NCBI GenBank assembly: GCA_016185505.1
Contig: JACPNL010000002.1
Span: forward strand, 1-51,402
Direction of reading: 5' to 3'
Origin: Candidatus Yanofskyibacteriota bacterium
Lineage (GTDB): Bacteria; Patescibacteriota; Minisyncoccia; 2-02-FULL-40-12; GWA2-44-9
DNA: 51,402 bases
Shown: piece after piece, positions 1 through 51,402 of the stretch
Layout of the letters: every line of letters starts with the position of its first letter
How positions within the stretch are numbered: position 1 is the stretch's first letter
Notes under the pieces: model-generated
What the model saw: only the letters and a program-made list of their open reading frames with translations
What the model was told of the DNA's origin: nothing
The model's database searches: none
Made by a program: the position numbers and the translations under genes

Positions 1-109
1 AGCGGGCATAGCGGAGTTATTTAATTTGTGACATTAGTCATCTTATCCCCAGTTTTGGGGATTTTATATTATTAAATTTAGTCGTATACTGTTAAGTGAT
101 ATTCATTTT

Positions 110-988
110 ATGAATAAAAATCATCACTTTATTGACCCAATCGACTCCAGAGAGTACGATTTTGCGATCGGGTTGCTGCGGGATTTTTTTAAAAAATCAG
201 GATTTACAGAAGCGGCGGTTCAACATCGTCTTTCCATTCTATCTGCCTGTGAGGACCCATTTAATGTGGCGACGTTCAATTATGCCGGAGAGGTCTGGCC
301 TTTGCCCCAGACAGGACAAATGTGGCTGGAGCACGAGTTGTTGCATAATCCTAAAGAAAAAGGATTTTTTTGCGTTACTACAAGTTATCGGCAAGAGCCG
401 GATCCTAAACCCGGTAGACACAACCTCATCTTTCCTATGTTTGAGTTTGAGTTTAAGGGTTCAATGGATATTTTGAGGAAATTAGAGGCAGATCTTTTAA
501 GATATGTCGGTTTTAGGAAAAAGACCAAATTCCCAGGCGGGAAATATAAGAGTTTGGCCAAGAGTTATGGCACAGAAGAAATTACCGGCGAGCATGAGAT
601 AAAAATCAAAGAAAAGTTCGGTTCGGTTTATTTTTTAGAGTATTTTCCCGAATACACATCGCCGTTCTGGAATATGAAACGCCAAGGAGATGTTGCTAAG
701 AAGATTGATGTTATTCTCCATGGGATTGAGACCATTGGTTCAGCGGAGAGGAGTACAAGCGCGAAAGAAATGCGTGATAGATTCTACAATATCAGCGAAG
801 GAGCGTATGCTAAGACGCTTTTCGCCAAATTTACGAAGGCAAGAGTAGAGAAGGAGCTGGAGGATTTCCTGTCCCTTAAATTTTTCCCTCGCTCCGGCGG
901 CGGTATCGGCATGAATCGCTGGATCCGCGCCTTGAAGCTTGAAGGCCTGATGTCGGATACCAGTCGGTATCCGACTAGTCCAGCATAG
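110..988 (+). CDS. Class II aminoacyl-tRNA synthetase-like catalytic core (AspRS/AsnRS or AsnA-like), no anticodon-binding domain
   Basis: Motif 2-like TSYRQEPDPKPGRHNLIFPMFEFEF and motif 3-like GGGIGMNRWIRAL; only 292 aa. Confidence 0.75.
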   Translation: MNKNHHFIDPIDSREYDFAIGLLRDFFKKSGFTEAAVQHRLSILSACEDPFNVATFNYAGEVWPLPQTGQMWLEHELLHNPKEKGFFCVTTSYRQEPDPKPGRHNLIFPMFEFEFKGSMDILRKLEADLLRYVGFRKKTKFPGGKYKSLAKSYGTEEITGEHEIKIKEKFGSVYFLEYFPEYTSPFWNMKRQGDVAKKIDVILHGIETIGSAERSTSAKEMRDRFYNISEGAYAKTLFAKFTKARVEKELEDFLSLKFFPRSGGGIGMNRWIRALKLEGLMSDTSRYPTSPA

Positions 989-1023
989 AATTGTGCTGGG
1001 CCGGATTTCTCGTAAAAAGCTTT

Positions 1024-1044
1024 CCCCGCCGTGGCGGGGTTTTA
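1024..1044 (+). terminator. Rho-independent terminator
   Basis: ccccgcc-gt-ggcgggg followed by tttt, downstream of the 110-988 CDS. Confidence 0.75.
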
Positions 1045-1231
1045 TTATTTGTGGTAAATTTTTTATATGGATTTGAACAGGAGGCGCTTTGTATTTTCTC
1101 CTCGGCTAATATATTAGTTTTGACCCCCCCTTTACATTATTCTTATAATTTGATATACTTATTATTGAAGGGTCGGAAGATCCAAGGTCGATATGATTTT
1201 TAGTGCATTTTCTTAGTTAATTTAAACCATT

Positions 1232-2050
1232 ATGATTATTTCAAGACCTAGCGTCAAAGCTGTAGTTATCCTTGCGTCTGTTCTATTCGTCGCCGGCGGA
1301 ACGTTTGTTTACGCGAACCATTCATGGGGAGGTTACCACTGGGCGCGCACGTCTAACCCATTTACTCTTAAACTCGGGGATAACGTTTCAAGCGCGTGGA
1401 ACACCTATCTTAACGAAGCATCGTCTGACTGGAGCGCCTCCACGATACTTGACACAGCAGTTGTTCAAGGTGGTACTAAACCTAGAAACTGCCGAGCCAC
1501 GAATGGTCAGGTAGAGGTTTGTAGCAGCAAATACGGTTTTAACGGATGGTTAGGTGTCGCTTCAATATGGATAAGCGGCGACCATATAGTTAAAGGGACC
1601 GCCAAGGTCAATGATTCTTATTTCAATACCGCAATGTATAACACTCCCGCGTGGAGAAGGTTGGTTATGTGCCAGGAAATCGCCCATACTTTCGGGCTTG
1701 ATCACCAAGATGAGGAATTTAACAACGCCAATTTAGGTAGTTGTATGGATTACACCAACGACCCGGATGGAGGGCTGGACGGGTTTGTAAATGATGATCC
1801 GTCAAACGAACACCCAAACGCGCATGATTATGAGCAGCTTGAGGCGATCTATTCTCACTTTGATTCAACGGCAACGGTCAGACAAACCGCTTCCGGCCGC
1901 GGCCGTTTTGGAAACGGTCATGAAGCCGACGATGTCTCTGATGATTGGGGCAAAAAAATCCGGAAGGACTTAAGAGGCAGAACTTCGCTGCATGTCCGCG
2001 ATCTCGGAAATGCCGAAAAAGTATTTACCTTTATTTTCTGGACCGATTAA
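1232..2050 (+). CDS. Secreted zinc-metalloprotease-like protein with variant QExxHxxGxxH motif
   Basis: N-terminal hydrophobic signal; VMCQEIAHTFGLDHQDE. Confidence 0.6.
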   Translation: MIISRPSVKAVVILASVLFVAGGTFVYANHSWGGYHWARTSNPFTLKLGDNVSSAWNTYLNEASSDWSASTILDTAVVQGGTKPRNCRATNGQVEVCSSKYGFNGWLGVASIWISGDHIVKGTAKVNDSYFNTAMYNTPAWRRLVMCQEIAHTFGLDHQDEEFNNANLGSCMDYTNDPDGGLDGFVNDDPSNEHPNAHDYEQLEAIYSHFDSTATVRQTASGRGRFGNGHEADDVSDDWGKKIRKDLRGRTSLHVRDLGNAEKVFTFIFWTD

Positions 2051-2137
2051 TCCTCAACGTTTTCAAGGATAAACGCAAACGATCTCTCGATTTTTGAGGG
2101 GTTGTTTGTTTTTTAGAGATTGTATAAACTTAAAACC

Positions 2138-2632
2138 ATGAGTATCAAGAATACTAAAGTCCTTCTTGCTCTTGGCATTATTACTGTTGCCGGTATCGGC
2201 GCGATGTTTTTATTTTTGGGAAATCATGACGAGTCCGGCTCCGTCGGAAATTCCGCTGGACTTTTTGTCGGAGGAAACGCGATTTATGTCGCGGAGCAGC
2301 CGCCTTCAAACACCGTCTCAGTCGAGATCGTGCGTCTTGAAAAACCCGGATTTGCGGCAGTCCATGAAGATATAAATGAAGCGCCTGGGAAAATTTTGGG
2401 CGCAAGTGGCCTGATCATGTCTGGCGAGACAGACGATCCTTTTTTGATAACGCTCTCCCGCTCAACATTAGACGGGGAGACAATTTATATCATGCTTCAT
2501 TTTGATAACGGGGATGGCGTATTTGATGCGACAAAAGACAAGCCGGTTGTTGATCCCGTTGCTAATGAGCCGATGATGGCGATTGTCGTAATAAGTAAAT
2601 ATGCGACTGAGTCAGACACAACGAATCCCTAG
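2138..2632 (+). CDS. Membrane-anchored DUF7282-like domain protein
   Basis: N-terminal TM; IYVAEQ...VEIVRLEKPGFAAVHED...GKILG...HFDNGDGVFD pattern; ORF track starts at 2120, internal ATG at 2138 preferred. Confidence 0.5.
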   Translation: MSIKNTKVLLALGIITVAGIGAMFLFLGNHDESGSVGNSAGLFVGGNAIYVAEQPPSNTVSVEIVRLEKPGFAAVHEDINEAPGKILGASGLIMSGETDDPFLITLSRSTLDGETIYIMLHFDNGDGVFDATKDKPVVDPVANEPMMAIVVISKYATESDTTNP

Positions 2633-2695
2633 GGACAGTTATTTTCCGAATGACTGCTTGTTTTTATTATAAATTTAATTGTATAATTTCAAGGT

Positions 2696-3328
2696 ATGAC
2701 AGATGAACAATTAACCAACAAAGAAAAGTACGAACTGCGCAGGCAGGAAAAAGGGTCGGAGCAGGCGCGGCAGGACAGGAAAAAGACGGCAAGAAGATAT
2801 TTCACCAGATCTTTAGTTCTGATTATCGTCGTCGCGGTTGGTTATGGTGTATATCTTTTGTCCAAGAGTTCAGAACCGGAAGGGGAGGACTTCAGCCGGG
2901 TTATACCCGATATGGGCCGCAATCATATCCCTGACGGTTCTGCTCCGTCAATCGCGTATAATTCAAATCCGCCGACTTCCGGCGACCATTATGGCGCGCC
3001 GGCGCGCCCGGGTTTTCGGGACGAAGCTATTCCTGACGGCAATCTAATACATAGCTTGGAACACGGACTCGTCTGGGTTTCTTATCATCCTCGCATCGGC
3101 GAAGAGGCGGAGAAATTGCGCGACATCACCGGCCCGACTACGGTAGTTATGCCACGGGAAGCAAATGATACTGATATTGCTGTTGCTTCTTGGGGTCGTT
3201 TGGATATGTTTAATCTTGAAGACGGCACCCTTGACGCCGATGATCTCCAGCGTATTAGCGACTTTGTAAAACGCTATTCAAACAAAGGGCCCGAACGCCT
3301 CTCTCCCGGCCAGCACGGCGGGATATAG
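2696..3328 (+). CDS. DUF3105 domain membrane protein
   Basis: NPPTSGDHYGAPA...LIHSLEHGLVWVSYHP pattern; N-terminal TM. Confidence 0.75.
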   Translation: MTDEQLTNKEKYELRRQEKGSEQARQDRKKTARRYFTRSLVLIIVVAVGYGVYLLSKSSEPEGEDFSRVIPDMGRNHIPDGSAPSIAYNSNPPTSGDHYGAPARPGFRDEAIPDGNLIHSLEHGLVWVSYHPRIGEEAEKLRDITGPTTVVMPREANDTDIAVASWGRLDMFNLEDGTLDADDLQRISDFVKRYSNKGPERLSPGQHGGI

Positions 3329-3332
3329 CATC

Positions 3333-3449
3333 ATGAGCGGAGAATTGGGAATTTTGAGCGTCGTCTTGCTTGTGTTCTCGACCGTTTTTATTAGCAAGAA
3401 AATCATTGCGCCATTAACGTGTGACGTAATAATGGCTAAAAACAAATGA
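3333..3449 (+). CDS. Small membrane protein (38 aa), overlaps the next start codon (ATGA)
   Basis: Own translation MSGELGILSVVLLVFSTVFISKKIIAPLTCDVIMAKNK*; stop overlaps ATG at 3446. Confidence 0.4.
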   Translation: MSGELGILSVVLLVFSTVFISKKIIAPLTCDVIMAKNK

Positions 3450-4801
3450 TTCCTCCTCCATATAAAAATAAAGTGATTGAACCGATAGTTTTGATTGCCA
3501 AAGAAAAGAGAATTAAAGCGATTGAAGAAGCCGGTTATAACACTTTCCTTTTAAGGTCCCAAGATGTCTACGTTGATCTGCTTACCGATAGCGGCACCTC
3601 GGCGATGTCTGACAGTCAGTGGTCGGGGATGATGCTGGGGGATGAGGCCTATGCCGGCAGTAGGAATTTTTATGCTTTGGAGCAAGCGGTGAGTGATGTG
3701 TTTGGCTATAAATACGTCGTTCCAACCCACCAAGGGCGAGCCGCGGAACACTTGATAGCAAAAATTCTTATCAACAAAAAGGGCGGTTGCGTACCGAATA
3801 ATTTTTATTTTACCACCAGCCGCGTCCACCAAGAACTTGCTGGTGGGACTTGGGTTGATGTTGGTATTCCTGAAGCAAACGATCCGTCCAACGCCCATTC
3901 GTTCAAAGGAAATATTGACGCTGATAAGCTGAAACAGGTGATCAAAAATAAAAAGAATATTCCATTTGTACGTATAGAGGCCTGCTTGAATATGGCTGGC
4001 GGTCAGCCGTTCTCAATGGCTAATATTATCCAGGTCAGTTCGATCTGCCGGCGCCACGGTATCTTCTTGCTTTTAGACGCGACTCGGGTGGTTGAGAATG
4101 CTTATTTTATAAAGCAACGCGAGAATGGCTATTCGAAAAAAACATTAGCAGAAATTATCCGAGAAATATGCTCTTATACCGATGGCTGTACGATGTCTTC
4201 AAAAAAAGACCACATGGTTAATATGGGTGGATTTCTGGCCACAAACAGTAAAAAGGTTTTTGAAAAGGCAAAAGAACTTGTCGTGGTCTATGAAGGCCTG
4301 CACACTTATGGCGGTCTTGCCGGCCGCGACATGGAAGCAATAGCCCGGGGAATTAGGGAGTCGGCGGAATGTGAAGAATATGTTGAACATTATGTTTCGC
4401 AAGTCCGGTATCTCTGGGAAAAACTTAAAAAGTCAGGCATTTCGGTTGTCGAACCGGCCGGCGCTCACGCAGTTTTTATTGATGCTAAGAAATTTTATCC
4501 GCATATTCCGCAAAACCGATTTCCGGCTCAGACCCTTGCCGCTGAAATTTATGTTGAAGGCGGTGTCCGTGTTATGGAGCGGGGGATCGTTTCCGGCAAG
4601 CACGGCCGGGAAGCGTACAATGGTCCCGAGTTGGTTAGGGTCACGATTCCGCGGCGCGTTTACGATCTTGCTCATCTCCAATATGTCGTCGAGACAATAA
4701 AGTCGGTTAGCAAATCGGCCAAGCTCCCTAAGGGGCTTAAATTTGTTTACGAGCCGCCGACTCTTAGGTTTTTCCAAGCCAGATTTAAGAAAGTAAAGTG
4801 A
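3446..4801 (+). CDS. tnaA: Beta-eliminating lyase, tryptophanase/tyrosine phenol-lyase family
   Basis: Full-length PLP enzyme; LLTDSGTSAMSDSQWSGMMLGDEAYAGSRNF...THQGRAAEH...SSKKDHMVNMGG. Confidence 0.8.
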   Translation: MIPPPYKNKVIEPIVLIAKEKRIKAIEEAGYNTFLLRSQDVYVDLLTDSGTSAMSDSQWSGMMLGDEAYAGSRNFYALEQAVSDVFGYKYVVPTHQGRAAEHLIAKILINKKGGCVPNNFYFTTSRVHQELAGGTWVDVGIPEANDPSNAHSFKGNIDADKLKQVIKNKKNIPFVRIEACLNMAGGQPFSMANIIQVSSICRRHGIFLLLDATRVVENAYFIKQRENGYSKKTLAEIIREICSYTDGCTMSSKKDHMVNMGGFLATNSKKVFEKAKELVVVYEGLHTYGGLAGRDMEAIARGIRESAECEEYVEHYVSQVRYLWEKLKKSGISVVEPAGAHAVFIDAKKFYPHIPQNRFPAQTLAAEIYVEGGVRVMERGIVSGKHGREAYNGPELVRVTIPRRVYDLAHLQYVVETIKSVSKSAKLPKGLKFVYEPPTLRFFQARFKKVK

Positions 4802-4849
4802 TTATAGAGGGATTTAAATGTTTTGACTCGTATTCGGGAAAAGAGTAAT

Positions 4850-5293
4850 ATGATTAATATGACGAAACAAGGAGTTATTTTGTTTTTGATCTTAAGTTTT
4901 ACGGGATTGGCCGTTTTTGGATTTTTAGGAATGGGGTCTCATGAGATGGAACACGGCGGTATCAACGGCTGTCTCGCAGCTCTCCAAAGGGAGACAGGGT
5001 GTCCTGCGCCGGCAAGTCCTTTTGAGTTTGCCGTTTTTCACCTTAGCGCATTCAAGATATTTTCCTCGGCTAATATGGGAGCAGCGATTCTTTTGAGCAT
5101 GATGCTCGCTATATTGACGTTGTTTCTCGCCTCTCTTTTTCAAATTTTTGAGCCGAAGTTGTCGGTAATTCCGGCAACAGAGAGCGCTTTTATAGGATAC
5201 CCCCGGTCATACGAGTTTCACTCTCCCAACGAGTTGAGATTTATTCGTTGGTTAGCGCTTCACGAAAAGCGCGATGCCGCCTTTTCGGTCTAG
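4850..5293 (+). CDS. Hypothetical membrane protein
   Basis: Two hydrophobic segments; ORF from 4823, ATG candidates at 4850/4859. Confidence 0.45.
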   Translation: MINMTKQGVILFLILSFTGLAVFGFLGMGSHEMEHGGINGCLAALQRETGCPAPASPFEFAVFHLSAFKIFSSANMGAAILLSMMLAILTLFLASLFQIFEPKLSVIPATESAFIGYPRSYEFHSPNELRFIRWLALHEKRDAAFSV

Positions 5294-5384
5294 GTTCTCT
5301 GGGTTTTAATAGCCGTTTTTCGGTTGATTATTGCAGAGGACCTGAATCAGAAGGCGGTTTTTGTTTTATTTAATTTATAGCATT

Positions 5385-5888
5385 ATGAACAAATTAAAAT
5401 CGATTTTTTACTTTGTAATTATTTTTGGGGCGGCAATTGGGATATTGGTTTGGATCGCGGGGCCGGATGATATTTCTGGCGGCGCGGACAATGTGGTTTC
5501 GGCGGGCAACTTAATTCTGGACGAGGCATTTTTTGACTTCGGAAATATCTCAATGGCGGCGGGCGTCGTGTCGCATGAATTTAAGGTTATAAACGCGGGC
5601 GACGGCGAGGAGGTAATTAACCAGATCTATACTTCGTGTATGTGCACGGAAGCAAGTTTTGTTACAGAAGATACGAAATTTGGTCCGTTCGGTATGGCCG
5701 GTCATGGTTTTATCCCAAAGTTTAACGGGAAGATGGGCGCCGGTGAAGAAGCGATAATCAAGGTTGATTTTGATCCGGCCGCTCACGGGCCGGCGGGTGT
5801 CGGGCCGGTTGACAGAGTGGTATATGTTTTCCGGAAGGGCAGCGACAAGCCGTTGGAGCTTATGTTTAAGGCGGTCGTAACGCCATAA
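5385..5888 (+). CDS. DUF1573 domain protein (membrane-anchored)
   Basis: FDFGNIS...SHEFKVINAGD...IYTSCMCTEA...VDFDP; ATG at 5385. Confidence 0.7.
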   Translation: MNKLKSIFYFVIIFGAAIGILVWIAGPDDISGGADNVVSAGNLILDEAFFDFGNISMAAGVVSHEFKVINAGDGEEVINQIYTSCMCTEASFVTEDTKFGPFGMAGHGFIPKFNGKMGAGEEAIIKVDFDPAAHGPAGVGPVDRVVYVFRKGSDKPLELMFKAVVTP

Positions 5889-5893
5889 TTAAA

Positions 5894-6685
5894 ATGACAA
5901 ATCAAAAACTTAAAATCAGAGGATTAATTATTGTTTTATTGGTATTGGCTGGTATTTTTGTCTTTTTTCGATTCGGCTCAACGGGTACGGCTGTTTTGTG
6001 GAATTTGTCTAATGGCGGGAAGTGGCTTCTGCCTCTTGTGGCCGTGGCGGCGCTTATAGACAGTATCAATCCTTGCGCCTTTTCTATCCTCCTTGTGACT
6101 ATCGCGTTTCTGTTCAGCGTCGGGGAATTTAGATCAAGCATTTTGAGGATAGGCGGGTCGTATATTTTTGGTATTTTTGTCGTCTATATTCTCATCGGTC
6201 TCGGTATTCTCCAAACGCTTCATTTTTTCAATACGCCGAATTTCATGGCAAAGGTTGGAGCATTACTTCTTGTCGTATTGGGAGGTATAAATCTTGTCAA
6301 TGAATTTTTTCCAGCTTTTCCGTTAAAGCTTAAAGTTCCTCATGTCGCGCATCGCAAAATAGCCGAGTTGCTGGAACGGAGCTCAATGGGAATGGCGTTT
6401 CTTCTCGGCGCTTTTGTGGGTTTGTGCGAATTTCCATGCACGGGCGGACCGTATTTGATGGTGCTTGGCTTATTGCATGATCAAGCGACATATCTTAAGG
6501 GGTTGTCTTATCTGATATTTTACAATTTGATATTTATTGCGCCTTTAGTTGTGATCTTGTTTATAGCCAGCAACGAATCATTGTTAAATAAAGTTCAAGC
6601 GTGGCAGAGAACGGAACGTAAAGACATGAGGATTTGGGGAGGCATCGCGATGATACTGCTCGGCATTCTTATATTTTATTTGTGA
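5894..6685 (+). CDS. CcdA/DsbD-like transmembrane protein
   Basis: LIDSINPCAFSILL...CEFPCTGGPYL paired-Cys membrane pattern. Confidence 0.75.
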   Translation: MTNQKLKIRGLIIVLLVLAGIFVFFRFGSTGTAVLWNLSNGGKWLLPLVAVAALIDSINPCAFSILLVTIAFLFSVGEFRSSILRIGGSYIFGIFVVYILIGLGILQTLHFFNTPNFMAKVGALLLVVLGGINLVNEFFPAFPLKLKVPHVAHRKIAELLERSSMGMAFLLGAFVGLCEFPCTGGPYLMVLGLLHDQATYLKGLSYLIFYNLIFIAPLVVILFIASNESLLNKVQAWQRTERKDMRIWGGIAMILLGILIFYL

Positions 6686-6691
6686 TACGCG

Positions 6692-6756
6692 TCCCGTTAG
6701 AGGTCTCGCCGAGTCTGACTCGGTCAAAGACCTTGGCGGGGCTACCTCTAATGGGA
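6692..6756. repeat. Inverted repeat ending on the start codon of the 6756 CDS
   Basis: tcccgttagaggt ... acctctaatggga; the last A of the arm is the A of ATG. Confidence 0.8.
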
Positions 6757-7154
6757 TGAAAATCAGAATATGTTTAATATGCGCCGGAGTTAGTTTAACG
6801 TGGCTACTGATCTTAGCCGGTCTTAATTTCGGCTGGCTGGCGGCTGACGGCTGGCTGCTGATAGCCGCGATAGCTATGGGCGGAACCGTAGTCGGCATTG
6901 CTTATCAAGGAGAAAAAAGATCCAAATGGGCCGCGGATAATACTATGAAATTCAAAGCGTCAGTGATATTGACAGGATTTGTATTGGCTTATCTCGCCTT
7001 GAGCTTTATTAGTTGGACCGCTTTTTGGGTCGCATTCGCGATCTTGGGGCTAGTCGCATATGTATATTTTGTAATGCCGGACAGAGCCGAAGAAATCACT
7101 AAAGACACGGCTAGGATCCAAGAAATAGAAGAAAAATTAAAAAATTGCTGCTAA
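6756..7154 (+). CDS. Hypothetical multi-TM protein
   Basis: ORF with four hydrophobic segments. Confidence 0.5.
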   Translation: MKIRICLICAGVSLTWLLILAGLNFGWLAADGWLLIAAIAMGGTVVGIAYQGEKRSKWAADNTMKFKASVILTGFVLAYLALSFISWTAFWVAFAILGLVAYVYFVMPDRAEEITKDTARIQEIEEKLKNCC

Positions 7155-7188
7155 GCGCTGCGGCTAAATTAAAAATTAAAAACGAAAA

Positions 7189-7566
7189 ATGAAAAAATTC
7201 AGATTAAAATTAAAAATTTTTACATTTTGCATTGTCATTTTGATTTTTGCATTTTACATTTTGATCTTACTTAACCGCAAAAACTCAGCACAAACAGATT
7301 TGGACATTTTTGCTCAGTGTTTAACTCAAAGTGGTGTAGTAATGTACGGAGCGGATTGGTGTTCGCACTGCAAGAATGAGAAAAAAGCGTTCGGCGATTC
7401 TTTCCGGCTGGTTAATTATGTGGAGTGTCCTGATAATCCAAATTTGTGTCTTGAAAAAGAAATTAAGGGATATCCGACGTGGGTTTTCCCAAGCGGTAAA
7501 AAACTGGAAGGCGAACAAGGACTTGAGAATCTATCGCGCGAGAGCGGCTGTACCCTTCCCGATTAG
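7189..7566 (+). CDS. Thioredoxin-fold protein, membrane-anchored
   Basis: MYGADWCSHCKNEKKAF...KGYPTWVFPSG. Confidence 0.75.
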   Translation: MKKFRLKLKIFTFCIVILIFAFYILILLNRKNSAQTDLDIFAQCLTQSGVVMYGADWCSHCKNEKKAFGDSFRLVNYVECPDNPNLCLEKEIKGYPTWVFPSGKKLEGEQGLENLSRESGCTLPD

Positions 7567-7590
7567 CAGATAAATTAATGATTAAAACTA

Positions 7591-7699
7591 CCTGTGGATA
7601 AACGACTTGTCCCGATTCGTTTTCAACGAATCGAGGATCCTCGATTTGCTAATCATGCTTTACATGAAGCAAATCGGGACGAAGTCGTTTATCCACAGG
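7591..7699. repeat. DnaA-box palindrome (family A) with a 70-bp double-hairpin element (family B, 7610-7679) inserted at its centre
   Basis: cctgtggataaacgacttg[tcccgatt...aatcggga]cgaagtcgtttatccacagg; 39 + 70 = 109 bp exactly. Confidence 0.9.
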
Positions 7700-7715
7700 T
7701 AGAGAATGTAAAGAA

Positions 7716-8603
7716 ATGAATAATAGTAGAGACGTTAAAATTTTCATTATTGCTCCTCTTCTTGCCATCGCTCTTTTTTACGCGGGTAATTTCTTCAAAT
7801 TTTCTGTTCCCGCGCTTGACATAGAGAAGTTGCGCGCCGGAAGCACGGCAAAATTGGAAGAACAGATCATTCCTTTAAAGGGGGCGCGTTTGCCTGTCTC
7901 TTGGGGAAACCTTGGCGTTCAAATGGTTAATACCGGCGTGATAGACGCCGCAAAGTTCGAAAATCTTTATTCCGGCCGAGGAGGCATGAGCGACGAGATG
8001 AAGGGAATCCTTTATGAGGCGGACAACAAAGAATTGGTCATAGCAAAAGATAATGCCGGATTTCTACTGAATGTTCTGTGGGCGCTCGGTCTGAGCAACA
8101 AAAATGATATTTTGGAAAAAGGGCCGATGACGGACAAGCGCTATGGAGGCGCTGACAGATTCGCATCAACGGGCGGCTGGTCCCTCAGTGACGGAAACAC
8201 TATGGAACACTATTCTCGGCACAAATTTCTTATTCTTACCCCCGACCAACAGAAGCTTGTAGAAGAAGTGTCAAAGAATATTTATCGTCCCTGTTGCAAC
8301 AACCCGACTTATTTTCCCGATTGCAATCATGGTATGGCTATGCTGGGACTGCTTGAACTAATGGCATCGCAAGGCATAGGCGAAGAGGAAATATATCACG
8401 CCGCGCTTGCCGTTAACTCTTATTGGTTTCCCGACACATATTCGGCCATAGCTCAATTCCTCCAAACAAAGAACTTTGATTGGCGAAAAGCCGAACCGAA
8501 GGATCTTCTGGGATACAATTTCTCAAGCGCTTCCGGCTATCAGCAGATCCTGTCGGAATTGAAACCGGTTAATGAAAGCGATGGCGGAAGTTGCGGGGTA
8601 TAA
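7716..8603 (+). CDS. Conserved secreted/membrane protein with Cys/His motif, upstream of copA
   Basis: N-terminal TM; YRPCCNNPTYFPDCNHGMAMLGLLELMA. Confidence 0.5.
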   Translation: MNNSRDVKIFIIAPLLAIALFYAGNFFKFSVPALDIEKLRAGSTAKLEEQIIPLKGARLPVSWGNLGVQMVNTGVIDAAKFENLYSGRGGMSDEMKGILYEADNKELVIAKDNAGFLLNVLWALGLSNKNDILEKGPMTDKRYGGADRFASTGGWSLSDGNTMEHYSRHKFLILTPDQQKLVEEVSKNIYRPCCNNPTYFPDCNHGMAMLGLLELMASQGIGEEEIYHAALAVNSYWFPDTYSAIAQFLQTKNFDWRKAEPKDLLGYNFSSASGYQQILSELKPVNESDGGSCGV

Positions 8604-8633
8604 ATGGGTGTATAATAAAAAAAGGGGGTAAAG

Positions 8634-11180
8634 ATGAAAAAAGAGACATACAAAATTAAAGGCATGCACTGTGCCAGTTGCGCCGGAACGATTGAGCGCG
8701 TGCTTTTGCAAACCGCGGGTGTGCGTTCGGCTTCGGTTAATTTTGCTTCAGAATCAGTGCTTATTGAATTTGACGACCGCGTAGTTTCGGAGGAGAGCCT
8801 TGCCGAATCCGTCGGGTCAGTCGGCTATCGGCTTGATGTCGGCGTTCAAACAAAAAAAGAGGCGGCGTCGAGCGGCGGAACTTCCGAGACTATTTCCATA
8901 AAGGTGCTGGGAATGGATTCTCCCCACTGCGCTATGGTTGTTCAGAATGCGCTCAAAAAACTGCCCGGCGTTAAAAATATTGACGTAGATTTTTCAAATC
9001 AACGGGCAAAGGTGATCTTTGCTCCAAAAAAACTCACCGTAAGCGATATCTTTAAAGTGATTACCGACGCCGGCTACAAGCCGATTGAGGAAGAGGGAGA
9101 AGCCGAGGAAGTTTTGGACAGAGAAAAAATAGAGAGAGAAAAACAAGCACGGATTCTTAAAACAAAACTTATTGTCGGCGGCATTCTTTCAGTTTTCATA
9201 TTTCTCGGCAGCTTTCCGGAATGGTTTTCTTTCGTGCCGGCTCTTTTGAGTGATTATTGGACCCTTTTTATCTTAACCACCCCCGTGCAATTCTGGGTCG
9301 GCTGGCAATTCTACAGCGGGCTTAAACTTCTCGTAAAATACCGCACAGCCGACATGAACACGCTGATCGCCATAGGGACCCTCGCCGCGTATTTTTACAG
9401 CGCGTCTGTTGTTGTGTTCCCGGATTTCTTTGCAAAAGGGGGGATTGCGCCGAAAATCTATTTTGACACTTCGGCCATCATTATTGTTTTGATCCTTTTA
9501 GGAAAATATTTTGAGATATTGATGAAGGGACGCGCTTCGGAGGCAATTAAAAAACTGGTAGGGCTTCAGCCGAAAACCGCAAAAGTTTTGAAAGACGGAA
9601 AAGAAATCGAAATGCCTATCAGCGAAGTGCAAGTCGGAGATTTGATAGTAGTTCGTCCGGGAGAAAAAATTCCCGTTGACGGGAAGATCACCGAGGGCGA
9701 CTCGGAAATTGACGAATCAATGGTAACGGGAGAGTCAATGCCGGTCCACAAAACGGTTGGCGGCGCGGTTATCGGCAGTACGGTGAATAAATTCGGCGCC
9801 TTCACGTTTGAGACAACCAAGATCGGCAAAGATACGGTTCTTTCTCAAATTATTAAAATGGTAGAAGAAGCCCAAGGATCTAAGGCGCCGATTCAGCGTC
9901 TTGCCGATTTGGTTTCTTCTTATTTTGTTCCGGTTGTAGTAGCAATCGCCATTCTCACTTTTCTCGTTTGGTTTTTCTTCGGTCCTTCTCCCGCTTTTAA
10001 TTTCGCCCTTGTTAATTTCGTGGCGGTTCTTATTATCGCTTGTCCCTGCGCGCTTGGTCTGGCAACGCCGATGGCAATCATGGTTTCATCCGGCAGCGCG
10101 GCCGTCAAGGGGATTCTGGTAAAAGACGCCGCTTCGCTTGAAACCGCGAACAAGATTGATACTATAATTTTGGACAAAACAGGCACGCTTACTCAGGGCA
10201 AGCCGCAGTTAACCGATATAATTTCTTTTGAAAATGAAGATCGGGCGGATATTCTTTCTTTCGCCGCGTCTCTTGAACAAAGATCGGAACATCCCTTGGC
10301 GCAGGCGATCTTACGATATGCCGCGAGTTTGGACCAAAAATCATCACATTCGCTTGATAAAGCGATAATTGATAGGGCCAAAAAAGAAAAGATTGAACTA
10401 TATAAACTGCTTGATTTTAAGGCAATTTCAGGAAAAGGCTTGCGAGGTTCTCTTCAGGTCGGCGACCAAAAAATTGAGGCCTATTTGGGAAACAGAGCGC
10501 TTGCGGCGGATGTTGGTTTGGATGTATCTATTTACGAAGATAGAATCAAGAAGCTTGAGGATGAGGGGAAAACAGCGATGATCCTTATCGTTGAAAAGCG
10601 TATTAAAGGCGTTCTTGCCGTTGCTGATGTGTTAAAGGAAGAATCCGTTAAGGCGGTAAAAATTTTGCAACAAAGCGGTATAGATGTTTGGATGATCACC
10701 GGAGACAATGAACGCACCGCTCGCGCCATTGCCGGCCAGGTGGGAATAAAAAATATAATGAGCGAAGTTCTGCCCGATAAAAAATCAGAAAAAGTGCGCG
10801 AATTGCAGGCGCAAGGCAGAATCGTGGCAATGGTGGGCGACGGCATTAACGATGCGCCGGCGCTTACCCAATCCAATGTCGGCATCGCCATGGGCGAGGG
10901 AACAGACATTGCGATGGAATCGGCCAACATTACTTTGATGAGAGGAGATTTGATGCTTATTCCGGAAACGATAAAACTGTCAAAACAAACGATGAGAATA
11001 ATTAAACAGAACCTGTTTTGGGCATTCTTTTACAATTCCGCGTTTATTCCCGTTGCGGCGGGCGTTCTCTATCCATTTTTTGGAATTCTGCTTAATCCTA
11101 TTTTTGCCGGCGCTGCGATGGCGTTCAGCAGTATCAGCGTTGTGTTTAATTCGTTACGATTGAAAAACGGCGGAACATGA
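8634..11180 (+). CDS. copA: Copper-translocating P1B-type ATPase
   Basis: HMA domain GMHCASC, TM motif [34 protein letters not shown]. Confidence 0.93.
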
Positions 11181-11280
11181 TTATTATGATAAACGCGGAG
11201 TGGTCGAGCCTCGTCTATCTCGGTAGATTTCGACGGGTGAACGCGTTTTTAAGTTAAAATATTAAAGTTAAAAATAATGA

Positions 11281-11412
11281 ATCCCGTTAGAAGTCCTGGA
11301 CAGAAAAAATTTCAAGAAAATTTTTTCTTACAAACTTTAACGGGTATATAATTTTAACAAAGATCTGTTCAAGTTCAGCCCTGTGCTGAATAAGACGGAC
11401 TTCTAACGGGAT
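11281..11412. repeat. Inverted repeat ending in the start codon of the 11411 CDS
   Basis: atcccgttagaagtcc ... ggacttctaacgggat; 16-bp arms, right arm ends on AT of ATG. Confidence 0.85.
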
Positions 11413-11788
11413 GAATAAAAAAATAGAATGGGTGTTGCGAATCGCGGTGGCCGGAGAGTTTATCGGTCATGGCGTGTTTGCGCTTCAAGGTCGTCAATCG
11501 TGGGTTGATTGGTTTTCAATTTTTGGTATTTCAGATGTCGGAACGGCGGCAACTCTTTTGTGGCTGGTTGGCTTGATAGACGTTTTGCTGGCCGTGTTAA
11601 TCCTGATAAGGCCGGTTCGTTTGGCGCTTCTGTGGATGGCATTCTGGGGATTTTGGACGGCGCTTATGCGCCCGATCGCCGGAGATTCAATTTTTGAATT
11701 TGTTGAGCGTTGGGCTAACTGGGGCGCGCCGCTTGCGTTGCTATTATTAGTCGGCTGGCCGAAGTCGTTTAAAGAGTGGTTTAGGTAA
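11411..11788 (+). CDS. DoxX-like membrane protein
   Basis: Four hydrophobic helices; RIAVAGEFIGHGVFAL. Confidence 0.5.
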   Translation: MNKKIEWVLRIAVAGEFIGHGVFALQGRQSWVDWFSIFGISDVGTAATLLWLVGLIDVLLAVLILIRPVRLALLWMAFWGFWTALMRPIAGDSIFEFVERWANWGAPLALLLLVGWPKSFKEWFR

Positions 11789-11807
11789 TCATATTTTAGA
11801 TAACCAT

Positions 11808-11930
11808 ATGATGTACGGAAATTGGTCCATGATGTCGGGGGCGTGGGGATTCGGATTCCTCACCTGGCTGGTGGTCTTTGTAGACCTCGTTCTCCTCGGC
11901 GTCTGGCTCTGGAAACAAGTTAGTAAATAA
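11808..11930 (+). CDS. Small membrane protein (40 aa)
   Basis: Own translation MMYGNWSMMSGAWGFGFLTWLVVFVDLVLLGVWLWKQVSK*. Confidence 0.5.
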   Translation: MMYGNWSMMSGAWGFGFLTWLVVFVDLVLLGVWLWKQVSK

Positions 11931-12082
11931 AAGGACTCCTCCCTAGAATAAAAAAGCCGTTTTTAGGCGGCCTTTTTTAGGTTGGCTGATCGAATTTGTT
12001 CAAGAGTTTGTTTAAATAATTTAAAAAGTTGTATTTAGGCGTGGTGTGGATTTAGTTGATGTTATAATTTTTTTGTGCTACT

Positions 12083-12433
12083 TTGTTGTCCAGTACTTTA
12101 TTTAATGTGAGAGAACAAGATATGTGCTGGAGGGACGATATTGTTACAGAGCGTTATTGTTCAGATTGCGGCCAAGAATACTACGGCGACTTGGGTCATA
12201 GGGGTTGCCCCACTCTTGCGAGAAAAACAGAAGATCCTTTTAGTGAAGAGATTACTGCCGTAGCGACGAGACACGGGTGGGACGTAGAGACAACCAAAGA
12301 TAAAATCAAAAGAACTCAAGAGATTTTGGCCTTACAATCTTCACAAGAAGCAATAGATTTTCTTCTGGAAGCCATACCGAACACCAAGCAAGATATTATC
12401 ACAAAACTTGAAGAAGATAATCCTCCATTTTAA
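12083..12433 (+). CDS. Hypothetical protein with putative N-terminal zinc ribbon
   Basis: RYCSDCGQEYYGDLGHRGCP; start may be the ATG at 12122. Confidence 0.4.
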   Translation: MLSSTLFNVREQDMCWRDDIVTERYCSDCGQEYYGDLGHRGCPTLARKTEDPFSEEITAVATRHGWDVETTKDKIKRTQEILALQSSQEAIDFLLEAIPNTKQDIITKLEEDNPPF

Positions 12434-12459
12434 TGCCAACTCTGTTGGCCCTTTTTAAA

Positions 12460-13530
12460 CTAGAAAACAAGAGTAAGAATTATTGCTGTTCCGATGGGTA
12501 CGAGGAGGTTGTCGTCTATGAGGAATGAAAATTGGTCGAGAATTGCCGTTGATAGCGCGGCGATGATCATGAAATTTAAAGAAAGGTCCAGTCCGGCAAG
12601 GGATCTAAGGAAAATTCCTGTAATTAGGCAAAGAATAAAAATAAGAACCGCTCCACCTATTGTTTTCCCCTTTATCGTTTCTTTTGCCATAAAAACCAAA
12701 CCAAGCGGAGCAAAAACGTCGCCGATTATAAAGAAACTCAAACTAATGACCACTATTTCTTTAGGGAAAACCCAGAAAATCGCAAATGCGCTTGCCAGGA
12801 AAAAAGTATAACCGGAAAGTCGCTTTAATTCTTTTGTTTTTGCTAAACTTTTTAAAGCCAAGTACCGGCGGTTAAGCGCGGGCAAGATAAATCTCATTCC
12901 GTCCAAGACCAGAGAAACAACAAGCAGAACTCCAACAAAGACCAACAAAAATTTTTGCGAAACAACTAAATATCCCAACGGCAAAACCAAAGCCGTCAGT
13001 TTTAGAAACTTTCTGACCGGCGCCTCGGACAGAACTTTTTTAATTTCCGGTCTTTGGGAAATCGCGATGGTATAAAAAATCGTGGTTATGAAGAGAAACA
13101 GGGCAAAAACAGAAAGAGTATGAAACCATACGATCAGGTTAAGCCCGTAAAGAGAGGCAACGCCTCTTCCGCCGCGAAAGTTCAAGTAAAAAGGGAAAAC
13201 ATGGCCGGCAACGGCTGCAAGGCCAATAAGTATGGCAACGTCTGGGTTAATACCTGTGGATAAACGACTTGCGAAGTCGTTTATCCACAGGGGATTTAAA
13301 ATCAATCCCTTTACGGCAATGAAATAGGCGGTAGCGGCCTTGAGCGCGTCAAAAATTCCGGTGATAACGCCATAAACCGGCCCGACCTCACGGTATGTGT
13401 TGGACGCGCCGGTGTTTTTGTTCTTGCCGACTTCCCGAAGGTCAACACTTTTAATGACTCGGCCGAAGAAATACCCTGGAGAAAGGGAACCAAGCAGATA
13501 TCCGAGTCCTAGAAAAATTACGATATTCAT
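12460..13530 (-). CDS. plsY: Glycerol-3-phosphate acyltransferase PlsY fused to a C-terminal multi-TM dolichol-kinase/CTP-transferase-like domain
   Basis: GYLLGSLSPGYFFGR...GNKNTGASNTYR...AGHVFPFYLNFRGGRGVAS; second multi-TM half; ATG at 13530. Confidence 0.8.
   Translation of the reverse strand: MNIVIFLGLGYLLGSLSPGYFFGRVIKSVDLREVGKNKNTGASNTYREVGPVYGVITGIFDALKAATAYFIAVKGLILNPLWINDFASRLSTGINPDVAILIGLAAVAGHVFPFYLNFRGGRGVASLYGLNLIVWFHTLSVFALFLFITTIFYTIAISQRPEIKKVLSEAPVRKFLKLTALVLPLGYLVVSQKFLLVFVGVLLVVSLVLDGMRFILPALNRRYLALKSLAKTKELKRLSGYTFFLASAFAIFWVFPKEIVVISLSFFIIGDVFAPLGLVFMAKETIKGKTIGGAVLIFILCLITGIFLRSLAGLDLSLNFMIIAALSTAILDQFSFLIDDNLLVPIGTAIILTLVF
13253..13291. repeat. DnaA-box palindrome (family A), in-frame inside plsY
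   Basis: cctgtggataaacgacttgcgaagtcgtttatccacagg; encodes LWINDFASRLSTG on the minus strand. Confidence 0.95.
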
Positions 13531-13579
13531 ATCTGACTTTATTTTACAATATGCTAGTATTAATTTATAGAGGATTAAG

Positions 13580-14353
13580 ATGGGAATTTTTGAATCAATA
13601 ATTCTTGGGGTTGTTGAAGGTTTTACCGAATTTTTGCCCATATCATCAACGGGGCATCTTATTTTATCTTCATATTTATTGAAACTGGAACAAAGCAGCT
13701 TTCTGACAAGTTTTCAGATAGCGATACAGCTGGGCGCGATATTGTCGGTGGTAGTTCTATATTTCAAAAAATTTCTTCTAAACACGGAAGTTATCAAAAG
13801 AATTGCCGTTGCTTTTTTGCCTACTGCCGTTGTCGGATTTTTGCTCTATGGATTTATAAAAAATGTTCTTATTGGGAGCACGGTTACCGTACTTTGGTCT
13901 TTGCTTTTGGGCGGTGTTGCTTTAATCATTTTTGAATTTTGGTATAGAAGCAAAGAATTAACACACGAAAAAAACGTAGCTGATATTTCCTATGCTCACT
14001 GCTTTTTCATCGGACTTTTCCAAACAGTTGCCGTTGTCCCCGGCGTGTCTCGCGCCGGTGCGACCATACTAGGAGGATTATGGCTTGGGGTGCCGAGGAA
14101 AACAATAGTGGAATTCTCTTTCTTGCTTGCTCTGCCAACAATGGCCGGAGCTACGGGGCTGGATTTGCTCAAAAACGCGTCTAGTTTTTCTTATGATCAG
14201 TTTAGTATTCTTGCTGTGGGTTTCGTTGCTTCGTTTGTTACCGCGATGCTGGCTATCAAGTTTTTGCTGTCTTTTATTCAGAAACACACTTTTGCCCCAT
14301 TTGGCGTTTATAGAATAATTATGGCTATTGTGTTTTTTCTGTTTTTGTTGTAA
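13580..14353 (+). CDS. uppP: Undecaprenyl-diphosphatase
   Basis: GVVEGFTEFLPISSTGHLIL...PGVSRAGATILGGL. Confidence 0.92.
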   Translation: MGIFESIILGVVEGFTEFLPISSTGHLILSSYLLKLEQSSFLTSFQIAIQLGAILSVVVLYFKKFLLNTEVIKRIAVAFLPTAVVGFLLYGFIKNVLIGSTVTVLWSLLLGGVALIIFEFWYRSKELTHEKNVADISYAHCFFIGLFQTVAVVPGVSRAGATILGGLWLGVPRKTIVEFSFLLALPTMAGATGLDLLKNASSFSYDQFSILAVGFVASFVTAMLAIKFLLSFIQKHTFAPFGVYRIIMAIVFFLFLL

Positions 14354-14398
14354 AATTTTTCACAGGATAACAGGCATTATCTACAAAAAGGAAGGCAG

Positions 14399-15046
14399 AT
14401 GCTCTTTAACCAATGGTTATTAGTTTTGGGAACCGCCGCCGTATTGCTTATGGTGGGCTATTTTATAAAATTAATCAGGTCTAAGAATAACTGGATCAAA
14501 ATAGTTACTTTTACCGGTCCATCCGGGGCAGGCAAGACGACTATTATCGGAGAACTACTTAAAAAGCATCCTAGATGGAAAATGGTCTTGAGCTTGACCT
14601 CAAGAGAGTCAAGAGGCGGGGACTTACCGGGCGAATACAGATGTAATGTTTCCAGAAAAGAATTTTTGCGGATTAGAAAAGAGAAAAGAGATTTGTGGAT
14701 AGAGTCGGTTCATGGGAATATGTACGCGACGCTTAAAGTTGATGTTGTTAACGCTCTTTTGTCCGAAGGATTGTCTCTGATGAATCTTATGCCGGTTTCG
14801 GTTAGAAAAATTCGCGCTTATGCCTCTGGTCAGGTGCGGTCTATTTTCATACTTCCGCCAAGTGAGAAAGAATTAAGACGGCGTCTTGTGAAAAGGGGCG
14901 AGTTGCCCGAGCAGATAGACAAGAGAATAGCCGACTGCAAGAAATGGGAAGAGGAAGCAAGGTTATCCGATATTCCTTACGAATTTGTAAAAAATGACGG
15001 GACGGTTGAAGAAGCGGTTGAGCGGGTGGAAAGAATTATAGATTAA
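14399..15046 (+). CDS. Guanylate kinase-like P-loop protein with N-terminal TM
   Basis: TFTGPSGAGKTTIIGELLKKHP...LTSRESRGGDLPGEYR. Confidence 0.7.
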   Translation: MLFNQWLLVLGTAAVLLMVGYFIKLIRSKNNWIKIVTFTGPSGAGKTTIIGELLKKHPRWKMVLSLTSRESRGGDLPGEYRCNVSRKEFLRIRKEKRDLWIESVHGNMYATLKVDVVNALLSEGLSLMNLMPVSVRKIRAYASGQVRSIFILPPSEKELRRRLVKRGELPEQIDKRIADCKKWEEEARLSDIPYEFVKNDGTVEEAVERVERIID

Positions 15047-15105
15047 AACATTTGATGTTATATCCCCAGTTAGGGGATTTTTAGTTTTTTAAATAGTGTG
15101 TTAGT

Positions 15106-15849
15106 GTGATTCTTATGGAAGAAAATAATAATTTAGAACAAAAATCTAGGGTCGAGGCATCAAAATTTGATTGGACAAAATTTATAATGCCAGGAGCGAT
15201 AGTGCTGGCTGGTGTTTTGATAAGCGCGGCTGTGCTTTATTCTGGCGGCGGAGGTTCTGGCCGCCCCGCTGCCGATATTGGCTCTGGGGTTAAGCCGCAA
15301 GGACAGATAGCCGTCTCTGCCGACGATGACGCATATCTCGGCGACAAAGACGCGCCGGTGGTGATGATAGAGTTCAGTGACTTACAATGTCCGTTCTGCC
15401 GCTCATTCTGGCGGGACACGTTGCCGCTTATTAAATCGGAATATATAGACACCGGCAAAGTCAGATTCGTATATAGGGACTTTCCTTTAAGTTTTCATCC
15501 CGGAGCGATGCCGGCCGCGCAAGCCGTCGAATGTGCTGAGGAAAAAAGCAAGTTCTGGGAGATGCACGATAAGATATTCATTGAGCAGGACAAACAAGGT
15601 TCGGGGACGATCCAATTCGGCGTTGGCGACTTAAAGAAGTGGGCCGGCGAGATTAATTTGAACGCGGGCAAGTTTAATTCTTGCCTTGATTCTCAAAAAT
15701 ACGCCGAAGAGGTCAATAATGACGCGAAAGACGGCCAGGCCGCCGGAGTAACGGGTACGCCGGGATTCTTTATTAACGGTCGACTGGTAGTAGGCGCGCA
15801 GCCATTTAGTGTGTTTAAGTCCGTCATTGACGAGGAACTTAAAAAATAA
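15106..15849 (+). CDS. DsbA-family thiol:disulfide oxidoreductase
   Basis: MIEFSDLQCPFCRSFW...VRFVYRDFPL...GVTGTPGFFINGR. Confidence 0.9.
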   Translation: MILMEENNNLEQKSRVEASKFDWTKFIMPGAIVLAGVLISAAVLYSGGGGSGRPAADIGSGVKPQGQIAVSADDDAYLGDKDAPVVMIEFSDLQCPFCRSFWRDTLPLIKSEYIDTGKVRFVYRDFPLSFHPGAMPAAQAVECAEEKSKFWEMHDKIFIEQDKQGSGTIQFGVGDLKKWAGEINLNAGKFNSCLDSQKYAEEVNNDAKDGQAAGVTGTPGFFINGRLVVGAQPFSVFKSVIDEELKK

Positions 15850-15988
15850 TTATTCTAATTTCTAATTACTCTAATTATTCTAAATAATGACTAATGTCCA
15901 ATTTCTAAATGACCAAACCGGCTTAGTCATTTAGTCATTAGGATTTATTTAGGTCAATTAGGTTAATTAGAATAATTAGGTTAATTGA
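15850..15988. repeat. AT-rich inverted-repeat word mosaic (family F copy 1) upstream of the cupredoxin gene
   Basis: ttattctaatttctaattactctaattattctaa ... gtcattaggatttatttagg ... ttaattagaataattaggttaatt. Confidence 0.8.
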
Positions 15989-15990
15989 TT

Positions 15991-16500
15991 ATGACCAAAC
16001 TAATATTACTAACAATTGTCGCAATAGTGTTGGTCGGAGTAGTGGTTTTCCTATATTCAGGTGATACGGTTCAGGCACCCGGTTCTTCGCCAACGCCAAC
16101 GACTACGGACAATGTGCCAGTGCCTACTCCTACGCCGACTCCGGTTAACGAAGAATCGTCATCGCCCTTGCCTACAGTATCAGAATCGAAAGTTACCGTA
16201 ACGTATTCCGATTTCGGCTATGGCCCCGCGATCGTTACGGTGGAAAAAGGCGATACGGTTATTTTTGATAATAAGGGCTCAAAGATGATGTGGACCGCTT
16301 CCGCGGTTCATCCGACCCACAAGACCTATCCCGGTTCAGATATCGCGTTTTGCGGAACGCCCCAGTCGATTAGCGCATTCGATGCTTGCAAGGGTTATGG
16401 GTCCGGTGAATCGTGGGAGTTCAAATTTGATCATCAGGGGACTTGGAAATATCACAACCATATGCAGGCGAATCATACGGGAACGATAGTGGTGGAATAA
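15991..16500 (+). CDS. Cupredoxin-like (plastocyanin/azurin fold) secreted protein
   Basis: VTVEKGDTVIFDNKG...WKYHNHMQANHTGTIVV; ORF opens at 15985, ATG 15991. Confidence 0.7.
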   Translation: MTKLILLTIVAIVLVGVVVFLYSGDTVQAPGSSPTPTTTDNVPVPTPTPTPVNEESSSPLPTVSESKVTVTYSDFGYGPAIVTVEKGDTVIFDNKGSKMMWTASAVHPTHKTYPGSDIAFCGTPQSISAFDACKGYGSGESWEFKFDHQGTWKYHNHMQANHTGTIVVE

Positions 16501-16507
16501 TTTATAA

Positions 16508-16600
16508 AACCGTTGGAAGTGTTGGAAGTGTTCGAAATGACGGAAATGTATTCAACTCCAACAATTCGATCATAGCGAAGCGGTCCATCAACTCGAACGA
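16508..16600. repeat. Word-mosaic inverted repeat (family G copy 1) upstream of the VKOR gene
   Basis: gttggaagtgttggaagtgttcgaaatg ... caactcgaacg. Confidence 0.6.
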
Positions 16601-16605
16601 TTTTA

Positions 16606-17016
16606 ATGGTTTTTTCTTCTGTAATTATAATCTTCATCGCTTTTAGCGGGTTTCTGCTGGCCGCTTATATAAGGCACAAGAAGGTCTCCAAAGAGACTCT
16701 TGTTTGTCCCTTAAAAGCCGACTGTGACACGGTCATATTCAGCGATTACTCGAAATTTTTTGGAGTGCCGGTGGAACTTTTGGGGATGGCATACTATTTA
16801 ACTGTTGCTGTCGCTTACGGAGTTTTTCTCTCCGTTCCAGTTGATATGCCGCAAGTCATAGTATTGGGAATTTTCTCTATAACTGTTATCGCGTTCCTTT
16901 TCTCTCTTTATCTTACCTTCGTACAGGCGTTTGCTTTGAAACAGTGGTGTACGTGGTGTCTTATCTCAGCCGGCTTTTGCACCGGTATCTTTTTTCTGGT
17001 CTTGTTGGCGGCCTAA
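16606..17016 (+). CDS. Vitamin K epoxide reductase (VKOR) family protein
   Basis: ETLVCPLKADCDTVIFSDYSKFFGVPVELLGMAYY...WCTWCLISA. Confidence 0.85.
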   Translation: MVFSSVIIIFIAFSGFLLAAYIRHKKVSKETLVCPLKADCDTVIFSDYSKFFGVPVELLGMAYYLTVAVAYGVFLSVPVDMPQVIVLGIFSITVIAFLFSLYLTFVQAFALKQWCTWCLISAGFCTGIFFLVLLAA

Positions 17017-17216
17017 CCCCTTGCAAAGGAAGTTGCGTTGTGATATACTTAAATTATTGTAGGTTTCTCTGTCGGTAGTTTCCATCTAATCAACTAGTTA
17101 GTAGGAACTTGAGACGGAAGGTCGGTCCTACTAATAAAATCATCTACGAATAACGAATCTAGTACGAATTTACGTATTCGTATATTCGTAAGTAATTCGT
17201 AATTCGTAGGTTTAAA

Positions 17217-17558
17217 ATGGAGAAGAAATTATACATAGGTGGTTTGTCATACAACACCACCGATACCGGACTGAAGGACGCGTTTTCTCAAGCCGGTGAA
17301 GTTGTTTCTGCCGCAGTTATCACGGACAAAATGTCCGGCCGTTCAAGAGGCTTCGGCTTCGTAGAAATGGCCACAGAAGAGGATGCCCAGAAAGCCATTG
17401 ATATGTGGAATGGCAAAGAGTTAGATGGCAGAACGCTGATAGTCAACGAAGCCAAACCGATGGCCGATCGCCCGAGGAGAACAGGCGGTTTTGACAGAGA
17501 CAGAGGCGGCCGAGGAGGTTTCGGCGGCGGAGGTTATGGCGGAAGAAGGGACTACTAG
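17217..17558 (+). CDS. RRM-type glycine-rich RNA-binding protein
   Basis: KLYIGGLSYNTTD...RGFGFVEM...Gly-rich tail. Confidence 0.93.
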   Translation: MEKKLYIGGLSYNTTDTGLKDAFSQAGEVVSAAVITDKMSGRSRGFGFVEMATEEDAQKAIDMWNGKELDGRTLIVNEAKPMADRPRRTGGFDRDRGGRGGFGGGGYGGRRDY

Positions 17559-17622
17559 TTAATTTTTCGCAATGCGAAAAATTCGCGGAAGTTCGCGGAC
17601 TTAACGCAGAAAAACGCGGAAA

Positions 17623-17656
17623 AACAAAAATTGCCCAAAAGGCAATTTTTGTTTTA
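17623..17656 (+). terminator. Rho-independent terminator
   Basis: aaaaattgcc-caaaa-ggcaattttt-gtttt. Confidence 0.75.
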
Positions 17657-17739
17657 TTAAAGCGAATCCGTGCGGGTCTATTTTGATATTTAATGTTGTT
17701 TGTGTATAATTTCGGAAGCTCTTTTTAGAAGGATTAATA

Positions 17740-18369
17740 ATGCTCAAAGAGCCGGGAACGATTACTTTGTTTGCTGGTCCCATGAGGTCGTCAAAATCAA
17801 GAAAATTGATAGAAGCCATAAGAGACCATGAGCGCGCAAAATTAAAAATTCTCGTCGTTAAATCGCCCGAAGACACTAGAGACGGTGATAAGATAGTAGC
17901 CAAAGAAATTGTTGACGGTAAGCCGATAATTATGATGCCACCCTTGAACGCCCGTTTTGTGAATAATAAGCGGGATGTTTTAAGATTAGTGAGGAAAACC
18001 CATTGTGAGGTTTTTGCGGCTGATGAAGTGGAGTTTTTTGGTCGGTGGTTTGTTGACCTAGTTCAAGAACTGGCTTTTGAAAGAAAGATGATCGTGCTGC
18101 TTGCCGGGCTTGATCTAGACGCTTGGCGCAAGCCGTTTGGTATAATGCCGCAGCTATTGGCTCACGCTACATATACGCCAAAAGTTCAAGCGAGTTGTTT
18201 TGTATGCGGCCGTCTGGCCCAATTCACCCAAAAAACAGGGGGTGATCCCCGCAAGCGGTTTGAACCGGGCGACTTTTACGAAGCAAGATGTTTTCGTTGT
18301 CATGTTATGCCGGAGGATCTGGTAGCAGAATCATTGGGGGCATCAATAGTTATTAAGGTATCAAGTTGA
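17740..18369 (+). CDS. tdk: Thymidine kinase
   Basis: LFAGPMRSSKSRKLI...ADEVEFF...AGLDLDAWRKPFG...C..C and C..C zinc ligands. Confidence 0.9.
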   Translation: MLKEPGTITLFAGPMRSSKSRKLIEAIRDHERAKLKILVVKSPEDTRDGDKIVAKEIVDGKPIIMMPPLNARFVNNKRDVLRLVRKTHCEVFAADEVEFFGRWFVDLVQELAFERKMIVLLAGLDLDAWRKPFGIMPQLLAHATYTPKVQASCFVCGRLAQFTQKTGGDPRKRFEPGDFYEARCFRCHVMPEDLVAESLGASIVIKVSS

Positions 18370-18384
18370 TGCCTTTTTGTTTCT

Positions 18385-18423
18385 CCTGTGGATAAACGAC
18401 TTGCGAAGTCGTTTATCCACAGG
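18385..18423. repeat. DnaA-box palindrome (family A)
   Basis: cctgtggataaacgacttgcgaagtcgtttatccacagg. Confidence 0.95.
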
Positions 18424-18459
18424 TTTGTTGAAAGGCGTTTCTTTGCTATCTTATTCTGT

Positions 18460-18798
18460 ATGCGTTTCAATATCCCCAAAAACGATTCAAAATATCACTG
18501 GACACAGCATTCCGTGAGAAAAATGCTGTTTTACGGTTTAACGGCAGATAGGGTCAAGAGAATTATCAGAAATCCTAAAAGAATGGAAAAGGGGATAGTT
18601 CCCGATACACTGGCGGCTATGCAACCGGTGGGAACAAAAAAGAAATCCACTGAAGTGTGGACAATGTATGCGGTCAAGGGCCAAAAGAAAATCATAATTA
18701 CGGCTTGGCGATATCCAAGCACAAGTCCGGTAAGAGGCGAAATACCGATACCGGCGGATATTTTGGCCGAATTAAAAGAAGATGGGATTGTGATATAA
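18460..18798 (+). CDS. Hypothetical protein, possible DUF4258-like toxin-type fold
   Basis: ATG at 18460; HSVRKMLFYGLTADRVKRIIRNPKR...TMYAVKGQKKIIITAWR. Confidence 0.5.
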   Translation: MRFNIPKNDSKYHWTQHSVRKMLFYGLTADRVKRIIRNPKRMEKGIVPDTLAAMQPVGTKKKSTEVWTMYAVKGQKKIIITAWRYPSTSPVRGEIPIPADILAELKEDGIVI

Positions 18799-18799
18799 T

Positions 18800-19030
18800 A
18801 TGACTATGATGTATAACAATTTTTTGCTGGCTCTTGGCCCGGGCTGGATGACAGTCGTTATTTTACTTGCCGTTTGGTCCCTTGTATGGAAAGGAATGGC
18901 TCTGTGGAAATCAGCTCGCCGCGCCCACAAGGTCTGGTTTGTTGTCTTGCTTGTTACCAATACCGTAGGTATTCTCGACATTCTCTATCTTTACGTTTTC
19001 TCAAAAAAATCTAAGTCTGTGGAAAGATAG
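18800..19030 (+). CDS. DUF5652-like small membrane protein
   Basis: LVWKGMALWKSARRAHKVWFVVLLVTNTVGILDILYLY. Confidence 0.65.
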   Translation: MTMMYNNFLLALGPGWMTVVILLAVWSLVWKGMALWKSARRAHKVWFVVLLVTNTVGILDILYLYVFSKKSKSVER

Positions 19031-19165
19031 AATTTTATTATTAGAATAATGAGATACTGAAACTGCTTCGGCGATTGTAGCGGAGATTTTAGGTTGACAA
19101 AATTTTTTTGAATATTATCATTTATTTAATCTTCATTTAGCTCTTTTAAATACTGAGGGCTCTCT

Positions 19166-19738
19166 ATGGCCATGGCTCGGATTTTGGCTTCTTTCTTTAC
19201 CGTATTTATGTTGGCGGGGACGATTTTAAATGCTCAAGATAGGCAGAATAATCAGATTGGTGTCGTTGCTGTAACAGAATGTTGCGCGGAAGAATGGAAA
19301 AAAGTTGTTGAGGTAACAAAAGAAGATTATCCCCATCTTACTCGCGTGTGGCTATTCGCTCTTGCGTTTCAAACCGAAAAGCCGGTTTCATATGTAGAGA
19401 ATAACTGCATAGAAATTGGTCCCGAAACGATTTTATGCCGGCTGTACATTACTGGAACTTTGCAAACGATCCTTATGCCAGAAGAGTTTTTGGGCGTTAT
19501 TGCCCACGAAGTTGGACACATTGCTAATAAAGATTTCGAGAACGAAAACCCAGAAAAACGTTCTCTCTCTATAGAAAAACGAGCTGACCTGTTTGCTTTC
19601 ATTACGCTTAGGCGTCTGAACGTGAGCCCCGCAGTTATATTGAGTGCTCTTGAAAAACTTACTTCAAAAGAGGATGCAAATGCGCAAAAAGAAAAGGATC
19701 ATAGAATCAAAGCTCTTAAAAAACTCTTGATTCGTTAG
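19166..19738 (+). CDS. Secreted M48-like zinc metallopeptidase
   Basis: Signal peptide; GVIAHEVGHIANKD...EKRADLFAF. Confidence 0.7.
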   Translation: MAMARILASFFTVFMLAGTILNAQDRQNNQIGVVAVTECCAEEWKKVVEVTKEDYPHLTRVWLFALAFQTEKPVSYVENNCIEIGPETILCRLYITGTLQTILMPEEFLGVIAHEVGHIANKDFENENPEKRSLSIEKRADLFAFITLRRLNVSPAVILSALEKLTSKEDANAQKEKDHRIKALKKLLIR

Positions 19739-19806
19739 ATGATAAAAACATAACCGTTTTGATAAAATAATCCGAACCTTTTCGGGTTATTTTTAATATT
19801 GCAGGG

Positions 19807-21120
19807 CTAGGATTTGAATTGATTTAAAAACCTGTTTTTAAATTGCTTAAATCTGTTGTTTTTTATTGACCTGCGGATTTCTCCAAGCAAGTTATTGAAG
19901 AACCAAACGTTATGAAGGGTGGCATAACGCCTACCCTGAGCTTGCCGAATAGGTTTGGTGCTTTTAAACAATTTATACAATTTCAATCTCGTCATTCTTC
20001 TTAAACAAACCGAACACCCGCAATCTCTCTCGAGCGGAATGTCGATATTACGAAATTTCGATATGTCGAAATATTCGGTCTTGGTGTAGATGCGGCCGTG
20101 GCGGGCTTCTCTCGTTGGGATAACGCAGTCAAACAGGTCTATCCCTTGCTCAACGGCATTAAAGATGTCTTCTACTTTGCCTATACCCAGAAGGTGTCTT
20201 GGTTTTTCTTCCGGCAAGTAGGGGACAATCCACTTAAGCGTTTCAACCATCTCGTCTTTTCCGAATGAACCTCCGATGCCGATGCCGTCAAACGGCAAAG
20301 AACTGATAAATTTCGCGCTTTTAACGCGCAGCGATTTAAATCTTCCCCCTTGAACGATGCCAAATAACATCCCCGACGCTTCTCCGACGCTTTTGGTCGG
20401 AGTTCCGGTCGGGGCTCCGACTTCATTTCGTGAGCATCGGAGTTGATTCTTTTTGTGCTCACGCAAACATACCTTTGCCCAGGCATGCGTTCTCTCAAGC
20501 GCCTGTTTGTTGTAATCAAATCCATCCAAAGGAGATGTGCATTCGTCAAAAGCGAATATAATATCTGCTCCCAGTTTTTCTTGAATTTTCATTGAAAGCT
20601 CCGGTCCGAGGAATTTCCAGTCCTCCCGATTTTTTACCCGCGCTTCGCGCAGAAAAAATCGAGGATCCTCGATTTTGCGACCAAGCTTTGCTTGGGCAAA
20701 ATCGGGACACTTAAAGCGGACACCTTTGGCGGTAATCCTTATGTTTTGCCTGTGGATAAACGACTTCGCAAGTCGTTTATCCACAGGGTTTAGAATTTTG
20801 CCCACCTTATTTTCTTTGCCGAATCCAAGTGAAAAAACCTGGAACCCCCCGCTGTCGGTCATTATAGGAATTTTAGCCCTTAAAATTCCTTGAATTTTTA
20901 ACTTAGAATTTTGAATTTTTAAAGCTCGGTCCCACAAATGGTAGGTATTGCAGATCACAACTTGGGTCTTTGTCTTTTTGATGTCTGATGGTTTTAAACA
21001 TTTTACTTCGGCGTGAGTGGCGACTATTACATAGGACGGGGTTTGGATCTTGCCGTGAGGCGTGCTTAAAACGCCCAAACGGGCCTTTGTATATTTGTCT
21101 TTCTTGACGATGTTGAACAT
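19807..21120 (-). CDS. tgt: Queuine tRNA-ribosyltransferase carrying in-frame palindromic insertions
   Basis: MTDSGGFQVFSLG, FDECT, GIVQGG, GIGGSFGK, LLGIGKVEDI, DCVIPTREARHG, C.C..C zinc ligands. Confidence 0.92.
   Translation of the reverse strand: MFNIVKKDKYTKARLGVLSTPHGKIQTPSYVIVATHAEVKCLKPSDIKKTKTQVVICNTYHLWDRALKIQNSKLKIQGILRAKIPIMTDSGGFQVFSLGFGKENKVGKILNPVDKRLAKSFIHRQNIRITAKGVRFKCPDFAQAKLGRKIEDPRFFLREARVKNREDWKFLGPELSMKIQEKLGADIIFAFDECTSPLDGFDYNKQALERTHAWAKVCLREHKKNQLRCSRNEVGAPTGTPTKSVGEASGMLFGIVQGGRFKSLRVKSAKFISSLPFDGIGIGGSFGKDEMVETLKWIVPYLPEEKPRHLLGIGKVEDIFNAVEQGIDLFDCVIPTREARHGRIYTKTEYFDISKFRNIDIPLERDCGCSVCLRRMTRLKLYKLFKSTKPIRQAQGRRYATLHNVWFFNNLLGEIRRSIKNNRFKQFKNRFLNQFKS
20624..20707. 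repeat. Double-hairpin element (family B), 84 bp = 28 codons, in-frame inside tgt
   Basis: tcccgatt-X-aatcgaggatcctcgatt-Y-aatcggga, same frame as 7610-7679. Confidence 0.9.
20749..20787. repeat. DnaA-box palindrome (family A), in-frame inside tgt
   Basis: 39 bp = 13 codons, encodes PVDKRLAKSFIHR on the minus strand. Confidence 0.95.
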
Positions 21121-21168
21121 AAAAGTCGCCTTATATTATACACCCGCTTATTAATAAAAACCCATCTC

Positions 21169-21987
21169 TTATCGGACGGGTTGGTTGAGACGGTAGTTGT
21201 GCCACTCCCAGACCAATTTTCTGGTTCTGTGGCCAAAGAACCATCCTTGGCGTATTTGATACATTATCTCTGTGTTGGTCAATATAACAATATTATTGAG
21301 CTCGGCCGCTATTTCTTGATCCAGGATCATGGAGCTCATAGTTATTTTGGCCAAAGAATCGGGGGCATATGGGACATCGGGATTAAACGATCTTGTAAGT
21401 TCTCCTACATATCTCCTGATGAATAAATACTCTTTATCAATATACATGAAACCGCTCATTCTAATGGCGGCCTCGTGGATGCCTCTGTCTTTGGCGCTGG
21501 CGTTTAGCGGGACGATCAGGTCAATGTTGGGCAGGACCGCTTTGGATCCAAACCAGAAGACATAACAGTCGCACTCAAATTGATATTTCTCCGGAAGACC
21601 TCGGTAATAATCGCTGTTTCGTTCCATAAAAACATAGTCATAGCCCAAGATAAGTATTTTGCCTAAATTGACAGAGTATCCTCCGTCGTCGCCTCGTTGT
21701 GCCGCGGGATACGCGTTGCCGTGTTTTGAAGTTTCAGTTTCAAGGGGATTGGTACAATTGCCTTTCTGATCCGATGCCTTACAGCCCCCGTCTGATTTGA
21801 GATCATATTCTTTTCTGGTTCTTTCAAATGAGACAAATTCTGTTTTAAGTATGTCGTTCTTGGTCATATTTTCTATGACATGTTTCATAAGCTCGTCAGC
21901 AGACAACACTATCTGCGAGTAAGCCGAATTAGCCCACAAAACCCCCACAATAACGGCCAAAAAAACCGGGGAACTTCGTATCCGCAT
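21169..21987 (-). CDS. Secreted hypothetical protein (outer-membrane-lipoprotein-sorting-like fold possible)
   Basis: Signal peptide MRIRSSPVFLAVIVGVLWANSAYS; long ORF. Confidence 0.5.
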   Translation of the reverse strand: MRIRSSPVFLAVIVGVLWANSAYSQIVLSADELMKHVIENMTKNDILKTEFVSFERTRKEYDLKSDGGCKASDQKGNCTNPLETETSKHGNAYPAAQRGDDGGYSVNLGKILILGYDYVFMERNSDYYRGLPEKYQFECDCYVFWFGSKAVLPNIDLIVPLNASAKDRGIHEAAIRMSGFMYIDKEYLFIRRYVGELTRSFNPDVPYAPDSLAKITMSSMILDQEIAAELNNIVILTNTEIMYQIRQGWFFGHRTRKLVWEWHNYRLNQPVR

Positions 21988-22093
21988 GGTTCTCCTCTTT
22001 CTATGTCAAAAAACAAATATGTAAAGCACGATACAACATTTTCCCTGCCTTAGCAAGATTGTGTGGATAACGGGTTTATGCTAATTTTTTTAC

Positions 22094-22327
22094 ATGGCTA
22101 ATATAAAAATATACACAACTCCAACTTGCGCCTTCTGTAAAATGGCAAAAGAATATTTCAAATCAAAAAGTTTAGAATATATCGAATACGATGTGTCAAA
22201 AGACATTCCTCGGCAAAAAGAAATGATAGATAAGACCGGCCAATTCGGCGTGCCGGTGATAGATATAAATGGGCAAATTGTTATAGGATTTGATAAACCA
22301 AAAATTGACCAGCTACTTGGTTTATAG
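22094..22327 (+). CDS. Glutaredoxin-like protein
   Basis: IKIYTTPTCAFCKMAKEYF...GVPVIDINGQIVIGFD. Confidence 0.9.
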   Translation: MANIKIYTTPTCAFCKMAKEYFKSKSLEYIEYDVSKDIPRQKEMIDKTGQFGVPVIDINGQIVIGFDKPKIDQLLGL

Positions 22328-22420
22328 TTAAATTAAAAATTAAATATCAAATATCAAAAACACAGATTAAAAATAAAAAATTTTTGAATTTTGATTTGTC
22401 ATTTTGATTTTTAATTTAGT
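22328..22420. repeat. AT-rich word-mosaic inverted repeat upstream of sod
   Basis: aaattaaaaattaaatatcaaatatcaaaa ... ttttgaattttgatttgtcattttgatttttaattt. Confidence 0.65.
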
Positions 22421-22423
22421 GTA

Positions 22424-23038
22424 ATGCCTAAGAAAACATTTAAAGAACTAGCATATAAATCCGACTCTCTGAAAGGTATTTCCCAAAAGACGATAGATAT
22501 TCATCACGGCAAGCTATACAAGGGCTACGTGGATAAGTCCAACGAGATAAAGGATAAATTAAGGCCGATAGTTCAAGGCGGAAAAGCCGAAGGCAACCAG
22601 ACATACAGCGAACTCCGCGCGTTAAAGAACGGAGAGAGTTTCGCTAACAATGGTGTTTATCTGCACGAAAATTACTTCGCCGTTCTTGGTGGCGATGGTA
22701 CACCAAAAGGCGAGGTTGCCGAGCGTCTCGCGGAACGATACGGTTCTATTGATGGCTTCAAAACATATTTCTCCGCTTGCGGAATGGCGGCGCGCGGGTG
22801 GGCGATACTGGCTTGGGATCTCCACGAGAAAGAGCTGCGTATATTTACCGCAGATGCCCAGAATCACGGCGGTATCTGGGGTGCCATACCTGTCTTATGT
22901 CTGGACGTATACGAGCATTCATATTTCATAGACACCGGTTCCGATAGGAAGTCCTATATAGAATCATTTTTTAATAACCTCAACTGGGACAAGATTGAGG
23001 CGTTTTATCAGAAGGCGAAACGAGGCGAAGCCGAGTGA
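22424..23038 (+). CDS. sodA: Fe/Mn superoxide dismutase
   Basis: IDIHHGKLYKGYVDK, GVYLHENYF, LDVYEHSYF ligand regions. Confidence 0.88.
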   Translation: MPKKTFKELAYKSDSLKGISQKTIDIHHGKLYKGYVDKSNEIKDKLRPIVQGGKAEGNQTYSELRALKNGESFANNGVYLHENYFAVLGGDGTPKGEVAERLAERYGSIDGFKTYFSACGMAARGWAILAWDLHEKELRIFTADAQNHGGIWGAIPVLCLDVYEHSYFIDTGSDRKSYIESFFNNLNWDKIEAFYQKAKRGEAE

Positions 23039-23135
23039 AGCCTCGCGTATTTATGGTAGCTGACTTGACAGCTGGCTTTGTTTTATATATACTCCAATCA
23101 CGATCTTAAACAACTTATAGAGAGGGAAGAACATA

Positions 23136-23690
23136 ATGAAGCAGCAAAGTTCTCAAACTTCTCGTCAGTTTTTGATTGATACATTCAAGTATTGGAACTT
23201 CTCGTCTGATACGGTATCTCTTGTTGAACAAAACTCCCGCCGTCCTCGGCGTATATCCCCCTTGGATATGCCATGGGGCAGGATGACCACAGATATTGAC
23301 GCAGGAAAAGTTGGCCAATATACTATAAACCCTGAAGTTCCGCGGGACTTTAGTGAAAAACGAATGCACATACCTTTCAGACAAGAACTTCAATCCCTTG
23401 AAGGCCGACCTTTGTTTGAAGTTGCCGCTCTTGTTTCGGCGAGATACGGCCGTACCCATATCATTCCCGGCATTGAGTATTGGAAATATGTGTTTGAAAA
23501 TCCTGACAAAGCCCCTGGTCTATTAAAAGATGGAAATTATCATTATTTCTTCGGTTCAGTCTTCCGTGGCTCGGTCGGCGACTGGGATGTGCCGATCGCG
23601 CATCGGGGTAGTTCGCGTTTAAGGCGGTACGGACATTGGCTGGTCGGCCCGTGGGTCTCCTGCGGCCGCGTTGTCCTCCTCGAGAAGTGA
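23136..23690 (+). CDS. Putative DGR-type variable protein (C-type-lectin-like C-terminus)
   Basis: IPGIEYWKYVFENPDKAPGLLKDGNYHYFFGS...RYGHW...RVVLLEK, paralogous to the C-terminus of the 29038-31287 CDS. Confidence 0.65.
   Translation: MKQQSSQTSRQFLIDTFKYWNFSSDTVSLVEQNSRRPRRISPLDMPWGRMTTDIDAGKVGQYTINPEVPRDFSEKRMHIPFRQELQSLEGRPLFEVAALVSARYGRTHIIPGIEYWKYVFENPDKAPGLLKDGNYHYFFGSVFRGSVGDWDVPIAHRGSSRLRRYGHWLVGPWVSCGRVVLLEK
23561..23690 (+). other. Putative DGR variable region VR1
   Basis: Differs from 31151-31287 mainly at codon positions 1/2 in an otherwise near-identical frame. Confidence 0.65.
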
Positions 23691-23750
23691 TTTTTATTTT
23701 TGAATTTTTGTTCTCTTTTCTTTGAATTTTGATTTTTTGAAATTTGTTTT

Positions 23751-23795
23751 GCGGCTTGCGCTAGGTTTCCTTGTAAACGGCGCAAGCCGTTTTTG
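23751..23795 (+). terminator. Rho-independent terminator-like hairpin
   Basis: cggcttgcgc ... gcgcaagccg ttttt. Confidence 0.65.
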
Positions 23796-23799
23796 CTTC

Positions 23800-23838
23800 C
23801 CTGTGGATAAACGACTTGCGAAGTCGTTTATCCACAGG
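23800..23838. repeat. DnaA-box palindrome (family A)
   Basis: cctgtggataaacgacttgcgaagtcgtttatccacagg. Confidence 0.95.
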
Positions 23839-23911
23839 GGTTAAAAGTGGCTTATTTGCTTGTTATTTGATCTGAATAACTCAATGGGGTTATTCATTGA
23901 GTTATTCAGGG

Positions 23912-25321
23912 TTATCTCCAACTCGCGAACCATATTCTGGTATTGTATGCTTTTTCCGACAGCGGTAGGCCATAGTTTAAGGGAGAGAAGAAAAGAAACG
24001 CGACAATGGCGGCGATTATAATTCCCGTGAAAATTTTTCGGGAGTTTTTTCCTGCGGTGAGCGACTCGTCCTGAGTTTTATCGAAGGAAGTCAAACTGGT
24101 TTGGTCAACCAGATAAACAAGTATTAGAATCGCAAAAATCAGAGCAGTTAGGTAGTGATATAGAAACATCACCCGTTTAACGCCGATAAAAGGCAGTAGA
24201 TTGAGGAAATATCCGCCCAAAAGAATTGTTAAAACCTTGTCCGGGATTCTTTTCTTAATGCTTAATACTAAATACTTAACACTGATTGCGACAGCAATCA
24301 TAGAGGCCCACCAAATTATTGGATTGCCGAAGAAGTAAATTCTGGCCGTATCCTTAACCCAATAATATATCGGCCTTGTCATAAGCGGCCAAGTGTACCA
24401 CTGGCTGCCGTAAGGATGAGTAGCGCCTAGCCGCTGATTGGACTTATACATCTCAATATTCAAGTTCGCTATATTTTTTAGCATGCCTTGTTCACGAAAA
24501 TCAGGTTTCATGAAAGCATCACCGGGGCCGGGCTTGGGCAGAAGCGAAAAGTGTAGGGCAAAAACAGAAAAATAAATAGCGAGGGATATGAAGAAAAAAG
24601 AGGCAAACTTCAAAACCGACATAAAATAAGCGATTGCTTGTTTTATGTCGGCTCTTTTGAACCTTAGAGTTTTGGCTGATTCAATTAAAATCGGCAAAGC
24701 AATGAAACTTAACCCTGTCCATTTGACAGAAATGGCTAAGCCGGCGAAGACGGCCATTAGAATTAAGTTAGCATGAGAACCTATTCTCAAATTCTTAAGA
24801 ATTTGAGAATAGGTTCTTTTATCTTGGTTTTTGTTTCGGCATCTGTATCTGAAATAAAATAATAAAGAAGTGAAGCCGAACAAAAGCAGGAATGGATCAA
24901 GAAGCATAAGCCGGGACTGGGTTAACAGCGCGTTATCGAAAATTATGAATAGACTGGCCGCGAAAGCGCCTATTCTTGAAATGCCAATCTGTAAGGCCAG
25001 AAGAAATATAATAATAGGCAGTAAAGTTCCTGCCATGGCGGGCAGAAAACGCAAAGCCAGATATTTTTTATCGGGAAATTCTTTGCCAATCTCGGTAAAA
25101 TTATATTCAGGCCTGAAATCAACTATTTTCGCAAAACCGGCGATTATCAATTTGCCTAAAGGCGGGTGGATGTCAAAGTAGTATTCTCCGGTATAATATC
25201 CTGACACAAATTTGCCGAAATGAACTTCGTCAAAGACTGTTTCATTGGGTTGCCCGAAAAAGGCGAAGTGCGTCGCTATGCTTAAGGATAGAATTATAAA
25301 TATTAACTTTTTATTGGTCAT
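23912..25321 (-). CDS. Dolichyl-phosphate-mannose-protein mannosyltransferase (PMT) family glycosyltransferase
   Basis: FDEVHFGKFVSGYYTGEYYFDIHPPLGKLIIAG; multi-TM. Confidence 0.88.
   Translation of the reverse strand: MTNKKLIFIILSLSIATHFAFFGQPNETVFDEVHFGKFVSGYYTGEYYFDIHPPLGKLIIAGFAKIVDFRPEYNFTEIGKEFPDKKYLALRFLPAMAGTLLPIIIFLLALQIGISRIGAFAASLFIIFDNALLTQSRLMLLDPFLLLFGFTSLLFYFRYRCRNKNQDKRTYSQILKNLRIGSHANLILMAVFAGLAISVKWTGLSFIALPILIESAKTLRFKRADIKQAIAYFMSVLKFASFFFISLAIYFSVFALHFSLLPKPGPGDAFMKPDFREQGMLKNIANLNIEMYKSNQRLGATHPYGSQWYTWPLMTRPIYYWVKDTARIYFFGNPIIWWASMIAVAISVKYLVLSIKKRIPDKVLTILLGGYFLNLLPFIGVKRVMFLYHYLTALIFAILILVYLVDQTSLTSFDKTQDESLTAGKNSRKIFTGIIIAAIVAFLFFSPLNYGLPLSEKAYNTRIWFASWR
24776..24817. 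repeat. 42-bp perfect palindrome in-frame inside the PMT gene
   Basis: agaacctattctcaaattcttaagaatttgagaataggttct. Confidence 0.95.
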
Positions 25322-25350
25322 ATCAATTATGATATGATAAAATATATATT

Positions 25351-26337
25351 ATGAACAATAAATACGATTTAATTATTGTGGGCGGTTCTGCCGCCGCTAC
25401 CGCTGCGGGTATTTACGCCGCTCGGCGCGGACTTAAGTTTAAAATTATCTCAAAGGATTTTGGCGGAGAGGTCGCTACTTCCGGCGAGATAGGCAACTGG
25501 CCGGGCATGTCTGAAACAAACGGGATTGAATTGGCCGAGAAATTCAAAGAACATTTGAGATTTTATAAAACGGATATAGAGGAAGGCGTTGAGGTTGAGA
25601 AAGTTGTCAAACAGCCGGACGGCTCGTTCTGTATTCAGACAAAAAGGGACGGAATCACTATGGCCGGTGACAAAACAGCCGAACAAGCAAACGGCAGAGC
25701 CGTCTGTGATTATCTTGCTAACACCGTTATTATCACCACCGGTGTTCATCCAAGACCGCTTAATGTTCCGGGGGAGAAAGAGTTCAGGAACAAGGGCGTA
25801 AGTTATTGTACGACTTGCGACGGGCCTCTTTTTGGCGGGAAGATAGTTGCTACCATCGGAGGCGGGAACTCGGCGCTGGAATCCGGTCTTATGCTGGCTG
25901 ATATTGCCGCAAAAGTTTATGTGCTCAATAAAAACCCACAATTTAAGGGCGATGATGTGTTGATAGAGAACTTAAAAAAGAAACAGAACGTTGAGATAAT
26001 ATATAATGCCAATACTATGGAAATACTCGGTGATAAGTTTGTGACGGGGCTGAAATATAAAGACAATTCGCCAATTGGCGAAGGAAATGAGCGGGAACTA
26101 AAACTAGACGGCACCTTTATCCATATAGGCATGATGCCCAATTCAGGGATAGTTCCCGAAGAAGTAGAGAAAAATCAATTTGGAGAAATAGTTGTCAATG
26201 CCAACTGCGAGACTAATATGCCCGGTCTTTATGCCGCTGGAGATGTGACGAATGTCCCGTTCAAACAGATAGTCATCGCCGCCGGACAAGGATGTATAGC
26301 AACCCTTTCTGCGGTTCAGTATTTGAATAAACTTTAA
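25351..26337 (+). CDS. trxB: Thioredoxin-disulfide reductase
   Basis: GGSAAATAAGIYAARRG, YCTTCDGPLF, GGGNSALE, GLYAAGDV. Confidence 0.93.
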   Translation: MNNKYDLIIVGGSAAATAAGIYAARRGLKFKIISKDFGGEVATSGEIGNWPGMSETNGIELAEKFKEHLRFYKTDIEEGVEVEKVVKQPDGSFCIQTKRDGITMAGDKTAEQANGRAVCDYLANTVIITTGVHPRPLNVPGEKEFRNKGVSYCTTCDGPLFGGKIVATIGGGNSALESGLMLADIAAKVYVLNKNPQFKGDDVLIENLKKKQNVEIIYNANTMEILGDKFVTGLKYKDNSPIGEGNERELKLDGTFIHIGMMPNSGIVPEEVEKNQFGEIVVNANCETNMPGLYAAGDVTNVPFKQIVIAAGQGCIATLSAVQYLNKL

Positions 26338-26338
26338 A

Positions 26339-26452
26339 ACTGTTGGAACTGTTGGAAATGTTCGAGATGTTGGAAATGAGAATAACAATTCGAACAAGCG
26401 AAGCCAATTCTGAATTGGCAAAGCGATCGAACATTTCAAACAATTCGAACCT
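26339..26452. repeat. Word-mosaic inverted repeat (family G copy 2) upstream of the rpiB-like gene
   Basis: gttggaactgttggaaatgttcgagatg ... gatcgaacatttcaaacaattcgaac. Confidence 0.75.
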
Positions 26453-26457
26453 CTATA

Positions 26458-26988
26458 ATGATATATCTTGCTTCCGACCATCGAGGTTTCGAATTAAAAA
26501 ATAAGACCAAGGAATGGTTAAAAGAATGGGGATATGAATACGAAGATATGGGTCCTTTTGAGTACAACAAAGACGATGACTATCCCGATTTCATTCGCAA
26601 AGCCGCAGAGGCGGTTTCGAATGATCCCGAGAGAAGTCGAGGGATTATTCTTGGCGGCTCGGGACAGGGAGAAGCAATGGTTGCTAATCGTTATAAGGGC
26701 GTCAGAGCTGCGGTGTTTTATGGTCCGCCGTTTCAATTAAAACGCATGAGTTGGCGTAAGTGGTTGTTATTTGGAACCGGAGGAGCCGGCGTAATGCAGA
26801 TAGAAGAATTTAAAATATTTATAGAACTTATTAAATTATCCCGCGAACATAATAATGCCAACATACTGTCTTTGGGCGCTTCTTTTCTGGACGCAAGGGT
26901 CGTCAAAAAAATTATCAAACTCTGGCTTGAAACTCCTTTTCCCGGTGATGAGAGACACAAAAGAAGAATTGAAAAAATTGATTCTTAA
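26458..26988 (+). CDS. rpiB: RpiB/LacA/LacB family sugar-phosphate isomerase
   Basis: IYLASDHRGFELKNKTKEWL...GIILGGSGQGEAMVANRYKGVRAA. Confidence 0.88.
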   Translation: MIYLASDHRGFELKNKTKEWLKEWGYEYEDMGPFEYNKDDDYPDFIRKAAEAVSNDPERSRGIILGGSGQGEAMVANRYKGVRAAVFYGPPFQLKRMSWRKWLLFGTGGAGVMQIEEFKIFIELIKLSREHNNANILSLGASFLDARVVKKIIKLWLETPFPGDERHKRRIEKIDS

Positions 26989-27025
26989 ATTTTAATTAAT
27001 TTAATTTTTAAAATAAAACGGGGTA

Positions 27026-27196
27026 TTAACCCCTATTTCCCCACCAAAAAGCGAATTTCATCCACCCTCCGCCAGCCAAGAGCGAGGTAATTAAAAAGAG
27101 GGCGGTGGCTAAAAGGCCAATGAATAACGCCACAAATTTTATCCCTCTGTTTTTGGGAGTTGCCGGTCTATTTTCGTAATCACCATCCAGAAGCAT
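27026..27196 (-). CDS. Small membrane protein (56 aa)
   Basis: Own translation MLLDGDYENRPATPKNRGIKFVALFIGLLATALFLITSLLAGGGWMKFAFWWGNRG*. Confidence 0.5.
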   Translation of the reverse strand: MLLDGDYENRPATPKNRGIKFVALFIGLLATALFLITSLLAGGGWMKFAFWWGNRG

Positions 27197-27249
27197 TTTG
27201 GCTCTTCTTTGTGAAACAACTAACTACCATATTGAAGTATTAAGACAAT

Positions 27250-28947
27250 ATGTCAAATCAAATCGGGGAAGTTGTAAAAGGCGAGGTTATAACGGATAAT
27301 AATGAGTTAAAAATATATAGCCGCGATGCTAGCATTTTTGAAATTAAGCCTCAATTGATTGTCAAACCTAAGGACGCTGAGGATATTAAAAATTTGGTCA
27401 AATTTGTTGGGGAACACAAATCCTCAAATCCAGGCCTGTCTATAACAGCCCGGGCCGGCGGTTCGGATATGACAGGCGGGCCATTAAACGAGTCAATTAT
27501 TTTGGATTTTACGGCTCATATGAACAAAATCCTGTATGTAGAGGAGCGCCCTCCACATGCTGTTGTTGAGCCCGGCGCTTTTTATCGCGATTTTGAGAAA
27601 GAAACTCTGAAAAAGAATCTGCTGTTGCCCTCTTATCCGGCGTCTCGTGAACTTGCCGCCGTAGGCGGTATGGTCGCAAATAATGCCGGCGGGGAGAAAT
27701 CCTTGCGCTACGGAAAAACGGCGGACTATGTCGAAGAGCTCAATGTGGTCTTAAGTGACGGAAATGAATATGTTTTTAAGTCCTTAACTTCTACAGAACT
27801 TGAACAAAAAAAGATTCAGAATGACTTTGAAGGCGAGATTTATCGTCAAATTCACCAATTACTAATTACCAATTACCAATTGCTAAAGAACGCCAAGCCC
27901 GACGTTTCTAAGAACTCCGCCGGTTATGCGCTTTGGAATGTAGTGACTTCTAACGGGATTGATTTGACAAAGTTATTTGTCGGTTCACAAGGAACTCTCG
28001 GGATTATTACCAAGATTAAATTTCGGCTGATAAAACCCGCAAAATATTCCCAACTTCTGGTTATATTCCTTAAAGATCTGGACAAATTGGGCGACTTGGT
28101 GAATGAGTTGAACGAATATGAGCCGGAAAGCGTGGAATCATACGACGACAACACGATTAAACTAGCTTTTAAAATATTGCCTGACCTTATAAAAAAGATC
28201 GGTATCGGTGTTTTATTCAGGTTTATACCGGATGCGTGGGCTATTGCGACAAAGGGTATTCCTAAATTAGTAATATTGGCAGAGGTCACCCCGCACCAGA
28301 GAAAGCAGATGCCTTCGGCAACAGAAACTGCTTTCACGGTGACGGGGCAGGCCGGAGAAAGTGAAAGAGATTTAAAGACGAGAGTGCAAAAAATAAAACA
28401 AGAAATTGAATCAAAATTTAAAGTCAGAACCAGAATTGCTTCAAGTAAGGCAGATATTCAAAAATACTGGACGATAAGGCGGGAAAGCTTTAATTTACTT
28501 AGAAAACACGTGAAAGGAAGAAAGACCGCTCCGTTCATTGATGACATTATCGTGAAACCACAGTACTTGCCCGAATTTTTGCCCGAATTAAATCAAATAT
28601 TAGACGAATATAAGGCATATATGCTCTATACAATAGCCGGTCATCCTGGCGACGGCAATTTTCACATTATTCCGTTGATGAATCTTGAAGACGAAAAGTC
28701 GCGTCAAATAATTCCCGAATTGTCAGAAAGAGTCTACAATTTGGTTATTAAATACGGCGGATCAATAACAGCCGAGCACAACGACGGTCTTATCAGAACG
28801 CCGTATCTTGAAAAGATGTACGGCACGGAGGTCTATGGACTATTTGAAAAAGTTAAAGACATCTTTGACCCGCAAAATATTTTTAATCCCGGAAAGAAAG
28901 TAAGAGGGGATCTAGCGTACGCGATCGAACACATTAAAACGGACTGA
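27250..28947 (+). CDS. FAD-binding oxidase/dehydrogenase (GlcD-like)
   Basis: TARAGGSDMTGGPL...VGGMVANNAGGEKSLRYGKT...GHPGDGNFH...EHNDGLIRTPYL. Confidence 0.9.
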   Translation: MSNQIGEVVKGEVITDNNELKIYSRDASIFEIKPQLIVKPKDAEDIKNLVKFVGEHKSSNPGLSITARAGGSDMTGGPLNESIILDFTAHMNKILYVEERPPHAVVEPGAFYRDFEKETLKKNLLLPSYPASRELAAVGGMVANNAGGEKSLRYGKTADYVEELNVVLSDGNEYVFKSLTSTELEQKKIQNDFEGEIYRQIHQLLITNYQLLKNAKPDVSKNSAGYALWNVVTSNGIDLTKLFVGSQGTLGIITKIKFRLIKPAKYSQLLVIFLKDLDKLGDLVNELNEYEPESVESYDDNTIKLAFKILPDLIKKIGIGVLFRFIPDAWAIATKGIPKLVILAEVTPHQRKQMPSATETAFTVTGQAGESERDLKTRVQKIKQEIESKFKVRTRIASSKADIQKYWTIRRESFNLLRKHVKGRKTAPFIDDIIVKPQYLPEFLPELNQILDEYKAYMLYTIAGHPGDGNFHIIPLMNLEDEKSRQIIPELSERVYNLVIKYGGSITAEHNDGLIRTPYLEKMYGTEVYGLFEKVKDIFDPQNIFNPGKKVRGDLAYAIEHIKTD

Positions 28948-29037
28948 TCTAATTAGTATGATATTGTGATATATCATACTGAAAAGATCGGCAGAAATTG
29001 TGTTGCGTCGGCGGGAAAAAACGCTTAACATATTACC

Positions 29038-31287
29038 ATGGAACCCAAACCGGAAAACCTATACAAACGATCCCAAGAGCGCAAAGCGTTGCGTTCGACT
29101 TTGGAGCGAGAATTGGAACTCCCCAGTGGCAATCCCGCATTGATTCAGAAAGAGTTGGAGGATATTGAATCTAAATTACAAGGGAGCATTTTTCGCGAAG
29201 GAGGTTTTACCAAAATGAAAGAAAGAATACGAAGAGAAAGAGCCAAAGCGGAAGAAGATTGGTCCTCAATTGACGAGTCCGCGATTGCTTCGGAAATTCC
29301 CGAGTATCCGGAAACAAAAACCGCGCTTGAAGGCCGTGAGGCGTTAAAGGATTTTGAAGTGCGCCGTCAGATGGATATTAAGGCCAATCCTAAAGCAAAA
29401 AACGTGTACGAAAAACTTCTGGCTTCCGCCAGAACTTCCCGCCAAGAAACAGAATCAAAAATCGCAACTCTCAAGTCAGAAAATCCAACCGCCCTTAAGG
29501 CGACGGAGCTTGTTGAATACGCATTCGATCTTCATAAAGAGGGCCATATTGTTGTCACGCCGTCGGTTCAAGAGGATTTGGACCAGATCGGCGGTAGGAT
29601 GATTGTCGGCAAGCCGATGTTTCTTCATGGGCCGACCGGTACAGGCAAGACATCTTTGGCTCGTCTTGCCGCCAAGCGTTTTACCGGTAAAAATGCCGAG
29701 ATGGTCTATTCTAATCCCCAGACCCGCGAGTCCAGCGTTTGGGGGAAAACCGGCATTCGTCCCGCCAAAGGCGAAGCTGGCGCCCATGGCGCCATAGAAA
29801 CAGTTGATATTTACGGCCCGCTCGCCAAAGCGATGAGTGAGGGCAAGGCCGTTATCTTTGACGAGTTCACCGCTCTGCCCAGAGAACAGATGGTTTTTAT
29901 CAAAGGCATCTTTAATGCCAAGCCGGGCGATGAAGTGAATGTCGTCGGCAACGGACGGATCAGAATTATGCCGGGTTTTCAGATGATCTTCACTGCAAAC
30001 TTGAAATCGGAAAAGAATATTGAACGCCAGGAACTGCCCCCGGAGATCGCCAGAGAATTTGAACAAAACAATCTTAAAATTAACTATTTGCCAAGGCATG
30101 AGGCATTTGATGTTGTATTGGCTCGTCTTATGCAAAAAGACGGATCGGTCAATATGTCCTGGCACGATATGAACGAAACGATACCAAATTTTTTGGACGC
30201 AATGGCCGAGATCCAGACCGCCTATACAGGGACGCTTGGTTCAAATACGGCTCGTTTAGTCGGAGGCATGGATGCCAGCGGTAAGACGCCGGGTCTTAAG
30301 AAACTTGTTCTAACCCAGGGGACGGTGGAGGCGATACTAGAGGCCTGGCAGATCCATTCAGGGGATGAGGAGCATTTATCATTTACTGAATTTCTGGATC
30401 AACGCCTTAAAACAACCCTGACTTTTGAAGAATATCTTCTTGCCGATCGGGTTCTGGCGGCGAAGATCCTCGCCTCAAAAGGACTTCTACGAACCGTTAC
30501 GCCTACAGACCTTAACTTGCCCAACGACGTATTTAATTTTGACGCCGCTAAAAAATTGAGAGAAAACAAAGAGGCGGTCCAAAAACTCATTGATGACTCT
30601 TCAAATGAAACCCGCATTTCTTTGAAAGAATTAGTTGATTTGGACCCTTTCAACATAAGAACCGCCAAAACCAAAGATATTGCCGCTGAATTTGGGGTCG
30701 GTTCCGAGCTAGACAGAGATGCCTTAATTCCCGACCGCGAAAAAATTAACCAGACCTTCGGGAGTTTTCTGAAGAATTCATATAAGGAGTCGTGGGGTGG
30801 AAACGATCAGGAGGTGGCTAAAGCCGGGGAACAGCCGGAAGTCGTGCGTCCTCAAGACGTTGACTGGGGGAATACCATCCAAATTGATGCTTCAAAATTC
30901 GGAGAATACACCCTGAATCCCGACACGATTAACGTTGACTGGGAGAATATTCCCAAAGAAAAAATAAAGGTCTTGGATTTTAATCAATTTGTCGGCAAAC
31001 CGCGCTGGGAATTGGCCAAATATATCACGACAGAATGGCCCGACAGGTATAAATACCATATCCCAGGCATTGAATATTGGAAATATGTTTTTGAGCACCC
31101 TGACAAAGCCCCCGACTTGTTAAAAGATGGAAATTATCATTACTTCTTCGGCTCCATCTTCCGAGACTCGGACGGCCACTGGGCTGTGCCGCTCGTGATT
31201 CAGGATGGTTCGCGTTTCAAGCGGTACGGCCATTGGCGGGGCTACCAGTGGAACTCCAATTTCCGTGTTGTCCTCCTCGAGAAGTGA
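29038..31287 (+). CDS. MoxR-type AAA+ ATPase with C-terminal DGR-type variable domain
   Basis: Walker A GPTGTGKTSLAR, Walker B AVIFDEF; C-terminus IPGIEYWKYVFEHPDKAP...RVVLLEK. Confidence 0.8.
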   Translation: MEPKPENLYKRSQERKALRSTLERELELPSGNPALIQKELEDIESKLQGSIFREGGFTKMKERIRRERAKAEEDWSSIDESAIASEIPEYPETKTALEGREALKDFEVRRQMDIKANPKAKNVYEKLLASARTSRQETESKIATLKSENPTALKATELVEYAFDLHKEGHIVVTPSVQEDLDQIGGRMIVGKPMFLHGPTGTGKTSLARLAAKRFTGKNAEMVYSNPQTRESSVWGKTGIRPAKGEAGAHGAIETVDIYGPLAKAMSEGKAVIFDEFTALPREQMVFIKGIFNAKPGDEVNVVGNGRIRIMPGFQMIFTANLKSEKNIERQELPPEIAREFEQNNLKINYLPRHEAFDVVLARLMQKDGSVNMSWHDMNETIPNFLDAMAEIQTAYTGTLGSNTARLVGGMDASGKTPGLKKLVLTQGTVEAILEAWQIHSGDEEHLSFTEFLDQRLKTTLTFEEYLLADRVLAAKILASKGLLRTVTPTDLNLPNDVFNFDAAKKLRENKEAVQKLIDDSSNETRISLKELVDLDPFNIRTAKTKDIAAEFGVGSELDRDALIPDREKINQTFGSFLKNSYKESWGGNDQEVAKAGEQPEVVRPQDVDWGNTIQIDASKFGEYTLNPDTINVDWENIPKEKIKVLDFNQFVGKPRWELAKYITTEWPDRYKYHIPGIEYWKYVFEHPDKAPDLLKDGNYHYFFGSIFRDSDGHWAVPLVIQDGSRFKRYGHWRGYQWNSNFRVVLLEK
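31151..31287 (+). other. Putative DGR variable region VR2
   Basis: Near-identical frame to 23561-23690, substitutions mostly at codon positions 1/2. Confidence 0.65.
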
Positions 31288-31327
31288 TTTTTGTTTTTGA
31301 ATTTTTGTTCTCTTTTCTTTGAATTTT

Positions 31328-31513
31328 GATTTTCTCGGCTGGGTACATTTTACTGACCATCGTGTTTTGCGAGCAAAAACAAAAAGAAGGATGTTGGTAA
31401 AACTGAACAGAGCATCTGAAACTTCCGTCGCTTCGTATAAAGGTCTTCTGAAACACGGCAACATGTATAAATTATCTGAAAAGCTGTTTGGCTTTGAAGA
31501 TAAAATGTATTAA
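31328..31513 (+). pseudogene. Truncated DGR-type reverse transcriptase (C-terminal remnant only)
   Basis: DFLGWVHFTDHRVLRAKTKRRMLVKLNR...SYKGLLKHGNMYKLSEKL resembles the DGR RT C-terminus; no room for the catalytic domain upstream. Confidence 0.65.
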
Positions 31514-31521
31514 TATAAGGT

Positions 31522-31944
31522 ATGGATGAGTTTAATAAAGACTTTGATAAGTGGAATAAAGTGAAGAAGCAGCTTAACTCAAACGAAGATAATGTTAATT
31601 TTTATCCAAAAGAAGGACAAGTTTGGTTTTGTTCTGTCGGCGTAAATATTGGGTACGAACAGGACGGGACGGGACGTATATTTGAACGGCCGGTATTAGT
31701 AGTCAAGAAATTTAATAATAAAATGTACTGGGTTGTGCCCCTGTCAACAAAGCACAAACAATATGATTTCTATTTTAACTTTGTAGATCCAAACGGACAA
31801 AAAGCATCAGCAATTCTTGCCCAACTACGCCTTTTGAGCATAAGACGGTTTATTCGAGATATGTATATGATCTCTGACGATATTTTTGAAGGAATTTTGG
31901 TAAAATTGAGAAACTTTATAAACAAATCGAAACCCCGCTTTTAG
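31522..31944 (+). CDS. PemK/MazF-like toxin-fold protein
   Basis: PKEGQVWFCSVGVNIGYEQDGTGRIFERPVLVVKKFNNKMYWVVPLSTK. Confidence 0.75.
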   Translation: MDEFNKDFDKWNKVKKQLNSNEDNVNFYPKEGQVWFCSVGVNIGYEQDGTGRIFERPVLVVKKFNNKMYWVVPLSTKHKQYDFYFNFVDPNGQKASAILAQLRLLSIRRFIRDMYMISDDIFEGILVKLRNFINKSKPRF

Positions 31945-31956
31945 GGCGGGGTTTCT
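31926..31956 (+). terminator. Rho-independent terminator
   Basis: gaaaccccgc-tttta-gggcggggtttc. Confidence 0.65.
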
Positions 31957-32128
31957 CGAAGCCCGAAGGCGCTTTATTGAGCCAAATTAACAGGTAATAA
32001 ACTTGATGTCAATAGGGGATTGTGGACAAAATTTTGTCCCCCTTGCGGGGGCCGACCCGAAGGCATTTGTAATTTAATCATATCATAGAAGGAAGTAAAA
32101 AGTCAATAGTAGTTTATCAACACTATAA

Positions 32129-34060
32129 ATGGAACACGAAAGACCAGTTATTAAACAAGAAGGCGGATCGGCGAAGGAAGAAAGCGGAAGTGAAGCTGAA
32201 GTCCATCGTGAGGCGATGGATTTTGTGGAGAAAAATCGGGATTTTTTTGAGCACTACGCGAGAGGACGAGTAAAATTCGAACCGGCTCCGCCGGGTTTGA
32301 ATACCTTTGCTTTTAATTTGGAAACGAACACGATTTACATAAATTCAAGGTTTTATAAACAAAGAGGTTTGTCGGATCAACAAACAACCCTCGGTACTTT
32401 ACACGAGGTGGAACATTTGTTAGAAAAAAAACAAATTTTATCTGAAACTGGCGGTTCGAGAGTTTTCCAAAGATATCTTAAACGTCTAAATGATTCGCAA
32501 GCGTTTAATTTTTTAGACAATCGTGTTTCTGATCTTCGTGAAAATCGAGCCATAATTTTAAACACAGACAAGGAGGGCGGGGAGTTTGAACGGCTAAAAC
32601 ATTCTTTGTATAAAGAAGTTTTAATTCCAGAGACTGATTTTACGTCTAAACCAAAGCACATTCAATTTGTGGAGGCTCTTTCTCGTGAAGGAGAAGTCCC
32701 TGACGAAAAAAGTATTGTTTCTCCTGAAGTTCGAGCAAAACTTGACGAGATACAAGCCATAAGGGGAAAAGACGGTTCTTCTCTTATGGAAGCGATGACT
32801 CGTCCGACAACCTCAATGTCTGAACGACTTTTATTACAAGACGCATTTTTATGGCCGGTTGTTGAGGAACTTATGAAAAAAGATGTTGAGGACCATAATA
32901 AAAACAAAGGTAAAGGTAAAGGCGGAAAAGGGAGCGAGACGGGGGACAAAGGAGAACCGCTCGCCTCGCCAAAGCCTACGGCGGAGCGCGGGCAAGAGAG
33001 TCCGACCGACCCCAACGAAATATTTGCAGACGATTACAAAGAGGCGGCTAGTCGCGTACCCAACGCCGTGCCGAATGAGGAGATCGAAAAGGCGTTCAAG
33101 AAATGGCAGGAAGGCCACTCTGAAAATCCAGCTGACCGGGCAGATCGCGAATATGCCGACAAACTTGGCGTTAAGCCGGAGGATTTGCGCCGTTATCGAG
33201 AAATCGTCGCTTCACTTGAAAAGACCGTTAATCCGGAAACCGGTGAAAGCGTCATTGATGAATTAAGACAGCTGATAAACCGGATCATCGCTCGCCGACT
33301 GAAACCCTCGATTGCGCCGCGCTATCCGGTGGAAGAGGGAGAGGAACTTGTTGATCCGTCTGAACTGATGTCGCAGGTTAAAGCGGGAAATCTGGAACCC
33401 AAGGCCTGGCAAACGCACGAAGTAAAAGAAAAGACCGGCAAGAAATTCGGGGAAATTGAAATTACTCTTGTTTGCGACCGCTCGGGGTCTATGGCTCAAG
33501 AAGGAGGCGCGAAATTGACAGAACAGCGCAAAGCGGGAGTTCTGATGATGGAGGCGCTTAAAGAATTTGCCGACGCGGTCGACTCGGAAAGGATCAATCT
33601 TGAAAAGCCGCTTGAGGTCCGTTCGGAAATTTACACTTTTCAGGCAACTGCCGCCGATGCTGTGCCGATTAAGAAAATGTCCAAAGACCTAGGAGAGAAA
33701 GAAAGAATTGAAGCGGTAGCGATTCTTTCGTCCGCTCCCGGCCAGAAAACAACTGATTTTATTTCCCTTGAGGCAATAGAAAGGGCATTGGACGAAGAAA
33801 CAGCTCAAAAAATCAGAGACGGGGAGTTGAAAAAGATAATAATAGTATTTACTGACGGGCAGAGTCACGGAGTTCAAAGAGTTAAGAACGCTTTGGAAAA
33901 AATGCGCGGTCAAGGCGTGATCGTCGTTGGCGTGGGAGTTACCGAAGGCGGAAAACCAGCTTTGGAAACGTACGCTCCCGACGCCAAACTTGCCGAGATC
34001 GCCGAAAAACTCCCGATTGTTTTGGGCGACTTATTAAAAGAGCACTTAACTGATATATAA
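32129..34060 (+). CDS. VWA-domain (CobT-like) protein, likely partner of the MoxR ATPase
   Basis: MIDAS EITLVCDRSGSMAQEG; IIIVFTDGQSHG. Confidence 0.82.
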   Translation: MEHERPVIKQEGGSAKEESGSEAEVHREAMDFVEKNRDFFEHYARGRVKFEPAPPGLNTFAFNLETNTIYINSRFYKQRGLSDQQTTLGTLHEVEHLLEKKQILSETGGSRVFQRYLKRLNDSQAFNFLDNRVSDLRENRAIILNTDKEGGEFERLKHSLYKEVLIPETDFTSKPKHIQFVEALSREGEVPDEKSIVSPEVRAKLDEIQAIRGKDGSSLMEAMTRPTTSMSERLLLQDAFLWPVVEELMKKDVEDHNKNKGKGKGGKGSETGDKGEPLASPKPTAERGQESPTDPNEIFADDYKEAASRVPNAVPNEEIEKAFKKWQEGHSENPADRADREYADKLGVKPEDLRRYREIVASLEKTVNPETGESVIDELRQLINRIIARRLKPSIAPRYPVEEGEELVDPSELMSQVKAGNLEPKAWQTHEVKEKTGKKFGEIEITLVCDRSGSMAQEGGAKLTEQRKAGVLMMEALKEFADAVDSERINLEKPLEVRSEIYTFQATAADAVPIKKMSKDLGEKERIEAVAILSSAPGQKTTDFISLEAIERALDEETAQKIRDGELKKIIIVFTDGQSHGVQRVKNALEKMRGQGVIVVGVGVTEGGKPALETYAPDAKLAEIAEKLPIVLGDLLKEHLTDI

Positions 34061-34061
34061 A

Positions 34062-34703
34062 ATGGTTCAAATTATTCCAGCAATATTAACGAATGATCCT
34101 GACGAATTTGAAAGAGTAGTTCAATTGGTTGAGCCGCATACAACAAGAGCCCATCTTGATATTGCCGATGGCATTTTTGTGCCCAATGAAACAATTAAGG
34201 GGTATGCTGAGATTGAACGGGAAACGAGTAATTTAAGATACGACGTTCACTTAATGGTAAAGGACCCGTTGGAGCAGCTGTCTCATTGGGAAACAGAAAA
34301 AGCCGACAGGTTTATTATCCACGCTGAATCAGACAATGTCATATCTGCCATAAACTTGCTCCGACAAAAGAAAAAAGGCGTCGGTCTTGCTTTGAATCCT
34401 GGCACTCTGGTTACCGAAGCGGAAAGATACATGCGCTATGTTGACTTTGTTCAATTTATGACCGTTAACCCGGGTTTTCAGGGGACAGAATTTCTTGACC
34501 ATGTTGTTGAAAAAATAGATGACTTTCACAAAAATTATCCCGCATCTGTGATCGCCGTCGATGGAGGGATAAGCCCGGCTACGGCTAAAAAAGTTATTCA
34601 GGCCGGCGCTTCAGTTTTGGTCTCCGGAAGTTTGATTCTCAAAAGCGGAAATGTGGGTAAAAGGATTGAAGAATTAAAGAAAATAGGCGAGAATAAGGTA
34701 TAA
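34062..34703 (+). CDS. rpe: Ribulose-phosphate 3-epimerase
   Basis: IIPAILTND...AHLDIADGIFVPN...YDVHLMVKDP...VNPGFQGTEF...VDGGI. Confidence 0.9.
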   Translation: MVQIIPAILTNDPDEFERVVQLVEPHTTRAHLDIADGIFVPNETIKGYAEIERETSNLRYDVHLMVKDPLEQLSHWETEKADRFIIHAESDNVISAINLLRQKKKGVGLALNPGTLVTEAERYMRYVDFVQFMTVNPGFQGTEFLDHVVEKIDDFHKNYPASVIAVDGGISPATAKKVIQAGASVLVSGSLILKSGNVGKRIEELKKIGENKV

Positions 34704-34723
34704 ACTTTTAGAACACCGCTAGC

Positions 34724-34840
34724 TTGACCAAAAATATTAGTATCATTAGTAAAATTAGTATATTAGTATCGATACCAATCGAGCTGAGCTCGACCAATAT
34801 ACGAATGAGTACTAATTATACGAATTTAACTGGTAAAGCG
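34724..34840. repeat. Word-mosaic inverted-repeat region upstream of the pfkB-like gene
   Basis: attagtatcattagtaaaattagtatattagtatcgatacc ... tatacgaatgagtactaattatacg. Confidence 0.5.
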
Positions 34841-34854
34841 GCCAGCAAATTATA

Positions 34855-36324
34855 ATGGAAAAGAATTTACTCCCTGAACTTAAGGAAGAAGAAAGGCAGA
34901 TAAGAAAAGCGGCCGAGGATCTTGATATAAAGCTTCCTGAAGCGAAGGGTCCTTTTGGTGTCAATTTGATTGCCTTATTTTTTCTTATCGGCGGCGTGGC
35001 TTTGGTTGGAGCGACTTTCACGGATATATTTGGTTCGCGGTTTAATGTTTGGTTGGTTGTTTTTAGAACGGCTGTCGGTGTCGTATCTCTGTTCATTGCC
35101 TACGGCCTTATCAAAAAATTAAGATGGTCTTTGTGGCTATATGGCCTGCTTATGATAGCGAGCATCTTTTTTAACCCCGTCTTGGCCGTTCTTTATGTTT
35201 TGGTTCTTGTTTACTTGTTGGTCCACAAAGATATTTTTAAGAAAGGGAAGCTGGACAACTTGATAGAGGGTCTTGGAAGAATAATTATTAAATTGACTTA
35301 CGGTCTCACCGGCAAGACGCCTGAAGAATCCGACAAATTTGACATTATCACGATTGGTTCCGCTACTCGGGATGTTTTGATGAAGAGCCAAGAGTTCAAG
35401 ATAATTAAAGACGAATCATTCTCAACCGGACAGGCGGAATGTTTTGCTTTGGGGTCCAAGATAGAAGTAAAAGACATTGTTTTTACCAGTGGAGGAGGCG
35501 GCACCAATACGGCTGTTACATTTGCCAGGCAGGGACTTAAGACTGCCTGTATAGGGGCGATAGGCGAGGATATTGATGGAGAGGAAATAATTGATGAACT
35601 TAATAAAGAGGGTATTAACGCGAGTTATTTCCAAAGAAACAGTGAAGGAGACACCAGGACGGCTTATTCGGTTATATTGGTCCACCCCAGCGCGGAGAGA
35701 ACAATACTATCGTATAAAGGAGAAGGCCAGCATTTTAATGTCGGCAAGGTGCCTTTTGATAAATTAAAAACCAACTGGCTTTTTCTTGACAGTTTGGGGG
35801 GCCATTATGATTTATTGGAGACGGCGGTTAAATGGGCCAAGGATAAAGAAATCAAGATAGCTACTAACCCGGGCGGCAAAGAGTTGGAACATGGTTTAGA
35901 CAAATTAAAAATACTTTTGGAAAATGCCGATATCGTGATAATGAATCAGGAAGAAGCGGCTAAAATATCCGGAATTGACTTTAAACAAGAGGAAGAAGTG
36001 TTCAAATTTATGGACGCAATTGTTAAAGGTATTTTCATAATGTCTAAGGGTCCTAAAGGCGTGGCGGTTTCTGACGGCGAGAAGATATACAGGGTGGGCA
36101 CTCCCAATTCGCCGGTTGTTGAAAGAACAGGCGCCGGTGATGCTTTTAGCTCTGGTTTTGTGGCTGAATTTATAAAGAGCGGCGATATAGAGAAGGCGAT
36201 ACAGTTTGCGACAGCGAATGCTTCTTCGGTTGTTTCTAAGTTCGGAGCGAAAGCGGGGATATTGAAAAAAGACGACTGGGGACCATGGCCCCTAGTTGAG
36301 GTGGAACAATCTCCACTCAACTAA
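34855..36324 (+). CDS. PfkB-family carbohydrate kinase with N-terminal transmembrane domain
   Basis: TIGSATRDVLM...GGGGTNTAVTFARQGL...GAGDAFSSGFVAEFI. Confidence 0.85.
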   Translation: MEKNLLPELKEEERQIRKAAEDLDIKLPEAKGPFGVNLIALFFLIGGVALVGATFTDIFGSRFNVWLVVFRTAVGVVSLFIAYGLIKKLRWSLWLYGLLMIASIFFNPVLAVLYVLVLVYLLVHKDIFKKGKLDNLIEGLGRIIIKLTYGLTGKTPEESDKFDIITIGSATRDVLMKSQEFKIIKDESFSTGQAECFALGSKIEVKDIVFTSGGGGTNTAVTFARQGLKTACIGAIGEDIDGEEIIDELNKEGINASYFQRNSEGDTRTAYSVILVHPSAERTILSYKGEGQHFNVGKVPFDKLKTNWLFLDSLGGHYDLLETAVKWAKDKEIKIATNPGGKELEHGLDKLKILLENADIVIMNQEEAAKISGIDFKQEEEVFKFMDAIVKGIFIMSKGPKGVAVSDGEKIYRVGTPNSPVVERTGAGDAFSSGFVAEFIKSGDIEKAIQFATANASSVVSKFGAKAGILKKDDWGPWPLVEVEQSPLN

Positions 36325-36405
36325 TCGCCGATAAATCGCTGATAAGTACGCTGATACAACGCTGATCAGCGATAAATCGGCGTAGCAATCGGCGTTAATT
36401 CAGCG
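36325..36405. repeat. Word-mosaic inverted repeat upstream of the 36411 CDS
   Basis: aatcgccgataaatcgctgata ... cagcgataaatcggcg. Confidence 0.75.
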
Positions 36406-36410
36406 GTATC

Positions 36411-37676
36411 ATGCGTGATTCTTACAACAAACTAGCTCGCATATTAAGAGTTTCTCCGGAGCTTCTTTTGAACTTGGATAAGAAAATGTCGGCAATAAGC
36501 GGACAAGAAGGAGTAATAGAAGACATAGCCAATCAGAATGAGATACTTGTTTCCCGTACCCTTACGGAGCTTGGACTCAACGAGGACTCAACGGCCGAGG
36601 AAGTATACGACTCGCTTGTCAGTCAGCTTGTTCATCTCGACCGGCGCCTCTTTGAGATGTTAGACAAACCTGACCTTGCTCAAATGTCTGTTGTTTGCGG
36701 TAAAATGTGCGAAATGGCTTTCAGGATCTTTACTCCTCCCAAGGGTTTGTTTATCAAGAGAGAGAAGATAGCCGAGTTTTTGGATAAATACAAACCAGAC
36801 AATCTTCTCAATTATTTCGGTTGTAAAACGGCGCAGGAACTTATTGATAAGGAGGGATTCGCGCCTGTTGTGAGCGCGCTTCGATTTACACAGGACCAGG
36901 AGTGGATGCACAAGTTTTTCAGTGAATCATATGGCTCCTTAGCCCCCGATGATTTTGAAGAAAGAGACGTAGAATTAATAGTGCTTGATCAAAAATGGCT
37001 CTCGGTGGCGGAGAAATTTCTTGAGAAAAAATACCATAACATCAGCCACCTCAAAGAATACGGGGTGATTTTTGTTGTGCCTCTTCCCATAGATACGCAA
37101 GGTGAGACAATGCGTATGTTCACACTTATACTTCACTATCTTCACGAGGTGCCTTTTTACTCCGGTTTGTTTCGAAAATTTATGAAAGATGGTGATTTTA
37201 TTGAGAAAATACAGTCGCTTTTGCGGGGAGACGTCATAGAAAATGAAAAATTAAAAATTAAAAATGAAAAATTAATGTGGCTGGTAATTCAGAGGTATTT
37301 AGCTAAAGATGACGCAAATGACTCACGCTTATTTATACCCCACGTTAATCCGGAGGCGGAACATTGGTTCAAAGCAGAGGAGGACCTAGGCCGCTTGTCG
37401 CGTATGTTGGGCAAAAATGAAAGCCGTCTTAATCTTGGTTACTGGACCGGCCTTGATTTCGTCGGTGATTTTTTCAAAAACAAGAACGGAGAAGAGGTAT
37501 TGGTAAGCTTTACTTTGATCGATTTAATAATGTCTATAGTTAAAAAAGGCGAGATTAAATACCTCTATCACCAGCAGGAAGCGTTGTGGAACAAAATATT
37601 TTCCGAGTATATGGGACGGGAGAGAATGAACCTGCTGATAGAAGAAAATATAATCACTGGTTTCATAAAATTATGA
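36411..37676 (+). CDS. Conserved hypothetical protein (421 aa)
   Basis: Long ORF. Confidence 0.55.
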   Translation: MRDSYNKLARILRVSPELLLNLDKKMSAISGQEGVIEDIANQNEILVSRTLTELGLNEDSTAEEVYDSLVSQLVHLDRRLFEMLDKPDLAQMSVVCGKMCEMAFRIFTPPKGLFIKREKIAEFLDKYKPDNLLNYFGCKTAQELIDKEGFAPVVSALRFTQDQEWMHKFFSESYGSLAPDDFEERDVELIVLDQKWLSVAEKFLEKKYHNISHLKEYGVIFVVPLPIDTQGETMRMFTLILHYLHEVPFYSGLFRKFMKDGDFIEKIQSLLRGDVIENEKLKIKNEKLMWLVIQRYLAKDDANDSRLFIPHVNPEAEHWFKAEEDLGRLSRMLGKNESRLNLGYWTGLDFVGDFFKNKNGEEVLVSFTLIDLIMSIVKKGEIKYLYHQQEALWNKIFSEYMGRERMNLLIEENIITGFIKL

Positions 37677-37822
37677 AACCAGTGAAATTAACCTAATTTC
37701 TAATTAACCTAATTATTCTAAAGAAACCCCAATACTAAAACGTCTAATGTCTAAAATTTTTTGGTCATTTAGTCATTAGGATTTATTTAGGTTAATTAGA
37801 GCAATTAGAATAATTAGAAATT
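37677..37822. repeat. AT-rich inverted-repeat word mosaic (family F copy 2) upstream of fba
   Basis: cctaatttctaattaacctaattattctaa ... gtcattaggatttatttagg ... aattagaataattagaaat. Confidence 0.8.
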
Positions 37823-37829
37823 TACCAGT

Positions 37830-38741
37830 ATGGAAAATAAAGAAAATAAGAATAAAAATCTTAACTGGTATCTAGAACAAGCTCGTGCCGGTGGCTATGC
37901 TCTTGGTCATTTTAACTTTGCCACGGCAGATGTTCTGCGAGGCATAGTCCAGGCTACTCGGGATGCGGGCGCCCCTGCGGTGATAGTCGGTACGTCGGAA
38001 GGAGAGGCGGATTTCATCGGCCTTAAAGAAGCCGTTGCTCTGGTGCGGGTCGTACGTGAAGAATACGAATTTCCGGTATTTCTGAACGCCGATCATTTCA
38101 AAAGTTTTGAAAAATGCAAAGAAGCGATAGATGCGGGTTATGATTCGGTTATTGCTGATTTTTCCAAAAAAATATTTACCGACAATATGACAGAAACGAA
38201 AAAGGTTGTTGATTATGCCCGCGAAATATCGAAATACCTGCCCGTTCCTCTGGCGGGTCTAAATATCGAAATATCGATAGAGGGTGAGTTAGGATACTTG
38301 AGAGGTTCTTCTCAAGTACAAACAAAAATTGAGATAACGCCAGATGACTTCACCAAACCGGAAGAAGCAAAAGAATTTGTTGAAAAAACCGGAGTTAACC
38401 AGTTGGCGGTGGTATTTGGCAATATTCATGGGATTGTGACGGAACAAGAGGAGAAGCTTGATATAGAGCATTTTAAGAGCATCGTAGAGGCGGTGCCGGA
38501 GGTCTATTATGTCTTGCATGGTGCTTCCGGGCTTAAGGATGCTGACGTCCAGTCGGCGATTAAGGCTGGTGTAACTAATGTCCATTTTAATACGGAACTT
38601 CGCGTGGCTTATACTAAAGGGCTTTATGGCGCGCTTCATGATAAGCCAAATGAAACTACGCCATATAAATATCTTAAAGTAGGGGTTGAGGAAATGAAGA
38701 AGGTAGTGGCGGCGAAAATTAAATTGTTTATGGGGAGATAG
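37830..38741 (+). CDS. fba: Class II fructose-bisphosphate aldolase
   Basis: GGYALGHFNFATADVLRGIVQ...NADHFKS...LVLHGASGL-like YYVLHGASGLKD. Confidence 0.9.
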   Translation: MENKENKNKNLNWYLEQARAGGYALGHFNFATADVLRGIVQATRDAGAPAVIVGTSEGEADFIGLKEAVALVRVVREEYEFPVFLNADHFKSFEKCKEAIDAGYDSVIADFSKKIFTDNMTETKKVVDYAREISKYLPVPLAGLNIEISIEGELGYLRGSSQVQTKIEITPDDFTKPEEAKEFVEKTGVNQLAVVFGNIHGIVTEQEEKLDIEHFKSIVEAVPEVYYVLHGASGLKDADVQSAIKAGVTNVHFNTELRVAYTKGLYGALHDKPNETTPYKYLKVGVEEMKKVVAAKIKLFMGR

Positions 38742-38909
38742 CAAGAGTAAATGACTTCTTGGAAACAGAAAAATTGGCTCCAGCGGCCAATTTTTCTTCT
38801 GAGGCGATTCCCTGGAAGTTCCTCCAGTGAACCTTTGCTTTGACCCTCGACATTTTGCAGAACCAAGCCAAAATGTCTGTGGATGTTCCTCGAAGTCATT
38901 TACTCTTGC
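38741..38909. ncRNA. Candidate structured RNA or inverted-repeat element closed by an 18-bp stem
   Basis: gcaagagtaaatgacttc (38741-38758) pairs with gaagtcatttactcttgc (38892-38909); internal hairpins aaaaattggc/ggccaattttt and acattttg/caaaatgt. Confidence 0.5.
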
Positions 38910-38976
38910 CATCACGAATTTTTTTGCAAAATTTTTTGTTTTCTGGTCTAATTTTATTAGTTCGTAATATCTAGAG

Positions 38977-39273
38977 GTGAATATTGTGGATCAACTTCTT
39001 AGGATTCTTGAGAAACCGCATATATCTTTTACTAAAACTGGTCCGTGTCCTCATAAATTTGAGCCTAAAAAATACAAACCAAACGAATGCTGGTATGTTA
39101 CTTTGTGCTGGTTTAAAAGCCGCGGGTTTATGCAAGGCGGAACAGGGGGACAGCGTGATTTAACCGGTTGGTTGCCATACAGTAAAGCGTTTCCCATTGC
39201 CATGAAATGGGGCAGAAAACTGGGAGCGGCTGTTCTTAAAAATAACAGCGAATTAATATGGCGGCCTTCGTAA
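38977..39273 (+). CDS. Hypothetical protein
   Basis: 98-aa ORF, GTG start. Confidence 0.4.
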   Translation: MNIVDQLLRILEKPHISFTKTGPCPHKFEPKKYKPNECWYVTLCWFKSRGFMQGGTGGQRDLTGWLPYSKAFPIAMKWGRKLGAAVLKNNSELIWRPS

Positions 39274-39446
39274 ATTCAAACTACGGCTCAAAAAAGATTG
39301 ATTAAAAATATTCTTTCCGGAGAGAAAGTTCAGCTATAGACCGATTTTTTAACCTGCCCCGTGATTGCTATGCAACTCTACGGGTCTTTTTATTTGCTCT
39401 TGATTTTTATGTCTAAATTTGATAATATTTCATAACTTAGTAAATT

Positions 39447-40148
39447 ATGGCTATACAAAATAAAATTGAATTGAACGCTCAAAAAAGAACCTCTATCGGC
39501 GGAGGTTTAAATAAGTTAAGGACTGACGGATATGTTCCGGCGGTTTTATATGGAAAGGGCCAGGAGCCGTTGTCTCTTCAGGTTCCGGTCAAGGACTTTG
39601 CCAAAGCGTTAAAGGAAGCGGGGGAATCAACTCTGGTTTATTTGAACGTAGATAGTGAGTCATATCCAACAATTATCCACGACGTTGCAAAGGAGCCAGT
39701 TAAGGACAGTATTTTACATGCTGATTTTTATAAAGTCCGTCTGGACGAAAAGATAAAGACCAATGTTCCGGTTGTTTTCGTCGGCGAATCGCCAGCGGTT
39801 CAAGAGTTGGGCGGTGTTTTCGTCAGAAATGTTAACGAACTTGAAGTTGAGGCCTTGCCGCAAAATCTGCCGCACGAATTGACCATTGATATATCCGTAC
39901 TGAAAAATTTCGGTGACAAAATAACCATTGCCGATTTGAAAAAAGGCCTCGGCTCTTTGGCTGAATTAACCACCGAAGACGACGATGCTATTATTGCCGC
40001 CGTCCAAGAGCCGATGTCCGAAGAAGAGCTCAAAGCGTCACTTGAGGCGCCAACTACCGGTGTTGAGGACGTGGAAGTTATCAAGAAAGAAAAGCCGGAA
40101 GAAGTTACCGAAGAAACGGCGGAAGCACCGGTTGCTCAAGAAAAATAA
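39447..40148 (+). CDS. rplY: Ribosomal protein bL25 (CTC-type)
   Basis: LNAQKRTSIGGGLNKLRTDGYVPAVLYGKG...HADFYKV. Confidence 0.92.
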   Translation: MAIQNKIELNAQKRTSIGGGLNKLRTDGYVPAVLYGKGQEPLSLQVPVKDFAKALKEAGESTLVYLNVDSESYPTIIHDVAKEPVKDSILHADFYKVRLDEKIKTNVPVVFVGESPAVQELGGVFVRNVNELEVEALPQNLPHELTIDISVLKNFGDKITIADLKKGLGSLAELTTEDDDAIIAAVQEPMSEEELKASLEAPTTGVEDVEVIKKEKPEEVTEETAEAPVAQEK

Positions 40149-40173
40149 AACCAGACATTGCGGTCTGGTTTTA
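40146..40173. terminator. Bidirectional terminator between convergent rplY and prfA
   Basis: aaaaccagac-attgcg-gtctggtttt. Confidence 0.8.
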
Positions 40174-40896
40174 TTTTAACCCGGCTTCGAGTTTCTCAAA
40201 TATCTTGTCCAAGTCGCCGTTGAGGATGCGGTCTATGTTGCCCCAGCTTTTTTTAACGCGGTGGTCGGTGATGCGGTCTTGGGGGAAGTTATAAGTTCTT
40301 ATTTTTTCAGAACGCTCTCCGGAACCGATTTGTTTTCTGCGTTCTTCTGTTACGGATCCAGTTTCTTCTAATTTTTTAATTTCTAATAATTTCGATCTTA
40401 ATATTTCCATCGCTTTGTCTCTGTTCCTTTGCTGGCTTCTTTCAGAGCGGGATGAGACGACTATTCCTGACGGCTTGTGAAGCACTCTTACGGCCGTTTC
40501 AACTTTGTTGACATTCTGTCCGCCCGGACCGCCGGCACGGGAGAAGCTTACTTCTATCTCATCCGGTCTTATTTGTACCTCGGCTTCAGTCGCTTTTTTA
40601 AGCACGGCAACAGTTGCTGTCGAGGTGTGTACGCGTCCGGATTTTTCTGTTTGGGGAACGCGCTGAACCCTGTGCACGCCGGATTCGTTCGTCATTTTTT
40701 CTGTGCCCTCTCCCTTTAATTCAAAAACCATAGATTTGTATCCGCCCAAAGTATTCTGATTGTAATCAATAGCTTCAAATCCCCACCCTTTCGTTTGGGC
40801 GTATCTTTTGTACATATTGAATAAATCCGCGGCAAAAAGAGCAGCCTCTAAACCGCCCGTTCCCGCTCGAATTTCTACAATTACACTATCGCTCAT
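40171..40896 (-). CDS. prfA: Peptide chain release factor 1-like, lacking the N-terminal domain
   Basis: [13 protein letters not shown], PxT-type motif [19 protein letters not shown]; only 241 aa. Confidence 0.85.
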
Positions 40897-40897
40897 A

Positions 40898-41119
40898 TTA
40901 CTTTCGGGCTTTGCCTTTTGATTTCTCGAGTCGTTTTTTAAATTTATCGACTCTTCCTAAGGTATCTAGGATCTTTTCTCGGCCGGTATAAAAAGGATGG
41001 CATTTGGCGCAGATACCGGTATGAATCTCGGGCAATGTGGAGCCGGTAGTCCATGTATTGCCACAAGCGCAGCGGACTTTAGAATTGGGGTAATATTGTG
41101 GATGAATTTCTTGTTTCAT
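40898..41119 (-). CDS. rpmE: Ribosomal protein bL31
   Basis: [28 protein letters not shown]...[10 protein letters not shown]. Confidence 0.93.
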
Positions 41120-41318
41120 GTACTAGATATTAACATTAATTGTCACAGGAGTCAAAAAATCTATCATAGAAACTAAGAGATTGAGATACAGAGATATGAA
41201 GAAATAAAGAAATGGAGAAATGGAGAAATGTTTTGAAAATCTTAATTTCTTAATTTCTATATTTCTTAATTTCTAATTCCTCTTGATTTATAGAAGTCTG
41301 TTTGATACAATTACTCTC

Positions 41319-42002
41319 ATGCAAGAATCACAAACCACGATAAATTACGATGATATGCTCAAGTCCGGTATGCATTTCGGTCGCAAAAAGACTGTTTTTA
41401 ACCCTGCGATGGGAAGGTATGTTTTCACGATTAGGGACGGCATTTGCATAATTGATCTGTTAAAGACGCAAGTTCAACTCAAGAACTCCATAGAATTTCT
41501 TAAGAAGATCGTAAATGACGGGGGGCTTGTTTTATTTGTCGCGCTTACCAAGCAGTCCTCCGAGAAAGTGCGGGACCTCGCAGAATCATTGAATATGCCC
41601 TATGTCATTGATAGGTGGCTTGGCGGGACCTTGACTAATTTCAGAGTCATAAGCGAGAGAATAAAAAAGCTTGAAGAAATGGAAAGTCAGCAGAAAAGTG
41701 GAGAGCTGGACAAATACACAAAAAAGGAAAGGGTTGTTTTTTCAAAGGAGCTTGAGAAAATGACAAAAAATTTCGGCGGATTAAGAAAACTGACTAGAAT
41801 TCCGGACGCGATTTTTGTTTCTTCTTTGAAAGAAAGCGAGCTTCCTGTCCGAGAAGCCAAAAGAATGGGAGTTAAAATAGTGGGAATAGCTAATACCGAC
41901 TCTGATCCGGAAGAGATGGATTATGTCGTTCCGGCAAATGACCGGTCCAAAAAGTCGGTTGATTTGATAATAGAAGCAATAAAGAACGAGATAACTAAAT
42001 AG
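41319..42002 (+). CDS. rpsB: Ribosomal protein uS2
   Basis: MLKSGMHFGRKKTVFNPAM...RWLGGTLTNF...VVGIANTDSDPEEMDYVVPAND; ATG at 41319. Confidence 0.93.
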   Translation: MQESQTTINYDDMLKSGMHFGRKKTVFNPAMGRYVFTIRDGICIIDLLKTQVQLKNSIEFLKKIVNDGGLVLFVALTKQSSEKVRDLAESLNMPYVIDRWLGGTLTNFRVISERIKKLEEMESQQKSGELDKYTKKERVVFSKELEKMTKNFGGLRKLTRIPDAIFVSSLKESELPVREAKRMGVKIVGIANTDSDPEEMDYVVPANDRSKKSVDLIIEAIKNEITK

Positions 42003-42190
42003 TTATCTATAAAATTATTCTAATTATTCTAATTGCTCTAATTATTCTAAATAATGTCTAATCATTTAATGACCAAGTCGTCTTAGTCATTAGGCCATTG
42101 GGGTTTATTTAGGCCAACTCCGACGTTATTAGTCGGAGAGCCGACTAATAACGTCGGCTTTAGGTTAATTAGAATAATTAGGTTAATTCA
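42003..42190. repeat. AT-rich inverted-repeat word mosaic (family F copy 3) with a nested GC-rich palindrome at 42120-42157, upstream of tsf
   Basis: Shares the cattagg...ttatttagg core and ttaggttaattagaataattaggttaatt with copies 1 and 2; nested ccgacgttattagtcgg-agag-ccgactaataacgtcgg. Confidence 0.8.
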
Positions 42191-42196
42191 TTTTTT

Positions 42197-42646
42197 ATGT
42201 CTGACCTATCCAAAGTTAAAGATCTAAGGACGCGTACGGGATTGTCTTTTAGTGAGGTAAAGAATGCCCTTGATGAAGCTGGTGGCGACGTGGCAAGGGC
42301 TATGGAGGTGCTTAAAGCGCATGGCATTGCGGTTGCCGAAAAAAAGTCGTCCCGTCAAGTCAAGGAAGGCGTGGTTGACGCTTATATCCATTCCACTAAG
42401 AAGCTCGGCGCCCTTGTAGAAGTTATGTGCGAGACGGATTTTGTCGCTAGAAATGTAGAATTTCAAAAACTAGTTCACGAATTGGCGATGCAAGTCGCGG
42501 CTACAAAGCCGGGAACATTGGAGGACTTGTTGTCTCAGCCGTTTATAAAAGACCAGGACATTACGGTCAAAGACCTTATCAATCAATACATCGCCAAATT
42601 GGGAGAGAATATACAGATAGGCAGGTTCGAGATTTTTGAAATATAA
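42197..42646 (+). CDS. tsf: Elongation factor Ts, short form
   Basis: KVKDLRTRTGLSFSEVKNALDEAGGDVARAMEVLK...CETDFVARN; 149 aa. Confidence 0.9.
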   Translation: MSDLSKVKDLRTRTGLSFSEVKNALDEAGGDVARAMEVLKAHGIAVAEKKSSRQVKEGVVDAYIHSTKKLGALVEVMCETDFVARNVEFQKLVHELAMQVAATKPGTLEDLLSQPFIKDQDITVKDLINQYIAKLGENIQIGRFEIFEI

Positions 42647-42651
42647 AATTA

Positions 42652-42720
42652 TAACCAACCACCAACTACCAACTACCGACAACAAAAAAGTGGTAGGTGG
42701 TAGGTTGTAGGTTGTAGGTC
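42652..42720. repeat. Word-mosaic inverted repeat upstream of the 42724 CDS
   Basis: accaaccaccaactaccaactacc ... ggtaggtggtaggttgtaggttgtagg. Confidence 0.85.
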
Positions 42721-42723
42721 AGT

Positions 42724-43323
42724 GTGTTTTTACTCATTCCTCTCATTCTAATCTTAGCGTCAGCGGGCGGGATTTTGTTTATTGTGTGGCGCAAATTGTC
42801 TGAACTTGAGAAGATCGCCGAGGCCGAGGGTTCAAACGGTGCCCCAATAAAATGGCATACGATAGCGCGTGATTTTTGTCCGGAAATTTGGAACTGGGCT
42901 AAAGGTATCAAGGTGAAAGAATACAAGGAGATGTGGCTTATTGAGACGGAAAAACTTTTGAGAAAGTTCAGGCTGGTCTCGATGAAAATGGACCGTTTCT
43001 CTGATTCGCTTATCAAGAAAATAAGAAAAAGGACTTATCGTCCCGCTGCCGAATTTGACAGCAGCGTTGAGCCGCAGGGACAGGCCTCAACAAAAGATAA
43101 TGTTGGTACGGGGACGTTAAAAAAGGACGAGCAAAGATTGATAATAGAAATAGCGAAGAATCCTAAGGATGCCGTTCTTTACGAAGAACTCGGCGACCTT
43201 TACGCCAAAATGGGGGGTTACAGAGATGCCAAGGAATCATACGAAGCAGCGATAGAGCTTAACTCAAATAACGAGGAATTAAAGAAAAAACTCTCACAAG
43301 CGCTCGAAAAATTAAATCCTTAA
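42724..43323 (+). CDS. Membrane-anchored TPR protein
   Basis: N-terminal TM; DAVLYEELGDLYAKMGGYRDAKESYEAAIELNSNNEELKKKL. Confidence 0.65.
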   Translation: MFLLIPLILILASAGGILFIVWRKLSELEKIAEAEGSNGAPIKWHTIARDFCPEIWNWAKGIKVKEYKEMWLIETEKLLRKFRLVSMKMDRFSDSLIKKIRKRTYRPAAEFDSSVEPQGQASTKDNVGTGTLKKDEQRLIIEIAKNPKDAVLYEELGDLYAKMGGYRDAKESYEAAIELNSNNEELKKKLSQALEKLNP

Positions 43324-43374
43324 AATTAATATTCCAAAATCTCCGGTTTTGTGATAAAATGTACTAGAATGTAA

Positions 43375-43446
43375 GCCGGGGTAGCTCAATGGTAGAGCAG
43401 GGCATTTGTAATGCTCAGGCTGGAGGTTCAAGTCCTCTCCCCGGCT
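43375..43446 (+). tRNA. tRNA-Thr(TGT)
   Basis: Cloverleaf gccgggg...ccccggc, anticodon loop tttgtaa. Confidence 0.92.
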
Positions 43447-43526
43447 CAATATTAAGTTCTTTAACTGGTATGAAAGTGGTTAAATAAAAACTTGTTGAAT
43501 TCCTGAAAATATCATAGTATTAAGTA

Positions 43527-44321
43527 ATGGCTAAGCGGTGGAACAAAACAGAAGAACGTGATAAGAGGGTAGAGTTAAAAAGGTTATATATTAAGGAGAA
43601 CAAGACCATAGATGAGATTGCTAAACTTCTTAATATTGGAGAGTCGTCTGCGTATAAGAGATTATTGCGGTTGGGTATAAAGCCGATACCATTTAAAAAG
43701 AAAACCTACAGGAACATAAACCGTAGTATCATAGTTCCCAAAAGATATTCGGAAGATTTGGCAGAATTTGTTGGAACATTACTTGGAGACGGACACATTA
43801 CCCCAACCCAAGTCGTTGTAACTCTTGGGACAAAAGATAAATATGCTGATCACGTTTCGGCTCTAATGAAAAACTTGTTTGGTATTTATCCCAAAATTAC
43901 GACCCGTAGGAGTAACGAGATAGTAGTATATGTCGGTTCTACGACTTTAGTAAGATGGTTCCTAAAGATGGGGTTGGTATATAATAAGGTCAAAGCACAA
44001 GTTGATATACCGTCGTGGTGTGTATCTCGCAAAAAATATATGGCAAGAGTAGTGCGAGGGCTTATTGATACTGACGGTTCTGTCTATAAATTAAAATACG
44101 GAACACAGATATCTTTTTGCAACAGATCATTGCCATTACTGACATCAGTGAGAAATTTATTGGTTCAATTAGGGTTTCACCCTTCAAAAATTAGTGGCCA
44201 CAACGTATATTTAACCCAAAGAGGGGATTTGATTAAGTATTTTAAGGAGATAGGATTTGGTAATAAAAAACACGAAAAGAGGTTTTTAGATTTTTTTAAT
44301 AAAGGGCAGTTGGGTGAGTAG
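43527..44321 (+). CDS. LAGLIDADG-type homing endonuclease with N-terminal HTH, 3' end overlaps tRNA-Tyr
   Basis: Motifs EFVGTLLGDGHIT and VVRGLIDTDGSVY; stop TAG at 44319-44321 inside the tRNA. Confidence 0.82.
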   Translation: MAKRWNKTEERDKRVELKRLYIKENKTIDEIAKLLNIGESSAYKRLLRLGIKPIPFKKKTYRNINRSIIVPKRYSEDLAEFVGTLLGDGHITPTQVVVTLGTKDKYADHVSALMKNLFGIYPKITTRRSNEIVVYVGSTTLVRWFLKMGLVYNKVKAQVDIPSWCVSRKKYMARVVRGLIDTDGSVYKLKYGTQISFCNRSLPLLTSVRNLLVQLGFHPSKISGHNVYLTQRGDLIKYFKEIGFGNKKHEKRFLDFFNKGQLGE

Positions 44322-44389
44322 CAAAACCAGCACGCTGTAAACGTGCCGACCGTTGGTCTTCGGGGGTGCAAGTCCCTCACTGCCCACCA
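44304..44389 (+). tRNA. tRNA-Tyr(GTA), CCA encoded
   Basis: gggcagt...actgccc-a-cca, anticodon loop ctgtaaa, long variable arm. Confidence 0.88.
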
Positions 44390-44565
44390 TGATAAAAAAG
44401 ATCGGTTCAAAATATGTGGTTGTTGCCGAAAGCGGGAGAAAGATGGGGGCTTATGGCACTAAAAAAGAAGCCGAAAAGAGGTTGAGACAGATTGAGTTCT
44501 TCAAGCACCTGAAATCAACCCCCAAGTTAAGGGCTGGATTAAAAAAGAAAAGTTTCTTAAAATAA
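44389..44565 (+). CDS. Small basic hypothetical protein; start codon overlaps the tRNA-Tyr CCA
   Basis: MIKKIGSKYVVVAESGRKMGAYGTKKEAEKRLRQIEFFKH... Confidence 0.5.
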   Translation: MIKKIGSKYVVVAESGRKMGAYGTKKEAEKRLRQIEFFKHLKSTPKLRAGLKKKSFLK

Positions 44566-44603
44566 CATTCTCATATTCTCAAGAATATGAGAATGTTATT
44601 TTA
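44558..44603. repeat. Long palindrome (22-bp arms, 2-nt spacer)
   Basis: taaaataacattctcatattct-ca-agaatatgagaatgttatttta. Confidence 0.85.
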
Positions 44604-44627
44604 AAGAGAACATGACAAAAAGAGATA

Positions 44628-44659
44628 ATTAAATGACCCAATTGATTGGGTCATTTAAT
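44628..44659. repeat. Palindrome (15-bp arms, 2-nt spacer)
   Basis: attaaatgacccaat-tg-attgggtcatttaat. Confidence 0.85.
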
Positions 44660-44740
44660 TTATGGAGTTGAAAAGTGATAGACCTACTTTATCTACAGAA
44701 ATAGGTTTGCTAATATTGGCGATTACTTTATAATTTATAT

Positions 44741-45331
44741 GTGGACGGCGCGACTATTAAAAAACTTTATGTTAACGACAAGAAATCTTCTGCCGAAATA
44801 GCGAAGATTTTTAAATGCTCAGAGCGGGCTGTAAATTATTGGCTTGCGAAGTACGAGGTTAAAAAACGTTCAATCTCGGAAGCGGTTTATCTAAAAAATA
44901 ATCCCAGCGGAGACCCCTTTAAGATTAAACCCGTACAGAACTTAGAAGATGCGAAGTTATTTGGGTTGGGTCTGGGACTATATTGGGGAGAAGGAAATAA
45001 GAAAAATAAGAATTCAGTAAGATTAGGTAATACAGACCCCAAACTTATTAAAAAATTTTTAGAGTTTCTGATGAGAATTTGTGGAATAGAAAAGAAGAAA
45101 CTTAGATTTGGTTTGCAGGTTTTTAGCGATATGAACACTGGTCGATCACTTAAATTTTGGTTGAAAGAATTGAGAGAATATGGTATAAATAGAAGTCAGT
45201 TTTTTAAGGTCACCGTAACCCCCGCAAGGTCATTAGGAAATTATAGGGAAAAATCCAAATGGGGCGTACTTACGGTACATTTTTCCAATACCAAACTTAA
45301 AAAATTGTTAGATGGGATGCTGCCGTTGTAG
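44741..45331 (+). CDS. LAGLIDADG-like endonuclease-family protein (single GLYWGEG motif) with N-terminal HTH, 3' end overlaps tRNA-Thr(GGT)
   Basis: FGLGLGLYWGEGNKK; stop TAG at 45329-45331 inside the tRNA 5' exon. Confidence 0.65.
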   Translation: MDGATIKKLYVNDKKSSAEIAKIFKCSERAVNYWLAKYEVKKRSISEAVYLKNNPSGDPFKIKPVQNLEDAKLFGLGLGLYWGEGNKKNKNSVRLGNTDPKLIKKFLEFLMRICGIEKKKLRFGLQVFSDMNTGRSLKFWLKELREYGINRSQFFKVTVTPARSLGNYREKSKWGVLTVHFSNTKLKKLLDGMLPL

Positions 45332-45586
45332 CTCAGTTGGTAGAGCAACTCCATGGTAAATAAAATTGCCCATTATGGGAGTAATCTTATAATGAATCCC
45401 GAATAACGGTTAAAGACCTTGCGCAGGTTCAGACCGTGGCGTATACTATATAATATACGCCCGAACGACTGACAAGGGATCCCGCCAAGGCGGGACAAGA
45501 TACAGTCTAATCCTCTTATAAACCACCGGTGAAGTAGAGGTACCAAATGAAGGAGTAGGTCGTCGGTTCAAATCCGACCAACGGCT
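45322..45586 (+). tRNA. tRNA-Thr(GGT) interrupted in the anticodon loop by a group I intron
   Basis: gccgttgtagctcagttggtagagcaactccatggt / aaggagtaggtcgtcggttcaaatccgaccaacggct. Confidence 0.88.
45358..45549 (+). ncRNA. Group I intron (about 192 nt, no internal ORF)
   Basis: 5' splice after anticodon U, intron ends in G; R-like ggttcagac, P8-like hairpin ggcgtat...atacgcc, S-like aagatacagtct. Confidence 0.82.
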
Positions 45587-45609
45587 CAGCAATTTTAATT
45601 TAATTTGTT

Positions 45610-45777
45610 ATGCCACAACCAGAAAATTTATTACGTATGAAGTGCACAATTTGTAAGCGGGCGAACTACTATACCACAAAGAATAAGAAAAAAGTGGAAA
45701 GAAAGTTAGAATTCAAGAAGTTTTGTAAATGGTGCAAGAAGAGCACTCCCCACAAAGAAGCGCGTCTCACGGGTTAA
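45610..45777 (+). CDS. rpmG: Ribosomal protein bL33
   Basis: Own translation MPQPENLLRMKCTICKRANYYTTKNKKKVERKLEFKKFCKWCKKSTPHKEARLTG*. Confidence 0.85.
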   Translation: MPQPENLLRMKCTICKRANYYTTKNKKKVERKLEFKKFCKWCKKSTPHKEARLTG

Positions 45778-45800
45778 TTTTTTGGATTTTTATGATATGA

Positions 45801-45830
45801 TTAACAGCGAGGCAACTACCTCGCTGTTAA
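45801..45830 (+). terminator. Perfect hairpin between rpmG and tRNA-Trp
   Basis: ttaacagcgagg-caacta-cctcgctgttaa, 12-bp stem, no long T-tract. Confidence 0.45.
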
Positions 45831-45834
45831 TCAT

Positions 45835-45905
45835 GGGGGCATAGTTTAGCAGTAAAATTTCCGTCTCCAAAACGGACGTCCTAGGTGCAACTCCTAGTGC
45901 CCCCG
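45835..45905 (+). tRNA. tRNA-Trp(CCA)
   Basis: gggggca...tgccccc, anticodon loop ctccaaa. Confidence 0.85.
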
Positions 45906-45995
45906 CAAAAACAAATTATTGGTTCGCCCTATCATCCGATAGGGCTTCCCGTCGAATAACGGGGCGATTCCCTCAGCTCCCGTTTTCGTCCGCCC

Positions 45996-46037
45996 ATAAC
46001 AAAACAAATCACTTGACCCCTTGATTTGTTTTGTTAT
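45996..46037. repeat. 16-bp-arm inverted repeat upstream of the metallophosphoesterase gene
   Basis: ataacaaaacaaatca-cttgacccct-tgatttgttttgttat. Confidence 0.8.
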
Positions 46038-46162
46038 TATCTCCTAAAGTTCGTTTATAATACGGAAAGGCAATCAACCCCGTTTCCAAATTTTCTTTAT
46101 TACCCGCTGAAGAAAAAGCGCGATTAAAGAAAAGTTTAGAGACGCTGGGCATCAGCGAAACC

Positions 46163-48325
46163 TTGAAGAAATTCACTCAATTTACCGAAAGTCAATTGCG
46201 AAGAGGGGCTAAGTCCAATGGTTGGAACGTAAACGGAAAACACAGCGATAAACCCGAAGTTAGGATCTTAAAGCGCCTTCAAAGGGGCCCTTGGAGCATA
46301 CCGGAAATTGCAAAGGAGTTTGAGACCAGCGAGGAAGAGGCGGTTCGGCTGGTCGACGTGTTGTATAAGCTTGGACACGAGATTGTACACGATCGTCAGA
46401 CAAAGACTGTTCGTCTTTCTTTTGATCCTACTGAATATACGGCGCTTCAGATCGAGCCCGAAAAAGAAAGAAAGAAAGGAATTCTGCGCCATGTTCGCAG
46501 AATAGCGATAGTTCACGGAACCGTTTTGGGTAGTAAGCATTCTAATCCGACCCTGCTTCACACTCTGTACGAAAGGTTTGAAAAAGAGTACGAAGTGGAT
46601 TTTGCCATTCATGTCGGCGACGTTGTTACGGGGCATTTGGGCAGGAAGAGAGAAGGGGAGTCATTCCTTCAGACCCCCGATGATCAGATCCAATACGTTC
46701 TTCAAAATTATCCGCGGTCAAAGACCTTCAAGACCTATATGATAAGCGGCACTAGAGATCTTACCTTTAGGTCGGCCCGAGGGGCTGTAGTTAATATGGT
46801 TAGGAGAATTTGTTCTGATGAATCAAGAAATGATCTTGTTTACAGAGGCGACTTGTGGGCTAAATTTCAAGTCAAAGGAGTCAGGATTGAAGTTATAAAT
46901 CCGGGTGAGGACTATGCCCCTTATTCTAAGAGCTATCCTCTTCAGAACATCGTCACCAATTTGATCGGAGAAGAAGAGTCGCAGTCGCTTGTTTCTGAAG
47001 ACGAGGCGGTTATCGCGATTGTTGGCGGCGCTCACGTTTACGACAGGATCAAGTCAGGCAACATACACGGAATTCTTGTTCCGTCACTGCAATCCCTTAC
47101 GCCGTATCAGAAACGAAAGAGAAAGCGCGGATCCGGGCCTGTCGTCGGTGCTTGTATTTTGGAGCTTCACTTTAACGAGGACTGGACGCTTGGACGTGAT
47201 AAGGGTAGAGACGGCATTAAGATCAAGCTGATAAAACTCAACAAATACAAGAAAAAGGATGACTATAGAGCGAAGGTTGAAGTGAAAAGCGGTTTATCAG
47301 ACCTGGCTCAAAAAGTAATCGTATTTTTGGATGAACAACCTAGAACGGAAGGGGAGATCTCGCGTCATTTTAAGGCGAATAAAGAAAAAGTATGGACAGC
47401 CATAGATGAACTCCAGAAAGCCGGATATCAGATACTTACTCCTAAAGACACAAAACAGAGGGACACCAAACAGTTTGAGTTGGTTCAAAAACAGGCCTCT
47501 AACTTTAAGCCGTTGCCATCGAAAGAGTTGTTTGTTCACAGGCAAAAAGCCGGTTTTTGTTCAGATACCCACTTTACCAGTGACGATCAGCTGTGGTCAC
47601 TGGTAAGGATGTTCTATGAAGTTTGCGATGAAGAAAAAGCCAGCGTTGTATTTCATAGCGGGGATTGGAGCGCCGGCGCGTTCAACCATCCCGCCAACGA
47701 GTATAAGGTTTTGATACCGAGCACTGAAGGTCAAATGAGATTTCTGGTCGATCATTACCCCAAGCTGAAAGGGGATAAGAAAACGGTTGGTATTGGTGGA
47801 AATCATGACGCCCAACACGGCAAGCACAAAGGCCTTGACGCGCTTAGAGCATTTTTCGCGGAGAAACGGCCGGATATCGTTTATCTTGGTCCGGACGTAG
47901 GACTTTGGAAACTCGGAAACATTAACGTTGAACTGCTTCATCCTGCCGGAGGAGCGGGATACGCTCTTTCATATAAGGGCCAGAATATCATTGAATCAGA
48001 AGTTCGTCTTAACAGGTCCAGACGACTGAAAGAAAAGATCCATGTTCTTGCTCTTGGCAATTGGCATATATTCAACATACAGATCCACTCGGAAGCAATC
48101 GTTCTCTGCGTCCCTTGTTTCCAGCAGCAGACGACTGACTATATGAAGCCCAAAGGCCTTGATCCGTGGATCGGCGGATTGATCTGTGAATTTGTTACTG
48201 ATAACGATGGGTATGTAACAGAATTTACTTCGGAATTCATTGATATGGCGCATTTGGCGCATACGCCTGATTTTCCGGATATGCCGCTGAAGGGGTTCGT
48301 AGACAGATATTATTTGCTTAAGTAA
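46163..48325 (+). CDS. Duplicated winged-HTH/metallophosphoesterase protein; start uncertain
   Basis: Second MPE: CSDTHF, HSGDWSAG, GGNHD; frame open upstream to 46061 without ATG/GTG. Confidence 0.75.
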   Translation: MKKFTQFTESQLRRGAKSNGWNVNGKHSDKPEVRILKRLQRGPWSIPEIAKEFETSEEEAVRLVDVLYKLGHEIVHDRQTKTVRLSFDPTEYTALQIEPEKERKKGILRHVRRIAIVHGTVLGSKHSNPTLLHTLYERFEKEYEVDFAIHVGDVVTGHLGRKREGESFLQTPDDQIQYVLQNYPRSKTFKTYMISGTRDLTFRSARGAVVNMVRRICSDESRNDLVYRGDLWAKFQVKGVRIEVINPGEDYAPYSKSYPLQNIVTNLIGEEESQSLVSEDEAVIAIVGGAHVYDRIKSGNIHGILVPSLQSLTPYQKRKRKRGSGPVVGACILELHFNEDWTLGRDKGRDGIKIKLIKLNKYKKKDDYRAKVEVKSGLSDLAQKVIVFLDEQPRTEGEISRHFKANKEKVWTAIDELQKAGYQILTPKDTKQRDTKQFELVQKQASNFKPLPSKELFVHRQKAGFCSDTHFTSDDQLWSLVRMFYEVCDEEKASVVFHSGDWSAGAFNHPANEYKVLIPSTEGQMRFLVDHYPKLKGDKKTVGIGGNHDAQHGKHKGLDALRAFFAEKRPDIVYLGPDVGLWKLGNINVELLHPAGGAGYALSYKGQNIIESEVRLNRSRRLKEKIHVLALGNWHIFNIQIHSEAIVLCVPCFQQQTTDYMKPKGLDPWIGGLICEFVTDNDGYVTEFTSEFIDMAHLAHTPDFPDMPLKGFVDRYYLLK

Positions 48326-48332
48326 AACTTAA

Positions 48333-48355
48333 ATCCCGCAACTGCGGGATTTTTA
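48333..48355 (+). terminator. Rho-independent terminator
   Basis: atcccgca-ac-tgcgggat-ttttaa. Confidence 0.7.
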
Positions 48356-48362
48356 AATTAGC

Positions 48363-48393
48363 GACATCGAATGTCCATGGGACATTCGATGTC
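48363..48393. repeat. Palindrome at the end of the convergent MerR-like gene
   Basis: gacatcgaatgtcc-atg-ggacattcgatgtc. Confidence 0.8.
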
Positions 48394-48607
48394 AATAGAT
48401 ATCTATCTTTAGTTTCCTTGCTTTTTGTTTTGAGCCCTCTATCTGTCTTAACAGAACTTCCACGTCTTCTACTTTATATAGACGGTAGTTATTCACGGGA
48501 TTGCGGTAGGCGACAAGCTTGCCTTTGGTGTCCCAGTTGCGGACTGTCAAGGGCGTTATGCCGAGCAAATTGGCAACTTCTCTTACTGTTAAAAATTTCT
48601 TAGGCAT
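48392..48607 (-). CDS. MerR/excisionase-like HTH protein
   Basis: LTVREVANLLGITPLTVRNWDTKGKLVAYRNPVNNYRLYKVEDVEVLL. Confidence 0.82.
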   Translation of the reverse strand: MPKKFLTVREVANLLGITPLTVRNWDTKGKLVAYRNPVNNYRLYKVEDVEVLLRQIEGSKQKARKLKIDIY

Positions 48608-48933
48608 ATAATTTAAATCTCTAATCTTTAATGTCTAATTTCTAAACATTGATAAAAATTAAGATTATTTATTTATAAATTTATTAAACTTATCATAGGA
48701 ATGTTTATGAGTGTTTAATAATTATATTCTATCTTTTTTGTCTATGAATGGTCAATGTGGATAAGTAACAGCCAATTTAAGCCGCCGGCTAAATTGGCTG
48801 AAATTTTTAATTTTTAATTTCTAATTTCTAAAACAGTTATCAACATTTTTCCCGATACTGCTGATATAATTAAATTAGATTTTATCTACATTTTAGTCTA
48901 TCCGATACGATATCGGATAAGTATTTTTCAACC

Positions 48934-51402
48934 GTGCCTAACCCCAAATATATTTCTCTTCAAGAGGCGTCAAAAGGAACTCCTTATTCGCAGGAGTATT
49001 TGAGTTTGCTCGCGAGAAAAGGAAAACTTTTTTCTGTTAAGCTTGGAAGGAACTGGTACACGACAAGAGAAGCGGTTGATGATTATTTAAAAAAACAAAG
49101 CGTCGTCATAACGGTTCCGAAAAATCTGCTCAAAGAAAAACAGGCATCGTATTTATTTCACGATCGTGAAATAAATACGATGCCTTTAAATTCTTTTCCC
49201 GTTGCGACTTTAGCTCAAACCCTAACTCCGGAAGAACCAGAAGAAGGAGAAAAACCAACTGGCCACAAAAAACATTCTAAAGTTTTTGAAGAGTTTGAAA
49301 AATTAAATCCTCAAGTTTTTGGCCAGCAAAAACCCAGCTCTATTTTGAGGCAAAAAGAGACGGGACAACTGCCGCCATCTCCGCCACCGTCTCAACCGCC
49401 GCCACTAATTTCGCCGAGCATTTTGGAAACGCTGACCGGCGAACACTTAAAGACCGAGGAATCAGTATTAACAAAACTAGATAAATTATCCAACGCTCTC
49501 GGTGGCTTTGCCGAAAAAATAACCACTCAAATTTCAGAACTTCCGGAGCAACCCCGAATTGTTTCCGGCGGACTATCTGAACAAGAAAGAGAATTTATAC
49601 AGGTTGAATCAAACTCGCTTGGCCATCGTTTTCGAAAGTTTAACGGGCATGCCAATTCTATGATGAGAAGTCCGGTGAGAATGTTCGCGGTTATGATAAG
49701 CGCGATAGTTATGCTTTTCATTCTGGCCGGCGGGTTCAGTTTTGGACAAGTGGATTATGTTGTCCAACAAGTTAAAAAAGTGTTCAAAGATGCCGATACG
49801 ATTCAAGGTCACTTTGTCGGTACCCACGCCAACGAAGTGCTGGTGCTGGATAAGGCGGGCAATATTTCTATATTCGGCCACATAGAAACGCAAGGCCAGC
49901 TTCGTTCATACGCCCCCAACGGTGTCGCGCCGATAGTGGTTGATTCTGTTACGAAAGTTGAAAATTTGAATGCCGATTATTTCGACGATTTGGATTCCAA
50001 GGATTTTACTTTGGCTTTTGTCACCAAGAACGGAAATATAACTTATGAAGATGTTTTCTTAGAAGGGAATGTGGAAGTCGGCAAGACGTTAACCGTCAAA
50101 GGGGCGGTCAAGTTGTTGGACTCGCTTCAGGTTTATGGGGCGCTTGGAATTTTTTCTGAAGCGACATTTGGTAAAAATGTAACTCTAACCGGAGGCAATT
50201 TGGTTTTAGAGAAAGGAACTATCCAGATTTCCAATACTAATTTAATAAAAAATTTAAACGCTGAATTTTTGGACGGCGTTAAAAAAGGGGATATTAATTT
50301 GCAGTTCGTAACCGACAACGGGTCAACCACCGCCAATCCCATTACTGTCGGCGGGCTAACGGTGAACGGCCAAAGCGATTTTTACGCTCCCGGATTTTTT
50401 TACAAAGGTGTTTGGGGGTCTGACGGCGCGTTTGGAACTTTAGGCGCGGCTACCGCTTTTACGCTTGGCAATCAGGATGATCCAAGCGATGCCACTTTTG
50501 AAGTTTATGCCAAGAAATTTAAAGTTGATAATGTTGGAAATGTAACCGCTTCAGGCCGGGTTTCAAGCAGCGAATTAAGTACTAGTAATATTGTTTCCGA
50601 TTTAATACCTTCAGGTTCTTATAACTTGGGAAAGGCTTCTTCTCCTTGGCAGAGTTTGTTTATTGTTAATGTAACGGCGTCTGGAAGCATTAATTTTTCC
50701 GGCGTGACAAGCTCTTCGTTTGTCATTAACTCAAACAACACAAGTTCCGATTCAGAGGACGCTTATTTAGCTTTTGAAAGAGGTGTAATTACTCCTAACG
50801 CTCGTTTGCTTTGGAATTCAACCGACAAACGATTTGAATTTAATGAACCGTTGGTTGTAGCCAGCGCTTCGTTCACCGCTTGGGGTAATATAAATTTAGG
50901 CAGCGCTTCGTCCGATACCTTGACTATTTATACCAGCACGGCTTCAATTCCCAACAATTTAAATTTTGATTCAGGCAGTTTATTTATAGATTCAACCAAC
51001 AACCGAGTCGGTATCTTAACCACTTCACCAAGCACGACCTTTGAAGTCCAAGGCACGGCGAGTGCTTCATACCTTTTAACCGGCAATACAATCCAAGTCG
51101 GAGGATTCTCATCGGTTTCATACAACCGCTTCGGCACCTTGACCACCGGCCACTCCAATTACATCTCCGCCTCCAACGACCTCCATATATCCGGCGACCT
51201 TGAAGTCAGAGGCACGGCCTCCTTCGGAGGGGGAGCCAGCATCTCCGGTAACTTTAATCTGGCCGGCGATCAGACCATTTCCGGCAACCTGACCGTCAAC
51301 GGCACCGGCTCATCATCCTTTGCCGGAAGCGTGGACATCACCAAAGGCCTCCGAGCCGCCGAAGCCGACTTCAACAATATTTTAGTCACCACATCCGGAG
51401 GA
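48934..51402 (+). CDS. Large HTH-TM-surface fibre/adhesin-like protein, incomplete at window end
   Basis: Own translation from GTG 48934: MPNPKYISLQEASKGTPYSQEYLSLLARKGKLFSVKLGRNWYTTREAVDDYLKK... TM RMFAVMISAIVMLFILAGG ... repetitive V(T)GNLTVNG-type beta repeats; no stop before 51402; absent from the ORF track. Confidence 0.75.
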   Translation, partial: MPNPKYISLQEASKGTPYSQEYLSLLARKGKLFSVKLGRNWYTTREAVDDYLKKQSVVITVPKNLLKEKQASYLFHDREINTMPLNSFPVATLAQTLTPEEPEEGEKPTGHKKHSKVFEEFEKLNPQVFGQQKPSSILRQKETGQLPPSPPPSQPPPLISPSILETLTGEHLKTEESVLTKLDKLSNALGGFAEKITTQISELPEQPRIVSGGLSEQEREFIQVESNSLGHRFRKFNGHANSMMRSPVRMFAVMISAIVMLFILAGGFSFGQVDYVVQQVKKVFKDADTIQGHFVGTHANEVLVLDKAGNISIFGHIETQGQLRSYAPNGVAPIVVDSVTKVENLNADYFDDLDSKDFTLAFVTKNGNITYEDVFLEGNVEVGKTLTVKGAVKLLDSLQVYGALGIFSEATFGKNVTLTGGNLVLEKGTIQISNTNLIKNLNAEFLDGVKKGDINLQFVTDNGSTTANPITVGGLTVNGQSDFYAPGFFYKGVWGSDGAFGTLGAATAFTLGNQDDPSDATFEVYAKKFKVDNVGNVTASGRVSSSELSTSNIVSDLIPSGSYNLGKASSPWQSLFIVNVTASGSINFSGVTSSSFVINSNNTSSDSEDAYLAFERGVITPNARLLWNSTDKRFEFNEPLVVASASFTAWGNINLGSASSDTLTIYTSTASIPNNLNFDSGSLFIDSTNNRVGILTTSPSTTFEVQGTASASYLLTGNTIQVGGFSSVSYNRFGTLTTGHSNYISASNDLHISGDLEVRGTASFGGGASISGNFNLAGDQTISGNLTVNGTGSSSFAGSVDITKGLRAAEADFNNILVTTSGG
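49142..49185. repeat. 44-bp perfect palindrome inside the HTH-TM-adhesin coding sequence
   Basis: aggcatcgtatttatttcacgatcgtgaaataaatacgatgcct. Confidence 0.95.

Follow-up and report, generated by a model that had tools for sequence, protein, structure and literature searches.

A 39-bp palindrome with DnaA-box matches brackets a RAYT-like transposase gene and lies in frame within genes of Candidatus Yanofskybacteria

According to Nunvar 2010 (PMC2817692), RAYT genes are always flanked by two REPs, with which they co-evolve. REPtrons combine a short dispersed palindrome with a RAYT gene located between two of its copies, each RAYT having a palindrome of its own (PMC2817692, PMC6006769, PMC8266576). 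For TnpA_REP of E. coli, published work shows processing of REP hairpins that are single-stranded; a second group of REPs consists of perfect palindromes (PMC8266576). Inverted repeats other than GTAG REPs also flank RAYT-like genes, as in the atypical-REP TnpA subclasses (PMC6006769) and in TIRtrons (Di Nocera 2013, PMC3733652), where the repeats (TIRs) are at times self-complementary and amplified (also PMC6006769). PMC3733652 also describes in-frame palindromes in genes of many unrelated functions, namely Rickettsia palindromic elements and intragenic GTAG/CGTC REPs, with intragenic REPs and RPEs found in repair genes among others, and mentions CGTC repeats, some RPEs included, that were reported without an associated transposase.

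We analyzed a stretch of 51,402 nucleotides (the window) from contig JACPNL010000002.1 of assembly GCA_016185505.1. The genome (G000) is a draft of 681,192 bases in 32 contigs, and its named relatives are Candidatus Yanofskybacteria, Patescibacteria. As the first-pass annotation had reported, the window contains five copies of a dispersed palindrome, four uninterrupted copies of 39 bp and one interrupted copy of 109 bp (Table 1). The 39-mer itself is real, although its letters had been printed slightly wrongly (cctgTGTGGATAA); read from the window DNA, it is CCTGTGGATAAACGACTTGCGAAGTCGTTTATCCACAGG, a perfect palindrome consisting of the arm CCTGTGGATAAACGACTT, a GCG centre, and the arm AAGTCGTTTATCCACAGG. 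All ten 18-bp arms were exact (7591/7682, 13253/13274, 18385/18406, 20749/20770, and 23800/23821), and the GCG and CGC centres are one palindrome seen from opposite strands, in line with the earlier description of copies that have identical arms and differ only in the orientation of the centre. Both arms of each copy carry TTATCCACA, the perfect DnaA box that had also been noted. Shuffled sequences gave an expectation of 0.04 arm matches in the window at up to three mismatches, and TGTGGATAA was observed 12 times against 0.44 expected. The density of five copies in 16 kb exceeds the genome average (Poisson 5e-4). As a single strand, the 39-mer is predicted to fold into a hairpin whose 18-bp stem closes a 3-nt loop (-19.3 kcal/mol, z -13.4).

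Table 1. Palindrome copies, the second element, and their host genes in the window
Feature	Position	Strand	Context
Composite copy, 109 bp	7591..7699		39-mer with 70-bp double-hairpin insert at apex; intergenic
PlsY-like glycerol-3-phosphate acyltransferase ORF	12460..13641	-	Hosts the 13253 palindrome
39-bp palindrome	13253..13291		In frame in plsY-like gene, residues 117-130, LWINDFASRLSTG
39-bp palindrome	18385..18423		Just 3' of thymidine kinase ORF 17740-18369
tgt (tRNA-guanine transglycosylase)	19807..21120	-	Hosts palindrome and second hairpin element
Second multi-hairpin element (TCCCGATT...AATCGGGA), 84 bp	20624..20707		In frame in tgt
39-bp palindrome	20749..20787		In frame in tgt, residues 112-124, PVDKRLAKSFIHR
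39-bp palindrome	23800..23838		Between convergent ORFs 23136-23690 (+) and 23912-25321 (-; protein O-mannosyltransferase-like)

The insert of the interrupted copy (TCCCGATT...AATCGAGGATCCTCGATT...AATCGGGA) sits between the G and the CG of the GCG centre and belongs to a second dispersed element. This element comprises at least two hairpins with variable inner stems and is present in about 20 copies in G000, at least seven of which are located at the apex of a 39-mer. The inserts of these composite copies are near-identical to one another. The copy of the second element within tgt was missing from the other tgt proteins aligned.

The window also contains other repeats. An AT-rich dispersed repeat (AATTATTCTAATTATTCTAA ... 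TTAGTCATTAGGATTTATTTAGG) occurs in both orientations at 15848-15990, 37686-37819, and 42013-42192, and apparently also near 13,500 in contig C3 of G000. A 274-nt direct repeat with 84% identity is found at 23463-23736 and 31060-31333, and Rfam identified tRNA genes at 43375-43446 and 45835-45905.

When the search was extended to the whole draft genome, 46 exact arms and a few more with one to three mismatches were found, forming 26 two-armed elements (19 of 39 bp and seven composites of 109-123 bp); thus, the 39-mer is not limited to the contig on which it was first noticed. The arm search tolerated up to three substitutions, so that conservation over all copies is somewhat overstated, although comparisons of orthologous sites agree with it. 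Among 40 relatives, the exact arm was found only in two congeners. A looser box-pair pattern matched 12 times in G001 and eight times in G002, both of the same genus as G000, and six times in G020, which belongs to another genus of the same family; there were two further, unrelated single matches. In a collection of 84,980 genomes, from which records of the window's own genome were possibly left out, a pattern of 26 fixed bases matched only three species, all Candidatus Yanofskybacteria. The pattern had no match in viral contigs.

At least 10 of the 26 copies in G000 are internal to ORFs, with several in core genes. The 39-mer spans 13 codons and is open in four of the six reading frames, which would let insertions survive in protein loops; in-frame copies correspond to 13-residue inserts, which would be translated with their hosts. 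Beyond the window, G000 has in-frame copies in genes that match alaS, mnmA (with two copies), a gene for a class V aminotransferase/cysteine desulfurase (iscS-like), an O-antigen-ligase-like gene (with two composites), and a TPR protein gene, and also in a 609-residue ORF that is apparently hydrophobic around the insert. All three composites of 109 bp, a length that is not a multiple of three, lie outside long ORFs; the 111- and 123-bp composites number four, and three of these lie within genes. In the plsY-like gene the insert falls inside the Pfam acyltransferase domain. The tgt insert occupies a loop that is variable across the family; this site is filled in G000, G001, G002, and G020, whereas most family members are without the insert, including G011 of the same genus as G020. 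At the N-terminal mnmA site, G001 has unrelated residues instead.

A gene for a Y1_Tnp protein (PF01797, above cut-off) is located exactly between two copies of the palindrome in G000, G001, G002, and G020, which is the arrangement of a REPtron. The G000 protein shares 73-82% identity with those of the other three genomes, and the HxH motif (H89, H91) and downstream catalytic Tyr (Y149) that mark the Y1/HUH domain of RAYTs are present and invariant in the alignment. NCBIfam REP_Tyr_transpos (NF047646) matched the G000 protein at E 7.9e-13 with 48.5 bits, below the curated cut-off of 80; the transposase is related to RAYTs, and we do not claim it as a canonical member. A search of solved-structure sequences with it gave nothing significant. 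Seven copies of the palindrome are clustered within 6.3 kb at this gene (Poisson 7e-9), and their relative orientation around it is uninformative because the copies are symmetric. RAYT homologues were found in 15 of 28 genomes of the family, many of them flanked by palindromes of their own. The nearest ones outside the four genomes are those of G006 and G011 (69% and 68% identity), whose palindromes keep a CGAC core and lack the DnaA box; among the G006 copies listed, most lie in long ORFs.

Beside the RAYT gene of G000, a segment of about 1.5 kb with several ORFs (C3:18237-19791, L059:6238-7792) lies between two variant palindromes with a CCGACATTGAATGTCGG centre. At its place in G001 and G002, the alignment passes from the neighbouring gene directly to the RAYT-side palindrome. 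A second, more distant Y1 transposase is encoded at C29:23595-23993 of G000, with a 21-bp palindrome, TGTGGAGGGCCGCCCTCCACA, alongside. The palindrome beside this gene is a different one, and the gene could not be tied to the multi-hairpin element.

The element differs from REPs in that it is a fully symmetric 39-bp hairpin with no conserved GTAG head: neither GTAG nor GTGG is conserved at the hairpin foot, the adjoining base is T in 65 of 106 flanks, and TAG was found in only 10. Its copies number 6-26 per genome, far below typical REPs, and many are intragenic, whereas REPs are described as high in copy number and mainly intergenic. Compared with the TIRs of TIRtrons, sequence and host differ, and the part of PMC3733652 drawn on here describes no intragenic spread for those TIRs. 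The likeness to RPEs is one of insertion mode, with palindromes inserted in frame at tolerant positions; unlike the CGTC repeats of that source, for which it reports no transposase, the present element brackets a RAYT gene. No paper was returned by a full-text literature search that combined RAYT with 'candidate phyla radiation'. As far as the literature searched shows, the lineage, a fully symmetric intragenic element bracketing a RAYT gene, and dialects at shared sites are new.

Eleven groups of sites were aligned by their flanks. The flanks are 60-81% identical, and most arm pairs show 0-2 differences over 36 positions; this does not hold for degenerate copies in the TPR gene, the copy downstream of RAYT, and the tgt and wzy-b copies of G020, with one end-base difference each. 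The dialect is a single variable base pair at arm position 12. In both arms this position is A in 23 of 26 copies in G000, T in seven, A in five, and mixed in one in G001, T in seven and A in one in G002, and C in all six in G020. The majority dialect of the own genome was carried by 43 of 50 copies, a value reached in none of 20,000 permutations. The 18385 copy has an ortholog in G001 with the T dialect, and the G001 copy at C14:135659 has A in one arm and T in the other.

The iscS, C-terminal mnmA, and C3:32764 sites fall at exactly the same codon between genomes. The tgt and wzy-a sites are shifted by a few codons, so part of the sharing may represent repeated insertion into a tolerant loop. 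At wzy-b, an asymmetric end base common to G000 and G002 favours common descent; the inner element is present there in G000 and absent from G002. Uniform arms at shared sites need overwriting, gene conversion, or purifying selection. The coexistence of dialects and the mixed-arm copies favour replacement in progress, and the copies appear to have been homogenised after insertion.

Arm conservation at orthologous sites could also reflect selection on a binding site instead of copying. The palindrome might be a conserved chromosomal site for another protein, parS-like or of the DNA-uptake-sequence type, whose specificity drifts between species and gives rise to dialects; arms that barely change while flanks diverge and a genome-wide dialect are consistent with this. 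We nevertheless regard it as improbable given the bracketing of RAYT and the clustering of copies around it, the sites unoccupied in relatives, the existence of composite elements, and the presence of two dialects together in G001 and in G002.

The first-pass annotation had named DnaA-titration or timing sites spread by mobility as one possibility. On this reading, the paired perfect boxes would bind DnaA and would have spread for their help in regulating initiation. The box is perfect in both arms and nearly invariant between copies, which are kept at orthologous positions, and the lineage's DnaA has the canonical C-terminal motif GGRDHSTVIHA. However, CGAC and other non-box bases are just as invariant, and conservation spans nearly the whole arm. 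The palindromes of the closely related RAYTs in G006 and G011 dispense with the box, which is therefore private to this lineage, and one RAYT-flanking copy in G001 has it altered in both arms to TGTAGATAA. Many copies also lie in frame within genes, and no cluster of perfect boxes is found beside dnaA. Other occurrences of TTATCCACA include a pair 29 bp apart near the RAYT locus in the four genomes, which was considered as an origin and in G000 lies within a glycosidase-like coding sequence. The titration proposal is thus very unlikely. Given a perfect box match and the canonical look of DnaA in this lineage, DnaA may bind the 39-mer, but no finding requires it to explain the spread, and the resemblance to DnaA boxes is probably incidental. 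A role as bidirectional transcription terminators or mRNA-stabilising hairpins, suggested by the strong hairpin and by copies after gene ends such as 18385, is hardly credible with so many copies mid-ORF and a sequence conserved far past hairpin needs.

The 39-mer is best explained, in our judgment with good probability, as a REP-like palindrome that is mobile but non-autonomous and depends in trans on the RAYT-type Y1/HUH transposase that two of its copies bracket, tolerating intragenic sites in the manner of Rickettsia palindromic elements. The other proposal of the first-pass annotation, a mobile palindrome in which the DnaA boxes are coincidental, is supported by the position of the RAYT-like gene between two copies in each of the four genomes, the unoccupied sites, and the near-identical composite inserts. 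By analogy with E. coli TnpA_REP, whose general mode of action the enzyme would share, the single-stranded 39-mer would fold into a hairpin that RAYT recognises, cuts, and joins to new target positions; replication forks, where DNA is single-stranded, are the probable setting. Insertions in protein loops would pass selection, so that the element persists within and between genes. Target-site duplications, excision products, and polymorphism within one population were not seen.

Resident copies would be kept uniform in each genome, either because RAYT-linked copies overwrite them repeatedly or through gene conversion, giving rise to dialects. More tentatively, and with less than even confidence, we suggest that the RAYT system itself also overwrites resident copies and that shared ancestral in-gene insertions changed together to a new dialect. 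Half-switched copies would then be intermediates, and protein loops would be recoded in step with the transposase-linked sequence.

In the streamlined Patescibacteria, these findings put a Rickettsia-type palindrome found within genes, a kind of element whose mobiliser was unclear, next to an enzyme that is a candidate for mobilising it. Shared sites with genome-specific dialects provide a natural record for testing how palindromes stay uniform.
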